Shown here piece by piece: positions 1 to 64,000 of a stretch of 64,000 bases of DNA. This DNA comes from an uncultured Myxococcales bacterium. Lineage in GTDB: Bacteria; Myxococcota_A; Polyangia; Polyangiales; Polyangiaceae. The DNA is taken from assembly GCA_937872925.1 (NCBI GenBank), contig CALMUT010000015.1, positions 1 to 64,000 of the forward strand. The letters are read 5' to 3'. Both the position numbers and the translations under genes were made by a program. The stretch's first letter is position 1. Each line of letters opens with the position of its first letter. The notes beneath the pieces were generated by a model. It ran no database searches, had not been told where the DNA came from, and saw only the letters and a program-made list of their open reading frames with translations.

Positions 1-321
1 GTCGAGGAAGCCAATCTTGACGGGGGTGTCGAAGCGGTCCGCGCCCTGGGGTGCCCAAGCGCGAGTGACGTCGAGGACAAAATCCCCCTTCGACGTGGTG
101 AACTTGGCCTTGTACTTCTCGGGGGCCTTTTCCACTGCTTTGTCGGGATCCGGTACGGCCACCGCGTTCAGCGGCGCGGCGGGCTCCAACGGGGCAGGGG
201 CGGCGGCGGCGGGTTGCTCCGGCGCGGGCGGCGGGCGGTTTTCGGGTTCCGGCGCCTTTTCGGACTGACAGCCGAACGCGACGAGCACTAAGAGCGGAAG
301 GGACGTCCTTTTCAACCACAT
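1..321 (-). CDS. Cyclophilin-type peptidyl-prolyl isomerase lipoprotein (5' part, runs off window)
   Basis: The frame is open from an ATG at 321 to the window edge (107 codons visible). The N-terminus is a lipoprotein signal (MWLKRTSLPLLVLVAFGC), followed by a Pro/Ala/Glu-rich linker of about 50 residues. A segment reading KFTTSKGDFVLDVTRAWAPQ then GADRFDTPVKIGF matches the start of the cyclophilin fold (first strand, then the 'DRF..LVK.GF' helix). Known for the family: cis-trans isomerisation of prolyl bonds in proteins. Inferred: attached to the periplasmic face of a membrane, where it would help fold exported proteins. The catalytic Arg/Phe and the rest of the domain lie outside the window, so activity cannot be judged. 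It is divergent from uvrA. Confidence 0.75.
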   Translation of the reverse strand, partial: MWLKRTSLPLLVLVAFGCQSEKAPEPENRPPPAPEQPAAAAPAPLEPAAPLNAVAVPDPDKAVEKAPEKYKAKFTTSKGDFVLDVTRAWAPQGADRFDTPVKIGFLD

Positions 322-366
322 GCCGCGGGCATACACGACTCGGGCCCGAGCGTCACGCGCGTCCCC

Positions 367-3285
367 GTGGCGGAGTTTTCTGGGGAAAACCAAAGCAAAA
401 AAATGGAACTCGATCACATCGTCGTCACCGGCGCCCGGGAACACAATCTCAAGGGCGTCGCCGTTCGCGTGCCCAAGAAGAAGCTAGTGATCTTCTCTGG
501 GGTGTCCGGATCCGGCAAGAGCTCCCTGGCGTTCGACACGCTCTACGCTGAGGGACAGCGGCGCTACGTTGAGTCACTCTCGGCCTACGCGCGACAGTTT
601 CTGGGTCGACTCGACAAACCGAAATTCGACACCATCCGTGGACTCGCACCGGCGGTGTCCATCGAACAGAAGGCGACGAACGTCAATCCCCGCTCGACCG
701 TGGGCACCATCACGGAGATCGCGGACTACCTGCGCGTGCTTTACGCGCGGGTGGGGGTGCAGCACTGCCCGCGCTGCGGCAACGAAGTCATGGGGCAGAG
801 TCCGGAGCGCATCGCGGACACGCTCCTGTCCACGGCGCCGCGGGAAACGGTCACACTGCTGTCTCGGGTCCTCGAAAACCGCAAAGGCGAGCACCGGGAG
901 CTGCTCGAAGGCCTGCGCAAGGACGGCCACGTTCGTGTGCGCCTGGACGGCGCCTTGTTGCGCCTGGACGGGCTGGACTCCCTCGAAAAGCGCAAGAAGC
1001 ACGACCTGGACGTGGTTGTCGATCGCGTCAAGCTGACCCGAGACTCTCGCGGCCGAATCAGCGAAAGCGTCGAGCGCGCCTTGGAGCTTGGACAGGGCAC
1101 GCTTCGCGCTCTGATCGGAGAAAGGGAGCGGCTTTTCAGTCGCCACAACGCGTGCCTGGATTGTCAGATTTCGTTCTCACCCCTCACCCCCCAGGCGTTT
1201 TCCTTCAACAGTCCGCAGGGCATGTGTCCGGAGTGCAATGGCCTTGGCACACTTTCGACCATTGATCCGAAGCGCGTGGTGCCCGACGCGAACCTGACGA
1301 TCGACGAGGGAGCGGTGGCGGTGTGGGGCCCCGACGCTTCAAAGAAAAAAAACCAATCCCACGACTTCCAAGAACAGATCCTGGAGCAGCTGAAGATCCC
1401 CGTGGATCGGCCGTTTGCAAAACTCAGCAAACGCCACCAAGACGTCCTGTTCTGGGGCACCGGCGAAAAGCGCTACACCGTGCGCTGGAAGACCGAGAAG
1501 GGCTCGGGTTCCGGTCGTTTCGATGTCAGCTGGGAGGGACTGATCCCGAGGTTGATGCGGCGCTTTTCCAGCACGCAGTCGGAACGCGCCAAGCGCTGGT
1601 ATGCGCGCTTCATGGGTGATGCGCCCTGTCGTGCGTGCTCTGGCGCTCGTTTGAAGGCCGAAAGCGCCGCGGTGCGCGTGGGAGATCTGAGTCTCGTGGA
1701 TGTGGGCGCGCTGACCGTGACGGACGCGAGTCGCTTCTTTTCCGAGCTGCGGCTTTCCGGTGCCGCCGCGGAGATCGCCATGGAGGTGCTCAAAGAAGTG
1801 CGCGGCCGGCTTGGATTCTTGGAGGCCGTGGGTTTGGGCTACCTTTCCCTCGATCGTCCGGGGCCAAGCCTCTCCGGCGGCGAGGCCCAGCGCATCCGCT
1901 TGGCCAGCCAGGTGGGTTCGGAATTGACGGGGGTGCTGTACATCCTCGACGAACCGTCCATTGGGCTGCATCAGCGAGACAACCAAAGGCTGATCGAGAC
2001 GCTGTTGCGACTGCGTGACATCGGCAACACGGTCGTCGTTGTCGAGCACGACGAAGACACCATCCGCGCCGCGGACTGGGTCGTCGACTTTGGGCCCGGG
2101 GCCGGCGTGCACGGCGGTGACGTGGTGTATTCGGGAACCCCAAAGAAGCTCGAAAAGGAGCGCAAGTCCCTGACAGGCCAGTACCTCTCCGGGAGACAGC
2201 GCATTGACGCTCCGGCTGCACGCCGGGTGCCGCGGGGAGCGCTGACGGTCCGCGGGGCTAGCGCCAACAACCTCAAGGACATCGACGTCGAGCTGCCTCT
2301 GGGCGTGCTATTGGCGGTCACCGGGGTTAGCGGGGCTGGCAAGAGCACTCTCGTCAACGATATCGTCGTGCCGGCGCTGTCGACGAGTGAAGACGCTCGT
2401 GCGGGCGCGCACCGCCGCATTGAAGGCGCAAAGCAGATCGAACGCGTGATCCTAGTGGACCAGCGCCCGATCGGTCGCACTCCGCGCAGCAACCCAGCGA
2501 CCTACGTCAAGGCCTTCGACGAGATCCGCAGCCTCTTTGCTGAGCTGCCCGATGCCCGGATGCGCGGCATGAAGCCCGGTCGATTCTCTTTCAACGTCAA
2601 GGGCGGTCGCTGCGAAGCCTGCGAAGGGGATGGCGTGCGCAAGGTGGAGATGCACTTTCTCGCCGATGTGTATGTGCGCTGCGAAGAGTGCCAAGGGCGC
2701 CGTTTCAACGACGCCACGCTCAGCGTGCGTTATCGGGACAAAACCATCGCTGAAGTACTCGAACTCACCATCGACGAGGCCCTGGAACTCTTCACGGCGC
2801 ACCCCAAGATCCGTGCTCCCCTGGAGCTCTTGTCAGAAGTTGGCGTCGGGTACCTACACTTGGGCCAACCGTCGCCTACGCTTTCTGGAGGAGAGGCCCA
2901 GCGCATCAAACTCGCGCGGGAACTGGGCAAGCGCACGCAGTCGGGCACCCTCTACGTGCTGGACGAACCCACGACGGGGCTGCACTTCCACGACGTAAAG
3001 AAACTGCTTTCGGTGCTGCATCGGCTGGTGGACGCCGGCAATACTGTTGTTGTGGTGGAGCACAATATCGACGTGATCAAGAACGCGGACTACGTCGTGG
3101 ACCTCGGGCCCGAAGGCGGACCGGATGGCGGCAACGTCGTTGCCGCAGGCACGCCCGAACAAGTCGCGAAGACTCGTGGCTCACACACTGGGCGCTATTT
3201 GGCGGACGTTCTTCGCGTCTCAGCGCAAAAGTCCACTCGTCCCAAAACGGCCAAGGCTGCGCCGCGGCCCCGCCGCACGCGTTAG
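367..3285 (+). CDS. uvrA: Excinuclease ABC subunit A (UvrA)
   Basis: UvrA is the DNA damage sensor of nucleotide excision repair: a dimeric ABC ATPase that loads UvrB on lesions. All hallmarks are visible in 972 residues: Walker A GVSGSGKSS near residue 44, a zinc module CLDC...CPEC near 262-293, ABC signature LSGGEAQR, Walker B ILDEPSIGLH, a second Walker A GVSGAGKST near 652, a second zinc module CEAC...CEEC near 748-776, and a second LSGGEAQR. The frame opens at GTG 367. An in-frame ATG at 403 gives MELDHIVVTGAREHNLKGV, the usual UvrA N-terminus, and may be the real start; a purine run (GGGGAA, 382-387) lies some 15 bases before it. The Lys/Arg-rich tail is not conserved in the family. Cytoplasmic. 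Confidence 0.97.
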   Translation: MAEFSGENQSKKMELDHIVVTGAREHNLKGVAVRVPKKKLVIFSGVSGSGKSSLAFDTLYAEGQRRYVESLSAYARQFLGRLDKPKFDTIRGLAPAVSIEQKATNVNPRSTVGTITEIADYLRVLYARVGVQHCPRCGNEVMGQSPERIADTLLSTAPRETVTLLSRVLENRKGEHRELLEGLRKDGHVRVRLDGALLRLDGLDSLEKRKKHDLDVVVDRVKLTRDSRGRISESVERALELGQGTLRALIGERERLFSRHNACLDCQISFSPLTPQAFSFNSPQGMCPECNGLGTLSTIDPKRVVPDANLTIDEGAVAVWGPDASKKKNQSHDFQEQILEQLKIPVDRPFAKLSKRHQDVLFWGTGEKRYTVRWKTEKGSGSGRFDVSWEGLIPRLMRRFSSTQSERAKRWYARFMGDAPCRACSGARLKAESAAVRVGDLSLVDVGALTVTDASRFFSELRLSGAAAEIAMEVLKEVRGRLGFLEAVGLGYLSLDRPGPSLSGGEAQRIRLASQVGSELTGVLYILDEPSIGLHQRDNQRLIETLLRLRDIGNTVVVVEHDEDTIRAADWVVDFGPGAGVHGGDVVYSGTPKKLEKERKSLTGQYLSGRQRIDAPAARRVPRGALTVRGASANNLKDIDVELPLGVLLAVTGVSGAGKSTLVNDIVVPALSTSEDARAGAHRRIEGAKQIERVILVDQRPIGRTPRSNPATYVKAFDEIRSLFAELPDARMRGMKPGRFSFNVKGGRCEACEGDGVRKVEMHFLADVYVRCEECQGRRFNDATLSVRYRDKTIAEVLELTIDEALELFTAHPKIRAPLELLSEVGVGYLHLGQPSPTLSGGEAQRIKLARELGKRTQSGTLYVLDEPTTGLHFHDVKKLLSVLHRLVDAGNTVVVVEHNIDVIKNADYVVDLGPEGGPDGGNVVAAGTPEQVAKTRGSHTGRYLADVLRVSAQKSTRPKTAKAAPRPRRTR

Positions 3286-3318
3286 CCGCGCCCGTCGTCG
3301 GCGTATTCTTTCCGCGCT

Positions 3319-4113
3319 ATGATAAGCGCGATGCTGCAACGTATGTTCACGACGCTTGCGCTTCTGGGCGCGATGATTTTCGGCTGCGGCACGGAGCCCG
3401 GCATCGACACCGCCAGCAATACGCCGCCGGGTGGTAGCGCGGGCGTGGGGGGAAGTAGCAGCAGTTGCAGCCCAGGCGACGAGTGGGCGTGCAGTTGCTA
3501 CGGAGTTCCAACGGGCAAACAAACCTGCCTGCCCAATGGCCAGAAGAGCGTGTGCCCAGTCTGCGACGGCGGCGCTTCTGGGGCTGCGAACAGCGGTGGC
3601 AGCTCTGGCAGTGGCGGCGGCGCCGCCAGTGGCGGCAGTGGGGGTGCGAGTTGCTCTTGCTCAAACGGAGTCCAGGATTGCGACGAAACCGGCGCCGACT
3701 GCGGTGGCTCGTGCCCGGCGTGTGGCCCGGTGGTCTACTTGGAGAGCGACTGCATCAAAGCCGCGCGCAACGGATCGGAAATCTGCGACGACGCGGCCTG
3801 GAAAGTGGAAGCGCCGGGCAACGATTTGGTGCTGGTATGCATCACCGACGCCTGCGGCACGATCTACGCGGCCACCAATACCGGCCCGCCGGATCCCGTG
3901 GACAGCGTGAAGCGCTGCCAGGGCTGGGAGAAGAGCGGCCAGAACGCCTGGGACCACCTGGCCTATTTGCACACGTTGGTCTGCACCCAGGAGCAGCAGT
4001 TGCTCGAGCTCGACCTATCCGCCCACGTGGGCAAGACGCTGTACTTTGGCGCGCACAACAAACCCACTGGCGGCGGTCAGTTCACCCACATGTGCATCGC
4101 AAAGAAGAAGTAG
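3319..4113 (+). CDS. Cys-rich lipoprotein with Gly/Ser linkers
   Basis: Lipoprotein signal with lipobox around MIFGC, then two low-complexity Gly/Ser linkers flanking Cys-rich modules. The second module reads CSCSNGVQDCDETGADCGG followed by SCPAC. It resembles the 'C.NGVQD.DET..DCGG.C..C' motif that recurs in myxobacterial surface proteins. The last 130 residues form a separate domain with four more cysteines and no catalytic motif I recognise. The gene starts 33 bases after uvrA on the same strand, but the products have no obvious functional link. ATG 3319 is used; ATG 3331 would also leave a full signal peptide. Function unknown; probably a surface-exposed lipoprotein. Confidence 0.8.
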   Translation: MISAMLQRMFTTLALLGAMIFGCGTEPGIDTASNTPPGGSAGVGGSSSSCSPGDEWACSCYGVPTGKQTCLPNGQKSVCPVCDGGASGAANSGGSSGSGGGAASGGSGGASCSCSNGVQDCDETGADCGGSCPACGPVVYLESDCIKAARNGSEICDDAAWKVEAPGNDLVLVCITDACGTIYAATNTGPPDPVDSVKRCQGWEKSGQNAWDHLAYLHTLVCTQEQQLLELDLSAHVGKTLYFGAHNKPTGGGQFTHMCIAKKK

Positions 4114-4181
4114 CGCCCCTGCGCTTCGCGGCGAAAGGCAGCGGCAGCTCGAGGTCTCTGCGGGCCGCGGGGTCGCTCCCC

Positions 4182-6353
4182 TCAGCGCGTCGGAAAACCG
4201 CGGTTTTTCAGCAGGGCTTCGACCTTGGGGTCCCTGCCGCGGAACTGCCGGTAGGCCTCGGCGCGGTCGATGGCGTCTCCGGTGGCCAAGATGACTTCCT
4301 TGAACTTCTTGGCCGTGTCCGGATGCCACGGGTCTTTGGTTTCTTCGAAGGCTTCCCAGGCGTCCGCCGCCATCACGTCGGACCATAGGTAGGAGTAGTA
4401 GCCCGCGGAATACGAGTCCGAGGTGAATAGGTGTTGGAAGTGTGGCAGGCGGTGCCGCATCACGATTTGCTTGGGCATGCCAATCGCCGCGAGGGTTTGC
4501 TTCTCGAACTTCTTCGGATCCACCGCGCCTTTGGGATCCGTGTGGAGCTTCATGTCCACAATCGCTGCGCTGAGGTATTCCACCGTGGCGAAGCCTTGGT
4601 TGAAGGTCGACGCCGCCCGCATCTTGTCGATCAGCGCCTGGGGCATCTTTGCCTTGGTTTTGTAGTGCAGCGCGTACTTGTCCAGCACTTCGCGAGTCAG
4701 TACCCAGTTTTCGTGCACCTGACTGGGGAACTCCACGAAGTCCCGCGGCGTGCCGCCGAGGGACGGGTAGGTGGTGTCGTTCGTCAACGCATGCAGGGCG
4801 TGGCCAAATTCGTGGAAGAGCGTTTCCGCGTCGTCCAGGCTGATCAACACCGGCTGGCCTTTGCCGGCCTTGGTGAAGTTGTTGTTGTTCGAGACGATGG
4901 CGTCGACCTGCTTGTCCAGCTTTTGCTGGTCTTGGTAGGTCGCTTGCCAGGCGCCGGAGCGCTTGTATTGGCGCGCGAAATCGTCGCGATACAGGAAGCC
5001 GACGTGGCTGCCGTCGGATTTGTTTGTGACGTGAAAGACGCGCACGTCCGGGTGGAAGACTGGCACCGTGCCAGTGATTTCCTTGAAAGCGTAGCCGTAG
5101 AGGCGGTCGGCCATGTAGTAGGAGGCCGCGATCATGTTTTCGAGCTCGAAGTAGTTCTTGAACTCGTTCTGATCGAGATCGTAGCGCTCCTTACGAACCT
5201 TCTCCATGTAGAAGCGGTAGTCCCAAGGCTCGATGGTGATCTTGTGGCCTAGCTTGTTGGCAAGGGTCTGCATGTCGCGCACCTCTTGCTTCACCCGTGC
5301 CACGGCGGCGGGCCAGACCCGCAACATGAGTTTCTCCGCGCGCGCGGGCTCCTTGGCCATGGTGTCGCTCATGCGCCAGTGCGCGTGGCTCTTGAAGCCG
5401 AGGAGCTTTGCGCGTTCTGCGCGCAGCTTGACGATCTCGACGATCAGCTCGTTGGTGTCGTTCTTGTCGCCGTTGTCCCCGCGACTGACAAACGCCTTCC
5501 AGACCTTCTCGCGCTGTTCGCGGTTTTCGGAGAAAGTCAGAAACGGATCCACCGCCGAACGGGTATTGACGACTGCAAATCCCTCGAGTTTCCGCTCCTG
5601 GGCTGCGGCCTTGTAGCTCTGCACCAGGGAGTCGGGCAGCCCCGCCAAGTCTTCCTGCTTCAGCAGCACCCAGGTGTCCTCGTCGGCCTGCACGCGGTTG
5701 CCGAAGTCCGTGAACAGCTTGGCCAGGCTCTGATTGATCTCGCCCATGCGCTTCTTCTTTTCAGCGCTCAGGTTGGCGCCGCGGCGCACGAAGTCGTCGT
5801 AGGTTTTCACGACCAGGCGCTTTTGCTCGGCGTTCAGCTCGCTCTTTTCGCGGGCGTCGTAGACCGCCTTCACGCGCGCAAAGAGCTTCTCGTTGAAGTT
5901 GACCTTGTCGGACACCTCGGAAAGCTTGGGACGGATCACGCCGGTGAGCTTCTGGATCTCCGGCGTGTTGCGGTTGCCCGTCATGACGAAGAACAACGTG
6001 GCGGCGCGGTCCAAGGGTTTGCCGGCGCGCTCGAGCGCCGCCAGGGTGTTGTCGAAGGTCGGGGGCTCCGCGGAGTCAGCGATGGCGTCCACTTCCGCGA
6101 GGTAGCTGAGCGAGGCTTTGTCGATGGCGGGTTGGAACAGCTTGTCGTCGGCCTTGTCCCAGGGGGGCACGCCGCCATGGGGGCCGGTCCATTCCCGAAG
6201 CAGATCATCCGGTGTTGGGGCGGGTGGGGCAGGCGCCTCGGTTTTTTCCGGCGGCGGAGGAGGTGGCGGCTCGGGCGCCTGGGCATCCTGGCGCGGCCCG
6301 CACGCGGCAAGACCGAAAAGGGTGGCGAAAAGAACGAGGCATGTGCGGTTCAT
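4182..6353 (-). CDS. M3 family metallopeptidase (Dcp/oligopeptidase A-like) lipoprotein
   Basis: A 723-residue protein beginning with a lipoprotein signal (lipobox FGLAAC) and a short Pro/Glu linker. The rest aligns by eye with peptidyl-dipeptidase Dcp and oligopeptidase A. The zinc motif HEFGHALHA lies at about residues 514-522 (His514, Glu515, His518). The downstream Glu of 'DFVEFPSQ' is the expected third ligand. The family cuts short peptides, Dcp releasing C-terminal dipeptides. E. coli Dcp and OpdA lack a lipoprotein signal, so this copy is inferred to be anchored outside the cytoplasm and to degrade peptides there. It lies downstream of another lipoprotein peptidase gene on the same strand, separated by 266 bases. 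Confidence 0.92.
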   Translation of the reverse strand: MNRTCLVLFATLFGLAACGPRQDAQAPEPPPPPPPEKTEAPAPPAPTPDDLLREWTGPHGGVPPWDKADDKLFQPAIDKASLSYLAEVDAIADSAEPPTFDNTLAALERAGKPLDRAATLFFVMTGNRNTPEIQKLTGVIRPKLSEVSDKVNFNEKLFARVKAVYDAREKSELNAEQKRLVVKTYDDFVRRGANLSAEKKKRMGEINQSLAKLFTDFGNRVQADEDTWVLLKQEDLAGLPDSLVQSYKAAAQERKLEGFAVVNTRSAVDPFLTFSENREQREKVWKAFVSRGDNGDKNDTNELIVEIVKLRAERAKLLGFKSHAHWRMSDTMAKEPARAEKLMLRVWPAAVARVKQEVRDMQTLANKLGHKITIEPWDYRFYMEKVRKERYDLDQNEFKNYFELENMIAASYYMADRLYGYAFKEITGTVPVFHPDVRVFHVTNKSDGSHVGFLYRDDFARQYKRSGAWQATYQDQQKLDKQVDAIVSNNNNFTKAGKGQPVLISLDDAETLFHEFGHALHALTNDTTYPSLGGTPRDFVEFPSQVHENWVLTREVLDKYALHYKTKAKMPQALIDKMRAASTFNQGFATVEYLSAAIVDMKLHTDPKGAVDPKKFEKQTLAAIGMPKQIVMRHRLPHFQHLFTSDSYSAGYYSYLWSDVMAADAWEAFEETKDPWHPDTAKKFKEVILATGDAIDRAEAYRQFRGRDPKVEALLKNRGFPTR

Positions 6354-6619
6354 GGGCGGAAGGCATGCGCGGGCCAGCCCGCGCAGTCAACCTTCAGCTG
6401 CGCGCCCGCATGCGGCCCGCCAGCGGCGGCCCTCGAGTCGCGAGCGTGGCGGCGCGGCTGGTTGGGGCGGGGACGTTCACCAAAAAAACGATATTTATAC
6501 AAAAGGCTTTTCTTTGTGGCGGAAGCCACCGCCGGTTCCGGTCGTTCTTCTCGCGGCGACACCGACACCGACACCGACACCGATACCAGCACCGGCCACC
6601 GCCACTGTCGCAGGCGTAT
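6354..6619. other. Intergenic region with AT-rich patch, small hairpin and hexamer repeat
   Basis: This lies upstream of the M3 peptidase gene and downstream of the LAS-peptidase lipoprotein gene, both on the minus strand. An AT-rich patch at 6482-6515 stands out in GC-rich DNA. Read on the minus strand it contains TATAAAT and could hold the peptidase promoter. A 5-bp hairpin GTGGC-GGAA-GCCAC sits at 6516-6529 with no T-tract. A hexamer repeat lies at 6557-6592. I see no gene here. Confidence 0.5.
6557..6592. repeat. CGACAC hexamer tandem repeat
   Basis: Four perfect copies of CGACAC (6557-6580) are followed by two degenerate copies (CGATAC, CAGCAC). The array lies just beyond the stop of the upstream lipoprotein gene and is not inside any supported gene. 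It is a simple-sequence tract that could vary in copy number between strains. Confidence 0.85.
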
Positions 6620-8734
6620 TCAGCGCGCCGGCAGCAATTGCAGGCGCGGTGTCTTGCTGGCACCCACCGGTGGCCAGGCCACGAACAGATCCGAAAGCGG
6701 GTGCTTCGGCAGGTTGGCATCGATGAACGGCGTGATCGGCCCGGCATCGATGACGGGAGCCGTCGCGGCACCCCACCACTGCATGCTCAAGTGAATGTGG
6801 TGGTGGTGAAAGGGCCAGCCGCTACCGAAGGCCATGCCCGAGGAGAACTTCGCTAGCTCCTGAGCTGTAATGTGCTGGGGATCCGTTGCCGGGAGCGCGG
6901 CCAGGACCTTGGCGGCGTCGCCGATGAGCGGTGCGAGCACTTGGTCCACCCCGATCACCCGCGTGCGTGGCGATGCGAATAGCTTCGCCATGAAAAAAGC
7001 TTGCCGTGGCAGATCCACCGTATGGGTCGTCTTGGCGGCCGGGGTGCAAAACCCGTCCGCGTGCTGCGCGCCATCGTTGCACACGATGCGGGCGCGGTTG
7101 TCCTGGCCGGTCTGGAAGTACGCGATGTCCATGTTGCCGCCCTGGTCGTGGGTGGTTTCTGGGTGGCGCGGATCCCCAACGTCGTAGCCGGGTGTGATGC
7201 CGTCGATCTGACAGGTGTCGATCAGTCCTAGGGGGTTCGTATTCGGGAAGGCCTTGCTCGTTTCCGAGATGGCGTGACGCACGAGCATGGCCAGTTCGCG
7301 CCGCGCGAAGCGGTAGTTCGCGTAGGTATCCCAGACGTAGTTGTTCGTCGGCGCCGTCGCTGCGGCCGCCGTATCCGGGAAAGGCACGGGGATCAGCCCT
7401 TTGCCTCCAGGCTGCTGTCCGATGCACTCCGCCGCGGAATACGTGTCAGTGCAAACCGCGCCGTCTTGATAGTCGATCTCGTCGACGCTCAGGCTGTAGA
7501 CATTCTCGGCCGCCTGAAATCCGACGACCTTGACGACGTACTCCGTGCCGCCCGCTTCGCTATAGAACCCGTAGAACTCGGTATTCGTTTCCTGCGCGCG
7601 GTCACCGTAAGGGTAGGACTCGCCAAGGCGCGATCCGATCAAGTAGCCCTTGTCGTCGAGAGCCAGCATGTCGAGATCGCCAGCGCCGTGCTGGAAGGTG
7701 ATGCCAACGCGCACAATCTTGCCCTTGGGCACCGTGATTTTGAACCAGTCCGAGTCACCGGCGCAGATGGTCAGCCCATCGGTCTTTCCCTTGGGCGCCG
7801 GCTTCGCGGTCGCCAGGGTGTCGTTGGGTTCTTGTGCGTCTTTGCTGCCGTCACACTGGTACGGCTGCGTGTTGCATGTGCCCTTGTCGCACCAGGAACC
7901 ATCCGGGCAGTAGCCAAACGGGTTGGTCGTGCTGCAGGCGACGTTTTCGTCAATGCATTCGTTGTCGAGACAGACGCGGCCGCTGGGGCAGGGCGACGCG
8001 GCGTCGCAGCCGGCGCGGCAGTACGTGGCCGTGCCATCCTTGATCTTGGAGCAGGTGTAGCCAACGCGGCAGTCGATGTCGTGGCCGCAGGGCTGCACGC
8101 AGCCGCTCGCGCCGCTGGTGAAGACCGGCAGACACGCGCCGCCGTTGCACTGGCTTGAGTCCGTGCAGGTCGAACCGAGGCAGTAGCCGCCTTCCCAGCC
8201 GGCGGGCTCCGTGCCCGTGTAGCACTGCGGATCCGTGAGGCTGCACTGGGTCTCCGCGGTGCAGGCGGCGCCCGGCGTGCCCGGCGCGGGATCGGTCAGG
8301 GTGCAGCCCTGGCCGCAGCTGGCATCACAGCCCTTGCCCTTCAGGGGCGAGCATACCTCGTAGCGATTGATGGCTCCGCCAGGGCAATTGGCTGCCGCCG
8401 TCACGGGCAGACACACGCTGGCGCCCGCGCTGAGCACGTCGAAACATTTGCTGCCGCTGGGACAGCCCGCCTCGGTGCCGGACTCAGCGCAGCTGCCGGC
8501 CGCGCGCTGTGCGCAGACGCCGTGCAGGCAGATGCCTGGGTACTGCGCGTCGCTGGAGCATTCGGCATCACAGGAGCATGGGGAGCCGACCGGACGCGCG
8601 GTGACCGGCGCGTCGGCGCCCGCGTCGTTTCCGCCTCCCGCGCCGCCGCCGGAATCGTCCGAGCTGCAGGCAAAGGTGGTCGAGAGTGCGCTCGCCAAGA
8701 GCGCGAACAGTCCAAAGACAAGGCGTGATTGCAT
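6620..8734 (-). CDS. Large Cys-rich lipoprotein with PPC-like domain and C-terminal LAS-type (MepA/M15-like) metallopeptidase domain
   Basis: ATG 8734 is chosen because GGAGGAG lies about seven bases upstream; an earlier in-frame start at 8791 would put 19 residues before the signal peptide. The 704-residue product has a lipoprotein signal (lipobox STTFAC) and an N-terminal half with many short Cys repeats like those of myxobacterial extracellular proteins. Next comes a segment resembling bacterial pre-peptidase C-terminal (PPC) domains ('EPNDTLATA', 'DSDWFKITVPKGK', 'GDLDMLALD'). The C-terminal region has H-x6-D (His529, Asp536 in 'THDQGGNMDI') and H-x-H (His646, His648 in 'HHHHIHLSM'). This is the zinc-ligand pattern of LAS peptidases such as MepA and D-Ala-D-Ala carboxypeptidases. 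Inferred role: cell-wall or protein peptidase on the cell surface. The motif assignment is mine; a structural search would settle it. Confidence 0.75.
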   Translation of the reverse strand: MQSRLVFGLFALLASALSTTFACSSDDSGGGAGGGNDAGADAPVTARPVGSPCSCDAECSSDAQYPGICLHGVCAQRAAGSCAESGTEAGCPSGSKCFDVLSAGASVCLPVTAAANCPGGAINRYEVCSPLKGKGCDASCGQGCTLTDPAPGTPGAACTAETQCSLTDPQCYTGTEPAGWEGGYCLGSTCTDSSQCNGGACLPVFTSGASGCVQPCGHDIDCRVGYTCSKIKDGTATYCRAGCDAASPCPSGRVCLDNECIDENVACSTTNPFGYCPDGSWCDKGTCNTQPYQCDGSKDAQEPNDTLATAKPAPKGKTDGLTICAGDSDWFKITVPKGKIVRVGITFQHGAGDLDMLALDDKGYLIGSRLGESYPYGDRAQETNTEFYGFYSEAGGTEYVVKVVGFQAAENVYSLSVDEIDYQDGAVCTDTYSAAECIGQQPGGKGLIPVPFPDTAAAATAPTNNYVWDTYANYRFARRELAMLVRHAISETSKAFPNTNPLGLIDTCQIDGITPGYDVGDPRHPETTHDQGGNMDIAYFQTGQDNRARIVCNDGAQHADGFCTPAAKTTHTVDLPRQAFFMAKLFASPRTRVIGVDQVLAPLIGDAAKVLAALPATDPQHITAQELAKFSSGMAFGSGWPFHHHHIHLSMQWWGAATAPVIDAGPITPFIDANLPKHPLSDLFVAWPPVGASKTPRLQLLPAR

Positions 8735-8888
8735 CGCCGGCTCCTCCAAGAAAATGGACCGCGCGCTGCGTCTGCGAGCATGCGGCCCCAACGGCGGCGG
8801 ACACTGCCAGAGCCGGCCCCGCCGAGCCAGCCCGACGGGAAACTCTTGGAAAATAATGGTGTTTCGCCGCCACGCCGCGGCAGAAACC

Positions 8889-10184
8889 TCAGCGCGAGTC
8901 CCGGGCCTCGCGCTCCTTTTGACGCTGCCGCGCCTTGAGCTCCGGGGACTCCATCACGGCCATGGTCGCGAGTCGCGCGCCCTCCATGAAGTGCTTGACG
9001 CCCGTGCGCACCAGTTCCGGGCTGCTGTGACCGACGTTTGGGTAGCCGCGTCCTTCGGCGTCTGGCTTCACGTCGCCCCAGTTGGCGAACAGACGGCCCC
9101 AGTCGCTCTGCAGTGCTTCTTCGACGCGTGGCTTACCGAAGACGGGGTACCAATAGATGTCGTGATAGGTGACGCTGGCAACGTAGGCCCAAGGCGCCAA
9201 CCAAGTCTTCAGGGACCACTCGATGGGCTTCTTCAGCGGCCCCCAGTAGATCCGATGCTGGTTCTTGGACGCGAAGGTCATGTTCTTGAACGGACCCTCG
9301 AAGTTCCAGTTCTCTTTTCCGGCGTCGAGATCGCCGACTAGTTCGATGTCTCGCACGTCCCCCGTGCCCAGACCCTGTTCGTGGGCAAGACGCACGAACT
9401 TCAGGTCGGCCATGGGATCGAAGCCCATGAGCTTGGCTGCAACGGCGTCGATGGCAACCTGATCTGAAGAAGCGAGCAGCACGTTCTTCACGTGGGGGAT
9501 CATGCAGCGTGGCCCGGGGCCGTCTCCCACAAACGTGCCGTCCATGACCGCGAAGAGTCCTTTGTGGATCTTCTTCTGGATCATCAACAGGTCCACCAAG
9601 GTCTCGTGAATGACCGGGTGGGTCCAATGCCGGTGCTCGTTCAAAAGCCCACCAAATGCGTTCTTCATGGCGCCGGTGGTGGTCGTAAAGATGTGCGTCT
9701 TGATCGTCGGCAGGTGGATGATGTTTTCACCGATGAAGCGCTTCGGAATGCTGAAGCCCTTGGGGTAGACGTCGTTGAGACACAAGAACTTCTGGGTCAG
9801 GTCGCCGACGGCATCGCGCACGTCAATCCACTCTTCCCCCTCGTACAGGTGCACGTTGCGCAGGCCATGGGCCTGCACCACGTCGATTTGCTTGTTCTCG
9901 CGCTCACCGAGGTGCGCGTCGATCACGACGGTGCGGTTGTGGCAGGCGTGCACCAAGTTCGGGTCGTAGCCGTCCCGCTTCATGCCCCGGATCACGCCTT
10001 CGAGCTGCCAGGGCGTGGTGGAAGACCCCGGGTAGAAGAAGTGCCAGGAGATGTTGACTTTGAGGGCCGTATCCGCGCTCTTGTCGACGACCTCCTGGTA
10101 GCCCGCGAGGTTCATCACCCGGTGGTAGTCTTCTAGGACGGTGTCGGGGCGCGTGCGGACAATCGCAACTTTGGATCGACTCAT
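8889..10184 (-). CDS. DUF362 domain-containing protein
   Basis: ATG 10184 (MSRSKVAIVRTRP) is chosen over an upstream in-frame start at 10220, because DUF362 proteins begin with a short strand of this type. The 431-residue product shows the family's features: 'VKVNISW..' type N-terminal strand, 'LPTIKTH' then 'GAMKNAFGGLL', and 'SSDQVAIDAVAAKLMGFDP'. DUF362 proteins are widespread and biochemically poorly defined. Some members carry a fused ferredoxin domain; none is visible here, as there is no CxxCxxC motif. No signal peptide, so cytoplasmic. Its neighbour upstream (95-base gap) is the bfd-like gene on the same strand, so an iron-linked role is possible but only inferred from position. Confidence 0.85.
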   Translation of the reverse strand: MSRSKVAIVRTRPDTVLEDYHRVMNLAGYQEVVDKSADTALKVNISWHFFYPGSSTTPWQLEGVIRGMKRDGYDPNLVHACHNRTVVIDAHLGERENKQIDVVQAHGLRNVHLYEGEEWIDVRDAVGDLTQKFLCLNDVYPKGFSIPKRFIGENIIHLPTIKTHIFTTTTGAMKNAFGGLLNEHRHWTHPVIHETLVDLLMIQKKIHKGLFAVMDGTFVGDGPGPRCMIPHVKNVLLASSDQVAIDAVAAKLMGFDPMADLKFVRLAHEQGLGTGDVRDIELVGDLDAGKENWNFEGPFKNMTFASKNQHRIYWGPLKKPIEWSLKTWLAPWAYVASVTYHDIYWYPVFGKPRVEEALQSDWGRLFANWGDVKPDAEGRGYPNVGHSSPELVRTGVKHFMEGARLATMAVMESPELKARQRQKEREARDSR

Positions 10185-10279
10185 GGCGCTGGATTTGCCG
10201 CGCTTTGAGCGCCGTCGCAAGTCCTAAACGGACTTTGCACGATATCTCCACGCGACGTGCACGCGCGCTGCTGAGTAGT

Positions 10280-10510
10280 TTACGCGACTTCTTGTTGGTC
10301 GCCAGCAGCTGCGCTCGCGCTTTGTTCGCCGTTATCGGCAGGCCCGGTCGCTGGCGCCGAAGAAAGCAACGCGCCGATGGTCGGCAAGCAGCCACCGCAT
10401 GCCGTACCCGCACCGCATGCCGCGCCGACCTGCTCTGCAGAGCGTGCGCCAGCGGCAACGGCCTCCAAAACGCGACGGTGGCAAACCCGATGGCAGTGAC
10501 AAACCAGCAT
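10280..10510 (-). CDS. bfd: Bacterioferritin-associated ferredoxin (Bfd-like [2Fe-2S] protein)
   Basis: This 76-residue protein starts MLVCHCHRVC at ATG 10510, with AAGGAGAG about five bases upstream. Four cysteines sit at 4, 6, 38 and 41 (VCHC ... CGGC), the positions and C-x-C/C-x2-C spacing I recall for E. coli Bfd. Known role: Bfd carries a [2Fe-2S] cluster and reduces the bacterioferritin core so that iron can be released. Two further cysteines (10 and 32) are not part of the family motif. The gene is divergent from bfr across 171 bases that contain a Fur-box-like palindrome, which agrees with joint iron control. The Ala/Ser-rich tail after residue 50 looks flexible. Confidence 0.9.
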   Translation of the reverse strand: MLVCHCHRVCHRRVLEAVAAGARSAEQVGAACGAGTACGGCLPTIGALLSSAPATGPADNGEQSASAAAGDQQEVA

Positions 10511-10538
10511 GAACTCTCCTTGCCTCTCCAAAGCTAGC

Positions 10539-10561
10539 ATATTGATAACGGTTTTCAATAT
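10539..10561. promoter_or_regulatory. Fur-box-like inverted repeat between bfd and bfr
   Basis: A 23-bp palindrome with outer arms ATATTGA/TCAATAT; only one symmetric pair and the centre base fail to match. Its core TGATAACGGTTTTCA (10543-10557) matches the 7-1-7 Fur consensus TGATAAT-N-ATTATCA at 11 of 14 informative positions. It lies 29 bases before the bfd start and 121 bases before the bfr start, in an AT-rich patch. Inferred role: binding site of Fur or a Fur-family regulator that controls bfd and possibly bfr. Confidence 0.7.
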
Positions 10562-10681
10562 CAAAATGACCTCTAGAAAACCCAGGGAAAATGAGTTGAT
10601 TTGGGGGCGCTTTCCGCTTCCGCGAAGGGCGCGCGGCAGATAGCCTGCGCCCACCACGCAGGATCTGGCAGGAGAAGAACG

Positions 10682-11152
10682 ATGCAAGGCGACCCAGCGA
10701 TCATCGATGCGCTCAACGACGTGCTTTCGGCGGAACTCGGCGCCATCAACCAGTACTTCATACATGCCAAGATGTGTGAGAACTGGGGCTATGCACGGCT
10801 TGCCAAGCAGAAGCGCGCCGAGTCCATCAGCGAGATGAAGCACGCGGACAAAGTCATCGAGCGCATTCTCTTTCTCGACGGTACGCCCAATATGCAGAAG
10901 CTGGCCGCCGTGCGCGTCGGCGAAGACGCCGTCGAACAGCACGAACTCGATCTGGCGCTCGAGCTCGACGCGCAGAAGCGTCTGAACAAGGCCATCAAGC
11001 TCACCCATGACAAGTCCGACGCTGGAAGCCGAGACCTCTTGGAGCAGATCCTAGCCGAAGAAGAAGAGGGCATCGACTGGCTCGAAGCGCAACTTCACAT
11101 CATCAAAGAGATCGGCAAAGAGCGCTACCTCGCCGAACAGATCAAAGAGTAG
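10682..11152 (+). CDS. bfr: Bacterioferritin, ferroxidase His130 replaced by Gly
   Basis: ATG 10682 is preceded by GGAGAA at 10671-10676. The 156-residue protein aligns without gaps to E. coli Bfr over the four-helix bundle, so that numbering applies. Ferroxidase ligands Glu18, Glu51, His54, Glu94 and Glu127 are present, as is the haem ligand Met52 in 'SEMKHAD'. At position 130, where E. coli has His ('EEGHIDWLE'), this protein has Gly ('EEEGIDWLE'; codons read GAG GGC ATC). Known role: a 24-subunit haem-containing cage that oxidises Fe(II) and stores iron. Loss of His130 should alter iron binding at one site of the di-iron centre. It is divergent from bfd and ends 6 bases before the stop of the convergent TPR-membrane gene. 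Confidence 0.96.
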   Translation: MQGDPAIIDALNDVLSAELGAINQYFIHAKMCENWGYARLAKQKRAESISEMKHADKVIERILFLDGTPNMQKLAAVRVGEDAVEQHELDLALELDAQKRLNKAIKLTHDKSDAGSRDLLEQILAEEEEGIDWLEAQLHIIKEIGKERYLAEQIKE

Positions 11153-11158
11153 AGCGGT

Positions 11159-12169
11159 TCAGAAGGATCCGCTCGCGCCGAGACTGCGCGGCGTGACATG
11201 AAGTGAGATCGAGGCGGTTCGTGTGGCGCTGGCTTTGTCCGGCATGAGCAAGCCGAGCGCGCCGACTCCGATCCCGACGCCGACGCCGGCCCAACCAACG
11301 ATCCGAACCGCTTTCCAGGTAGCTAGCGCATCGACGTCGGATTGTGCGGACGCACGCAACGCCGGAGCCGCAAACCGGCAACCGTCCGAGCCGTCGGGGA
11401 TTTCGCAGTGCCCCGCAAGGTCGTCGCGCCGCCCGCTGATGGTCACGCTGGACAGCACCACGGTGACCGCGCCAGCGGCGGCCACACCAATGCCGACGCC
11501 AAGGAGCCACGGAGCAGCGTTTGACGGTTGTCTGGCCGCGGGAGGGGCGGCGTCGGGGGTGGCCTTGGGCGCGGCGCCCGGGGCCGCGTCGGGCTTTTTG
11601 GCGGTGTCCGCGAAGGCCAGGCGTGCGTCCAAGAAGGTTTCGCTGCCCGCGCTGACCACCGCTGTACGCACCACCCGGCGCTGGCCGAGACTGAGTTCCA
11701 CGTTGCTGCTACCGGCAAAGACCACCAAGGGACGCGACAGGGGCAAGTTCGCACGCAGTCGCCCCGCGATGCGCACTTCGGTGTGGTCGGGCCCCAAAAT
11801 ATTGAGGCGCCCGACGCTGGTGGCATGCTCGCTCACAAAACCCCGAGCCTTGTCCGCAGCGCTGCCGTCAAGGCCAAGGGAGAGCGCAGACTCGAAGGCT
11901 TCGAACGCAAGATCGTGTTGCTGGATGCGGGCCGCAGCTTGACCCAATTCGTATTTGCACTCCTTGGTGGGCCGCAGCTTGTCCGCCCGGCGAAATCGCT
12001 CGAGGGCTTCTTCCCATGCGGCCGGGTCGTTTTCATCCAAGGCGCGTTCTTTCGCGGCGATGGCGTGGGCGAAGGCCGCGTCGTAGGCGTCTGCATGCGC
12101 CCGCGGGGCTGCACACAGCACGCAGATCGACAAAAGGAGCGCGCTGCGGAGGGAAGGGGTCACTGACAT
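11159..12169 (-). CDS. TPR-like exported protein with two C-terminal membrane segments
   Basis: ATG 12169 (MSVTPSLRSALLLSICVLCA) lies inside the last codons of the kinase gene (10-base overlap), which suggests translational coupling. The 336-residue product has a signal peptide ending near AHADA. A TPR-like helical domain follows ('DPAAWEEALERFRRADKLRP', 'KYELGQAAARIQQHDLAFEA'). Next are a beta-rich segment, an Ala/Pro linker and two hydrophobic stretches ('LLGVGIGVAAAGAVTVVL' and 'VGWAGVGVGIGVGALGLLM'). It ends with a strand 'ISLHVTPRSLGASGSF'. The architecture is the same as that of the gene at 38134-38913, which also sits beside a Ser/Thr kinase. Function unknown; probably a membrane partner or target in kinase signalling. 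Confidence 0.8.
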   Translation of the reverse strand: MSVTPSLRSALLLSICVLCAAPRAHADAYDAAFAHAIAAKERALDENDPAAWEEALERFRRADKLRPTKECKYELGQAAARIQQHDLAFEAFESALSLGLDGSAADKARGFVSEHATSVGRLNILGPDHTEVRIAGRLRANLPLSRPLVVFAGSSNVELSLGQRRVVRTAVVSAGSETFLDARLAFADTAKKPDAAPGAAPKATPDAAPPAARQPSNAAPWLLGVGIGVAAAGAVTVVLSSVTISGRRDDLAGHCEIPDGSDGCRFAAPALRASAQSDVDALATWKAVRIVGWAGVGVGIGVGALGLLMPDKASATRTASISLHVTPRSLGASGSF

Positions 12170-13488
12170 TTTTCGGCTGCGCAGATCATGCTCGCACATT
12201 CGCTAGACCGCGTGCACGCTGCGCCTTTGGGCTTGCCCTTGGGCGTGGGTGCACTGCTCAACGGCGGCAGCGCCGCGGCGGGCTTTGAAAGCCGGGTCTG
12301 TGGAGAACGGGGCGCGCTCGGCGCGGCAGAAGCGACGTCCGTGGCGGCGGCCGGCGCCGAAGCTTCGGTGTCGGGCGCGGGTTGCGGCTCGGGCAGGACG
12401 CGGCCCGCAAGTCCACCGGGCACCGCGGAAAGGGCCGCCTGCAGCAGCGCTGGCTTTCCGGTCAGGCTCCTGGACGCGAACAGGCCGAGCAGGCCACCCA
12501 CGCATAGAGCAGCCACGGCGAGCAAAGGCCCGGCGCGTCGCCGCGTCGGCTGAGACTGCGGTCCTTCGAGCACCTGCGCTCCGTCGGATGCGGCCGCTTC
12601 TATGGGTGCGCCCGTTTCGGACGGCAGACTCTGTACCGCCGTGGCGGCCGTGACGCGCCCAGATTTGGGACCTGTGCCTCCGGCTGCGTCTTGTACGGCG
12701 GTCAGCAGTGCGCGGGCCGAGCGGGGACGTCGCTCCGGGCGAGTCGACAGCGCTCGCAGGATCACCGTCGACACTGCGCTGGGCACGTCTGGGCCTGGGG
12801 GTTCCGGATTGAGACGGGCCTCCACGTTGGTCACGTCGGTCCAGGGCAGCCGACCGACGAGCATGGCGTAGAGCAGCACGGCCAACTCGTAGACGTCACT
12901 GGCGATCGTCGCGGGCGCTCCGAAGAACCGCTCCGGCGCCATGGTCGCCGGCGTGCCCCGAGCCACTCCGGATTGCGTAGTCGTGGACGCGGGAGCCTGC
13001 GCGTCTTTGGCGATGCCGAAGTCCAAGAGCACGGCGCGGGTGCCTTCGTCGAGCAACACGACGTTCTCGGCCTTGAGATCTCGGTGCACGAGTCCGGCGT
13101 CGTGCAGGCAGCAGGTGGCATCGGCGATTTGTTCGAATAGTTCGATGGCCAGCGGGACGCCGAGCGCGCCGCCGTTGGCAAGGCGTTGGGCCAAGGTCTC
13201 ACCGGCGTAGCGCTGCATGGCCAAGTACGGTGTGCCGTCATCGAGGAGCCCCGAAGCCACCACCCGGGCGATGCTGGGGTGGGTGACGCGCGCCAGCATG
13301 TTGGCTTCGTCCAGAAAGCGCTTGGCTTCCTTTTCGGTGAGTGCTGATTCTCGTGGCACCTTCAGCGCCAGGCTCTGACCGTCGTGTTCGGCTGCATAAA
13401 CGATGGCGCTGCCGCCCTCGCCGAGGACGCCGGTCACCACATAGGGGGCCATTTGCCCCTGGAGCGCGTCCCGCTCGGCCGCCTGCAT
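12160..13488 (-). CDS. Eukaryotic-type Ser/Thr protein kinase with C-terminal Cys-rich tail
   Basis: ATG 13488 (MQAAERDALQGQM) is preferred to the upstream in-frame start at 13557. The N-terminal kinase domain has the Gly loop GEGGSAIVYAAE, the lysine in LALKVP, the catalytic loop HRDLKAENV and the metal-binding DFGIA. The predicted transmembrane segment 'PLLAVAALCVGGLLGLFA' follows a Ser/Ala linker. An outer Pro/Ala region ends in 'CTRSSECASMICAAEKC', a small disulphide-type module. Inferred topology: cytoplasmic kinase, one membrane helix, extracytoplasmic Cys tail that could sense something. It is followed by the overlapping TPR-membrane gene and is divergent from an FHA sigma-54 activator, whose phosphothreonine-binding domain makes it a natural downstream candidate. 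Confidence 0.93.
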   Translation of the reverse strand: MQAAERDALQGQMAPYVVTGVLGEGGSAIVYAAEHDGQSLALKVPRESALTEKEAKRFLDEANMLARVTHPSIARVVASGLLDDGTPYLAMQRYAGETLAQRLANGGALGVPLAIELFEQIADATCCLHDAGLVHRDLKAENVVLLDEGTRAVLLDFGIAKDAQAPASTTTQSGVARGTPATMAPERFFGAPATIASDVYELAVLLYAMLVGRLPWTDVTNVEARLNPEPPGPDVPSAVSTVILRALSTRPERRPRSARALLTAVQDAAGGTGPKSGRVTAATAVQSLPSETGAPIEAAASDGAQVLEGPQSQPTRRRAGPLLAVAALCVGGLLGLFASRSLTGKPALLQAALSAVPGGLAGRVLPEPQPAPDTEASAPAAATDVASAAPSAPRSPQTRLSKPAAALPPLSSAPTPKGKPKGAACTRSSECASMICAAEKCQ

Positions 13489-13596
13489 CGCCGAAGAATA
13501 GTGGATCGAGGGCTCAGAGCAACGCGTCGGCGCCGGAAGGCAGCACTTCTGGCACAAACCACACCGGCTTTTCCACGGACCGAGGTGGCATCAGCT

Positions 13597-14949
13597 ATGC
13601 TCCGGGGCGCTTCGAAGATGCGCTTTACCCGAACGACCAATCTGCTTCCTATCACCGAGGCGGCGACGGCGGCCCGGCTGCGGGTGCTGCATGGCCCGGA
13701 TACCGGCGTAGAAGTGGCGATACCGCCCGTGGGCCTGACCGTTGGGGCGGATGCTGCCGCGGACTTCGTGGTCAATGATCCCTCCGTTTCCCGACGCCAC
13801 TGCACCATCGTTCCCAAAGGAGAGGGCTTCGAGGTCACCGACCTTGAGTCCCGAAACGGCACGTTCCTGGATGGCGTGGCGATTCAGAAGGCCGTGCTCC
13901 CCGTCGGCGCTGTGCTGCGGGTGGGTGGGACGCTGATCGGCCTGGTGCCCGCGGAGGAACACGTCGTGATCCCGCCGAGCGAGCGCTCGAAATTTGGGGC
14001 GCTTGTCGGTTCCAGCGTGGCCATGCGGCAGATTTACTCCATCCTCGAGCGCGCCAGCTTGGCGAGGGCGCCTATTCTGTTGCTCGGAGAAAGTGGCACC
14101 GGCAAAGAGCTCGCCGCCCGCGCCGTGCACGAACATAGCCCGCGCAAGGATGAGGCCTTCGTCGTGTTTGACTGCGGCGCTTCCAGCGAGACGCTGATCG
14201 AAAGCGATCTCTTTGGTCACGTGAAAGGCGCCTTCACCGGGGCCCACGCCGAGCGCCCCGGGGCCTTCGAGTCAGCCCATAAGGGCACGCTCTTTCTCGA
14301 TGAAATCGGCGACTTGCCCCTAGCGTTGCAGCCAAAACTGCTGCGCATGCTGGAGACCGGCGAGGTCATGCGGCTCGGCGGGCGCAAGCAGGAACGCTTT
14401 GACGTGCGCATCATCGCTGCCACCCATCGCAAGCTCGACGAAGAAGTCGAGCGTGGGACGTTCCGCGGAGACCTCTACTACCGCCTCGCAGTCGTGGAGG
14501 TGCACCTGCCTGCTTTGCGCAAACGCCTAGAGGACGTGCCGGAGTTGGTGCAGGTCTTCCTAGAACGCGAAGGGAGAGGCGGCCAAGAACCTAGCGGCGA
14601 GAATCTGGACCGCCTGCTGCGCTACCACTTCCCTGGCAACGTGCGAGAGCTGCGCAATATCGTCGCCCGCGCGGTCGCCCTGGCGGCGCCCGGCGCCAAC
14701 TTCGAGCAGTTGCCAATCTTGCTGAGCGGCACGACGGCCAAGCGTGACACTGAATGGGTCGCGCGCGCCGATCGTCCATTTCAGGAAGCCAAAGCAGAAT
14801 TGGTGGCCCGCTTCGAGCACGACTACCTGAAGGATCTCTTGCTTCGGGCAGGGGACAACGTGTCTCAGGCGGCGAGGATCTCTGGCATTGAGCGCAAGCA
14901 CTTATATAGGCTGCTGGAGCGTGCCGGGCTGGGCCGTAAGGCTGACTGA
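13597..14949 (+). CDS. FHA domain sigma-54-dependent transcriptional activator
   Basis: Start ATG 13597 (ATG 13618 is also possible; neither has a clear ribosome site). Domain order: an N-terminal FHA domain (about residues 20-110, 'PSVSRRHC', '[11 protein letters not shown]'), then a sigma-54 interaction AAA+ domain with Walker A GESGTGKE, the GAFTGA loop that contacts sigma-54, and Walker [12 protein letters not shown]-terminal Fis-type helix-turn-helix ('[20 protein letters not shown]') follows. Known role: binds upstream of -24/-12 promoters and opens them with ATP. FHA in place of a response-regulator receiver points to control by Ser/Thr phosphorylation, a common design in myxobacteria. 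The divergent kinase gene next door, 108 bases away, fits this; the pairing is inferred. Confidence 0.93.
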
Positions 14950-14994
14950 TTCCGTTTTTCGACGCCGCGCCCGCGGTATGTAATACTTTTAAAG

Positions 14995-15795
14995 TTGCGT
15001 CATAAGCTCTGGATTGTACTCAGTTTCACCGCGCTCTTGGGTGCGGCGGGAGTGCTGTTGGAAGGAGCCGCGGCGACCGGGGCCCAGCGCCTGACCGAGG
15101 AGCCTACGGCGCACCGTGCGCGCAGACCTGGACTCTCCATGCGGGCGGTCGAAGCGACGCCGACGCACGAGGTGGAGGCGGTGCGCACGGTTCCGATGTC
15201 CGGCGATCTTCCCATCGTGGTGGCGGCTGGCCAGTCGGATCTCCCCATTGTTTATTTGCACGGCTTTTGCGGTGATCCTGCCCGCGCCAAGGAATGGGCG
15301 GCGTCTGCGCAGGCCCACGGCACGTTGATCGCTCTGCACGGCAACGCGCCCTGCGTGGGCAAGCCGGGCAGATACCGCTTCACCGCGGACATGAAGTACC
15401 TTGACTACCGCGTACGCAAGGCCGTCGGCGCGGCTGCGGCGGCAACCGGACGCAGCCTCGATGCCGAACGCATCGTCTTGGTGGGATACAGCGAAGGTGC
15501 GACGCGGGCCGAGCAACTCGCCTGGGTCTACCCGGAGCGCTATCCGCTGCTCGCCGTGATGAGTGGCCCCAGCGCCCCGAGCTACGATCGACTGCAGCGT
15601 GCTGAACGCGTCGCCATCGTGCGCGGCGCGAAGGAGTACACCAAACCCTACCGGCGTGCGGCGGGGCATCTCACTCGAGCGGGGCTGTCGACGCGCTACT
15701 TCGAGCTACCCGAGGCCGCCCACGGCGACTTCGGCGATGACGCGCCGCGGGTCATGTCGGAGCTCTTCCGGTTTCTGTTCTCGGACCTCGACTAG
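14995..15795 (+). CDS. Exported alpha/beta hydrolase
   Basis: The frame opens with TTG 14995, giving a signal peptide or anchor (MRHKLWIVLSFTALLGAAGVLL) that would be lost with a later start. The remaining 240 residues have alpha/beta-hydrolase marks: 'IVYLHGFCGD' (oxyanion region), the nucleophile elbow GYSEGA, and a final His in 'PEAAHGDFGDD'. The substrate cannot be read from sequence; esterase or dienelactone-hydrolase-like activity is possible. Upstream DNA (14978-14994) is AT-rich and may hold the promoter. No operon partner. Inferred to act in the periplasm or outside the cell. Confidence 0.8.
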   Translation: MRHKLWIVLSFTALLGAAGVLLEGAAATGAQRLTEEPTAHRARRPGLSMRAVEATPTHEVEAVRTVPMSGDLPIVVAAGQSDLPIVYLHGFCGDPARAKEWAASAQAHGTLIALHGNAPCVGKPGRYRFTADMKYLDYRVRKAVGAAAAATGRSLDAERIVLVGYSEGATRAEQLAWVYPERYPLLAVMSGPSAPSYDRLQRAERVAIVRGAKEYTKPYRRAAGHLTRAGLSTRYFELPEAAHGDFGDDAPRVMSELFRFLFSDLD

Positions 15796-15814
15796 AATTT
15801 TAACGCAATAATTA

Positions 15815-15850
15815 CAGTTGGTTAGAGCCTGAGGTCGCAGGTTATCCTAC
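15815..15850 (+). pseudogene. tRNA-like remnant (D-arm and T-arm sequences without anticodon arm)
   Basis: CAGTTGGTTAGAGC (15815-15828) equals the D-loop and 3' D-stem consensus of many bacterial tRNAs. Two bases later GAGGTCGCAGGTTATCCTAC (15831-15850) matches a variable-loop/T-arm (usual form GAGGTCGCAGGTTCGAATCCTGC) with three loop bases missing and one stem mismatch. The anticodon arm and acceptor stem are absent, so it cannot be a functional tRNA. The surrounding DNA is unusually AT-rich. It may be a decayed tRNA copy or the scar of an integration or recombination event; chance similarity is less likely but not excluded. Confidence 0.5.
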
Positions 15851-15902
15851 ATTGTGAGTTTTTGTGTGTGCATTGTCTCCACAGTGCGCTACACCACCGC
15901 CC

Positions 15903-16792
<890 letters not shown>

Positions 16793-16796
<4 letters not shown>

Positions 16797-17200
16797 GTCC
16801 AAACGCTGAAGCGATCGCCGTCGTCGGCGCGGTCGCCTTGCGCGCTGGCAAATGCCTGGTCGCCAAGCGCGGGCCGGGCGGGTCCGCGGCGCATCGTTGG
16901 GAATTTCCGGGCGGCAAAGTCAAAGCGGGGGAGAGTCAAGCCGAGGCGCTGGTTCGTGAAATCCGTGAGGAGCTGGAGCTGCACATTCGCGTTGGGGCGC
17001 TAATCGGTTCCGTCCGCGCGCAGGCGTCCACCGCGCTGATCGAGCTGTCGCTGTGGCAGGTGGAAATCGTCGCGGGCACGCCCGTGCTGCGCGAGCACGA
17101 AGAGGTGCGCTGGGTCGGTCCTGAGGAGCTTTCGGCGCTGGACTTCGCCGCGGCGGACCGTCCGCTGCTCGGTCGGATCCAAGGGCTGCTGGCGGTGTGA
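16793..17200 (+). CDS. MutT-like Nudix NTP pyrophosphohydrolase
   Basis: The 135-residue reading begins at GTG 16793, overlapping the stop of the LamG gene by four bases; no ATG precedes the conserved N-terminal strand. The Nudix box G-x5-E-x7-REUxEE is present (GGKVKAGESQAEALVREIREE). The N-terminus 'AIAVVGAVALRAGKCLVAKR' and 'HRWEFPGGK' match MutT-type (d)NTP pyrophosphohydrolases, which remove oxidised nucleotides such as 8-oxo-dGTP. The substrate is inferred from similarity only. Cytoplasmic; it faces the convergent Cys-rich lipoprotein gene. Confidence 0.9.
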
Positions 17201-17309
17201 GATCCCCTGGCGCGGCTAATCGCGTCACGCAACTTGCCCTGCCAACCGGCGGTTGCCTGGGCCCCTTGGCACCGCGGCGCATCCAGAGCGCCCAGGGGCC
17301 GAGGCCACA

Positions 17310-17864
17310 TCACTTCGGCAGGGACTTCTCGATGCATCGCTGCAGGCACTTGCCCTGGGGCTCGATGCATTCGGCGGGGCAGGTGGAGAACTGCGAGGTG
17401 CACTGGGTGCTGCAGGACCACTTGCCCCCACAACCCTGCGCACAACGGTTGCAGGACGTTCTGCAGCGCCCCACGCAGCCCAGACAGGTCTTGTGGCACT
17501 GCTGGATACAAGCTTCGTCTTCGGGATCCGGTTCCAAGCAGACATCGTCCTGAATCAAGCCGCAGGGGTCATCTTCACCGGCGCTTGCCGCACTTGCGGC
17601 GGGTGGTGAAACCGGGCTCGAATTGGGGGCCGTCGCCGGAGCCGCGCTGCCGGACGTTGCGGGGGGCACCGCCGGGCTGGGCGCGGGCGTTGGCGCGGGC
17701 GTTGGCGCGGACGGTGATCGAGGCGGCGCAGGTTCCGAAGTCGCGCTCGGCTCAGCGGGTTCACTGCCCGCAGTGCCCGCGCCACATCCACCCGACGCCG
17801 CGAGCCCAAACGGCGCCAACGTTGACAGTACTGTCGCGCAAACCCTGAACCGACCGGTGCACAT
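17310..17864 (-). CDS. Secreted or lipid-anchored protein with CX3C-rich C-terminal domain
   Basis: ATG 17864 (MCTGRFRVCATVLSTLAPFG) is chosen; an in-frame TTG at 17894 would add ten residues. A signal peptide ending near 'LAASGGC' is followed by about 75 residues of Pro/Ala/Ser linker. The last 75 residues hold a run of 14 cysteines, mostly as CX3C pairs ('CIQQC', 'CVGRC', 'CSTQC', 'CPAEC', 'CLQRC'). The terminal part has the spacing C-x3-C-x6-C-x3-C-x6-C-x3-C, like the small protein at 19451-19639. It suggests a disulphide-stapled helical-hairpin fold. Function unknown. Confidence 0.75.
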   Translation of the reverse strand: MCTGRFRVCATVLSTLAPFGLAASGGCGAGTAGSEPAEPSATSEPAPPRSPSAPTPAPTPAPSPAVPPATSGSAAPATAPNSSPVSPPAASAASAGEDDPCGLIQDDVCLEPDPEDEACIQQCHKTCLGCVGRCRTSCNRCAQGCGGKWSCSTQCTSQFSTCPAECIEPQGKCLQRCIEKSLPK

Positions 17865-18052
17865 CCGCCGAGTCTCCCTCGACGACTTCTGCAAGTACAG
17901 CGCCTAGCGAAACGCACCCGCAAGACCGGTCACTGGTTTCCTCATGACTGCAGTACACATCTTGACCGCGCCCTGGCCTAGGTGAACGGAAACGATTCAG
18001 CCTTTCGCCCGGACCGCTTGGCGACCTGGCCTTCGTGCCCTGACCGGCGTCG

Positions 18053-19294
18053 CTAGCCGTGGGCAGCCAGGAAGTAGATGGTGAGGCCGAAGATTGCGAC
18101 CATGACGGCGGTCTCGACCCAGTTGACGAAGCCATCGTCCTGAATCGCCTTCCACAAGATGAGCATCGGCGGAAAGGCCATGATGATCACGGAAGTGGTT
18201 TCCAGATCGATGGCCAAGGCGAACTCGGGCGGGGCGGGTGTGACACCGGTGTGTGCGAAGAGGCCGATCAAGATGAGCACCAGCGGCAACACCACGAAGG
18301 GCACTTGAGTGACGGCGCCAGAGACGTTGGCCAGGGCGATGTCGTACATGCCCTTGGCGTGGGCGGCTGCAATCATGGCAGTGGCGCCGGCGGTGGCGAA
18401 TACACTCAGGATCAGCGCGCCGAGCATCTCGGAGTGGCCAGCGGCAGTGAGCGCGCCGACCAAGATATCGGCGAAATCGCCGACGGCGTGGCCGCCGATC
18501 ACTGCGGTGGCCACGCCGAGCAGGCCGTATCCGATGATCGCGCCGACGGAAGGGGCGGCGTCTGCGACCGCCTCTGCCTGGGCGGCCTTGGCCTTGTCCG
18601 CGTCCGTTTCCGAAGTTTCCGGCTCGGCATCGGAATTGGGTGCGATAGGCACCTGGATCTCGCCGGCGTTGTCCGTCGAACCTGAGAAGCGCTTGACCAT
18701 CCGCGTCAGCGCCACCGCCATCACCGACAGCAGCGCGAAGCCGATGACGTAGAGGTCGATCGAAGTCAACGCCACCTTGTTGCCGTGGCCGTCGTCGAAG
18801 CTGTACATCAGGACCATCAGCAGGCCCATCGCCAGAAATGCGCCGCCCGCGCCAGCGTAGAGATCCGTCGAAAGCTTGACCAGCGGTTCCGGTAGCTTTG
18901 CGTGGCCCGTGGCGTCGCGGGGCAGCAAACCGCTGTAGATGCCAAAGGTCATGGCGCCAACGTGAAGGGTGAACGCAACCACAATGAATCCAACGCGCGG
19001 TTCCTTAGCGATGACGAAGCCCAGCATGACCAACTCTGGGACGTTGCTGGCGAGACCCGCCATCGTGCCGGCGACGAATTTGTTGAGGCGCAGCCGGGCC
19101 GCAACCCCCTCGACGCATTTGATCATTGCCTCGCAGGAGCCGAACACCACGGCCAGTCCACCTAGCGCCAACAGCGCCGCGACCAGCCAATGCGGCCCGG
19201 TGTGGCTCTTCTCCAAGGCGGTGGCCGCCGCCACCCCCACGAAGCCACCGACCAGGATCTTGACCCAGAGGTTCCCTTCCGTACCACCCGCCAT
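18053..19294 (-). CDS. CaCA-type (sodium/calcium exchanger superfamily) membrane transporter
   Basis: ATG 19294 (MAGGTEGNLWVKILVGGFVG) is chosen; upstream in-frame codons read as non-membrane, Arg-rich sequence. The 413-residue product has about ten hydrophobic segments split by a charged, Glu/Asp/Ala-rich cytoplasmic loop in the middle. The motif 'AGTMAGLASNVPELVML' in the first half resembles the alpha-1 repeat of cation/Ca2+ exchangers (G-T-..-P-E), and 'ANVSGAVTQVPFVVLPL' in the second half resembles alpha-2. The second repeat lacks the acidic residue usual at this site, so ion and mechanism are uncertain. Inferred role: cation/proton or cation/sodium antiport in the inner membrane. Flanked on both sides by genes for small CX3C Cys-rich exported proteins. 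Confidence 0.75.
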   Translation of the reverse strand: MAGGTEGNLWVKILVGGFVGVAAATALEKSHTGPHWLVAALLALGGLAVVFGSCEAMIKCVEGVAARLRLNKFVAGTMAGLASNVPELVMLGFVIAKEPRVGFIVVAFTLHVGAMTFGIYSGLLPRDATGHAKLPEPLVKLSTDLYAGAGGAFLAMGLLMVLMYSFDDGHGNKVALTSIDLYVIGFALLSVMAVALTRMVKRFSGSTDNAGEIQVPIAPNSDAEPETSETDADKAKAAQAEAVADAAPSVGAIIGYGLLGVATAVIGGHAVGDFADILVGALTAAGHSEMLGALILSVFATAGATAMIAAAHAKGMYDIALANVSGAVTQVPFVVLPLVLILIGLFAHTGVTPAPPEFALAIDLETTSVIIMAFPPMLILWKAIQDDGFVNWVETAVMVAIFGLTIYFLAAHG

Positions 19295-19450
19295 TGGCGA
19301 CGATACTAACCAGGCCTGACTCAAGGGGCCGGGGCATTTTCCGCCAACCGAGCGCTCGCGCCGCTTCGGCGCTACTTTCGTGCCGCTTTCGCGCTCAGTT
19401 CGGGGGCGCCGTCTCAAGCTTCCGGCCAGCATGCCGTTTGTTCGAGGTAG

Positions 19451-19639
19451 ATGCGTATTCTGCTCCTGATCTCCCTTTGGCTCGCGCAGCCGCTGCCGAC
19501 GAGCGCGGTCCAGCGTTGCAACACAAACTGTCAGAGTGCCCACACGGACTGCATTCTGGCGTGTGACGGCGATCTGGCCTGCGCGAAGCAGTGTCATCAG
19601 ACCACGGAGAGCTGCGTCAAACGCTGCACCACGCCATAA
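19451..19639 (+). CDS. Small secreted CX3C double-hairpin (alpha-hairpinin-like) protein
   Basis: This 62-residue protein starts at ATG 19451 with GAGG about five bases upstream. A clear signal peptide (MRILLLISLWLAQPLPTSA) leaves a mature protein of about 43 residues. It has eight cysteines at 23, 27, 34, 38, 44, 48, 55 and 59, spaced x3-x6-x3-x5-x3-x6-x3. That is two tandem C-x3-C...C-x3-C units, each expected to form a disulphide-linked helical hairpin. Alpha-hairpinins and CHCH proteins use this pattern. Function unknown; an antimicrobial, metal-binding or inhibitor role is possible. Divergent from the exchanger gene (156-base gap). Confidence 0.7.
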   Translation: MRILLLISLWLAQPLPTSAVQRCNTNCQSAHTDCILACDGDLACAKQCHQTTESCVKRCTTP

Positions 19640-19784
19640 CGCCGCACCCCCGGACTGGCGAGGGAGGCGAGCATCCGATTGGTTGTTGCAGGCGAGCCCT
19701 GGCGCTTTCGTCGACTCGGACACCGACCCAGGCTCGAGAGAACCCGTCGCGGATGTGTAAATCCGCCCGGATATCGCTCTCTTT

Positions 19785-20792
19785 GTGAATTTGGTCTATG
19801 AGCAATGGGTGTCCGCATTGCCGCGCCGCACCCGATCCTGGAAGCTGGCCGCCGCGACGTTAGTGTCGATGGCTGCCCTCGGAGCCCTCACTTTGCCGCG
19901 GGCTTCTTCGGCGAGCGGTCCCGCTCGCGCACTGAAGCACGGGTTGGCGCTCGGACTCAGCGATCGTGCGGCAGACGCGGCCAAGCACATCACGGCACGC
20001 CGTGCGGCAGACGCTCGACAGGCGCATCTGGCACGCTCCATCCGCCGAATGCCGGACCTCACGCAAACTGCAGCAGATCTCGCGCTGCCGGGGGGGGGCA
20101 GCTCGTACTGCGGTCCCGTCGCGGTCTCCAATGCGCTCGCGGGGCTTGCGCAAGCCGGCACCCCACGGCTGCTGCCCGACCGGCCGACGCCGCGAGGGGC
20201 GCAGCTCGCGTTGGTGCGTCAGCTGGGCTCGGGCCGGTATATGGGCACTGGCGCCAATAGCGGCACCGGCGCGGCGGGGCTGATGGTCGGGCTAGAGCGC
20301 TATTTGCGGGATCGTGGTTTCGCTGCCGAACTCTCGTACCAGGGCTGGCGGGGGCATCCACGGCGTTTTTCCTCCGGCATCAAAGTGCCGTCCCAGTCGG
20401 CCATGGTTGCAGCCTTTGAAACGGGCGCCAGTGTCTTCGTGAACATCGGCTGGTACGCGCCTAGTCCGCGCGTCCCGGGGGTGTACCGCCGGCGCGGGGG
20501 CCACTGGCTCACCCTGGTGGGCACCGGCACCGACCCACGCGGCGATCGCTCTCCCGAAACGCTGGTGTTTCATGATCCGGCGCCCTGGGCCGGCGAAGAA
20601 GGGGCGCGCCATTTTGCATCCTTGGAGGCGCTCGGGGGCGGATGGCTCATCACCGAAGAGGGGCCATTTGCGTCTTCCGGCCACCACATCCTGCGCGGCG
20701 TGCACGTGAAACACCCCGGTGATGTCGCCATCGTCGATGGCATGGTCAGTCTCAAGGTCACGCATCGCGCGTCCGCCGCCAACCCCGAGTGA
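19785..20792 (+). CDS. Exported C39-like (papain-fold) cysteine peptidase
   Basis: GTG 19785 starts a 335-residue protein with a basic N-terminus and a signal segment ('LAAATLVSMAALGALTLP', ending near SSA). The C-terminal 230 residues fit the Peptidase_C39-like family. The catalytic Cys109 lies in 'SSYCGPVAVSNALAG', His240 in 'GGHWLTLVGTG', and Asp264 in 'VFHDPAP'. C39-like enzymes cut Gly-Gly-type sites or act as cysteine peptidases or transglutaminases; the exported, ABC-free form here is not a bacteriocin exporter domain. Substrate unknown. Probably periplasmic or extracellular. The gene is monocistronic as far as spacing shows. Confidence 0.8.
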   Translation: MNLVYEQWVSALPRRTRSWKLAAATLVSMAALGALTLPRASSASGPARALKHGLALGLSDRAADAAKHITARRAADARQAHLARSIRRMPDLTQTAADLALPGGGSSYCGPVAVSNALAGLAQAGTPRLLPDRPTPRGAQLALVRQLGSGRYMGTGANSGTGAAGLMVGLERYLRDRGFAAELSYQGWRGHPRRFSSGIKVPSQSAMVAAFETGASVFVNIGWYAPSPRVPGVYRRRGGHWLTLVGTGTDPRGDRSPETLVFHDPAPWAGEEGARHFASLEALGGGWLITEEGPFASSGHHILRGVHVKHPGDVAIVDGMVSLKVTHRASAANPE

Positions 20793-20846
20793 CAAATCGC
20801 ATCCAGACTTCTGTATCGCCGGCGACACTGGGCTACAGTCGGCCCC

Positions 20847-21668
20847 ATGACGCTCGTTCGAACGCTTCTTGGCGCTAGCCTCGCAACCGCTGGACTGGTG
20901 CTCTTCTCGGCGTCTTGCGGAGGGCCCAGCCAAGTCACTTGTGGATCGGAACGCTGGGAAGGCCAGTGCCAACTCCGATCCGCGGTAAAGGTCCGCTCTG
21001 CGGAGTTTCCCGCACCCCACGTCGTGCTGGAAGTCATCTTCGCGCCCATCCCCAATGCGCAGTATCCAAACTTCACGCCGCCGGAGCTGCGGGAAGAGAT
21101 CCAAGTCATGGCGAATCAGGAGATCGCGGCCCGCGAGCACCTGGAACGCCACTCACCGACGCAATGCCGCATGCAGCCGCCGCCGCCGGACACCTGCGTG
21201 CCTGGCAAGCTCGCTTTGAACATGCCGCCGTTCCAGGCCACGGGCGCGGATACCGTCACGGGCCCGGTGGGTTGCGCACAGATCGAGAACCACGCCACCC
21301 AAGATCGTGTGCACAACGACCTGGGCGCCAGTGAAACATTGCCGGAGACTCTGGTCTTTGCCGACGGATCTGCCGCGATCGCTGAGGAGTCCGCGCCGCT
21401 GTTGCAGACCCTCGCGAGCAAGATCGGCTCCGGCTCGGACGTGGAGTGTGTGGCAGTGGTCGGACAGATCGCCAGTGGTGAGCAGCACGCGCTCGCCCAG
21501 CAGCGCGCGCAAGCCGTCAAGGACGCGCTGATCGCAGCGGGCATTGACGGCGCACGCCTAATGACGATTGCCGTCACGCAAAACGTATTCGGCACGGGCA
21601 CCGAGCGCATCGTCGACCCCAAGGCGCGCAAAGTCACCTTGCGCATCGTCTTGCGCAAACGTCAGTAG
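20847..21668 (+). CDS. OmpA-like C-terminal domain lipoprotein
   Basis: ATG 20847 gives a lipoprotein signal (lipobox LFSASC). A middle domain of about 110 residues with several cysteines has no recognised motif. The last 110 residues resemble the OmpA peptidoglycan-binding fold: 'LVFADGSAAIAEESAPLLQTL' then the helix 'GEQHALAQQRAQAVKDALIAAG' and the strand 'KVTLRIVLRK'. In OmpA an Asp and an Arg bind meso-diaminopimelate; the Arg in 'LAQQRAQAVKDAL' is in the right place, while the Asp site is not obvious. Inferred role: links an envelope lipoprotein to peptidoglycan. Confidence 0.75.
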   Translation: MTLVRTLLGASLATAGLVLFSASCGGPSQVTCGSERWEGQCQLRSAVKVRSAEFPAPHVVLEVIFAPIPNAQYPNFTPPELREEIQVMANQEIAAREHLERHSPTQCRMQPPPPDTCVPGKLALNMPPFQATGADTVTGPVGCAQIENHATQDRVHNDLGASETLPETLVFADGSAAIAEESAPLLQTLASKIGSGSDVECVAVVGQIASGEQHALAQQRAQAVKDALIAAGIDGARLMTIAVTQNVFGTGTERIVDPKARKVTLRIVLRKRQ

Positions 21669-21756
21669 CTCCCGTCGTGACGGCGATTTTTCCGTTTCGC
21701 GAAGTACAGGAGCGATCTATCTTGCCTGCGGGTTCAAGGGGACAGAGGAGCGAGAG

Positions 21757-22311
21757 ATGGCAAATCCGGTGCAGTGGTTTCAGATCCAGGGCAAGAACTA
21801 CAAAGCGCTTCAGGCGTTCTACAAGAAGGTATTCGGGTGGAAGGGCTCAGCCACCCCCAACGGAGACGGCGGCATGATGATCGCGCCCGAAGCGGGAGGG
21901 ATCCCCGGCGGCATCGGCCCGACCATGGACGGCTCCGCGTGTTCGAGCTCGGTGTACATCAGCGTCGACAATCTGAACGCCTATCTCAAGAAGGTCGTCA
22001 AAGCAGGCGGCAAACCAGCGATGCCGATCATGGATCTGCCGGGCGGGATGGGATCCATCAGCGGGTTCATTGATCCGGCGGGGAACTTCACGGGGCTGTG
22101 GCAGGCGGGCGCGCCGGCAAAGGCCAAGGCGCGTCCAGCCAAGAAAGCCAGCAAGCGCGCGACCCAAGCACGCGGGAAAAAGAAGACCAAGAAGGCGCCC
22201 ATGAAAGCCGCCAAGAAAGCCGCCAAGAAAGCCGCGAAGAAGGCCCCGAGGCCCAGCAAGACGGCCAAGAAAGCCACCGCACCCCGACGCACGACCCGCC
22301 GCGCCAGCTGA
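21757..22311 (+). CDS. VOC/glyoxalase-fold protein with histone-H1-like Lys/Ala tail
   Basis: ATG 21757 is preceded by GAGGAG at 21745-21750. Residues 1-115 form one VOC module: 'WFQIQGKNYKALQAFYKKVFGW', 'GGIGPTMDG', 'VYISVDNLNAYLKKV', 'PAGNFTGLWQ'. From residue 118 to the end (184) the sequence is almost only Lys, Ala, Pro, Arg and Thr, with repeats of AAKKA and KK[AT]KKA, like the C-terminal tails of histone H1 and some bacterial nucleoid proteins. The typical metal-ligand His/Glu set of glyoxalase I is not complete in the VOC part. Inferred: a VOC protein recruited to DNA or another polyanion. The tail stays in frame to the stop, so it is not a frameshift artefact. Confidence 0.85.
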   Translation: MANPVQWFQIQGKNYKALQAFYKKVFGWKGSATPNGDGGMMIAPEAGGIPGGIGPTMDGSACSSSVYISVDNLNAYLKKVVKAGGKPAMPIMDLPGGMGSISGFIDPAGNFTGLWQAGAPAKAKARPAKKASKRATQARGKKKTKKAPMKAAKKAAKKAAKKAPRPSKTAKKATAPRRTTRRAS

Positions 22312-22436
22312 GCGCCGCTGCTCGAGGCTGCCGGGGCGGGGCGATTCTCTCGCAGGCTCTGATCCTGGACGAGGCACTCGGCTGAACGCGGGTCCGATTC
22401 TTCGCCCTGCGCGCGCGGCCATGGGAGACTCCGCCT

Positions 22437-23318
22437 ATGCGGCGCGGGTTGCAGATCCTGGGTTTGGGCGCGACGCTGGCCGCCACGGCGTGTCAGTCCG
22501 CAGACGCAGCGCCGCGCGAGCCGGCGGGGCGAAGCGAGACCCATCGCGCCAAAGGACGCCGCGTGCAGCACGCCGTCGCCGCGCCGTGCCCGAAGGAGAT
22601 GGCGGCGATCGGCGCGGTTTGCGTGGATCGCTGGGAGGCTCATCTGGTCATCGTAGAGGGAGAGCGGACGGCGACGCACCCCCACACAAAGAGGCCACCG
22701 GGGCGCCAGGCGGGACGGGAGATCGTTGCCAGGTCAGCGCCGGGTGTGTTTCCACAAGCCTACGTCAGTCGTGTGGAAGCGAGCGCGGCGTGTGCGGCTG
22801 CGGGCAAGCGGCTCTGCACCTTGCGTGAGTGGTACCGCGCCTGTCGAGGCAGCTCCAAGGGGGTGTATCCTTGGGGCACCCAGGGGGAGAGTGGTCGCTG
22901 CAATAGCGGCAAGGCGCATCTCTTGAGCCGTCTGTTCGGGCGGGATTCTAAGCGATGGACTCTCGTCTCCCACTTCAATAGCCCGCTGCTGAACGCAGAA
23001 CCGGGATTTCTCGCAAAAACGGGCGCCCACGCAGGCTGCGCGGCGGACAATGGCACTCACGACATGGTCGGCAATCTGCACGAGTGGGTCAGCGACATCG
23101 TCGACGACCAGATGCCGTCCAAGCTGCCTGTTCTTGAGGACATCGTGGGCAAGATCCGGATCAATCGCGGCAACGCCATTTTCATGGGTGGCTTCTACAG
23201 CACCGTCGCCGAGCACGGTGAGGGGTGCACCTATCTGACCCCCGGACACCAGGCGACGTACCACGACTACTCCACTGGGTTTCGCTGCTGCAAAGCCGTC
23301 GTCGCCGGCGCGCCTTAG
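22437..23318 (+). CDS. Formylglycine-generating-enzyme-like (SUMF1/sulfatase-modifying) lipoprotein
   Basis: ATG 22437 gives a lipoprotein signal (lipobox LAATAC). From about residue 48 the protein follows the FGE-sulfatase fold: 'MAAIGAVCVDRWEAH', 'VSRVEASAACAAAGKRLCTLREWYRACRG', 'YPWG', 'DNGTHDMVGNLHEWVSD', 'GGFYST' and the C-terminal 'DYSTGFRCC'. Family members oxidise a Cys or Ser in sulfatases to formylglycine, or act as non-catalytic binding folds. In myxobacteria many are lipoproteins of unknown role, and catalytic status is not clear here. No sulfatase gene is nearby. Confidence 0.88.
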   Translation: MRRGLQILGLGATLAATACQSADAAPREPAGRSETHRAKGRRVQHAVAAPCPKEMAAIGAVCVDRWEAHLVIVEGERTATHPHTKRPPGRQAGREIVARSAPGVFPQAYVSRVEASAACAAAGKRLCTLREWYRACRGSSKGVYPWGTQGESGRCNSGKAHLLSRLFGRDSKRWTLVSHFNSPLLNAEPGFLAKTGAHAGCAADNGTHDMVGNLHEWVSDIVDDQMPSKLPVLEDIVGKIRINRGNAIFMGGFYSTVAEHGEGCTYLTPGHQATYHDYSTGFRCCKAVVAGAP

Positions 23319-23393
23319 CGCCGGATTGTCATCGACGCGATAGTTGCTCCGCATTTGCGGCCGCGCACCGCGGGCGGCGCTGGAGAAAGCAGC

Positions 23394-25664
23394 TCAGCCG
23401 AGCTTCTCCAGCAGCAGTTGATTGACGAGCTTGGGGTTCGCCTTGCCGCGCGTCTCGCGCATCACCATGCCTACGAAGGCGCCCAGCAGATTGGCGTTGC
23501 CGCCGCGGTAGCGCGCAACCGTTTCCGCGTTGGCCTCTAGGACGCGTTCGATCACGGGCAAAAGCTCCGCGCCGTCGGCGATTTGCGTGAGCCCACGTGC
23601 TTCAACGATCTGTTTCGGATTCCCCTCGGATCCGAGCATGGCGCGCAGGACCTCCTTGCCCGCAGCTCCAGTGATCGTGCCGCCGTCGACGAGTGCTACG
23701 AGCTCTGCGAACTCGGCAGGGCCGAAGGGCAGTGCGTGCACGGCGGCTCCGCGATGCGCACCGGGCAATTCGTTGACCAGCCAACTGGCGACGCTCGAAG
23801 GTTGACCGTGGTGCGCGCGAGCAAGCTCGAAGAACTGCAGCAAGTCGGCGTCGTCACCGAGCACGCGAGCGTCCTCGGAAGAAATGCCGTGCGCCTTGAC
23901 GAGCGCCGCTGCCTCCGCCCGCATCGGCTCTTTTTGTTTTGCGAGCGCCGCGGACTTTGTCGCCGTTGCGGGTTTTTCCGTGGTGCTGGTTGCACGCGCC
24001 AACACCTTGGCCCAGGAGTCTTTGAGGGGCACGGTGCGCCCGAATAGTTTGTGGCCGTCTTTCTCGTCGACGAAGAAATAGCCGATACGTTCCAGCTGGA
24101 AGTGTGCGCCGGCCGGCAAGCGGCTCACCTCGGGTTCCGCTAACGCCGTCGTGCGAAGCAAGGACTCTGGGTTCAAGTCCAAGAGCGGGTCGCCACCCTC
24201 GACGCCGGGATGCTCGCAACGGAACAGGCGATCGTATAGCGCCACCGGGATCTCCACGGCGTCTTCGGCGCTGACCCAGTGGATGGTGCCCTTGACCCGA
24301 GTCGCGCGCTCCGCGTCGCTGCGCGGATCACAGCTGCAGAAAAGCCGACAGACGCGACCGCTGGCGTCCTTTTCGACTCGCTCGCAACGGATCACGTACC
24401 CGTGTCGCAGACGCACTTCCGCCCCGGGCGAGAGCCGATGGAAGCCCTTCGGCGGATGTTCACTGAAGTCGTCGCGCTCGATGAAGAGGCGATCCCCAAA
24501 GGGGAGGGCGCGGGTGCCGACTTGGTCGACATCTGCCGGCCACAGCGGAGCATCCAGGGTGTTTGGGGCATCCGCAGGGAAGTTCTCGATCCGGACTTCC
24601 AGGGGGTCGAATACGGCCATCAGCCGCGGAGCGCGGGGACTGAGGTCGTCACGCAGCGTATGCTCGAAGAGCGCGACGTCGACCGTGCTGTTGTTCTTCG
24701 CGACCCCGATGCGGTCGCAGAACTTGCGGATCGCCTCTGGAGTCACTCCGCGACGTCGCATGCCGGCGAGGGTCGGCATGCGTGGGTCGTCCCAGCCGTC
24801 GACGTGGCCTTTTTGCACGAGCTCCAGCAGCTTGCGCTTGCTCATGACGGTGTAGGTCAGGTTCAGGCGAGCGAACTCATACTGCCGCGGCCTGTGTTGC
24901 ACGCGACAGTGTTCGACGACCCAGTCGTACAGCTCGCGGTTGTTCTCAAACTCCAAGGTGCAGATCGAATGTGTGATGCCCTCCATTGCGTCGCTAAGCG
25001 GGTGGACGAAGTCGTATAGTGGATAGAGGCACCAGCTATCTCCGGTACGGTAGTGGTGCGCATGCCGAATGCGATACAAAAGCGGATCGCGCATCTTCAT
25101 ATTCGGCGATGCCAGGTCAATGCGTGCGCGCAGCACGTGGGTGCCGTCGGCGAATTCCCCAGCACGCATTCGCCGCAGCATGGCTAGGCTTTCCTCCGCG
25201 GGGCGGTCCCGGTAGGGCGTGGGTCTGCCGGGTTCGGTGATCGTGCCGCGGTGGTCTCGAATGGTCTCCTCGTCGGAGCTGTCGACGTAGGCGTGTCCGT
25301 CTTCGATCAGCCCTTCCGCTAGAGTAAAGAGCGCCTCGAAGTAATCGGATGCGAAATAGGCATGCTCTTTCCAGTCAAAACCGAGCCAGCGCACGTCTTC
25401 TTGAATGGCGCGGACATACTTCTTGTCTTCGGTGGTCGGGTTGCTGTCGTCCATCCGAAGGTGACACGCACCCCCGTATTCGAGTGCAATGCCGAAGTTC
25501 AAACAGATGCTCTTGGCATGCCCGATGTGAAGGAACCCATTCGGCTCCGGAGGAAAACGCGTGACAATCCGTGTGTGTCGTCCCCGGGCGAGGTCCTCGT
25601 CGATGATTTCACGGATGAAGTCCCGCGACGGTGCGGCCACGGACGTATTCGGCTTGTCGACCAT
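23394..25664 (-). CDS. glnS: Glutaminyl-tRNA synthetase with C-terminal YqeY/GatB-like tail
   Basis: GlnRS charges tRNA-Gln with glutamine. Class I signatures are visible: 'RFPPEPNGFLHIGHAKS' (HIGH box), 'DDSNPTTED', and 'TVMSKRKL' (KMSKS variant). The anticodon-binding beta-barrel region follows ('GDRLFIERDDF', 'VRLRHGYVIRCE'). At 756 residues it is about 200 longer than E. coli GlnRS. After an Ala/Lys linker the extra region ('WLVNELPGA', 'FAELVALVDGGTITGAAGKEVLRAML', 'ANLLGAFVGMVMRETRGKANPKLVNQLLLEKL') is a YqeY/GatB C-terminal-type tRNA-binding domain, as described for Deinococcus GlnRS. Start ATG 25664. Follows the hypothetical gene at 25746 by 81 bases on the same strand. Confidence 0.96.
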   Translation of the reverse strand: MVDKPNTSVAAPSRDFIREIIDEDLARGRHTRIVTRFPPEPNGFLHIGHAKSICLNFGIALEYGGACHLRMDDSNPTTEDKKYVRAIQEDVRWLGFDWKEHAYFASDYFEALFTLAEGLIEDGHAYVDSSDEETIRDHRGTITEPGRPTPYRDRPAEESLAMLRRMRAGEFADGTHVLRARIDLASPNMKMRDPLLYRIRHAHHYRTGDSWCLYPLYDFVHPLSDAMEGITHSICTLEFENNRELYDWVVEHCRVQHRPRQYEFARLNLTYTVMSKRKLLELVQKGHVDGWDDPRMPTLAGMRRRGVTPEAIRKFCDRIGVAKNNSTVDVALFEHTLRDDLSPRAPRLMAVFDPLEVRIENFPADAPNTLDAPLWPADVDQVGTRALPFGDRLFIERDDFSEHPPKGFHRLSPGAEVRLRHGYVIRCERVEKDASGRVCRLFCSCDPRSDAERATRVKGTIHWVSAEDAVEIPVALYDRLFRCEHPGVEGGDPLLDLNPESLLRTTALAEPEVSRLPAGAHFQLERIGYFFVDEKDGHKLFGRTVPLKDSWAKVLARATSTTEKPATATKSAALAKQKEPMRAEAAALVKAHGISSEDARVLGDDADLLQFFELARAHHGQPSSVASWLVNELPGAHRGAAVHALPFGPAEFAELVALVDGGTITGAAGKEVLRAMLGSEGNPKQIVEARGLTQIADGAELLPVIERVLEANAETVARYRGGNANLLGAFVGMVMRETRGKANPKLVNQLLLEKLG

Positions 25665-25745
25665 GATGTATTTTCCGTCGGGAAATTGACAACGCGAGCT
25701 GCGGCACAGGCCCGCAACTCGCGTGTGTCGGTGTGGGGCCGCGGT

Positions 25746-26756
25746 CTAGGCGGCCGCGACGTCGTCGGACTCGACGCTCTTTTTCGCCTCTTCCCATTTG
25801 GCTTTGGCGGCTGAGCCGAGCGTGACGCGAATGAAGTCATGCACGTCGACGAAGTCGGCTGGTTTGAGACCGGCTTCAAGCAAGCGGTCGCGTACCGCAT
25901 GACTCATGGACAACAGGCGCGCATAGGTGGCGCCGTCCGGCGAGTTGGAGCAGGTCACACGCGGCGCCATGTAGCGGGCCTGGTCCCGGAAGCTGGTGGG
26001 GCGGATGGGAAGATGCTCGTCTGAGCGAACGAGCCCGAGCAGGACGGTGGCAAGCTGCCACGCCGGGGCGACGCCCATGGTCTTGGTGAGCAACTGCACC
26101 CAAGCCGTGACGCGCTCTGCGTCCCCATGGGATCCGTACAGCAAGTCCCGAAGTCCGGACGCGAGGTCCGTGTGATGCTTGGGGTCGATGCTCGAAAACG
26201 GCTTGAGCTGCGCTGCGCTCACCAAATCGGTACGCGCCATCACGGACTCAGCTGCCGCAATGATTTCAGAGGCTTTGTGCTCGACCAAGAGTCGATCCAT
26301 ATTCTCTTTGGCGAGGCTTTCCTTCGCCTCTGCGATCACGCGATTGCGATGACGCTTGAGGTGACGCTTGGCGCCTTCGCCACGGGTCTTTGCGAGCCAC
26401 TGCGGGTCTTGAAAACCACCCGGGTACATCGCGTTGAACAGCCCCATTTGGTCATCCAAGCTCATGGTCGCGCGACCACTTTGCTGGCGCATGATGCGAC
26501 GTGCCTCGCTGGCGTCTAGGTGACCCACCAGGGTGCGCACGACACTGCGTGCGTCATCGGCCGGCACGTCAATTTCTTCCATCAAGCCGAAAAAGCCCTC
26601 GGCCACGATGCGCAACTCCCCATCTTCGAACTGGTAGGCGCGCTTGACGTTGCGGTCCCACGCCAAGATGGCTCGGCCCCAATCCTTGCGCTTGCGATGA
26701 CGGAAGAGCGCTGGAACGAAGGGAGTCTCGGGAGCATCTGCGTCTAGTGTGGTCAT
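25746..26756 (-). CDS. Hypothetical cytoplasmic protein, N-terminal domain resembling DUF3553
   Basis: ATG 26756 has GGAGG four bases upstream, which decides the start; an in-frame extension to 26861 is not needed. The 336-residue product has no signal or membrane segment. The first 60 residues ('PALFRHRKRKDWGRAILAWD', 'YQFEDGELRIV') form a small beta-rich unit that weakly recalls DUF3553. The rest is mostly helical and charged, with 'GEGAKRHLKRHRNRVIAEAKE' and 'HHTDLASGLRDLLYGSHGD'. I recognise no catalytic motif. It sits upstream of glnS on the same strand and may share its transcript. Function unknown. Confidence 0.7.
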   Translation of the reverse strand: MTTLDADAPETPFVPALFRHRKRKDWGRAILAWDRNVKRAYQFEDGELRIVAEGFFGLMEEIDVPADDARSVVRTLVGHLDASEARRIMRQQSGRATMSLDDQMGLFNAMYPGGFQDPQWLAKTRGEGAKRHLKRHRNRVIAEAKESLAKENMDRLLVEHKASEIIAAAESVMARTDLVSAAQLKPFSSIDPKHHTDLASGLRDLLYGSHGDAERVTAWVQLLTKTMGVAPAWQLATVLLGLVRSDEHLPIRPTSFRDQARYMAPRVTCSNSPDGATYARLLSMSHAVRDRLLEAGLKPADFVDVHDFIRVTLGSAAKAKWEEAKKSVESDDVAAA

Positions 26757-27055
26757 ATGGCCTCCAATTGCTGCTTTTTGGGGCGAACCGGTGTCGATCC
26801 ATGTCAGATCGTGCTTGTCCGTACTGGCGAAATCCGCCTGACACCGTCGAGTTTCGCGCAAAAGCGCTACTATCGAGCGCGCCGACCTTGTGGCGGTGGG
26901 CGCTAGCCCCGGCTGTCGGAACGCCTCACCATGAAGACGTTCATCTGACTGCCAAGATGGGAGTCATATAACACGGCTGGCCAAAATTGCAAGTCGCCGT
27001 CAGCCGGTGGGCCAAATTGAAAGCAATAGTCGGGCCAAGTCAAATGAGGCGCTTG
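26757..27055. other. Intergenic region, 299 bases, with three GGCCAA-type short repeats
   Basis: No gene is supported here. It separates the hypothetical gene (start 26756) from the end of the tail-anchored gene (27056); both are on the minus strand, so it should hold the hypothetical gene's promoter. Near its right end GGCCAAAATTG (26979), GGCCAAATTGA (27010) and GGCCAAGTCAA (27033) recur at intervals of about 31 and 23 bases. They might be regulator sites or a decayed repeat. The evidence is weak. Confidence 0.4.
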
Positions 27056-28027
27056 CTACTTGTTTCCCCACACGATCGCGATGACGGCGACCAGCACGGC
27101 CAATCCGACGATGGCGAGCAGTGCCTTGGGAGTGGCCTTCTCGGGACCAGGCGCCAACAGCGGTGCGGACGGTTCTGACTCGCGGTCGAAGTCGGCGGAT
27201 GAATCGACCGCTTGGCGAGCTTCGCGAACCTCGTTGCGCGCGGCCTTGGTGGCCTTGCGCTTGCGCGCTGTCTTTGGCTTCGGAGACGGCTTCACTTTGG
27301 GGCGCGCTGCTTCCGCTTCCGCGCGCGCCAGCTTTTCCGCGAGCGCCTGCTTGGCGGCGGCCTCGGCTTGAGCGCGGGCGAGTTCACGCTCCTTCTGACG
27401 CTCCGCGCGCCGCGCTTTCTTGGAGCGCCTGCTGGCCTGCTTGTTTTCGACCTGCGCTTTGCGTTTGAGGGCGCGCCGGGCGCGCTTGCTCAGGTGCGGG
27501 CTGGCGGTCTTGCGCGCCGGCTGCTCGCGCCGAGGGGTTGGAGTGTACGCGCTGGGGCGCGCCGCGGTGGCGGGGGGCTTCGCGCTCGCGACGGGTTTGG
27601 CCACAGGCGGCACGGGCTTCGGGCTCGTCGGCGCGGGGCCCGCGGCTGAAGCGCCGAGCTTCGGGCTCGTCGGCACGGGTTTGGCCACGGCAGGGACGGG
27701 CTTCGGGCTCGTCGGCGCGGGGCCCGCGGCTGAAGGGCTGGGCTTTGGGCTCAGGGCGGCCCTCGCTTCGGCGGCGGCCGAGAGCGGTTTGGCGGCGGCT
27801 TTGGGAATGGACTTCGCAATTGAGGGAGCCGCCGGAGCTTGGGGCACAACGGCGGGGGCAGGCGGGCTGCCCCAGGCGTCGTCAAGGTCCGGCATTGCGG
27901 GCGGCGGCACACTGGCGACCGACGCCGGCCCCGCGAGCGTCTTGGGGCCGGGCTTCGGTGCTTTGCTACTGGTGCGGTCCTCGGGGGCAGTGTCCCACAG
28001 GCCGTCGAGGTCGTCCGGATCGCTCAT
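27056..28027 (-). CDS. Tail-anchored Pro/Ala/Lys-rich repeat protein
   Basis: A 323-residue protein with no N-terminal signal and one hydrophobic segment at the very C-terminus ('LLAIVGLAVLVAVIAIVWG'), followed by NK: the layout of a tail-anchored membrane protein. The N-terminus has 'DDLDGLWDT' and a similar 'DLDDAWGSP', possible short binding motifs. The middle is Pro/Ala-rich with two near-identical copies of 'SAAGPAPTSPKPVP.VAKP'. A very basic, probably coiled-coil stretch (Lys/Arg/Ala/Glu) precedes the anchor. It starts 12 bases after the citrate synthase stop and is probably co-transcribed with it. No known family; it could link a cytoplasmic partner to the membrane. Confidence 0.75.
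   Translation of the reverse strand: MSDPDDLDGLWDTAPEDRTSSKAPKPGPKTLAGPASVASVPPPAMPDLDDAWGSPPAPAVVPQAPAAPSIAKSIPKAAAKPLSAAAEARAALSPKPSPSAAGPAPTSPKPVPAVAKPVPTSPKLGASAAGPAPTSPKPVPPVAKPVASAKPPATAARPSAYTPTPRREQPARKTASPHLSKRARRALKRKAQVENKQASRRSKKARRAERQKERELARAQAEAAAKQALAEKLARAEAEAARPKVKPSPKPKTARKRKATKAARNEVREARQAVDSSADFDRESEPSAPLLAPGPEKATPKALLAIVGLAVLVAVIAIVWGNK
27612..27735 (-). repeat. 84-bp tandem repeat inside the tail-anchored gene
   Basis: A 40-bp stretch at 27612-27651 recurs exactly at 27696-27735, an offset of 84 bp (28 codons), with similar flanks. It encodes the duplicated 'SAAGPAPTSPKPVP' unit. The exact identity at DNA level points to a recent in-frame duplication. Confidence 0.9.
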
Positions 28028-28039
28028 GTGGCCCGCAGG

Positions 28040-29314
28040 CTACAACTTCTTCGTGCCGCGGTCCTCAAAAGTGCGCTGGTTTTCGCCCGTGTAGACCTGC
28101 CGGGGGCGATGGATCCGGCCGGACTTGTCGTTGCGCTGCTCCATCCAATGCGCGATCCATCCGGGCAGTCGTCCCAGGGCAAACATCACCGTGAACATTT
28201 CCGTCGGGATCCCCATGGCGCGGTAGATGATGCCGCTATAGAAATCGACGTTGGGGTACAGCTTGCGCTCGACGAAGTAGTCTTCTTTCAGCGCCGCTTC
28301 TTCCAGCCCCTTTGCGAGATCCAAGAGCGGATCATTGATGCCCAGTTCTTCGAAGATGCGGTCGGCCGCCTTCTTGAGCAGCAGCGCGCGTGGGTCGAAG
28401 TTCTTGTAGACGCGATGACCGAAGCCCATCAGCCGGACGCCGTCTTCGCCCTTGCGCACCTGCTCTAGGAACTTCTTGTGGTCGCCACCCCGAGCTTGAA
28501 TGGTCTCGAGCATCTCGATCACGGCCTGGTTGGCGCCGCCGTGGAGCGGACCCCACAACGCACAAATGGAGGAGGACAGCGATGCGAATAGGTTCGCTCC
28601 GCTAGAGCCCACCATGCGCATGGTGCTGGTGCTGCAGTTCTGTTCGTGGTCGGCGTGGAGGATCAGCAGCGTATTGAGGGCTTCTTCCAGAACCGGTGGC
28701 ACCTCGTACTCTTCGGCTGGGACCGCGAACATCATGCGCAGGAAGTTGGCGGGCCATGAAAGATCGTTGCGCGGATAGATGAAGGGCTGCCCGATGGACT
28801 TCTTGTACGCGAAGGCGGCAAGGGTCTTGATCTTGGCGAGGATGCGGATGATGTTGCGGTCGAGTTCTTCCTCTGTCTCCGGGTAGAACGACGAGAGGCT
28901 TGCGGCCATTGCGGCCATGATCGCCATGGGGTGTGCGCCGGGCGGGTAGCCTTCGTAGAACTTCTTCATGTCCTCGTGCAGCAGTGTGTGCATGGTCATC
29001 TGCTGCCGAAACGCTTGAAGCTGCTCGTCGCTGGGGCGGCCGCCGTAGATCAGCATGTAACAGACCTCGGTGAACCGAGCCCGGACTGCGACCTCCTCGA
29101 TCGGGTAGCCGCGGTAGCGCAGGATCCCCTTTTCGCCGTCGATAAAGGTGATGGCGCTCTGGCAGCTACCGGTATTGCCGTAGCCCGGGTCGAGGGTGAT
29201 CAATCCCGTGTCCTTGCGCAGGTTGCGAATATCGATGGCGCGTTCGCCTTCGGTGCCCTCGATCACGGGCAGTTCGTATTCTTTTCCTTCGTAGATCAGT
29301 TTGGCGGTTTTCAT
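28040..29314 (-). CDS. gltA: Citrate synthase
   Basis: Condenses acetyl-CoA and oxaloacetate to citrate, the entry step of the TCA cycle. The 424 residues and the N-terminal 'LRKDTGLITLDPGYGNTGSCQ' are typical of the hexameric, NADH-regulated bacterial type. The catalytic His lies in 'LWGPLHGGANQAVI', the substrate His in 'GFGHRVYKNFDPRA', and the HADHEQN motif is present. The catalytic Asp is expected in 'VDFYSGIIYRAMGIP'. ATG 29314. The tail-anchored gene follows after 12 bases. Confidence 0.97.
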   Translation of the reverse strand: MKTAKLIYEGKEYELPVIEGTEGERAIDIRNLRKDTGLITLDPGYGNTGSCQSAITFIDGEKGILRYRGYPIEEVAVRARFTEVCYMLIYGGRPSDEQLQAFRQQMTMHTLLHEDMKKFYEGYPPGAHPMAIMAAMAASLSSFYPETEEELDRNIIRILAKIKTLAAFAYKKSIGQPFIYPRNDLSWPANFLRMMFAVPAEEYEVPPVLEEALNTLLILHADHEQNCSTSTMRMVGSSGANLFASLSSSICALWGPLHGGANQAVIEMLETIQARGGDHKKFLEQVRKGEDGVRLMGFGHRVYKNFDPRALLLKKAADRIFEELGINDPLLDLAKGLEEAALKEDYFVERKLYPNVDFYSGIIYRAMGIPTEMFTVMFALGRLPGWIAHWMEQRNDKSGRIHRPRQVYTGENQRTFEDRGTKKL

Positions 29315-29519
29315 CAGACACTTCCAAGGCTTAGAGCTTGTATTCGGTGCAGCCGGCGCTGAGACAACGCAAGTCCACGCTAGCGGCGCATCTTAGCCGA
29401 ACTCATCGAGTCCTAGGCCAGACAAACCGACACAGCGCACGAGGGATATGACATCGGCCGTGCCGCTGCGGCGACTGACGGCCTGCGCCGTGCACGGAGT
29501 TCCGGCAAAATTGGCGAAC
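29315..29519. other. Intergenic region between citrate synthase and helicase genes
   Basis: The 205 bases contain no supported gene. Both flanking genes are on the minus strand, so this should hold the citrate synthase promoter and the helicase 3' end. I found no clear hairpin with a T-run and no recognised operator. Confidence 0.4.
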
Positions 29520-31787
29520 TCAGCCCCCGCTGGGTGCACGTCGTGCGCGTCGGCGACGGCGGCGGCGCGGCCGCAGGGCGTCGAGCGCCGCTTGGGCTGT
29601 GGCGCGCTTCGCGCCGAGCAGGCGCTGGGTGGCCTGAAGTGCGTCCTTTCGGTGGGACAATGCAAGGACACGTTCGGCAATGTCCACGCGTACGCCCAGG
29701 GCGCCCACCCGGGGATGGCTCAGGGCCAGGAGCGCAGCGTCGCTGAGCTGCGTTGGCGCGTGCAGAAACGTGGCTCCAGCCATCGGGACCGGAATGGCCT
29801 CGTTTTGAAACGCGTTCCAAAGCGCCGCCCGCAGCGCGGTGTGCCGAGGTTTCAGTCGGTCTTTCAGGTAGAGCCAGCGGACACCGAGGGCTATCCGCCG
29901 GCGCGCGAGTTCCTCCGCGTCATCGGCGCCCAGGGCGGACAGCTGCGCTGCGACCGTCCGTCGCTCGACGCACCCCAGCGACACTCGCAGGGAATACAGC
30001 AGACCCGTGACAGCCGGGGACACCGGGACTCCAGAGTCCAACTGGCAGGGAGCGAGCAGGTCGGCAACTTGCGCGCGCACTTGGGTCACCAACTGAGACT
30101 GAAGCGTTTCGCGATCCAAGTTGGCACGGTCGGCGAGCAAGAGCCGCACGGAAGGATTGAGCAAATCATTGCCACGCACTAGCTGACCGAGGACCCCGTC
30201 GGACCCCACGAGTTTGCCGTCTGCTTCCACCAAGACGCCCGCCAGGGACGACCTCGTGCCCGCGCTGCGCTCCCGGCCGTCCCCGAATAGCTCATCGCGG
30301 AGTTGCTCCAATGCCCAGAAGGGATGGCTCTTTTCGGGCTTGATGGGCACCGCGCTCGCCCCTTTGCGCGCAACCACGAAGCGCTGCACCAGGCGCTCGT
30401 GCAAAGCGTCGCTGAGGCGGTCTTCGATCGCGTGTGCTTCTTCGCGGATCTGCGTTGCCTGCTCTGCCCAAGCGCCGTGGCTAGAGACGTAGGTCCAGGT
30501 CCGTACGAAGGCCATGCGACTCATCAATTGCTCGATATCGCCGTCGTAGCGGGCAAGACGGGCCAGGCGCTGGCGCAGAAACTCGGCAGATAAGCGGCCA
30601 GGAGGCGCCACCAGCTGTTCGAAAATCTCAGCGACCAAATTCGCGTGGTGCGACAGCATCAGCTGTCGATAGTCCGGGATCTGGCATAGCTCCCACAGTA
30701 GCGCGACGTGATCGGGATGTTGCAGGCGCGCCCGGATGTCCGCGCGGCGCGACAGCTCCAAGAGCGTGTCGTGATCTTCGGCCTGTTCGGCCAGGCGTAG
30801 GCCGGGCAGCACAGGCGCCTGCTTCAGAGACGCGAGCAGGGCGTCCACGTCGGTGAAATCCAGTGCCGGGTTTCGCCACTGCAGCACGCGATCTGGGGCG
30901 AAGCGGTGTGCTTCGATGGCGCGCGTCACTCCGCTGGGGAGCGGCGCTGCGGACTTAAGCGAGTTAAAGGTGCCGTTCTGCACGTGGCGCCCGGCCCGTC
31001 CGGCGATCTGAGCGAGCTCGGCCGGCAGGAGCTCGCGGAGCTCGCGGCCATCGAATTTGCGCAGGTCAGCGAAGGCCACGTGATTCAGGTCTAGGTTGAG
31101 TCCCATGCCGATGGCGTCGGTGGCCACCAGGTAGTCGACTTCCCCGGATTGGTAGAGCGCGACTTGAGCATTTCGTGCCCTTGGGCTGAGCGCGCCGAGC
31201 ACCACGGCTGCGCCGCCACGGCGGTGGCGCAGCCGCTCGGCAATTTCGTAGACCCGATTCATGCTGAAGGCGACGACCGCGCTTCGCTTGGGCAGGCCTC
31301 CGAGTGTCGTTGGTTCCACGGCGCGCAGCTCAGAGAGGCGGGGGTGCTTGCGGAGCTCAGCGTGGGGCACGAGCGCGGCGAGTAGTGGGCGAATGGTCTC
31401 CGCGCCCAAGAACCAAGTCTCTCGGGTGCCGCGCGCGCGCAGCATCCGGTCTGTAAAAATATGCCCGCGTTCACGGTGTGCGGAGAGTTGGATCTCGTCG
31501 ATGGCCAGGAACTCAACGGCCGTGTCGTGGGGCATCGCTTCGACGGTGCAAATCCAATAGCGCGCAGTCGGAGGGATGCGCTTTTCCTCCCCGGTGACCA
31601 GGGCGACCGCGTCCGAGCCCACCCGCAGTACCACGCGGTCGTAGACTTCGCGGGCGAGCAGGCGCAGCGGCAAGCCGAGCATGCCGCTTTCGTGGTCCAA
31701 CATGCGCTCGATGGCCCGGTGCGTTTTGCCAGTATTTGTGGGGCCTAGCAGTGCGGTCACGCGGGTGGCGCCGGCGTCGTCCTGCAT
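29520..31787 (-). CDS. SUV3-like superfamily 2 RNA helicase
   Basis: A 755-residue SF2 helicase. Motif I is 'LGPTNTGKTHRAIERM' and motif II is 'LAIDEIQL'. The DEIQ form, with GPTN[ST]GKT, is characteristic of the mitochondrial SUV3 RNA helicase family. Further motifs are 'ETWFLGAETI', 'VVLGALSPRARNAQVALYQSGEVDYLVATDAIGMGLNL' (split over motifs IV-V) and 'IAGRAGRH' (motif VI). SUV3 unwinds RNA for degradation with an exoribonuclease. The C-terminus is a strongly Arg-rich tail that would bind nucleic acid. Cytoplasmic. No ribonuclease gene is adjacent apart from RNase HI about 3 kb away. Confidence 0.9.
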   Translation of the reverse strand: MQDDAGATRVTALLGPTNTGKTHRAIERMLDHESGMLGLPLRLLAREVYDRVVLRVGSDAVALVTGEEKRIPPTARYWICTVEAMPHDTAVEFLAIDEIQLSAHRERGHIFTDRMLRARGTRETWFLGAETIRPLLAALVPHAELRKHPRLSELRAVEPTTLGGLPKRSAVVAFSMNRVYEIAERLRHRRGGAAVVLGALSPRARNAQVALYQSGEVDYLVATDAIGMGLNLDLNHVAFADLRKFDGRELRELLPAELAQIAGRAGRHVQNGTFNSLKSAAPLPSGVTRAIEAHRFAPDRVLQWRNPALDFTDVDALLASLKQAPVLPGLRLAEQAEDHDTLLELSRRADIRARLQHPDHVALLWELCQIPDYRQLMLSHHANLVAEIFEQLVAPPGRLSAEFLRQRLARLARYDGDIEQLMSRMAFVRTWTYVSSHGAWAEQATQIREEAHAIEDRLSDALHERLVQRFVVARKGASAVPIKPEKSHPFWALEQLRDELFGDGRERSAGTRSSLAGVLVEADGKLVGSDGVLGQLVRGNDLLNPSVRLLLADRANLDRETLQSQLVTQVRAQVADLLAPCQLDSGVPVSPAVTGLLYSLRVSLGCVERRTVAAQLSALGADDAEELARRRIALGVRWLYLKDRLKPRHTALRAALWNAFQNEAIPVPMAGATFLHAPTQLSDAALLALSHPRVGALGVRVDIAERVLALSHRKDALQATQRLLGAKRATAQAALDALRPRRRRRRRARRAPSGG

Positions 31788-31879
31788 CTCGCACGGGTCA
31801 TAGCACGCGGCCGGCCGGCGATTTGCTGCGCGTAGCGCTTGCCAAAGGCCGGCTTCGGATCCAAGTTCTGCCCGCGACC

Positions 31880-32101
31880 ATGAACGCGAGCGACTTCGTT
31901 TTTTCCGGGCTTATCCTAGCAATCGTTGGATTTCAGATCTGGCTGACGCGCCGCGTTTGGCGGAGCAGCATGTTCGACCGCAGCCAAAAAATGAACCAAT
32001 CCAAGGTGATCTGGCTGCTACCCATTGTCGGCGCTGCGCTGGTATTTGCGTTGATGCCGCCGGACGACGACGAGCGACAGCCGCCCACGATCAGCGCGTA
32101 G
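31880..32101 (+). CDS. Small membrane protein with two helices (PLDc_N-like)
   Basis: ATG 31880 starts a 73-residue protein with two hydrophobic segments ('FVFSGLILAIVGFQIWLT' and 'VIWLLPIVGAALVFALM') joined by a basic loop. The second has the 'W.LPIVG.LL' look of the cardiolipin-synthase N-terminal (PLDc_N) domain, but there is no catalytic domain. The tail is acidic and Pro-rich. Its stop overlaps the stop of the convergent AI-2E family gene by 11 bases. Function unknown. Confidence 0.65.
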   Translation: MNASDFVFSGLILAIVGFQIWLTRRVWRSSMFDRSQKMNQSKVIWLLPIVGAALVFALMPPDDDERQPPTISA

Positions 32102-33533
32102 AGTCCGGCGCTCGCTTCGCTGGCGCCTCTTCCTGCGCAGCGTCTTCGTTGGCCTGTGCTGACGCCTCCCCCTGTGCTGCGTCGTGGTCCGCCTGCGCCG
32201 CTGCCGGCTTTTCCTCCCCAACGTTTTCCTCGGGCGCGTGGGGCGAGGGCGATTCTGCGGCCTTGGGCCCGCCGGCGTCCGACGGCGCAGAGGATTGTGC
32301 GTCGCTGGTTGTTCCGGCGCATAGGGGAGGCTGGTCGGCCGGCTCCGAAGCGGGGGATCCCGCTGCGCCCGGCTCGGATTCGTCAGCGGGGGGATCGACG
32401 CCGCTATCGGGCGGCATCCCCACGACTACCTCCGGTCCGCCGGCGCCCGCCGCGACCGCATAGAGGTTGCTCGCCTTGTAGTGCCGCACCGCGTGCGAGA
32501 AAAAGATTTTCAGTACCGCGGCGGCGGGCACCGCCATCAGCACGCCCAGAAACCCGAAAATCTCGCCGCCGACAAAGAGGGCAAGCAGCACCCACACCTC
32601 GCGCAGACCCACGCTTTCCCCCACGATCCGCGGCGTGATCACGAATCCCTCGAGGGTTTGCACGATCGCATAGGCCGCAACGACCCCGATGATCTGCACC
32701 CAATCGCCACCGCCCAGCAGCGCCATCAGAAGCCCCGCGACCACAGCAAATGCACTGCCCACATAGGGCACAATGTTCAAGACGCCCGCCGCGATACCGA
32801 TGGGCACGGCCAGGCGGATGCCCAGAACCGCGTAGGCCGCGGCGTACAGCACCGCCAGGATCGCCATGACGGTGAGTTGTCCGCGCACGAATTGACTCAG
32901 GACAGTGTCCACTTCGGAGGCAACCGACGAAACGCGCTCGCGATGGGCGAGGGGGATGAGGTCTTTGATGCCTGCGATGATGCGATCGAAATCGTTCAGC
33001 AGGTACACGGCCAGGATCGGCACGATCAATGCGGCGAAGATTGCGCCGATTGCAGAAAACGTTCCGCCGATGACGGTCTTGAGCACGTTGCCGACGGGTG
33101 CCAACGGCACCTTGCTCAAGGCGTCGGCGTTGGCGCGGAGCTTTTCTATCCACGCGTCCGACGTGCTCGGCAGTGTGATGCCCTGCTTGGTCAACCAGGG
33201 TTGCACTCGCGCCAAGGTGCGGGTTGCGTGGTCCGGCAGTTCTTTGGTCACCGTGACGATGTCGCGCACCACATCGGGAATGACCAACAGTGCAAAGGCC
33301 GCTACGGCCATGAAGAAGCTGCCGATCACCACCCCAACGGCGGCTCCGCGAGGGAGCTTCCATCGCTCCAGGCGGTCCACGAGCGGGTCCAGCACGTAGG
33401 CGATGGCAAACGCCAGGAATATCGGCGTGAGCACTTCCCGCCGGAGGGGGACCAGGGCGCCGACGCCCAGCACGCTCAGAAGCGCGATAGCCCCCCGGCC
33501 AACCACCAACTCTCGCCGCTCTACCCTCACCAA
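32091..33533 (-). CDS. AI-2E family transporter (TqsA/PerM type) with acidic C-terminal extension
   Basis: The opening codon is TTG 33533 or the adjacent GTG 33530. About eight hydrophobic segments show the family pattern: 'ILTPIFLAFAIAYVLDPLVDR' near the N-terminus (paraphrased from the first helices), 'FVRGQLTVMAILAVLYA', 'IGIAAGVLNIVPYVGSA' and 'LEGFVITPRIVGESVGL'. Named after E. coli TqsA (exporter of the AI-2 signal), the family is broad and many members move other solutes or ions. The last 110 residues form an Ala/Glu/Ser/Pro-rich, unstructured extension. Inner membrane. Specific substrate unknown. Confidence 0.88.
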   Translation of the reverse strand: MVRVERRELVVGRGAIALLSVLGVGALVPLRREVLTPIFLAFAIAYVLDPLVDRLERWKLPRGAAVGVVIGSFFMAVAAFALLVIPDVVRDIVTVTKELPDHATRTLARVQPWLTKQGITLPSTSDAWIEKLRANADALSKVPLAPVGNVLKTVIGGTFSAIGAIFAALIVPILAVYLLNDFDRIIAGIKDLIPLAHRERVSSVASEVDTVLSQFVRGQLTVMAILAVLYAAAYAVLGIRLAVPIGIAAGVLNIVPYVGSAFAVVAGLLMALLGGGDWVQIIGVVAAYAIVQTLEGFVITPRIVGESVGLREVWVLLALFVGGEIFGFLGVLMAVPAAAVLKIFFSHAVRHYKASNLYAVAAGAGGPEVVVGMPPDSGVDPPADESEPGAAGSPASEPADQPPLCAGTTSDAQSSAPSDAGGPKAAESPSPHAPEENVGEEKPAAAQADHDAAQGEASAQANEDAAQEEAPAKRAPDSTR

Positions 33534-33614
33534 CTCAGTTCTCTATCACGACGCGGCTACGCGGCGCGAGAACTCAAACCCCTGGGAGATCTACTTTTTG
33601 GCCGGCCTTGTCAC

Positions 33615-34466
33615 TCAGCGTACGGGCGGCGGGCCGCAGTCCACGAAAGTGCCGATGGTGGTGTCGATGCGGAAGTTGGACTCCGAGGTGTGTCGCTCCG
33701 CGAAGAAGAAGTCCAGCGGGTAGACGTTGCCCTTGCTGATCCCGAGCTTGGAGGCGTTGGCGTCCAAGTCGATACTGGCGTTCATCGCGCCGTGAACGCC
33801 GCCTAGATCAATGCCGAGCTTGCCGTTGACGTAGACGAACAGATCGTCATCGCCCGTGAAGGTGAACACTTCGCCGCCGGTGTAGATGAACTTGGTGTGG
33901 AGCTCGAAGGTGAAATGGTAGTTGTGCGAGTTGCCCTCATTGCCGAAGAGTTGCCCGTCGATGGGGAAGAAGGCGTTGTTGTTGTAGGTCCACACGTTGC
34001 CGGAGGCATTCGTGAGTTGGATACTGTGTAGCTTCTTCTGGCTCTGAGCACTGTCCCGGAACCACTCGTCAAAGGCAGATTTGCCCGTAGTCGTCGGATT
34101 GCCCGACTGGCCTGCGTACTGCGGTTTTCCGTCGCCGCCCAGGTCGGGAAGAACGATGCCGGGGTCCACTTCGATCTTGTATTCGAAGTCCGGATGACTT
34201 GCTTTGAAGTCGCGGATGGTGCCCGTCAACGTACTGCCGCACAGGTCGTTGCCCGCGCCACCGGCCCCAGCCCCCGCGCCGCTGCCCGACGCTGCGGCGC
34301 CACCCGTGCCGATTTGAATCGCGCCGCCGGAACCGTTTTGCGCGCCGCTACCTCCCTTGCCACCGCCGGAGGGACCGAAGGGATTCGAGGCCGTCCCGTC
34401 GCCGTCGTCGCCGCCGCAGGCCGCCAGTAGCATCGACAGAACAAGTACGAGTCCCCGTTGGTTCAT
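33615..34466 (-). CDS. Fibro-slime domain lipoprotein
   Basis: ATG 34466 gives a lipoprotein signal ([17 protein letters not shown]), then a long Gly/Ser/Ala linker. The 200-residue C-terminal domain fits the fibro-slime domain: '[19 protein letters not shown]' near its start, '[20 protein letters not shown]', '[18 protein letters not shown]' and '[19 protein letters not shown]'. The domain is known from Fibrobacter slime-like and Dictyostelium (PA14-like) surface proteins and is thought to bind carbohydrate or act in the extracellular matrix. Inferred role: surface adhesion or matrix. Divergent from RNase HI. Confidence 0.9.
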
Positions 34467-34550
34467 TGTTTGAGTGTAGCAAAGCGCGTCGACCGGGACG
34501 AGCGGCCCGTCGCTTTACGGAGGGCCGAGCGCGCTGTATTGGTCAGCGGC

Positions 34551-34997
34551 GTGGCAGAAGATTCAACATGGGTGGAGATTTTCACTGACGGTGCGTGTTC
34601 CGGCAATCCGGGCCCCGGCGGGTGGGGTGCTCTGCTGAACTACCGCGGGACCGAACGCGAGTTGTGCGGCGGTGAACCCGACACCACGAACAACCGCATG
34701 GAGATGCTCGCGGCCATCCGCGCGCTGGAAGCGCTCAAGCGACCCATGCGTGTACAGCTCTACACCGACAGCGTGTACTTGCGCAGCGGGGTGTTGGAGT
34801 GGCTGCCGCAGTGGAAGAAGCGCGGCTGGAAGACGGCCGCGAAGAAGCCGGTGAAGAACGTCGATCTGTGGCAAGCATTGGAAGCAGCCATGGCGCGGCA
34901 TCAAATCGAATGGCACTGGGTCAAGGGGCACGCCGGGCATCCTGGTAACGAGCGCGCTGACGAACTGGCACGACGCGGACTCGAAGCGGCTCGCTGA
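34551..34997 (+). CDS. rnhA: Ribonuclease HI
   Basis: Degrades the RNA strand of RNA-DNA hybrids. The 148-residue form from GTG 34551 ([19 protein letters not shown]) fits the usual length; a TTG at 34539 is also possible and GGAGGG lies at 34519-34524. The four catalytic acids are all present: Asp in '[17 protein letters not shown]', Glu in '[10 protein letters not shown]', Asp in 'LYTDSVYL' and Asp in '[13 protein letters not shown]'. The basic protrusion with '[17 protein letters not shown]' binds the hybrid. Cytoplasmic. A GC-rich hairpin follows the stop codon. Confidence 0.95.
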
Positions 34998-35008
34998 AAG
35001 CGGTTGCG

Positions 35009-35039
35009 CCGGGCCGGCGAAGCCTGGCTTCGCCCCGGG
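35009..35039 (+). terminator. GC-rich hairpin downstream of RNase HI
   Basis: The stem GGCGAAG/CTTCGCC (35016-35022 with 35028-35034) closes a 5-base loop. CCGGG/CCCGG on the outside can extend it after a small bulge. There is no T-tract, so intrinsic termination is uncertain. It sits 12 bases after the rnhA stop and about 90 before the next gene. Confidence 0.4.
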
Positions 35040-35131
35040 CGCGTGCGGGCGCTTCTGGCGCTAGGCCCCAAATTGTCCTGGGCGGAGACCGCGGACTTGC
35101 GGCCAGGGGCGTTTTGTCAAAGAACTGCGCC

Positions 35132-38107
35132 ATGAAATCGCGAACTTGGACGATCGCTCCGTGGATGCTGCTGGCTCTGGGCGGAGCACTTGCCTTTGCG
35201 TGCGGCGACGGCGAAGAAGGCGCCGGCGCTCCCGGTGGGCAAGACGCGGGCATGGACGCAACCGCGGAAGCCGGGGACGCCGACACCGACGCGGGCAAGG
35301 ATCCCGGCATCTGGGGCGACCGCACACCGGTCACGGAGTCGCCTGCGATCACGGGCTTGAAGGCGGCCGTCAACGCCGTCCGCGACGAGTTTGGCATGGT
35401 GCATATCTACGCACGCAGTCCCGAGGACGCGTTTCGCGTGCAGGGCTACATGATGGCGGTGGATCGCGCCGGACAGCTCGAGATTGCCCGGCGCTCCGCC
35501 AGCGGCCGCGTTGCCGAAATCTATGGCGGCGCTGACGCAGGGCAAATTGACGACGACATCACCATGCGCGTCATCGGCATGCACCGCGCGGCGCAGGCCA
35601 TCTATGACGCGCTCGACCCCCAAAGTGACGAGAAGAAATGGCTCGATGCGTTTGCAGACGGGGTCACCCAGCACTTCAGGGCGCTGCGGGAGGGCAAGCT
35701 GGAACTCGCCCAGCCCCTCGGTGGACTGCAACCGAAATTCTTCACGGACTGGACGGCCGTGGACACCCTCACCATGGGGCGACTGCAGTCCTTTGCCCTC
35801 AGTTACGACGCGGACTCGGAGGTCGGTCTTTCTAGCCGGATCGAGGCGTTCCGCACCACGTTCAACGCAACTTCGAGCGACCCGCTGGCGGTCAAGCGCA
35901 AGGACATCCTGATCGATCTGATGCGATTTGCCCCGCCCGTGGCGAATACGCCGCTGCCCACCTATCCCGATGAGGCGACGCCCGCGCCCAGCGCCAAATG
36001 GCAAGCCGGACCCACGAGCCGCAAGCCACAGCTCGGGTTCAAGGCGCCGGCCGCCGCAGCGCGCATGTCCGCGGGGCTGCGGGCACGAGTGAAGCCGTTC
36101 TTTGACTCTATCCAGCGCGCCAAGGACTTCCTCGGCGGCGACGAATTTGCCGGTTCAAACAACTGGGCAGTCGCGGGCTCGAAGACCGCGAGTGGGAACG
36201 CCATCGTCGCCAACGACCCGCACCTGGGGCTGACTTCGCCGATGGTGTTCTGGCCGACGCATCTGGTCGTGAAGAGCGACGATTCGAAGCAAGACATGGA
36301 GGCCATCGGAGTTGCGTTTCCCGGCATCCCGGGGGTGATCTTGGGCGCAAATCGTCATGTGGCCTGGGGAGCGACGACTGCGGGCTATGACGTTTCCGAT
36401 GCCTGGAAAGAGACGGTTACAGCCGACGGAACCGGCGTGATACTCAAAGGCAAACCCGTCGCGTTCCAGAAGGTTAGCGAGACGATCAAGATCGCTGGCA
36501 GCGCGGACTACACCTTCGACGTATTGGTCACGCCGCACCACGGATCGATCGTGCCGGAGATCAAGGACCACAAAGCGGAGCCCATCGTCGCTGGCGGCGA
36601 AGCCATCAGCGCACGCTGGACCGGCCAGGCGCCAACCAACGAAATCGAGGCGGTTCTCGGCCCGGCCACCGCGGAAACCGCCCACGAGGGCCCGGCGAGC
36701 AAGACGCGGTTTGGCGGGGGGGCGCCAAACAGGAGGCTGGCGGGATCCACCGGCGCCCCCCCGCTGACGGCCCCCGCGGCGCTTCCCTACCGAGATAAGA
36801 AGGCGTTCACGTGGGATCCCGCGACCTTCAGCGGCAGTTTGCCGTGCATGCTGCTCGACGGCGCCAGCGGGGACCATGAGTGGACCGGGAGCATGCTGGA
36901 AGAAAAGTACCAGCCGAAGATCACCGCGCCGAGCAAGGGTTGGATCGCCACAGCGAACACCGACAACGTGGCGTCCACCATCGACAACGATCCAAGCAAC
37001 GACAAATTGCCGAACGGGCAGCCCTTCTATATCGGTTGCGAGTTCGCCCAGGGTTTCCGTTTGGGGCGCATCGAAGAGCGCTTGGCAGCGGAGGCGCAGG
37101 GCATGACCGCCGCCGGCATGGCGGACATCCAGGCCGATCACAAGAGTGGTTTGGGCGCGCGGCTGACCTCGCACTTCGTTGCCGCGTTGGAGCGCGCGGA
37201 AGCCGAACGGCTGTCACCGGGAACCCATCCGAAGCTCGCTGCGGCGGTGGCTGACAGCCGCTACGCCGGCGCGAAAATCCCGGAGATCATCGGAGAGCTG
37301 AAGGCTTGGGGCACTGCGGGATACTCCGCCGCGGCGGGCGTCGATCTCGATGATAACTCTCTGACAGTTCCCGCGGCCGAGGCCGCGGACGCCAAAGCCA
37401 CGATGATCTTCAACGCGTGGCTGGTCCGCGCTGTGGGCCGGGCCCTCGCCGATGAAGCGGAGGCCGAAGGCGAGGGCAGTGCCGGCACGAACTTCACCTT
37501 GCGCGCTTTCATTCGCATGTTGGAAGAAGATCCCACCAAGCTCGCAACTTTCGATGCCGCCACCGGCGAGAGCGCGCTGTGGGACGACATGAGCACCGCG
37601 TCCGTCACGGAGACCAAAGACGACCGCCTGATCGTCGCGCTGCTCGACGCAATCGCGGATCTGGACGGGATCTTCGGCGCGGACCGCAGCACTTGGCGCT
37701 GGGGTGACCAACACCGCGTGCGATTCAACTCCCTCATCTCTATTTGGCTCACAGCGCAGCCCTCGGTGTCGGATCCCACATTCCCCAACGGCTTCCCGCG
37801 CCATGGGGATCAGTGGGCCGTGGACGCTTCGAATTTCTCGATCGTGCGCAAGCCGAGTGACAAGCTGAGCTTCGGTTACGGCAGTGGTCCGGTCCAGCGC
37901 TTCGTCGCGGAAATGACCAAGTCCGGCCCTAAGATCAAGAACGCGCTGCCCGGCGGGGCGGTGCTCGCGATTGCGAGTCCGTACTTCGCCAACGAAGCCG
38001 ACTACTGGCGTAAGAACGACAGCCACGCGATCCCCTTCGAAATCGACGACGTGGAAGCGTCCGCCAAGGCGGCGCCGCTCAAAGAGCACTACCTATTTAC
38101 ACCCTGA
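35132..38107 (+). CDS. Penicillin acylase family (Ntn-hydrolase) lipoprotein
   Basis: ATG 35132 is chosen because it gives a lipoprotein signal (lipobox LAFAC); an in-frame start at 35114 adds six residues. The 991-residue precursor has the alpha-chain segment 'AVNAVRDEFGMVHIYARS', a linker, and the autocleavage site G-SNNWAV, where Ser342 becomes the N-terminal nucleophile of the beta chain. Later segments 'NDPHLGL', 'GFRLGRI' and 'RHGDQWAV' also fit. The family hydrolyses amide bonds of penicillins, acyl-homoserine lactones and related compounds; substrate unknown. Residues about 509-552 ('FGGGAPNRRLAGSTGAPPL') depart from the expected '..VGAQN..VAD..G.IGW' pattern, which might reflect divergence or local sequence errors. 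Inferred to act in the periplasm or at the surface. Confidence 0.9.
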   Translation: MKSRTWTIAPWMLLALGGALAFACGDGEEGAGAPGGQDAGMDATAEAGDADTDAGKDPGIWGDRTPVTESPAITGLKAAVNAVRDEFGMVHIYARSPEDAFRVQGYMMAVDRAGQLEIARRSASGRVAEIYGGADAGQIDDDITMRVIGMHRAAQAIYDALDPQSDEKKWLDAFADGVTQHFRALREGKLELAQPLGGLQPKFFTDWTAVDTLTMGRLQSFALSYDADSEVGLSSRIEAFRTTFNATSSDPLAVKRKDILIDLMRFAPPVANTPLPTYPDEATPAPSAKWQAGPTSRKPQLGFKAPAAAARMSAGLRARVKPFFDSIQRAKDFLGGDEFAGSNNWAVAGSKTASGNAIVANDPHLGLTSPMVFWPTHLVVKSDDSKQDMEAIGVAFPGIPGVILGANRHVAWGATTAGYDVSDAWKETVTADGTGVILKGKPVAFQKVSETIKIAGSADYTFDVLVTPHHGSIVPEIKDHKAEPIVAGGEAISARWTGQAPTNEIEAVLGPATAETAHEGPASKTRFGGGAPNRRLAGSTGAPPLTAPAALPYRDKKAFTWDPATFSGSLPCMLLDGASGDHEWTGSMLEEKYQPKITAPSKGWIATANTDNVASTIDNDPSNDKLPNGQPFYIGCEFAQGFRLGRIEERLAAEAQGMTAAGMADIQADHKSGLGARLTSHFVAALERAEAERLSPGTHPKLAAAVADSRYAGAKIPEIIGELKAWGTAGYSAAAGVDLDDNSLTVPAAEAADAKATMIFNAWLVRAVGRALADEAEAEGEGSAGTNFTLRAFIRMLEEDPTKLATFDAATGESALWDDMSTASVTETKDDRLIVALLDAIADLDGIFGADRSTWRWGDQHRVRFNSLISIWLTAQPSVSDPTFPNGFPRHGDQWAVDASNFSIVRKPSDKLSFGYGSGPVQRFVAEMTKSGPKIKNALPGGAVLAIASPYFANEADYWRKNDSHAIPFEIDDVEASAKAAPLKEHYLFTP

Positions 38108-38133
38108 ACGGGATCGCGGCTCCCAGAGCCCGG

Positions 38134-38913
38134 CTAGAGCCGGCCGAGAACGCTGACGCTACTCGGCGTCACCCGCAGGGAAAGCTGGCTCTTTTCCCGG
38201 CGGCCCTTGTTGTCCAGGAAGATCCAGGTCACGCCGCCAGCGGTAACGACGGCTCCCGCGATCAAAAACACGTTGGCTGTCGAAGCAAGACCCTCGGCAT
38301 CTCGGAAGGTTTCTGCCGCCTTTCGTTGCACGGGTTCCTCCTCCGCGTCTCCGCGTTTGCTCTTCGCCTGCAGTCCGAAAACCGCGCCGGCCCCCATGGC
38401 GCCGACGCCGACGCCCGCCACGACCCAAGGCCACGGGCTGGCGGAGGGAGGTTCTGCTTTCGGCTTCTCTTTGGGGGGCGGTGGTCGGTTCTTCTCTGCT
38501 TCCAGGCGCTTCTTTTCTGCTTCGAGCTCTTGGCGCTGCTTGAGTTCACTGCGCATGGTCGCGATGCGGCGCTCCAAGGCACCGCGGTCCTTCGCGTCCG
38601 GGGACTCGGTCAGGTACTTTTCGTAGGCGGCGATGGCCTTTTCGTACTCGCCGAGTCCGTCGTAGGCCCGCCCCAAGTTGTAGAGCAGCACCGGCTCTTG
38701 ATGCAGCGCGTAGGCCTTCTCCAATAGCGCGGCGGCTTCGTCGAATTTGCCCTCACGGTAGCGCTCGCTACTGTCTTCGAAGAGTTCCAGGGCCTGGGCC
38801 TTGGGACTCTTGCCTGCGGCCGCGGCGGGGGGCGCGGTGAGCAGCGGCGCCAAAGCCACACAAATTGCTAAGCAAATTGAACGACTTACAATGGTTGTTT
38901 GCCCGGCTGGCAT
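38134..38913 (-). CDS. TPR exported protein with two C-terminal membrane segments
   Basis: ATG 38913. A signal peptide (to about TAPPAAAA) is followed by TPR helices ('FEDSSERYREGKFDEAAALL', 'PVLLYNLGRAYDGLGEYEKA') and a long charged helix 'RSELKQRQELEAEKKRLEAE'. A Pro-rich linker and two hydrophobic segments ('VVAGVGVGAMGAGAVFGL' and 'VFLIAGAVVTAGGVTWIFL') follow. It ends in 'SQLSLRVTPSSVSVLGRL', a strand like the end of the protein at 11159-12169. Divergent from a PEGA-type Ser/Thr kinase whose ATG is 29 bases away. Function unknown; likely envelope partner of that kinase. Confidence 0.8.
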   Translation of the reverse strand: MPAGQTTIVSRSICLAICVALAPLLTAPPAAAAGKSPKAQALELFEDSSERYREGKFDEAAALLEKAYALHQEPVLLYNLGRAYDGLGEYEKAIAAYEKYLTESPDAKDRGALERRIATMRSELKQRQELEAEKKRLEAEKNRPPPPKEKPKAEPPSASPWPWVVAGVGVGAMGAGAVFGLQAKSKRGDAEEEPVQRKAAETFRDAEGLASTANVFLIAGAVVTAGGVTWIFLDNKGRREKSQLSLRVTPSSVSVLGRL

Positions 38914-38942
38914 TGCGCTAGCCTTATACCTTATCAGGGAAA

Positions 38943-40538
38943 ATGGGTGCCGAGGAACCAGAAGCCACCGAGACGCTCGGTCGCTATGAAGTAGCTGGGC
39001 GCCTCGCCATGGGCGGGATGGCCGAGATCCTCCTCGGGCGACTCGTGGGCCCCAGCGGGTTCGAGCGCCCGGTCGTGATCAAGCGGATCCTACCGCATCT
39101 GGCCGCGGAGCCCAGTTTCGTCAGCATGTTCCTAGACGAGGCGCGGCTGGCCGCACGCATTCGTCATCCCAACGTGGTGCAGGTGCACGAGCTGGGCAAA
39201 GAAGACGACAACCTCTACCTGGTGATGGAATACCTAGAGGGGGAGAACTCCGCCGGCGTGGTGCGCCGTGGCATGTCCACAAAGCGTCCCACGGATTTCG
39301 CGATGATCGCCTTTATCATGGCAGAGGCGTGCGCTGGCCTGCACGCGGCGCACGAGCTCAAGGACCCTGACGGCAGCCCCCTCAACCTCGTCCATCGCGA
39401 CATTTCCCCGCAGAACATCTTCGTGACCTACGCGGGCAGCGTGAAGGTCCTGGACTTCGGTATCGCGAAGGCTGCGGACCGCATCACCCAGACGGAGGCC
39501 GGCCAGCTCAAGGGCAAGTTTGAGTACATGTCGCCAGAGCAGTGTCGCGGAAAGCCGATCGATCGGCGCAGCGACGTATTCGCTCTCGGGATCGTGCTCT
39601 ACGAACTCAGCGTGCGAAAGCGCCTATTCAAGCGTGGGAGCAAGCTGGCCGTTCTCGACGCCGTGTGTCGGGCTCCGATCCCGCGCCCTCGGGACAAGCT
39701 GCCCGAGTATCCTGCGCCCCTAGAGGCGGTCTTACTCAAAGCACTCGCGCGGGACCCCGACGAGCGTTACGCGACCGCTGCAGAGATGCGGCGCGCGCTT
39801 CTGACTGCCATGCGCGAGATGGACGCGCCACTGCTGCCCGAAGAGGCGCTGGCGAATGTGATGCAAGAGATGTTCGCCGACCGCGTGCAAGCCAAGAGCG
39901 ACATGTTGGCGCGCTTGCGCTCGGGTGCTCGGATCACCGAGTTGCCGGCAGCGGAGACGGACAGTGGCGTGGAGATGCCGGAAGTGGATCCGGGCGCGCA
40001 GTCCATTCGAGAGCGTATCGAGAGTGGGTTCAGTTTCGGCTCCGTATCCGGAAGTGCGGACCCCTACGCCACAGAACGTTCGCGCGCGCGCACTGCTCGA
40101 ATAGTCTTTCTCGGCGGGGCAGTGGCGGTTCTGTCTCTGGCCATCGGCGTCGTGGTGCTGTTGTTCCGCACCCCCGAGGCTCCTCCATCGTTGCTGGCCG
40201 CCTACGGCAAGAACCCGCTGCAAGACGTGACCCGGCTGGCGACGCCGCCGCCGAAGGTATTTGTAAGCATCGCGGTCGAGAGCACACCGGCCGGGGCGGC
40301 GGTCTGGGCGTTTGGCAAGAATCAGGGCAAGACACCCTTTGAGCTCAAATTGGAAAAGAGCGACCGCCCGATCGAAGTCAGCATTCGCCTTCATGAACAC
40401 GCCGACGTGATCGAGAAGATCACCCCTGACATCAACCAACGGGTTCGCGTTTCGCTGAGCAAGAAAGACGAGAAGCGGGGGAGTTCCCGGGTGACGGTGT
40501 CGCAGCCGAAAGAGGGCGGTTTTCGTCGCTTCGACTGA
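38943..40538 (+). CDS. Ser/Thr protein kinase with transmembrane helix and PEGA-like domain
   Basis: ATG 38943. Residues about 12-280 are a eukaryote-type kinase: Gly loop 'GRLAMGGMAEILLGR', 'PVVIKRI', catalytic loop 'VHRDISPQNIFV', 'VLDFGIAKA' and 'YMSPEQ'. The juxtamembrane linker is Ser/Ala/Glu-rich. One transmembrane segment ('RIVFLGGAVAVLSLAIGVVV') precedes an extracytoplasmic domain ('VSIAVESTPAGAAVWAFGKN', 'KTPFELKLEKSDRPIEVSIRL') that has the PEGA form 'S.P.GA.V...G...G.TP'. Such domains are common outside the membrane in myxobacterial kinases. Divergent TPR-membrane protein next door. Confidence 0.95.
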   Translation: MGAEEPEATETLGRYEVAGRLAMGGMAEILLGRLVGPSGFERPVVIKRILPHLAAEPSFVSMFLDEARLAARIRHPNVVQVHELGKEDDNLYLVMEYLEGENSAGVVRRGMSTKRPTDFAMIAFIMAEACAGLHAAHELKDPDGSPLNLVHRDISPQNIFVTYAGSVKVLDFGIAKAADRITQTEAGQLKGKFEYMSPEQCRGKPIDRRSDVFALGIVLYELSVRKRLFKRGSKLAVLDAVCRAPIPRPRDKLPEYPAPLEAVLLKALARDPDERYATAAEMRRALLTAMREMDAPLLPEEALANVMQEMFADRVQAKSDMLARLRSGARITELPAAETDSGVEMPEVDPGAQSIRERIESGFSFGSVSGSADPYATERSRARTARIVFLGGAVAVLSLAIGVVVLLFRTPEAPPSLLAAYGKNPLQDVTRLATPPPKVFVSIAVESTPAGAAVWAFGKNQGKTPFELKLEKSDRPIEVSIRLHEHADVIEKITPDINQRVRVSLSKKDEKRGSSRVTVSQPKEGGFRRFD

Positions 40539-40553
40539 GCGCAGGGGCGGGTC

Positions 40554-41519
40554 CTACGTGCCGGGGACGGCTTGGGCGGCTTCGATGCTAGCGGCGTCCG
40601 CGGCGGCCTCGCGTTCGTAGAGTTGCGTGAGCAGGGTCGCCAGGAAGCGCATGAACGCCAGGCCGATGTCGAAGTTGTCCTCGAGCATGTCGATGAAGTT
40701 CTCGGTTTCGGCGCGGAGCCCCACGACCTGCGTCTCGGCCACGGCGTCGTAGCTGCGAGGCGCACGGCCCAGTGCCTCGGACAAGCCCAGCACGGAGTCG
40801 TGTCCCATGCGAAAACTGCGTTTGCCGTCAGGCGCGGAGCACGCGACCACTCCGTGCACGAGGTGTAGCCCCCAGTCCGACGGCTCTCCAGCTCGCCATA
40901 GGATAGAGCCTGGCTCGTAGCGCACCTCGACGTAGCGGCGTGCCAGCTCCGAGAGCGGGTCCAGGCTGGCCTTTCGAAAGGGGCCGTTGCGCCGCAGCAG
41001 CACCAAGCGCTGCACTAGGTCCAAGGGGTAGGGGACAGGCGGTCCAGGCGTGGGTTCGGTGCGCGACAGCAGCCCCCGGGATTCGAGGCGCTCCTGCTGC
41101 TCCGCGATCTGCTTGGACATTTGGCGGATGCCCGCTTCAAGTAGCGAAAAGTTGTCCTCCATGGCGTCGAGCAAATCGTCCGCGCTGAGTTCCAGGGCCA
41201 CCACGTCGGTTTCTGCGCGCGCTTCGGTGCCCTCGGGATCTTTGGACAGCACCGGCAGAAACCCGACGGCCCAAGGCGGCTCGATGAGCTGCATGATGCG
41301 ACCGCCGCGACGTGTGGAGACCGTGCCTTCGACGATAAAGTAGACGTGGGCGGCTTCGCGTCCCTCTTCGAGCAAGCGCGCGCCGCGTTTGAAGTAGCGC
41401 TCGTGGGTGTTGTGCGCCATGTGGGCGAGCTCCGAGGGTGGCAACGTGCCAAAGGAAGGCAACGTGCGCAGATAGATCAAGCGCTCCACGGGGCCCACAT
41501 AGCGTGCGTCCGTGTTCAT
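40554..41519 (-). CDS. Protein with two cyclic-nucleotide-binding-like domains
   Basis: The 321-residue product has two cNMP-binding folds: 'YFKRGARLLEEGREAAHVYFIVEGTV' (split: beta roll start to hinge) near residue 45, and 'YEPGSILWRAGEPSDWGLHL' near residue 205. The 'GE.A' phosphate-cassette of true cAMP binders is not conserved, so ligand binding is uncertain. No DNA-binding domain is visible. ATG 41519 overlaps the stop of the upstream transporter-like gene by the ATGA arrangement, so the two are translationally coupled. Known of relatives: these domains can be fused to nucleotide-transporter-like proteins with HEAT repeats. Confidence 0.8.
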   Translation of the reverse strand: MNTDARYVGPVERLIYLRTLPSFGTLPPSELAHMAHNTHERYFKRGARLLEEGREAAHVYFIVEGTVSTRRGGRIMQLIEPPWAVGFLPVLSKDPEGTEARAETDVVALELSADDLLDAMEDNFSLLEAGIRQMSKQIAEQQERLESRGLLSRTEPTPGPPVPYPLDLVQRLVLLRRNGPFRKASLDPLSELARRYVEVRYEPGSILWRAGEPSDWGLHLVHGVVACSAPDGKRSFRMGHDSVLGLSEALGRAPRSYDAVAETQVVGLRAETENFIDMLEDNFDIGLAFMRFLATLLTQLYEREAAADAASIEAAQAVPGT

Positions 41520-44233
41520 GCTTCCACCAACTTCGGCCCGGTTCGCAGGAGGTCGAGGGCGTTCTCTGCGATGCGACGGCTTGCCGGGGCGCTCTCGGTC
41601 TCCAAGGTGGCTTCGATGTGTGCCTGCATGCGGGAAAGACCCAACTCGGCCGCGTGGTACATGGCGAGACTGCGGATCGATTCGCTGTTTACTCCAATCA
41701 GCTCATGCAGCGCCGTCTCGTAGTTCTTGTGCACGGGGGTGTGGAACGGCCCTGCTGCGCGCAACCGCACTTTTGCCGGGGCCTCGTCGACCAGGCCCAG
41801 CACCGCGTCCCGCAGTGGCCCGCTCAAGAGGCTCTCAAGCAATTCGCGGCTCGAGGCCCGCACATCGGCGCGGCGACTGCGCAGTCCGCGATAGATGGTC
41901 TCGATGTTTTCCGAGTGCTGGCCCAGGCCGATGAGTCGAAACAGACGCTCGATGCCGTTGGTTTCCTTGTCGAGCAAGAGCTGCAAGAGCAATTCCTGGG
42001 CGTCGGTCTTGCGTGCGTCCGATTCGCTGGCGCCCACCTCCAAGGCGGCCCGCCACTCCACCAGTTCGTACATGCGGGAAACGGTTCGCTTGATGAGTTC
42101 ATCGATCACCGCAGAGTCGAAGGCGAGATCCGGGTGTTCGACGCGCAGTTTGCCGAGTGCTCGCAGCAGCTTGTAGCGCACCACGCCGTCTTTTTCGGCT
42201 GCGAACTGAGTCAGAAGCGCGGGTGCCGCGCGGGTTGCGTCGAAGCGCATGATGGTGCGTGGCAAGTGGCGCCGAACCGGGAGGCTGCGGTTCTCGTCGG
42301 CCAGGGCACCTGTCAGATAGGACAGGGCGGTGTCCCCCATAGCGACCAGGGTGGTGCGCGCTTCCCCGCGCAGTTCCCGTTGAGGCAGCATATGCATCAG
42401 AATCGACAGATAGCGGGCCGTGGGCGCCCGGGCCATGGCGCGCAGGGCAGCGAGCTTGACCGGCACACTGTCGCTCTTGCCGAGGCGGATCAGGACGTCC
42501 TCGAATAGTCCCGCGGGGCGCGCGGCAATCGCTTCTGCCAGCGCGGTGAGCGCAATCGGGTTGCCGTTTTCGAGGGCCGCATCTAGGCGCCGTTCTGCCT
42601 CGTCTTCGGAGAGCCAGTTGGACGCCACCAGTCCCACGAGCGCCGTCAGCGAGAGTGCGCGGCAATCGACGTCCAAGAACCTCTCGAGCTGGGCCTTTTT
42701 GGGCCGCACCGCCGCGACGGCCCGGAGCGCCGCGGCCCGCACGTCGACTTCCGGTCGATCCAGCAGGCGTTCGGCAATGACTAGGAAATCCTCGCGTTTC
42801 TCCTGAGCGAAGATACCCAGAGCGTGCACCACAACTTCCGGCGAGGGGTGGTACAGGATCAGCGCGGGGATCAGCCGCCCGCGCCCTTCGTTCTGGAGGT
42901 AGTCCAGGGCCGCGACGACTTCCAGGTCGCTCGAGCTGTTGAGGGTCGCGATGATGCTCTCGAGGGAAGAGAGATCGAGATCGGGAAACGCCAGCTTGGG
43001 TTGTGCGGCAGAATCCTGCAGGGTCTGGCGGAATAGATCCAGGTAGTGCCGGCGCATGTTCATGGCGACCGCGAGCCAAGCCAGGCACAGCACCACGACC
43101 GCTACGCCAAAGACGCGCGGGGATGCCCCTGCCCAGAGTGCCACGAGGATGCCCAGGGAACCCACCGCTTGGGCGCCCCGCTGGATCACGACGTCGATCG
43201 TGGTCTTGGCTCGGGCACGCGCCCGATCGGACATCGGCACGTACAGAAGCTCGACGCTGGTGCGATGCAGTGAGTAGCGCAGAGTTCCGTCCAGGCCCTT
43301 CAGAGCCATTGCCGAAAGCAGGCCGGCGGTGATGAATAGGCCGACGCCGCCGCCCAACAGCCCGAGCGGCAATAGGACCAGGGCGCCCGTGACGCCTAAC
43401 ACTTGGATCGCCCGTTGGACCAGGGCGAGTTGCGCGACCAGGGAAAGAACGTTGAGCGCCAGGTAGGTCAGGGCGAGAAACTCGCCGAGCTCTGCAGCGG
43501 GCACGTGGGCCGCCACCGTGCTCTTGAATGCGTAGTCGACCACTGTGAACGTGATCGCCGCCAGCAAACCCAAAAGCGCCAAACGGGTCACATAGGGATT
43601 CTTTGGCAGGTTCGGTCCGAGCTTTGGCACGGCAGCTGGGACTCGATCGATGCGCCCTTGCGCCTTGGAAAGCATGCGCGGACCCAGGCTCGCGACCGCA
43701 AAAAATGCCGCGGCGGCCAAGAGCAAGTACCGGGCGGGCACCCGGGCGGCCAGGAGGCCGGCGATGGCAGCGCCACAGACGGCGCCCAACACGCCTGCAG
43801 TTCCCACCAGGGCGTAGACGCGCTTCGCTTGCGTGACCGTGAATCGCTCGCTGAGCATGAGCCAGAATCCAGCGACGGCCAGGGATGCGACGATGGCCGA
43901 CCACACGTACAAAACGTACAGCCCGGCTCGGCCGGCTTCACCGAGTAGTAGCCAGAATAGGGCGGTCACCACTGAGGCGAGCACCAGCGTCCCGCTCAAT
44001 GCCGACGCGCAGTCTTCCGGGCGAAGCCGCGGCTCCAGGTGGGCGATCATCCATGCCACCCCGGCCACGGCGATGTACACAAACGGCAGATGCGCAGCGG
44101 GCAGGGACGCCAAAAAGAGCGCGTCGCGGGCGGTCTCGAGCAGGGCGTGGCCCGCCATGATGCTCATCAGCGTCAAAAAGGCGATGCCCGCGGGGCGCCG
44201 CTCTTCTTCTCGTAGATCGACCAGTCGGCGCAT
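41516..44233 (-). CDS. Nucleotide-transporter-like (Npt1/Npt2, MFS-related) protein with HEAT-repeat domain
   Basis: ATG 44233. The first 410 residues form about 12 membrane segments. The N-terminal 'ALLETARDALFLASLPAAHL' and 'PFVYIAVAGVAWMIAH' resemble the Npt1/Npt2 ATP/ADP-carrier-like superfamily. The remaining 490 residues are helical repeats of HEAT type ('VHALGIFAQEKREDFLVIAE', 'VRAAALRAVAAVRPKK', 'VKLAALRAMARAPTARYL'). Its stop overlaps the start of the double cNMP gene. The transport substrate is unknown; bacterial relatives outside intracellular parasites are not shown to carry ATP. Inferred: a membrane scaffold or transporter regulated by the partner cNMP protein. Inner membrane. 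Confidence 0.75.
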   Translation of the reverse strand: MRRLVDLREEERRPAGIAFLTLMSIMAGHALLETARDALFLASLPAAHLPFVYIAVAGVAWMIAHLEPRLRPEDCASALSGTLVLASVVTALFWLLLGEAGRAGLYVLYVWSAIVASLAVAGFWLMLSERFTVTQAKRVYALVGTAGVLGAVCGAAIAGLLAARVPARYLLLAAAAFFAVASLGPRMLSKAQGRIDRVPAAVPKLGPNLPKNPYVTRLALLGLLAAITFTVVDYAFKSTVAAHVPAAELGEFLALTYLALNVLSLVAQLALVQRAIQVLGVTGALVLLPLGLLGGGVGLFITAGLLSAMALKGLDGTLRYSLHRTSVELLYVPMSDRARARAKTTIDVVIQRGAQAVGSLGILVALWAGASPRVFGVAVVVLCLAWLAVAMNMRRHYLDLFRQTLQDSAAQPKLAFPDLDLSSLESIIATLNSSSDLEVVAALDYLQNEGRGRLIPALILYHPSPEVVVHALGIFAQEKREDFLVIAERLLDRPEVDVRAAALRAVAAVRPKKAQLERFLDVDCRALSLTALVGLVASNWLSEDEAERRLDAALENGNPIALTALAEAIAARPAGLFEDVLIRLGKSDSVPVKLAALRAMARAPTARYLSILMHMLPQRELRGEARTTLVAMGDTALSYLTGALADENRSLPVRRHLPRTIMRFDATRAAPALLTQFAAEKDGVVRYKLLRALGKLRVEHPDLAFDSAVIDELIKRTVSRMYELVEWRAALEVGASESDARKTDAQELLLQLLLDKETNGIERLFRLIGLGQHSENIETIYRGLRSRRADVRASSRELLESLLSGPLRDAVLGLVDEAPAKVRLRAAGPFHTPVHKNYETALHELIGVNSESIRSLAMYHAAELGLSRMQAHIEATLETESAPASRRIAENALDLLRTGPKLVEA

Positions 44234-44363
44234 GAGGCGTAGGTCAAATTAGCATGGGGCCCGCGCCCCCGGGCGTCAGGACAGCGGACGTCCGAAAAGC
44301 CCGTCTGAACGTCCCCCGCGTAATGGGCGCCTGCGAAACCCTGGCGTCGGGCTATGCTGCCCC

Positions 44364-46319
44364 ATGTCCCTGGTTTCCTTGAGGCGCTCTGCGTCCGCTC
44401 CGGCGCAAAGCCGCGGGTTCCTGCCGACCACGCGCCGAGAAATGCAGGAGCGTGGCTGGGACGAGCTCGATATTCTGATCGTCACCGGCGACGCATACGT
44501 CGACCACGCTGCCTTCGGCCCCATCTTGATCGCACGCTTTCTCGAAGGGCGAGGCTATCGCGTCGGAGTCATCGCGCAGCCGCGATGGCAAGACGCCGAA
44601 GACATCGCGCGCATGGGACGTCCTCGACTCTATGTGGGCGTCAGCGCGGGCAACATGGACAGCATGCTGAACAAGCTAACCGCCCAGAAGAAAGTGCGCG
44701 CCGAGGATCAATACTCTCCAGGTGGACGCCCCGGCGCGCGTCCCAATCGCGCGACACTGGTCTACGCAAATCTGTGTCGGCAAGCGTTCCCAGGGTTGCC
44801 GGTGGTCCTGGGTGGCATCGAAGCCTCCCTGCGGCGGATTGCTCACTACGACTACTGGGCCGATCAGATCCGGCGTTCCATCTTGCTAGACGCCAAGGCG
44901 GATCTGCTGGTTTTTGGCATGGGAGAACGCGCCGCCTGGGAGATCGCTCAGCGCCTCGACGCTGGCGAGGCGATCTCCGCGCTCACGGATATTCGCGGGA
45001 CTGGCTATCGCCTGGGCAAGCCGAGTCAGTGGCAGCCCATGGTGGAAGATAGCAGTCGCTACGTGCCCGACGGAAAGGTGGTTGTGCTTCCCAGTTACGC
45101 CGAGGTCTCCCGCGACAAACTCGCCTTCGCACGCATGACCCGGCAGTTCCAGGTGGAGACCAACCCGCACAATGCGAGGCCGCTTCTGCAAGTCTTCGAT
45201 CGAGAGGCGGTCTACTTCAATCCTCCGGCATTGCCTCTGGCGACGGAGGACATGGACGCTCTCTACGATCTGCCGTTCCAGCGTCTGCCGCATCCCAGCT
45301 ACGGCGGTGAACGCATTCCAGCGTTTGATACGGTCAAGGAGTCCGTGGTGACCATGCGGGGCTGTTTCGGGGGCTGCACGTTCTGCAGCATCACCGAGCA
45401 CGAAGGGCGCATCATTCAGAGCCGCTCCGCCGAGAGCGTGCTTCGAGAAGTGCGCGCGCTCACGCGCATGCAGGGCTTTTCCGGGGTGCTTTCCGATGTG
45501 GGCGGGCCCACGGCGAATATGTACCAATTGGCCTGCAAAGACCCGAAAATCGAGGCAGCCTGTCGGCGGCTGTCCTGCGTGCACCCCAAGGTCTGCGAAA
45601 ACCTCGGCACCGACCACGGGCCACTGGTCGACTTGCTCAGCCGAGTGCGCGAAGAACCCGGCGTGCGCCGCGTCTTCATTGCATCGGGGATCCGCTATGA
45701 TCTCGCCGAACGCAGCCCAGAGTTCATCGCCGACCTGGCCACGCACCACACAGGCGGCCAGCTGTCCGTCGCGCCGGAGCATACGGACCCAGAGGTGCTG
45801 GCGGCCATGAAGAAGCCGACCATCAACAGCTACGAGCGTTTCGCGTCGTCATTCTGTGAAGCGAGCGAGCGCGCCGGCAAGGAACAGTACTTGATCCCCT
45901 ACTTCGTCGTGGGTCACCCAGGGTCGGGCTTTGCCGACACCGTCGAACTCGCCCTGTGGCTGAAAGCGCGGAACATGCGGCCACGGCAAATCCAAGAATT
46001 TATCCCAACCCCCATGGCTGTGGCGACGGCCATGTACGTAAGCGGCGTAGATCCGTTCACCGAAAAACCGCTTCAAGTGGTGCGCGAACTGCGCGACAAG
46101 CGTCTACTCAAAGCACTCCTATTCTGGTGGGATGAAGAGAAGTGGCCACTGGCGCGAGAAGCGCTTGGACGTGCAGGCCGGACCGATTTGATCCGTCGCG
46201 GCGCTCAGGGGCTGGTGCCGCCCGGGAAAAAGCGCGAGCGAAAGCCTGGACGGCGCGCCCAGGGCGCAGGGAAAGCCGGCCGCGTGGTATCCTCCCGCCG
46301 TGGCGAGCACGGACGGTAG
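44364..46319 (+). CDS. YgiQ family radical SAM protein
   Basis: ATG 44364. The 651-residue protein has the N-terminal '[20 protein letters not shown]' and the '[20 protein letters not shown]' region typical of YgiQ. The radical SAM cluster motif C-x3-C-x2-C is at Cys334, Cys338 and Cys341 ('[19 protein letters not shown]'). Downstream motifs are '[19 protein letters not shown]' and '[18 protein letters not shown]'. The substrate of YgiQ is unknown. Cytoplasmic. It overlaps the next gene by 20 bases if that gene starts at GTG 46300. Confidence 0.95.
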
Positions 46320-47220
46320 CGGACGCCCCGCGGGCATTCCCCGGACGCTCAAGGCAGACGCGGACGTTTCCGTCGAGGTCATGCGGCGCGTGAAGGCGCC
46401 TCATCGCCCGATGCTGGTCGTGCTCAACGGAAACGAAGCCGACGTGGGGCGGCGGGTCATCGTCGACCGGACGCTGATAGTGGGTCGGGATCCGGAGGCC
46501 GGATTGAGCCTCACAGATGGCCTGGTTTCCTGGCACCACGCGCGATTGGAAGATCGCGGGGATGGCTGGGCCGTCGTCGATCTGGGCAGCACGAACGGTG
46601 TGCTGCTCAACGGCAACCCGGTGGAAGACGCCCAGCTCGCCGCCGGGGATACCTTGGTGTTCGGCAAAGCCGTTGCGCGCTTCGAACTGCAGGATGGAGC
46701 GGCCCAAGCGTACAACCAAGTCGTCGAAAAGCTGCTCAATACCGACGACTTGTCGGGGCTATTCGTGCGCCGCAAGTTCGACGCAGATCTTGCACAGCTG
46801 ATTGACGTCGCCCGTAACAAGGGCACGCCAGTGACGCTTTTGGTCATGGACTTGGACGGCGTGAAGGGCATTAACGACACGCACGGGCATCTTTTTGGAG
46901 CGTATGTGATTGGCGAGTCCGGCAGACTGATCGGCCAGCTGGTCGAGAAGCGCGGCATCGCGTGTCGCTTCGGCGGCGACGAATACCTTGCTGCTCTACC
47001 CGGAATGACGGCGGAACAGGGCGCCGCCGTCGGCGAGGAAATCCGCCTCACCATTGGCAGTCACCCCTTCGAGAAGGATGGGATCCCGCTTCGCCCCGGC
47101 ATCTCCATCGGCGTGGCGGCGTTTCCCACAGACGCAGCGAGCGCACAGGCATTGTTTCAACGCGCCGACGAGGCGCTGTATCGTGCTAAACAGGCCGGCA
47201 AGAATCGTGTCTCTTACTAA
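46300..47220 (+). CDS. FHA-GGDEF diguanylate cyclase
   Basis: GTG 46300 overlaps the YgiQ stop by 20 bases; ATG 46381 is an alternative that keeps the FHA domain. Residues about 35-125 are an FHA domain ('[20 protein letters not shown]', '[14 protein letters not shown]') that binds phosphothreonine. The rest is a GGDEF domain. The metal and substrate stretch '[18 protein letters not shown]' and the active-site '[11 protein letters not shown]' are intact, so it should make cyclic di-GMP. The inhibitory RxxD site five residues before GGDEY is absent ('RGIACRF'), which suggests no product inhibition. The FHA input links it to Ser/Thr kinase signalling. Cytoplasmic. Confidence 0.92.
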
Positions 47221-47596
47221 GCTGCTCGCGCCTTTTTCGGGGATCGCAATGCTGGTTGGCGCGGCTTGTACCGCCAATCCCGTCCCGGTCGTCAAAGAGG
47301 TGATCGGTCCCGACGGCACCCAGATGTTGCACGTCGATTGCCGCGGCAACGAAGCCGAATGCTACCAGGCCGTCGGTCGGCGCTGCCAGGCGGGCTACGA
47401 CTTGTTCTGGACCGTGTCTCGCGCGCCCGGCCGCTATCTAGTGCGCTGTCGCGCCCTTCGCTACGCGCCACCTCCGGCGCAACCGAATTGGGGTTGGGCA
47501 CGGGAAACCCGGCCCGTGGATCCTTGGCGCCCGCCTGCGCATCACGACGGCGGGCCCGATGCCGAACGCTACCCAAGTCTAGATTTGGGATACTAG
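47207..47596 (+). CDS. Small lipoprotein
   Basis: The most likely start is GTG 47207 ([21 protein letters not shown]), inside the last codons of the diguanylate cyclase gene; it gives a lipoprotein signal with lipobox LVGAAC. The 129-residue product has a small domain with four cysteines ('[20 protein letters not shown]' and 'CQAGYDLFW'), then a Pro-rich tail. It has no recognised family or catalytic motif. The 14-base overlap suggests translational coupling to the cyclase. Function unknown. Confidence 0.65.
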
Positions 47597-47622
47597 TGGG
47601 CTCAGAATTTAGGAGTTCCGTC

Positions 47623-48258
47623 ATGGACCGAAAGAACGTGTTTGTCATCACGCACCCGCTCATCTCGCACAAGCTGACGCTGATGCGGAAGAAGGACACC
47701 AGCACGTCGACATTCCGCGCCGCGCTGCAGGAGTTGTCTATGTTGATGGCCTACGAACTCACCCGGGACCTGCCGACGGTCGAGACCCAGATCGATACCC
47801 CGCTGATGCCCATGCGAGCGCCCGTGCTCGAGGGGAAGAAGATCGTGCTGGTGAGCGTGCTGCGGGCCGGCACCGGCATGTTGGATGGCGTGTTGAAGCT
47901 GATCCCGTCGGCGCGGGTGGGCCACATTGGGCTGTATCGGGATCCGAAGACCCTTGAGCCCGTCGAGTATTACTTCAAAGTACCGAGTGAAATGGCGGAC
48001 CGGGACGTCATCGTGATGGACCCGATGTTGGCGACCGGCAACAGCGCGGCGGCGGCGATCGAGCGCGTGAAAAGCACGCAGCCGCGAACCTTGAAGTATA
48101 TGTGTCTTCTAGCAGCGCCCGAAGGAGTGCGTCGGCTCAGCGACGCCCACCCGGACGTGCCGATCTACACTCCGGCAATCGACGAGCGTTTGAACGATCA
48201 CGGCTACATCCTGCCCGGCCTGGGCGACGCCGGCGATCGCCTGTACGGCACCAAATAG
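47623..48258 (+). CDS. upp: Uracil phosphoribosyltransferase
   Basis: ATG 47623 is preceded by AGGAG at 47611-47615. Converts uracil and PRPP to UMP in pyrimidine salvage. The 211-residue protein has '[20 protein letters not shown]' at the N-terminus, the PRPP loop '[19 protein letters not shown]' and the C-terminal '[20 protein letters not shown]' that holds the uracil-binding region ('[12 protein letters not shown]'). All are typical for Upp. Cytoplasmic. The 26-base gap after the lipoprotein gene allows one transcript but shows no functional link. Confidence 0.97.
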
Positions 48259-48266
48259 CTGAGTGG

Positions 48267-48734
48267 CTAGGGGCAACCCGGCTTGGGTCGTCGAATGCCG
48301 TCAGCGTCAACCGTGAACGGTGGATCGCATTCGGCGACTTCGAGGCACTCGGCCTTGATCGTGCGAATGCCACGACCATCGATGGCGTAGGGCGGGTCGC
48401 AGTCATGCTTGCGGCGCGCGGCGGCCGGTGCGGTCGGGCTGGCCGCTGGCAGCGGCGTCGTCGTCACGGCACCCCCCGCGCTGACCACCACCCGCGACCC
48501 ATTGCCCTCGAATTGGAAGCTGCCGTCCGCCCGGGGCGTGATCCGTCCTTGCTCGACGGTCGAGAGTCGTTTTTCGAGTTTATAGAGTCGGCCTTCGAGC
48601 ATCGCGACCCGCCCCGCTAAGGACACGGGTTGTTCCGTCGGGAAACGCGCTGCTTGGCTCGCGCCGGGCAGCGGTGTGAACAGCACAAGCAAACTCGCAG
48701 CAAGACTGAATCGGATGTGTGGCCGGACGAGCAT
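48267..48734 (-). CDS. Secreted protein with duplicated CDPP..D..GIR..K..C motif
   Basis: ATG 48734 (MLVRPHIRFSLAASLLVLFT) gives a signal peptide; an earlier in-frame start at 48770 would bury it. A short coiled-coil-like stretch ('RVAMLEGRLYKLEKRLSTVE') follows. The C-terminus holds two copies of a small Cys unit: 'CDPPYAIDGRGIRTIKAEC' and 'CDPPFTVDADGIRRPKPGC'. The repeat is probably a small disulphide- or metal-stabilised loop; I do not recognise the family. Convergent with upp, the stops being 8 bases apart. Confidence 0.7.
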   Translation of the reverse strand: MLVRPHIRFSLAASLLVLFTPLPGASQAARFPTEQPVSLAGRVAMLEGRLYKLEKRLSTVEQGRITPRADGSFQFEGNGSRVVVSAGGAVTTTPLPAASPTAPAAARRKHDCDPPYAIDGRGIRTIKAECLEVAECDPPFTVDADGIRRPKPGCP

Positions 48735-48921
48735 GCCCGCGAGAATACGAACGGCGGCGTTTTCGAACAACCGGGCCAGGCCGGCGGCGTAGCGCGGTCG
48801 TCAGGTGTTCAGCGGTTCGGGACAGGAACCGTCGCCGCGCCGAAGAGCGCCCCAAAGGCGGGCAGCTTCTGATAGCGTAAGTGCCCCAACTGACGTCGTT
48901 TTTTACCGGAGTAGGACAGGC

Positions 48922-51900
48922 ATGGCACGAGGCTCGTCGCGCATTCTCAGGGTGGAGGAGCTCGACGGCTTGATGGACGCGTCCCTCGAGTCGCCGGAAC
49001 CCGTTCTGGAAGCGCTGGTGACTGCAGCGGCAAAGGGCCAGCTGTTTCCAGAGTTGTGGGCGAAGCTGCACGCGGTCGCTGCGCGAGATGACAAGGCTGC
49101 GGAACTCGCCTTTGCATACGAACACGTGGCGCAGGATCGGCGCATCAAGCTCGTACCGCCAGAGATACAGGCGGCCATCTTTCTCAATGCGTCGACCTAC
49201 TTCGCGGAGACCTTTGGGGATCTCGACGGTGGTGTTTCTTTTGCGGAGCGGGCCATGGGCGCGGCTCCAACGAGTGTCGACGCGCAGTCGATGCTGGAGT
49301 CGCTACTCGGGCGCCTTGGGGATCGCGCGCGACTTGCAAAGTTCTTCGCGGAACTCGCGGGGCACGAACGGGATCCTGAGCTGCAACTGAAACACCTGCG
49401 ACGCGCTCGCGCTGAACTCGAAGGGACCGAAGACAGCACCGACTTGGTCATCGAGGTCAGCCAGAAGATCTTGCGTGCGGACCCGACCGACTCTGCGGCT
49501 CGGGAAGGCCTGGAGCGCGCCTACCTTGCCGCGGGCAAACCCCGCGAAGCCACCAAGGTATTGGAACAGGCGCTGCTGCGGGATCCACCCATGCCCGAGG
49601 AGGAAGCGTTCTTCCTGCATGAACATCTCGTCGATCTGTATACGGATGCCACCCAAGAGCCGCATCGGGCAGTGCCCCATCTAGAGGCCATTCTGGCCAG
49701 CCGCCCCGATCACGAGCGGGCACTTTCGGCGGCGGAAGCGTTGCTGGAAAACCGCGCCGTGGCGGGCCGCGTGGCGGCGGCTCTGTCGGATGCCTACGGC
49801 AAACTCGGCACGACCTCTCGCGAGTTGGAACTGCTCAATATGGAGCTGAAGCTTGCACGCGGACCGCGGCGTCTGGAGGTGCAGCGTCGATTGGGACTGT
49901 TGCGTCGCGAGCAAGGGGACCCGACCGGCGCGATGGAGCTGCTCGGCCCGGTGGTTGCAGCGGAGCCCGGCGACGACGAAGTCCGCGAGGCCTACGTGGA
50001 CCTGGCGCTCAGCTTGGAACAACCCGGCGCAGCCGCTCGGCTGCTGTCGCGGGCACTTTCGTCCTGCAAGGAGCCGGTCGCCCGCGCCCGGGTAGGAGCA
50101 GACATCGGGACGGTGTATCTGCGTTCCGGCGACGTGAAGCGTGCCCAGGCCGCGTTCCAACAGGTGCTGGAGAGCGGCGAAGACGAACGCGCCATGCTGG
50201 TCTCTTCCCGGCACTTGGTGGACATTTTCACGGAAAGTGGCGACACGCACGGCCTTGCCGGCGCCTTGGACGCCTGCGTGCGCCATGAGCCGGACGCAGA
50301 AGCGCGCCAAAGCGCCGCGCGTCGATTGGCCAAGCTGGCCGAAGGTGAGCTTGGCGACACCGCCCGAGCCATGACGGCGTGGAGCGCGTTGGTCGATTCC
50401 CCTTGGGCGGATGAAGCCCTGACGCGACTGACGGCCCTGTGTGAGGCGAGCGGGGACCACGCGCGCATGGTGGATGTCTTGGAGAAGCGCGCGGCTCGCG
50501 CGAAGTCCCCTGAAGACGCGCGCGAATTGGCCCTGCGCGCGGCGGAGCTACGGACCAGTCAGGGCGGGGACCGAGCGGAAGCCCTGGATGCGTGGCGCGC
50601 GTTCATCGCCAAATACGGCTCGACGCGCGATGCCCACGCGAAAATGATCCCGCTGCTGGAGCAGGAGCAACTGTGGAAGGAGCTGGCGTGGGTCCTTGAG
50701 CGCGACATCGAGCTAGCGCCCCAAGGCGAATGGCCGGTGCTGCTTAGTCGGTTGGCGCAGATCCGGTTGCAGCGCTTGGAAGACGCTCCCGGGGGAGTCG
50801 AAGCCTACAAGCGGGCATTGGACGCTGACCCCAGCGATCGAAGCGTACGGCAAGCCGTCGAGAAGCTACTGACCGCAGACAGCACGCGAGGGCTAGCCAT
50901 CGGAGTGCTGGAGCCGATCTACCGACAGGAAGCCCCCGGCGCCGGGCTGATCCGATTGCTGGAGGCCAAAGCCGCGGTCTGCGAGGACGCTGAAGTTGCC
51001 CTCGCAACCCTTGGCGAAGCTGCCCAGCTCGCGGACACCGCCCTCGAAGATGCCGAGCGCGGCCTGCAAATCGCCGGCGCCGCGCTGCGACTCGCTTTGG
51101 ATCAGAACGTCGCTCTGCGCCCCTGGGTCGCTCTGGTCGAGTCATTCGGTGAGAAGCTCGGCGCCCCGGGGCCCCGGGCCGAGACCCTGGCCGCCGCCGT
51201 CGGTGACCGAGAGATCACCTCTGAAGAGCTTTTTGAGCTGACTCGCGCCGCCGGAGAAGCTTTGGCGGACGCCGGCGCCCTGGAGCGCTCGGTCACCGTG
51301 CTGCGCCGCGCACTCAGTTATTCGCCGAGCGACGCAGCGCTGCTGAATCGCATCGATGAGTTGCTCGCCGAGCAGGGCAACCCCGAAGAACGCTTGACGC
51401 TATACCGGTCAGCCCTGGAGCAGCCCGGCGATGCGCGACGGCGTCGGCAAATCCTCCACGCACTGGCGCGGCTGCAGTCCGGAGACCTCGCGGACGCGGA
51501 TGGCGCAGAAGCCAGCTGGAAGACGGCGCTTTCAGACGATCCAAAGGACTTCGTCGCCCACCAGGCCCTCGCCGACCTGTATGCCTCTCAACGCAAGTGG
51601 GATGCCCTTTATGCCGAGCTCCAGCGCGTGCTGGAGCACGCCGAGGGTGAGCGCCAGGTCCAAGTGCGCGTGCGCATGGCTGAGGTGTCGGCAGAAGCGG
51701 GCGAACCCCAACGCGCGCTTGCGCACTATCGGGAGCTTCTCGAAAGCGCGGAGTTGGAAGACACGCAGCTAGAAAACATCGAGCTGTTAGCGAATGCCAA
51801 CGCCGACGCACCCACCTTGCGCGCGGTGTTGACGCGCCGAGTGGCAGTGGCCGTGCCTGAGGAGAAGGCCGGCCTGCTGGAAAAGCTGGGCATCGTGCTG

Positions 51901-54900
51901 TCCAACCAGCTGGGGGACGACGAAGAAGCTCGCAAGGCGTGGCTGCAGGGTGCAGAGCTCTCCGAAGCCGCCATGGACGACGAGCGTGCGCGTCGGCTGT
52001 ACGAGCGCGTGCTGTCCGTCGCCGCAAGCGACGCCAGCGCGGCGCGGCGATTGGTCGAGCTCTATGCTCGCGCCGGCGATTGGACCAAGGTCCCCGGAGC
52101 ACTGACCGCATTGCTTTCCGAGAGCAGTGGCGAGCTAGACGTCACCACCATTGTACTGGGCCTAGAGCCTGCGGCCGTCGCCGCCTTCGCCCACGAGACC
52201 CTGGCCGCACTCGTCGACCAGGTGTTGCAGCTTGGCGAGCTTGCCCCCGCAAAGTCCCGGGCGCTGCTTTCGTGCAAGGCGCGCGCGCTTTCGGCGGTGC
52301 CTGAGCGCCGGGGCGAGGTGGCGGGGGTGTATCGGACATTGCTTGGCGCGGAATCCGAGGATGGTCCGCAGGTGGCCGATGCGTTCAATGTCTTCCTGGC
52401 CGCAGGCGAACTGACGCCGGAACGCGTAGAAGACCGACGCTTCCTATTCCAGTGGCGGGTGCGACACGCGGCAGATCCGGTCACCGTGCTCATGGCCTGG
52501 GCCGTCACTGAAGAGACCACCTTTGCCAGCATTGAAAGCGCCATCGCGGTCTACGAGCAGGTGGTGCAGCACGATCCGGAACGGCTGGAGGCACTGTCGC
52601 AGCTGGCGCGGCTCCGTGCGGCTTCGGGGGATCCCGAGGGCGCTCTCGCCACCTTGGCGCAGCTGCGGGAACGCGGAGATGCCGACGGCCGCCTTGCGGT
52701 CGAGACGACGATGGCCACTCTGTATTTGGATTTGGGTCGCCCCGAAGAAGCCTTGGAGCTAGTGGAACGGATCCTCGATACGGCGCCCCATGACCCGGGA
52801 GCCCTGGCCCTCGTGAAGCGCGCCCTGGAGCACGACGCCGCGCGCGCCAAGGCAGCAAAGCTCCTAGACCGCCTGGTGCAGAGCGTCGAAACCGAAGCTG
52901 AGCGAATCGAAATGCTCGAGTCGCTGTTGGCAATCAGCGAAGGCGTTGACGAACTCTTGGACTCCCGAGGGCGCTGGTTCACCCAACTGCTCGAGTGCAC
53001 TCCGGACGACGACGCGGCGCGTCTTCAGATCGCCCTGCGCGGCGCAGTCGAGCGTCCTCAAGAAGAGCAGTTGTGGGATGCCGCCGAGCGCGCCGCCCGG
53101 AAGCTGAACCAGCCCGAGCCCCTGGCCGACGCGTATTCCAGCGCTCTGGACACGCCCCTGGACGCGGAGCTCGCCGAAGAACTTGGCCGGCGCATGGTGG
53201 AGTTCACCGAAGAGTGGTTCGACGAACCCGAGCGCGTCGTCACGCTTCTGAAGAAGGTGCTCTCGCTCAGCCCGGGAGCCAACTGGGCCTTTGATCGACT
53301 GAAACTGGCATTCAACGCCGCAGGGCGTTGGGACGATCTATTCGAACTCTATGACGCGGCCCTGGCGCGTGCCACGACGGATCCCGAGCGCATCGAGCTA
53401 CTGCGGGAAGCGTCCATGGCGGCTAAGGACTTCGCGTCTAATGCCCAGCGCGCCATCGAATACCTCGAGGGTCTGTTCCGCCTCGAACCCGACGACGAAC
53501 GTATCGGTGCTGCGCTGGAACGGTTGTACGAGCGGGAGGTCCGAGTCGAACCCCTGATTGCGCTGCTTGAAGGCCGACTTGTAGGCGCCGACGAAGAGAC
53601 TGCGGAGCGCTTGCACGTCCGCATCGCCGGGCTGTGGCTGGATTTGAACGATGCAGTGCGTGCCTACGCAACCATCGAGACCCTGACCGAGGGCGGCTGC
53701 TCTGCTGAAACAACCCGGGAGCTTCTGGAACGCCTGGTCACCCTGCCGGCAGCTCGCGAGAGTATTGCGCCGCAAAGCGAGCAGAAGAAGGCAAAGAAGA
53801 ACAAGAACCAGAAGCGAGCCATCAGCGTGCGGCATGCCGCGGCAGAACGCCTGAAGCACGCCTACCAAGAGTCCGGCGCGGTGCATGACGTCGCACGGAT
53901 GGTGGAGATCGAACTCGAGCTCGCCGAAAGCAATGAAGAACGCATTTCCGGTTTGGAGGCGCTGGTGGCGTTGCGCTTGGACAAGCTCGATGACGTCGCC
54001 GGAGCGTTCGAACCCACGGCGCAGTTGGTCGCACTCGCCCCGTCTGAAGCAAGCTATCGGGAAAAGCTAGGAGCGCTTGCCAAAGAGCTCGGACTCGCAG
54101 AACGCCGCGCGGACGTGCTGGTCACCGTAGCGGATGGCGCGACGGACCCAACGATCCAACGGGACCTGGTGTTAGAGGCGGCCGAAGTGCGGCGCGACGA
54201 TCTGGACGACGTGCCGAACGCCATCGGACTATTCGAACGGGCGTTTGCGTTATCCGAAGACGACGCGGCATCGTCGCTACGGGCCGCGCGGGCGCTCGAC
54301 CCTCTGCTCGATCGCGCGGGGCGGCACGCCGAGCGCGCCGATATCCTGGAACGGCTTGCGGGCCTGACTCAGGATGCCGATGAACGTCGCAGGGCCCTGG
54401 GCAACGTCGCGGAAGTCGCTGCGATGCGCCTGGATGATTTGCAACGCGCCGTGCGTTGCTATCGCCTGCGCTTGGACGACGACGCCCAGGACGCCGAGGC
54501 GTTGGACGGTCTCTGCGAATCCTTGGCTCGGGCCAATATGCACGCGGACCTGGTCGAAGCGCTGCTACTGCGCGCGGAACGCGGCGGACTGGCCGCCCGG
54601 GAAGATCTCTGGCGCGTTGCCGAGTTGTATACGGAACGGCTGAACGAACCCGCCCAGGCTATCGATGTGTGGAATCGCATCGAGAAGGAGCACTCCCCGA
54701 CCGGGGAGACCTTCCGCGCGTTGGTGGCGCTGTTGTCGGAGCAGTCCCGCTGGGAGGAACTCACGCGCCGCATCGCGAGCCAAGTGGAAAAGGAAGAGGA
54801 CCCGGAGCAGCGACGGGCGCTGCTCTCGGAACTCGCCACCATCTACCGCTCCAAGACCGGTGAGCTCTCCAAGAGCTTGGCTGCCTTCGTGCAGGCCGGG

Positions 54901-57900
54901 GACTGGGCAGCCGCTGTGGATGTGTGTGCTTCCGAGGTCGAAGACCGCGCGCGTGCCAAGCAGCTCCTGCGGGAATTACTCGATCTGAGCGTTGGCGCCT
55001 GGAAGGAGCAAGGCGTCGATGCTGGGCAAGATGCGTCCGAAGCAGCTGAGGCCTTGGGACCGCTCGATCCCCCGGGGGCCGCGGAGTGGGCCATTTCCGA
55101 GCTATCTCGGCGCTTGAGTGCGGAAGCTGAGCACAGCTCGGTCATCGAATTGTCCGTGCGCGGCCATGGGCTTCCCTTTGCCGAAGAGCGTCGTCGAACG
55201 TTCCTGAAGGACGCCGCGTGCATCGCCTCGGACCAATTGGGGGATAGTGCCGGCGCCATCGAGCTATTCGCTCGGCTCTTCCAAGAGAACCCCGCCGACG
55301 AGGTCGCGCAGGGCGCTGTCGCGCGCTACGCGAAGTTGCTCGAAGAAGCCCACGCGCATGAGGCGCTCTGTTCGCTGTGGGAAGAACAAGCACGCTGCCG
55401 CGCGGAGCTGTCGGATACGGCTCGGGCCAGCGTTCTTTATGCCCGGGCTGCGGAAATTGCCGAGCGGGAACTCGCCGACGCGCAGCGTGCCATGCGGGAC
55501 TACCGCGCCGGATCGGCGCTCGGTGGGGAAACAAGCCTGGAAAACCTGGCGCGATTGCTGGAGGCCAACGAGCAGTGGCTGGAAGCGGCGCACGTTCTGG
55601 AGTGGCTGTGCGCACAGTCTTCCCGGGAAACCCTCGCACCGCGGGCCCTGCGCCTGTCGGAGGCGTATCTGAAGGCAGATCACCCCGAGGTTGCGCGGCT
55701 GCGTCTGGAGGCGGCGGCACAGACCGCCCTCGACGCTGGGCCCGTGCGTCAGCGACTGAGCGACTTGTACCGCGCCAGTGAAGACTGGACGCCCCTGGCG
55801 GAGCTCCTGGCGCAAGACGCTGCTCGCACCGCCGACAAGGCGCGTCGACTCGCCCTGTTGATGGAAGCGGCGGCGCTGCATACCAAGAAGCGCAACGACC
55901 CCGAAAGCGCCGTGGAGCTCTTGACCCAAGCCGTCGAGGTCGAACCCGACGACGCCTCCGTGCGGCGAGCACTTGCGGACGCGCATTCCCGGGCCGGCAA
56001 CTTTGACGGCGCCGTGGAAGTGCTGCGCGCGCAAATTGAGCAATACGGCAGCCGCAAACCCAAAGAACGCGCCTTGGTTCACTTCCAGCTGGCGCGCGTT
56101 TCGCTCAGTGCTGGGCGCCGGGCCGAGGCCATCGCTGAACTCGACGTTGCCAACAAGATCAACCCAGCGCATCCCGGCATATTGCAGGCGCTGGCGCAGT
56201 TGGCCTTTGAAGAGGAACAGTACGATCGCGCCGAACGCATGTACCGGGCGCTGCTGCTGGTGATTGGACGCGACGAAGATGAGGACGCGCCAAGCCGCTC
56301 CGAAGCGTTGCTCGACCTGAGTGAAATCGCGGCGAAGAAGTCCGACGAGCTTCGGGCGGGCGAGTTCATTGAATCTGCATTCGAAGCCGCCTTGGAGAAC
56401 GAGCGGGAGAGCATCGCGTTGGAGCGCGCGCTGAGCGATCGGAAGCGCTACGACCTGCTTTCGCGCGCCGTAGAAACACGCTTAGATCGGGCCCCGAATG
56501 CCGAGACGGCCGCCCGGGCCCTGTCGGATCTGGCATTCCTACATGCGGAGCATCTTGGTGGTTTGGCCGGCGTTGAAGAGCGGCTGCGTGAGCGCGCCGG
56601 GGAGCTGCAGGGAGAACTCGAATCCGCCGGCGTGAGCGACGAGCGCGCCTGGGAGGCGCTGTCGCGAGTCTTCGATTGGCTGGGAGACGCCGACGCCGAG
56701 GCGCGCGTCCTGGAGCGTCGCATCGAAAGCGGCGTGCGCGGCAAACCAACGCGGGCAATGGTCGAGCCCTACTATCGCTTGGCTGCCATCTACTTCGAAG
56801 GCACCGAACACCGAGAGCGGGCAGTAGAAGTGCTGGAGCGCGCGCTGGAGATCTGGCCCGACGTCGCACGCGCGGAAGAACTGCTGCGCGCGGCTCTGGC
56901 GGAGCACCCCGACGTCGTGGCTGTCGTGGCGCTATTTGAGCGCGTCGCCCGTTCCAGCGGGGATGCTCGCAAGTTGCTGGATGCCCTGGTGCTGCTCGCG
57001 CGGCTGCCCGACGCTCGGATCGAGGTCGTGCGCGAGGGCGTCGAGCTTGCCGATACCTTGGAAGAGCACGCGCTCTCGCGGTTGCTCCTCGAATCTGGTC
57101 TCAACATGACGGAGCGGCTTTCGGACGAGGATGGCGCTTGGGTGCGCCTCGAACTGGCTGCGCGACTCGATGCGACGGGCGATGCCGCCCGGGCGCTCGA
57201 CCTGAGGGAGGCCGCGGCTCCATTGCTCGATCCGACGGCGGCGCGTGCGGCGTGGCTCGACGTAGCCGGCCGCGCGCGGAGTGAGCTTTCGGACGACCGT
57301 CGTGCCGCGAGGATCTACGAGAAGCTTTTGGAGCAGGAACCCGCGGATCGTGAAGTGTGGCAGCCGCTGCTCGAGATCTACCGCGCTCTCGAAGAGGGCG
57401 AGCAACTGGTGCGCGTGCTGGATCAGACCATCACCTTGGTGGATTCCGCGGAAGACCGCGCCCGGCTGCGTTTGGAGCAAGCGAATCTGCTGCTGGATCG
57501 CGGGGAAGGGGACAGCGCTGCAGACATCTTGCGGGAGATCTTGGACGAAGATCCGGCGCACGTACGGGCGTCAGAATTGCTCTCCGGGCTCTATGAAGAG
57601 CAGGGCAAGACCGACGAACTCGTGGCGCTCTACGCCGCCCGCGTCGATTCTGCCAAAGACCGTCAGGACACCGCCGTGATCGGTGCGACGTCCCTGAAGC
57701 TCGGTCGGCTGTTGGAGCGTCTGGACCGACCCGACGACGCGTTTGACGCATACAACGCAATCACCGATTGGGATCGTAGTCTGGAAGACGCATGGCGGTC
57801 GTTGCTGCGGCTCTCGGAGAAGCGCGAAGACCCATACTTGATTGCCGAAATGCTCGAAGGCCTGCTGGGCGTCGTGCGCGGAGACGAGGCGCTCAGTCTG

Positions 57901-59382
57901 ACCGAGCGCCTGGTGGAGGCGCGGCGAGAACTCATGGACGAAGAGGGCGTGGAACGCGCCTTGGAGCTCGGCTTCGTTGCGTGCCCGGACAATGCGGATT
58001 TGCGTGAGCCGCTACTGCAACGCTGCGCAGAACTCGGCGACTACAGTCGGGCCACGCGACTGCTTGCCCAGGCCGCGCTGCATTCGTCGGACCGAACGCT
58101 GGTCACGCAACTCGTGGAGATGGCCCTGCAAGCGAACGAAAGCGAAGCGGCACTCGAAACCCTGCAGCGCCTGATCGAAGCAGAGCCCCAAGACGCCGAA
58201 CTGACGCTAAGCCAGGCGCAGCTTTTGGAGGCCGCGGATCGGGTGGAAGAGGCGGTGAGCGCGTACGAAGCCGCAGCAGAACTCGGCGTAGACGTCAGCG
58301 CACCCCTGTCCAGCGTTCTGGAGCGGGCCATCTTACGCGCGGAGCCGCCCCTCGATCGCGAACTGTCCCTGAAGCTTGTTCAGCTGTACGAAGGCGCGGG
58401 CAACACGGACGCGGCACGAGTACGCCTGTCGGAAATGCTCAAGGAAAGTCCGGCAGATGCCAGCCTCTGGCACAGGCTAGCGGAAATGGAGGTCGCGGGC
58501 GGTCACTGGGATGGCGCCGCAACCGCGTACCGCAAGCTCATCGCCCTGACTGAGGGAGACGACTTGGTCAATACCGCGCTGTGGCTGGCGCACTCATGTG
58601 AACAGGCGGGGCGACCCGGCGATGCCCGGGGCGGCCTCGAGCGCGCGCTGTCCGTTGCACCAGAGCGGGAGGACCTGCGCGAGCGGCTGGTGCATTTGTA
58701 TACCTTGACGGAGGAGCACCGCGCCCTGGCAGAACTCTTGCTGGCCCAAGCCGAAGGCGAGCAAGACATCGCAACGCGGCACGCGCTTTTGCTCACTGCG
58801 GGTTCACAGCTGCTATTCATCGAGGACGCTGCGCCCGAGGGCCTGCGGGTATTGGACGAAGCCCGCAGCTTGAGCCCGGAGAGCATCGAAGGCAGCGTGG
58901 CGTACGCCCGCGGTCTGGCCGTCGTCGGCCGGCCAGACGAAGCGATGACGCTCTTGAACGAAATCATCGCAGGCTTCAAGGGGCGCCGCGCAAAGGAACT
59001 GGGTCCCGTATACCGGCAGATCTCCGAGCTGCAGCTCGCCGGCGGCGTGCTCGACGAAGCGCTCGCTTCGCTGAACAAGGCCTTCGAGATGGACATGAAG
59101 AATCCGATGGTTGCCCTGGAGCTGGGTCAGCTAGCCCTCGACATGGATGACCAAGACATCGCGGCCCGCGCGTTCCGGGCCGTGACCATGCTGCGCCCAA
59201 CGGATGATGCTCCGGATGCGGTCACCCCGGAGCATCGGGCCCACGCGCAGTTTCAGCTCGCGGTCATGGCGCGCAACCAGGGGGACGAGCGCAGGGCGCG
59301 GGTCTTGGTCAACAAGGCACTGTCAGAAAACCCGGAGCACGGACCGGCTCAAGAGCTCAAGGCCGAGTTAGAGGCGGGCTGA
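48922..59382 (+). CDS. Giant tetratricopeptide-repeat scaffold protein
   Basis: ATG 48922 (MARGSSRILRVEELDGLMDA) is preferred to an in-frame start 39 codons upstream. The gene is 10.5 kb without a break, encoding about 3,486 residues. It has no signal peptide or membrane segment, so it is inferred to be cytoplasmic. Almost the whole length is amphipathic helix-turn-helix repeats of TPR type ('AREGLERAYLAAGKPREATK', 'LALAYARTGD'-like units, 'AHPGILQALAQLAFEEEQYD', 'ALASLNKAFEMDMKNPMVAL'), very rich in Ala, Glu, Leu and Arg. The only clear break is a basic patch 'QKKAKKNKNQKRA' near residue 1623. TPR arrays bind partner proteins, so a large assembly platform is the likely role; partners are unknown. 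It overlaps the convergent BASS gene by 34 bases. Confidence 0.9.
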   Translation: MARGSSRILRVEELDGLMDASLESPEPVLEALVTAAAKGQLFPELWAKLHAVAARDDKAAELAFAYEHVAQDRRIKLVPPEIQAAIFLNASTYFAETFGDLDGGVSFAERAMGAAPTSVDAQSMLESLLGRLGDRARLAKFFAELAGHERDPELQLKHLRRARAELEGTEDSTDLVIEVSQKILRADPTDSAAREGLERAYLAAGKPREATKVLEQALLRDPPMPEEEAFFLHEHLVDLYTDATQEPHRAVPHLEAILASRPDHERALSAAEALLENRAVAGRVAAALSDAYGKLGTTSRELELLNMELKLARGPRRLEVQRRLGLLRREQGDPTGAMELLGPVVAAEPGDDEVREAYVDLALSLEQPGAAARLLSRALSSCKEPVARARVGADIGTVYLRSGDVKRAQAAFQQVLESGEDERAMLVSSRHLVDIFTESGDTHGLAGALDACVRHEPDAEARQSAARRLAKLAEGELGDTARAMTAWSALVDSPWADEALTRLTALCEASGDHARMVDVLEKRAARAKSPEDARELALRAAELRTSQGGDRAEALDAWRAFIAKYGSTRDAHAKMIPLLEQEQLWKELAWVLERDIELAPQGEWPVLLSRLAQIRLQRLEDAPGGVEAYKRALDADPSDRSVRQAVEKLLTADSTRGLAIGVLEPIYRQEAPGAGLIRLLEAKAAVCEDAEVALATLGEAAQLADTALEDAERGLQIAGAALRLALDQNVALRPWVALVESFGEKLGAPGPRAETLAAAVGDREITSEELFELTRAAGEALADAGALERSVTVLRRALSYSPSDAALLNRIDELLAEQGNPEERLTLYRSALEQPGDARRRRQILHALARLQSGDLADADGAEASWKTALSDDPKDFVAHQALADLYASQRKWDALYAELQRVLEHAEGERQVQVRVRMAEVSAEAGEPQRALAHYRELLESAELEDTQLENIELLANANADAPTLRAVLTRRVAVAVPEEKAGLLEKLGIVLSNQLGDDEEARKAWLQGAELSEAAMDDERARRLYERVLSVAASDASAARRLVELYARAGDWTKVPGALTALLSESSGELDVTTIVLGLEPAAVAAFAHETLAALVDQVLQLGELAPAKSRALLSCKARALSAVPERRGEVAGVYRTLLGAESEDGPQVADAFNVFLAAGELTPERVEDRRFLFQWRVRHAADPVTVLMAWAVTEETTFASIESAIAVYEQVVQHDPERLEALSQLARLRAASGDPEGALATLAQLRERGDADGRLAVETTMATLYLDLGRPEEALELVERILDTAPHDPGALALVKRALEHDAARAKAAKLLDRLVQSVETEAERIEMLESLLAISEGVDELLDSRGRWFTQLLECTPDDDAARLQIALRGAVERPQEEQLWDAAERAARKLNQPEPLADAYSSALDTPLDAELAEELGRRMVEFTEEWFDEPERVVTLLKKVLSLSPGANWAFDRLKLAFNAAGRWDDLFELYDAALARATTDPERIELLREASMAAKDFASNAQRAIEYLEGLFRLEPDDERIGAALERLYEREVRVEPLIALLEGRLVGADEETAERLHVRIAGLWLDLNDAVRAYATIETLTEGGCSAETTRELLERLVTLPAARESIAPQSEQKKAKKNKNQKRAISVRHAAAERLKHAYQESGAVHDVARMVEIELELAESNEERISGLEALVALRLDKLDDVAGAFEPTAQLVALAPSEASYREKLGALAKELGLAERRADVLVTVADGATDPTIQRDLVLEAAEVRRDDLDDVPNAIGLFERAFALSEDDAASSLRAARALDPLLDRAGRHAERADILERLAGLTQDADERRRALGNVAEVAAMRLDDLQRAVRCYRLRLDDDAQDAEALDGLCESLARANMHADLVEALLLRAERGGLAAREDLWRVAELYTERLNEPAQAIDVWNRIEKEHSPTGETFRALVALLSEQSRWEELTRRIASQVEKEEDPEQRRALLSELATIYRSKTGELSKSLAAFVQAGDWAAAVDVCASEVEDRARAKQLLRELLDLSVGAWKEQGVDAGQDASEAAEALGPLDPPGAAEWAISELSRRLSAEAEHSSVIELSVRGHGLPFAEERRRTFLKDAACIASDQLGDSAGAIELFARLFQENPADEVAQGAVARYAKLLEEAHAHEALCSLWEEQARCRAELSDTARASVLYARAAEIAERELADAQRAMRDYRAGSALGGETSLENLARLLEANEQWLEAAHVLEWLCAQSSRETLAPRALRLSEAYLKADHPEVARLRLEAAAQTALDAGPVRQRLSDLYRASEDWTPLAELLAQDAARTADKARRLALLMEAAALHTKKRNDPESAVELLTQAVEVEPDDASVRRALADAHSRAGNFDGAVEVLRAQIEQYGSRKPKERALVHFQLARVSLSAGRRAEAIAELDVANKINPAHPGILQALAQLAFEEEQYDRAERMYRALLLVIGRDEDEDAPSRSEALLDLSEIAAKKSDELRAGEFIESAFEAALENERESIALERALSDRKRYDLLSRAVETRLDRAPNAETAARALSDLAFLHAEHLGGLAGVEERLRERAGELQGELESAGVSDERAWEALSRVFDWLGDADAEARVLERRIESGVRGKPTRAMVEPYYRLAAIYFEGTEHRERAVEVLERALEIWPDVARAEELLRAALAEHPDVVAVVALFERVARSSGDARKLLDALVLLARLPDARIEVVREGVELADTLEEHALSRLLLESGLNMTERLSDEDGAWVRLELAARLDATGDAARALDLREAAAPLLDPTAARAAWLDVAGRARSELSDDRRAARIYEKLLEQEPADREVWQPLLEIYRALEEGEQLVRVLDQTITLVDSAEDRARLRLEQANLLLDRGEGDSAADILREILDEDPAHVRASELLSGLYEEQGKTDELVALYAARVDSAKDRQDTAVIGATSLKLGRLLERLDRPDDAFDAYNAITDWDRSLEDAWRSLLRLSEKREDPYLIAEMLEGLLGVVRGDEALSLTERLVEARRELMDEEGVERALELGFVACPDNADLREPLLQRCAELGDYSRATRLLAQAALHSSDRTLVTQLVEMALQANESEAALETLQRLIEAEPQDAELTLSQAQLLEAADRVEEAVSAYEAAAELGVDVSAPLSSVLERAILRAEPPLDRELSLKLVQLYEGAGNTDAARVRLSEMLKESPADASLWHRLAEMEVAGGHWDGAATAYRKLIALTEGDDLVNTALWLAHSCEQAGRPGDARGGLERALSVAPEREDLRERLVHLYTLTEEHRALAELLLAQAEGEQDIATRHALLLTAGSQLLFIEDAAPEGLRVLDEARSLSPESIEGSVAYARGLAVVGRPDEAMTLLNEIIAGFKGRRAKELGPVYRQISELQLAGGVLDEALASLNKAFEMDMKNPMVALELGQLALDMDDQDIAARAFRAVTMLRPTDDAPDAVTPEHRAHAQFQLAVMARNQGDERRARVLVNKALSENPEHGPAQELKAELEAG

Positions 59383-60359
59383 GGTCGCGGCTTCGGCCGC
59401 CGCAGGAGCACGGCGCTTTTTCCGAAGCGATGTCTGAGCATCGCGGGGATGGCGAATGCTGGCGAGGCGCCGGCATAGAATAGTGCGGAGAAGAGCACCA
59501 TGCCTTGCTCTTTCTGGCCCGGGAAGAAGAAGTGCACCACGAGCAGGCCCAAACCGACATTGCGCACGGCGACCTCGATGGTGAGCGCGACCGTGTCGTC
59601 GTCGAAACGACCGAGCAGTCGGCACAGCTGCGGGATGGAGACCGCCAAGAAGGTCCCGAAGAGCACGATGATGAGGGGCGGGCCGAAACCATATTCGGCG
59701 AGCCGGATCCGGCCGGTTCCTAGGGAGGCCACGGCGATGGTGATCACCAGCGCCAAACTGCCGCGGATGGCCCAGCGGCTGATCCCGGGGGCCGCGCCCG
59801 GGAATCGCTTCCGAATCGCCATGCCGAAGGCAAGCGGCGCCAACAAGTATCCGAAAATTTCCGCCATGACCCGGGGGATCGGGAAGTGAAAATCCGGTGG
59901 CAAGATCGCGCCGGCGCCGAGCTGGAGGATCAAAGGTACGGCCAGCACCGAGCCAAGGGTGGTCACGCTGGTCACGGCAATGCTCAGGGGCACGTTGCCT
60001 CGGCCCAGGAAGGTCAGCAGATTAGAAAAGGCGCCCCCGGGTACGGCGCTGACGAGCAACAGCCCGACGGCCCAGCCCTGGGAAAGGCCAAAGACGTGGA
60101 TGAATCCCATCGCGACGGCCGGCACGTACAACCACTGCAAGGCAAGGCCAATGGCGAGGCCGCGCGGATCCCGACCCACGCTGCCGAAATCCGCAACAGT
60201 CATCGTGGCGCCCATGCCCAGCATCGCCAAGATGAGCTGGGCCGGCACGAGAAAGGGCTCGATGCTTTGATACACGAGGCAGCGCTCGCGCAGCCCATAC
60301 GTCGGAAGCGGGGCGGAGGGAAGTGGACCTTGACCGCCGAGGGAAAACTCGGCTTTCAT
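59349..60359 (-). CDS. Bile acid:sodium symporter family (BASS/SBF) transporter
   Basis: ATG 60359. The 336-residue protein has about nine or ten hydrophobic segments and matches the BASS family: 'LGMGATMTVADFGSVGRDPR' (first unwound helix region), 'VSAVPGGAFSNLLTFLGRGN' (the conserved P-G-G-x-x-S-N substrate site) and 'EVAVRNVGLGLLVVHFF' (second crossing). BASS proteins are sodium-coupled uptake carriers for organic anions such as bile acids or pyruvate. Substrate unknown. Inner membrane. The start codon overlaps the ATG of the opposite-strand gene (shared CATG). Confidence 0.9.
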   Translation of the reverse strand: MKAEFSLGGQGPLPSAPLPTYGLRERCLVYQSIEPFLVPAQLILAMLGMGATMTVADFGSVGRDPRGLAIGLALQWLYVPAVAMGFIHVFGLSQGWAVGLLLVSAVPGGAFSNLLTFLGRGNVPLSIAVTSVTTLGSVLAVPLILQLGAGAILPPDFHFPIPRVMAEIFGYLLAPLAFGMAIRKRFPGAAPGISRWAIRGSLALVITIAVASLGTGRIRLAEYGFGPPLIIVLFGTFLAVSIPQLCRLLGRFDDDTVALTIEVAVRNVGLGLLVVHFFFPGQKEQGMVLFSALFYAGASPAFAIPAMLRHRFGKSAVLLRRPKPRPQPASNSALSS

Positions 60360-60651
60360 GCACTCTGAAATGAAGCGCGAAAAACGTCAGACCAAGCGAG
60401 AGCGCAAGGCTCAAGATCCCTTCCACCGTCCGGGGCCGCACGCGACCCATCAGCACATTCACTGCATCGCGTGCGGAAGGCACCTCGATCCAGGAGAGCT
60501 GAATGCCTCTCCCGCTACGGCGACGTTCATCACCTGCGACCACGGCTCTCAGTTTGCGTGCTGCATCGGCTGCATGAGCGAAGCCGAGAAACGCGTCGTC
60601 GAGCACGACCGCAGCGGACAGCCCGTGCAAACCGCGTCCGCCTGGCATTAG
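60358..60651 (+). CDS. Small Cys/His-rich (zinc-ribbon-like) protein
   Basis: A 97-residue protein with a basic N-terminus ('MKREKRQTKRERKAQD'). It has a Cys/His set that looks like a metal-binding fold: 'HQHIHCIACGRHL' (C-x2-C) and, 25 residues later, 'CDHGSQFACCIGCM'. ATG 60358 shares CATG with the divergent transporter start; ATG 60370 is an alternative and neither has a clear ribosome site. No signal peptide. No family recognised. Possibly a zinc-stabilised nucleic-acid or protein-binding adaptor. Confidence 0.65.
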   Translation: MHSEMKREKRQTKRERKAQDPFHRPGPHATHQHIHCIACGRHLDPGELNASPATATFITCDHGSQFACCIGCMSEAEKRVVEHDRSGQPVQTASAWH

Positions 60652-60690
60652 TGGGCTGCCAGGTGAGTCACCATCCTTCGGTCTGCTACT

Positions 60691-61761
60691 TCAGCGTTTT
60701 CGCGCGCTCTTCTTCTTCGAGTTCCGGGCGACGCTCTTGCTGCGCGACTGCTTCGTCGTGCCCCGCTCCAGCCCCCCCAGCGCGGCCCGGTACATCGACT
60801 GCTTGCGTTCGAGGGCCACTTCGTGGCCCATATCCGCGGGCGTGCTGATGCGCGTCGGCACCGAGTGTTTCTTGAGAATGTCGCGGAGTTGGTGGGTGCC
60901 TTCGATCACACCGTCCTGCTCTCCGGTGATCAAATAGACCCGGCGCAGGCGGGACTTCGACTTTGCCAAGGCTTCCAGGCCGGGACCGCCCCAATAGCTG
61001 GTCTTGCCCGCAAGGATCAGCAGTCGGTTGAAGGTGCGGGCCTCGCGCACACCGACGTTCATCGTGACGTAGGCGCCCTCGGAGAATCCAATCAGCGTAT
61101 TGCCGTAGAGTTGCACCCGACGCCCGAATTGGTCCCGGAAGCCTTTGACCACGGCGAGGGCAGTGCGCTGGCCCACGGCCCAGTTATTGTTCCATCCGCG
61201 GCCGTCTCCGCGAGCACCGGGCCCCGACGGACACACCAACCAGCCAAGCCGACGCACGATCGGTGCCCAGCGCCGGCAATCGTGTCCTGGATTGCCGCCG
61301 CGCCCATGCATGTACACGTAGAGCGGACGCATGGCCAATCGCCCGGGGCCGGTGGGTTGGTAGAAGTACGCGGGCCCCACGCCTGGCAAGTCGATCACAC
61401 GCAGGCCGTCGTTGCCGATCCGACGGATCTTGCCTTGGTCGTCGTCCTTGTCGTCTGAGTCGTCTGCCTTCTCAGGCTCTTTCTTTTCCGGCGACTTGGC
61501 TTTGGGCGGTGGTTCCGCCTTGGGGGGCGGGGCGCTACCGTCTTCCGAAGGGATGACCAAGCGCTGACCGGGCTTGATCGGATCCCGGCGCGTGATCCCG
61601 TTCGCCTTGCACAGATCGTCGATGCCGACGTTGTACCGTTTCGCGATGCGGCCGAGGGTGTGCCCTGCCGCCACGACATGGGTGCGGGGCTTCGCGAACG
61701 CCGGCGCGGCCAGCGTGAGGGCGAAGATCAGGCTCAGGCAAATCGCGGCGATGCGCGGCAT
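60691..61761 (-). CDS. LysM domain-containing exported alpha/beta hydrolase
   Basis: ATG 61761 (MPRIAAICLSLIFALTLAAP) gives a signal peptide. A LysM module (about residues 28-72: 'HVVAAGHTLGRIAKRYNVG', 'IKPGQRLVIP') should bind peptidoglycan or chitin-type glycans. A Lys/Glu/Asp/Pro linker leads to a 220-residue alpha/beta-hydrolase domain with 'YVYMHGRGGNPGHDCRRW', nucleophile elbow GFSEGAY, Asp in 'LITGEQDGVIEG' and His in 'PADMGHEVALE'. The C-terminus is a very basic Lys/Arg tail. Inferred: esterase or depolymerase-like enzyme held on the cell wall. Substrate unknown. Confidence 0.82.
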   Translation of the reverse strand: MPRIAAICLSLIFALTLAAPAFAKPRTHVVAAGHTLGRIAKRYNVGIDDLCKANGITRRDPIKPGQRLVIPSEDGSAPPPKAEPPPKAKSPEKKEPEKADDSDDKDDDQGKIRRIGNDGLRVIDLPGVGPAYFYQPTGPGRLAMRPLYVYMHGRGGNPGHDCRRWAPIVRRLGWLVCPSGPGARGDGRGWNNNWAVGQRTALAVVKGFRDQFGRRVQLYGNTLIGFSEGAYVTMNVGVREARTFNRLLILAGKTSYWGGPGLEALAKSKSRLRRVYLITGEQDGVIEGTHQLRDILKKHSVPTRISTPADMGHEVALERKQSMYRAALGGLERGTTKQSRSKSVARNSKKKSARKR

Positions 61762-61828
61762 GGGCCAAGCGGTAGCACATCCTCGGGGGATCGGGGCAAA
61801 CCGGAGCAATGTTAACGGTGATAACATT

Positions 61829-61851
61829 GGGCCCGGGCAGCGTCCGGGCCC
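61829..61851 (-). terminator. GC-rich hairpin after the DUF4920 gene
   Basis: An 8-bp perfect stem GGGCCCGG/CCGGGCCC closes a 7-base loop (GCAGCGT). It lies 3 bases beyond the DUF4920 stop and 67 bases before the LysM gene start, both on the minus strand. No T-run follows. It may end or attenuate DUF4920 transcription. Confidence 0.5.
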
Positions 61852-61854
61852 GGG

Positions 61855-62349
61855 CTATTTCTTCAGCTGGACGCCGCTGGCCACGAGCCGCACCTCGTTG
61901 GCGGTGCCGTCGGGGTTTTTGTGCTCGAAGGTGGCGCCTTCCGCCTCCATGTGTTCGACATGGGACTTCTTGACGACTTCGACCTCGACCTTGGCTTCCA
62001 TGCGCGCCTGCGCGCCAGCGGAGTCTTTGGGTACGAAGAAACCGTAGTCCTTGAAGGTCACTCGGCAGCCGGCCGCTTTGTCGCCTTGATCGTCGCTGAG
62101 TTCCATCCAACAGCCCTTCTGAGCGCAGGCACGGCGGACTTTGCCGTCCACGCGAAGCGTCTTGCCCTCGAAGGATTTGGGCGCCGCCAAGATCGCGGCG
62201 ACGGTCGCCTGGGGGCTGTCGCCCAAGCTAGCTCCGTAGGACTTCCAACCGTCTTCGGCCGGGGCTGCACTCGCCGCGGGCGCGGTTTCGGCCGTCTGGT
62301 TACAGGCCGAGGCCAGGGAAAGCACAAGGAACGCTGCTGCTCGTCTCAT
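61855..62349 (-). CDS. DUF4920-like lipoprotein
   Basis: ATG 62349 gives a lipoprotein signal (lipobox SLASAC). The 164-residue product shows the DUF4920 pattern: 'AAPKSFEGKTLRVDGKVRRA', then 'CAQKGCWMELSD' and 'VTFKDYGFFVPKD'. The GCWM motif is conserved in the family, which has an OB-like fold of unknown function, often in periplasmic or lipid-anchored proteins. The two cysteines five residues apart may bind metal or form a disulphide. Confidence 0.85.
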   Translation of the reverse strand: MRRAAAFLVLSLASACNQTAETAPAASAAPAEDGWKSYGASLGDSPQATVAAILAAPKSFEGKTLRVDGKVRRACAQKGCWMELSDDQGDKAAGCRVTFKDYGFFVPKDSAGAQARMEAKVEVEVVKKSHVEHMEAEGATFEHKNPDGTANEVRLVASGVQLKK

Positions 62350-62444
62350 GGGGTTGGGAGGTTATAGCGAAAAACCACGCGCGTTTCACGACCTGGGTGG
62401 GGCCGTGGTGGGCAGGCGCCGACAGCTGCGCTATGTACGGAGCA

Positions 62445-62960
62445 ATGGGCCAACGCCGCTTCCTGTTCGTTGTATTTGCGGCGCTATTTGCCGTTGCCTC
62501 TCCGGCATGGGCCGGCGCCGGGGACGAGCATGCCGAAGCGCCCGCCGGTGACGCTGAGCTGGGGGGTTACGTTCCTGGCGCGGCGGTCCTGGATGGACGC
62601 CTGTTGGCCCCTTGCTGCTGGAACCAGACCCTCGACATCCACGGTTCCCCCAGCGCCAACGCGCTGCGCAAGGAGATCCGCATGCGCCTCAAACGAGGCG
62701 AAAGCGTGGAAGAGGTGGAAGCCGTCATCGTCGAGCGCTACGGCGAGAAGATCCGGGCAGTGCCCAAAGGCAGTCCGCTCCAGTCCTTCGCAACGGTGCT
62801 GGCGCTGCTCTTCGGGGTGGCCGGGGGGCTCAGCGTGTGGATGCTGTTGCGCTGGAAACGCCGGCGGGAACTCGCCTTAGAAAAAGCTTCCGGGTCCAAA
62901 GTTGATCCAAAGCGGGATCGCTTCGACGACGCTATCGACGCGGAGCTAAAGCAACTCTGA
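62445..62960 (+). CDS. CcmH-like cytochrome c biogenesis protein with PCCW motif
   Basis: ATG 62445 (MGQRRFLFVVFAALFAVASP) is chosen for its signal peptide; an ATG at 62433 is also in frame. The 171-residue product has the CcmH order: signal, redox segment, helical bundle 'LRKEIRMRLKRGESVEEVEA', 'IVERYGEKIRAVP', then one membrane helix ('FATVLALLFGVAGGLSVWML') and a charged tail. The usual LRCxxCQ motif of CcmH is replaced by 'APCCWNQTLDIHGS', with adjacent cysteines. CcmH reduces apocytochrome c haem-binding cysteines. No other ccm gene is in the window. Confidence 0.8.
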   Translation: MGQRRFLFVVFAALFAVASPAWAGAGDEHAEAPAGDAELGGYVPGAAVLDGRLLAPCCWNQTLDIHGSPSANALRKEIRMRLKRGESVEEVEAVIVERYGEKIRAVPKGSPLQSFATVLALLFGVAGGLSVWMLLRWKRRRELALEKASGSKVDPKRDRFDDAIDAELKQL

Positions 62961-62970
62961 GTCGGCTCAG

Positions 62971-63789
62971 TCAGAAGGGGCAGCCAGACTTGTAGATCTG
63001 CAGTTGCCAGTCTTCACAGGTATTGCCGCTTTCCCATCGCACTTCGACCCAATAGTTGAACCCCTGGGGTCCGGAGGTTTCTTTCTGAACCAGGGCCAAC
63101 TGGTCGTCCTGCCCTGCGGGTTTGGTGGACGAACCCACCAGCGTGCCGCAGGCCTCGTACATGAACAGATCATAGTTCGTGCCGGGGGGTGACCGAAGTA
63201 GCGCCAGGGCGTTGATGTCAGCGGAGCAGAGTGAGCACTCTCCCGCCGTTGCCCAGAACCAGCGGCTGCCGCGGCTCTTCACGCCTTTGGCGGCTTTCCA
63301 ACTGACCGGCACGCCGCATACGGGGTAGGTATTGCAGACGGCATCTCCGCAGAAGACGCCCAGGTCGCTCGGACCATCGATCACCGTCGCCGATTGGCAG
63401 CTATTCGGAGACTTTGAAAGGTCAGTCTCGCAGTCTTCGTTGGCGTCGCAGTTCGCGGTGGGCGCGGGGCAGGTCACCACGACGCCACCGCTACCACCGG
63501 CGCCTGCCGCTCCTCCCGTGGGTAGGCCGCCCGAGCCCGCCGCTCCGCTGTCCGCCGCGCCGCCTGCGCCGCCAAAGCCGGCGAGGCCACCGTCGAATAC
63601 CGGTGCCCCGGCTAGCCCCAACCCCCCGCCGCCCAAGGTACCCGAGTCTCCCAGCCCGCCTGTGCCCAGGGCTCCAGTGCCACCCGAAGCCGGTGGCGAA
63701 GCCGATTCTTCGCTGCCCGAGCAGGCGATCGTTACTGCGGCCAGGGCAAGGGTGCCCGACAGGGCGCGCGCCAACACTGGACGAATCAC
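62971..63789 (-). CDS. Gly-rich linker lipoprotein with Cys-rich domain
   Basis: GTG 63789 begins a lipoprotein signal (lipobox AVTIAC). About 80 residues of Gly/Ala/Ser linker are followed by a 165-residue domain with about ten cysteines ('CPAPTANCDANEDCETDLSK', 'VFCGDAVCNTYPVC', 'CSLCSADINALALLRSPPG'). There is no enzymatic motif. It has the same lipobox-linker-Cys-domain plan as 3319-4113. Inferred: surface lipoprotein of unknown role. Convergent with the CcmH-like gene. Confidence 0.75.
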   Translation of the reverse strand: MIRPVLARALSGTLALAAVTIACSGSEESASPPASGGTGALGTGGLGDSGTLGGGGLGLAGAPVFDGGLAGFGGAGGAADSGAAGSGGLPTGGAAGAGGSGGVVVTCPAPTANCDANEDCETDLSKSPNSCQSATVIDGPSDLGVFCGDAVCNTYPVCGVPVSWKAAKGVKSRGSRWFWATAGECSLCSADINALALLRSPPGTNYDLFMYEACGTLVGSSTKPAGQDDQLALVQKETSGPQGFNYWVEVRWESGNTCEDWQLQIYKSGCPF

Positions 63790-63887
63790 GGGCGCAGTCT
63801 AGCTGACGATACGCTGGGAAGCCATGAGATATCCCAATGCTTGACAAGCTGGCCCCGGGCGACGAGGTCTAGGCGCCTGGAGGTCTC

Positions 63888-64000
63888 GTGCCGAACGTCG
63901 CCATGTGGGGCAAAGCCCTGCGCGTGATTCCAAGAATCACCAAAGAAGAGTGGAGTGATTTGGACCTCGTGTCCAAGTGGCTCATCGCCACGCGCTTCAC
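63888..64000 (+). CDS. Probable UbiA-type prenyltransferase (5' part, runs off window)
   Basis: GTG 63888 has GGAGG four bases upstream (63879-63883), which favours it over ATG 63903. Only 37 residues are visible ('VIPRITKEEWSDLDLVSKWL', then 'IATRF'). As I recall, this resembles the N-terminus of UbiA-family prenyltransferases such as MenA-like enzymes ('IPR..KEEW..LD..S.WLIATR'). The catalytic Asp-rich motifs lie beyond the window. A TTGACA sequence at 63841-63846 could be a -35 element. Tentative. Confidence 0.5.
   Translation, partial: MPNVAMWGKALRVIPRITKEEWSDLDLVSKWLIATRF

Follow-up and report, generated by a model that had tools for sequence, protein, structure and literature searches.

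The window, a stretch of 64,000 nucleotides from an uncultured Myxococcales bacterium of the family Polyangiaceae, carries a single giant gene whose product consists of TPR repeats. The genes at the locus, and the regions distinguished within the giant gene, are the following:

47266..48258, plus strand: upp, uracil phosphoribosyltransferase (PF14681, E=1.6e-74, from residue 127)
48267-48770, minus strand: 167-aa ORF between upp and the giant gene
48922..59382, plus strand: giant TPR gene, 3,486 aa; intact in 36 other near-full-length loci
48922..53016, plus strand: N-terminal extension, residues 1 to about 1365; missing in 2,600-aa relatives
48952..50118, plus strand: second core copy within the extension, residues 11-399 (core profile E=2.4e-30)
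52453..54930, plus strand: AlphaFold model of residues 1178-2003; all helices, mean pLDDT 91.2
52951..54210, plus strand: core region, residues 1344-1763; common to a ~3,800-aa paralogue and the short relatives
53176..53568, plus strand: most conserved block by relative entropy, residues 1419-1549; candidate partner-binding site
53782..53856, plus strand: basic linker, residues 1621-1645; net charge +9
54799..57261, plus strand: AlphaFold model of residues 1960-2780; all helices, mean pLDDT 90.6
56044..56403, plus strand: second-ranked conserved block in the relative-entropy profile, residues 2375-2494
58471..59325, plus strand: C-terminal module, residues 3184-3468; diverged repeat of residues 2207-2488
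59349..60359, minus strand: SBF/BASS carrier (PF01758); convergent, overlapping the 3′ end of the giant gene by 34 bp; not part of the system

The open frame around the giant gene spans 48805 to 59382 on the plus strand, and the ATG at 48922, with a GGAG motif 10 nt upstream (48908-48911), agrees with the starts of the orthologues. The product (382 kDa, pI 4.76) is rich in A, L, E and R. Since the highest hydropathy mean over 19 residues is 1.57, it has no transmembrane segment, and inspection of the N-terminus revealed no signal-like start. Pfam matches were TPR and related solenoid models and nothing else, and NCBIfam returned TPR-containing families, all below cut-off except for one PPR repeat model just at cut-off. 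A preliminary description, made from the letters of the DNA, had announced a single 10.5-kb gene for a TPR protein of about 3,486 residues with no catalytic, signal or membrane segment, and the open frame, the orthologue starts, both family searches and the hydropathy profile agree with it. Comparison of the gene with its nearest relative gave a dN of 0.35 and a dS of about 1.5. A search for a sigma-70 promoter-like site for the gene found none, and terminator-like sites were no commoner than in shuffled sequences.

Self-comparison of a nine-sequence profile gave peaks at offsets of 17, 34, 72, 37 and 20, which reads as an alternation of repeats of ~34 and 37-38 residues forming a double unit of 72 residues. 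TPR units were counted with a scoring matrix, using shuffled and held-out controls. The iterated matrix found 77 units, where 2 are expected from shuffling, and a profile trained only on proteins outside the window subgroup found 73 units, versus 0-4 in shuffled copies. With this held-out profile, units were present from end to end and the longest stretch lacking one was 84 aa. The protein thus displays the tandem 34-residue helical hairpins with TPR consensus that define a TPR alpha-solenoid, and at about 36 residues each it could hold up to 97 hairpins over its whole length. The two overlapping AlphaFold models were helical throughout, with low-confidence points at residues 1626-1630, in the basic linker, and at 2037-2040. 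The best PDB fold matches of the modelled region found by Foldseek were the TPR scaffolds Ski3, IFT-A subunits and Ctr9. Like the giant protein, these eukaryotic proteins are long TPR solenoids, but the likeness is one of fold only, common descent beyond the TPR not being evidenced. The preliminary description had proposed both the profile scan and the modelling of overlapping segments, and had named few TPRs or a large enzyme domain as results that would speak against a pure scaffold. With 73 units, models at a pLDDT of 91 and no enzyme domain, neither came about.

The neighbourhood points to no partner. The true start of upp lies inside ORF 47266..48258, and upp is a neighbour rather than part of the system. 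The flanking genes had been named correctly as upp and a BASS carrier (PF14681 and PF01758), but the 167-aa minus-strand ORF, divergent to the giant gene, follows upp. Its product has no Pfam match, contains a CDPPY/CDPPF motif twice and has a similar counterpart in the sister genome. Just 5′ of upp, the window encodes an FHA-GGDEF protein (46300-47220, plus strand) that is also retained in genome G014. Throughout about 70 orthologous neighbourhoods no shared partner gene was found and synteny was local to subgroups, so that the earlier remark that context suggests no partner holds well beyond the window. A LysM-domain protein gene (window 60691-61827, minus strand) is convergent downstream in at least 10 orthologous loci; it was considered as a conserved neighbour and set aside as subgroup-level synteny, at 10 of about 70 loci. 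Ser/Thr kinase genes near 13 of the ~70 loci were likewise set aside, their frequency being judged, not computed, to be no more than expected for myxobacteria.

Within the protein, conserved blocks were ranked by a relative-entropy profile over 37 near-full-length sequences, which placed residues 1419-1549 at the top and 2375-2494 next. The C-terminal module matches residues 2207-2488 at 30% identity (E=5e-17). Between residues 1960 and 2780, members of the window subgroup are 350-500 residues shorter than other long members. A basic patch near residue 1623, singled out in the preliminary description, is indeed present (residues 1621-1645), but its charge and length vary among the 37 sequences and its pLDDT falls under 50 at residues 1626-1630. 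The patch is a disordered, unconserved linker, and was rejected as a functional site.

Relatives of ~2,600 aa, from other families of Polyangia, align from about residue 1366 of the window protein onward and are without its 1,365-residue N-terminal extension. They belong to the same clade, with 40% identity over 2,600 residues to a long member (G011). In a sample of 377 genomes, full-length matches to the long form came from the window's own family only, and other members of the clade only from the same class; named carriers of the window type include Sorangium cellulosum, Polyangium fumosum and Minicystis rosea. The extension contains a second copy of the core, which the core profile also recognised in orthologues (E=2e-41 and 7e-40), and the extension with this copy was gained in the window's family. 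Because some genomes (M. rosea, G008 and G221) hold both forms, long and short proteins are paralogues there and not simple length variants. One exception is a 3,928-aa protein from another family of the order (G026, contig C47, L225:1-20000). Its core lies near residue 1340, an inner position like that in the window protein, but the tree places it among the short relatives; its N-terminal part may be an independent extension.

The giant protein has relatives well beyond its own clade. Myxococcota carry a superfamily of TPR proteins of 2,500-4,200 aa, of which GltI/AgmK is the sole characterised member. The ortholog survey across the phylum proposed in the preliminary description yielded core-profile matches (E<=1e-25) in 120 of the 235 Myxococcota genomes, mostly in open frames of 2,500-4,200 aa. 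The window protein has a significant match to the shared core, with a score of 521 bits as against 150-190 for GltI-type proteins and 80-110 for TPR paralogues of 1,800 aa; since sequences of both the window clade and the ~3,800-aa paralogue went into the profile, the scores of these two, and with them the membership of the window clade, are partly circular. On contig C371 of the window genome lies a paralogue of ~3,800 aa and on C219 a second of at least 2,384 aa; several others are ~1,800 aa long or truncated at a contig end. Aligned profile to profile, the window protein and the ~3,800-aa paralogue are colinear over 3,171 columns, almost the full length, with residue-level agreement and clear identity in the core; this makes a strong case that the two are paralogous. 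In the window genome a TPR lipoprotein gene (L019:8102-8965) directly precedes the gene of the ~3,800-aa paralogue (L019:9014-20000, continuing at L020:3-404), unlike the window gene. A downstream gene often follows it and is conserved with it in several families, and the paralogue is present in more families of the order than the window type. It is conserved more strongly than the window gene and looks uncharacterised too. A further class of giant TPR proteins of ~3,380 aa was noticed (L198:718-14265 and L199:435-14211), whose gene order (FHA-type gene, small TPR-type gene, giant) resembles the glt cluster. The preliminary description was right about the anatomy of the scaffold but did not recognise that the protein belongs to a superfamily and has paralogues in its own genome, nor that its N-terminal part holds a duplication.

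GltI/AgmK (MXAN_4863) of Myxococcus xanthus, encoded in the G1 gliding cluster, is described as a TPR protein that lacks signal and membrane segments (PMC3169522) and, within the gliding machinery, as a large intracellular scaffold with GltG as partner (PMC13104615). In one review AgmK is instead called a transmembrane protein (PMC9120999), and its length is given as 4,132 aa (PMC3169522) or 3,812 aa (PMC9120999). GltI-type proteins were recognised here by the core profile together with gene context, rather than by the M. xanthus GltI sequence, and it is through these proteins that the homology of GltI to the window protein is drawn. In the sister genome (G001), a gene for a 3,789-aa TPR protein comes after a gltF/CglF match, a gltG match that falls short of the family cut-off (E=3e-99) and a TPR lipoprotein gene. 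The same gltF-gltG-lipoprotein-giant order is found in the window genome over the ends of three contigs, C111 (L260), C253 (L259) and C219 (L024), among which the gltI cluster is split. NCBIfam GltE gave no match at the strict threshold across the phylum. The direct match between the window protein and a GltI-type protein amounts to 100 bits at 22% identity, colinear between residues 1379-3320 and 1437-3281. Common descent of the two is likely from these comparisons, with moderate confidence in paralogy. TPR likeness can, however, arise by convergence on the consensus, and because the direct match is weak, common descent is less firm here than for the ~3,800-aa paralogue.

Could the window gene then be gltI itself, displaced from its cluster? 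Like GltI as described in PMC3169522, its product is a giant, all-TPR protein of the same size class that lacks signal and membrane segments. Nevertheless, the GltI gene lies behind gltF/gltG whereas the window gene lies elsewhere, and in both the window genome and its sister another gene, of ~3,790 aa, holds the place directly behind gltF, gltG and the TPR lipoprotein gene. Strain So ce26 keeps the window-type gene and a giant behind FHA-type and TPR-type lipoprotein genes 6 Mb apart, and in each of So ce26, P. fumosum and M. rosea the window type and the 3,800-aa paralogue are accompanied by a third giant (3,760-3,860 aa), which in So ce26 is the one that follows the FHA-type and lipoprotein genes. 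In the core tree, a quick tree with SH-aLRT support only and a midpoint root, the window clade (SH-aLRT 100) is separate from both the 3,800-aa paralogue and the GltI types. Since GltI coexists elsewhere in the window genome, the window protein is not GltI but a member of a separate clade of the superfamily. Displacement of gltI is refuted by the second gene behind gltF/gltG and is very improbable. Even less credence can be given to the idea that the gene conceals an enzyme domain or has been misread and is an NRPS/PKS or adhesin gene, for which gene length alone would speak: Pfam, NCBIfam, the all-helical models and the TPR coverage, with uncovered stretches of at most 84 aa, leave no enzyme domain, and catalytic, carrier and extracellular repeat domains and a signal peptide were not found by Pfam, NCBIfam and hydropathy, so that this reading is refuted at the sequence level.

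Two further explanations concern what such a solenoid would do. Like Ski3 or SRP72, it could work on RNA or in association with ribosomes instead of acting as a machine platform; Ski3 is among the best fold matches, SRP72 is a weak sequence match and the basic linker could touch nucleic acid. However, the overall pI is 4.8, the linker is unconserved and a fold match between TPR solenoids does not tell one function from another, which leaves an RNA role improbable. It could also be that the protein functions much as GltI does, but as the scaffold of a machine of envelope or motility type that is distinct from Glt gliding and in which it has a motor or cytoskeletal partner of its own. Paralogy with GltI and the occurrence of giants behind FHA (GltG-like) and TPR-lipoprotein genes point that way, but an envelope or motor gene is linked in none of the about 70 loci, and we regard this version as possible though doubtful.

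The best reading of the giant TPR gene is that of a monocistronic gene for a cytoplasmic scaffold paralogous to GltI. The product would be a TPR superhelix, soluble, acidic and entirely helical, with about 75-97 hairpins, and would belong to a Polyangia-specific clade whose members in the window's family gained the N-terminal duplication. It most likely would act as GltI is presumed to act, as a long cytoplasmic platform with several proteins docked along its grooves, for which residues 1419-1549 and 2375-2494 are the best candidate sites. Scaffold function, cytoplasmic location and docking sites are all inferred from the protein's build and kinship. That it would be a platform for a large assembly is a sound inference, given that GltI, a member of the superfamily, has itself been described as a large scaffold inside the cell (PMC13104615). 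To the joint reading, an all-helical TPR superhelix that is an ancient paralogue of GltI in a Polyangia-specific clade and a long cytoplasmic docking platform, we assign a probability of roughly 0.65. Going one step further, it might tentatively be proposed, against somewhat unfavourable odds, that Polyangia possess, beside the GltI scaffold, at least one further machine scaffolded by a giant TPR protein, with the window gene as its platform.

GltI, which ranks with the largest components of the gliding machinery and with those least understood, is here placed in a giant TPR family with multiple paralogues. Across Polyangiaceae, one lineage of this family persists as an intact gene of 10-12 kb with no linked partner, which provides a defined set of targets and raises the question of whether the scaffold principle may be used by myxobacteria in more than one machine.
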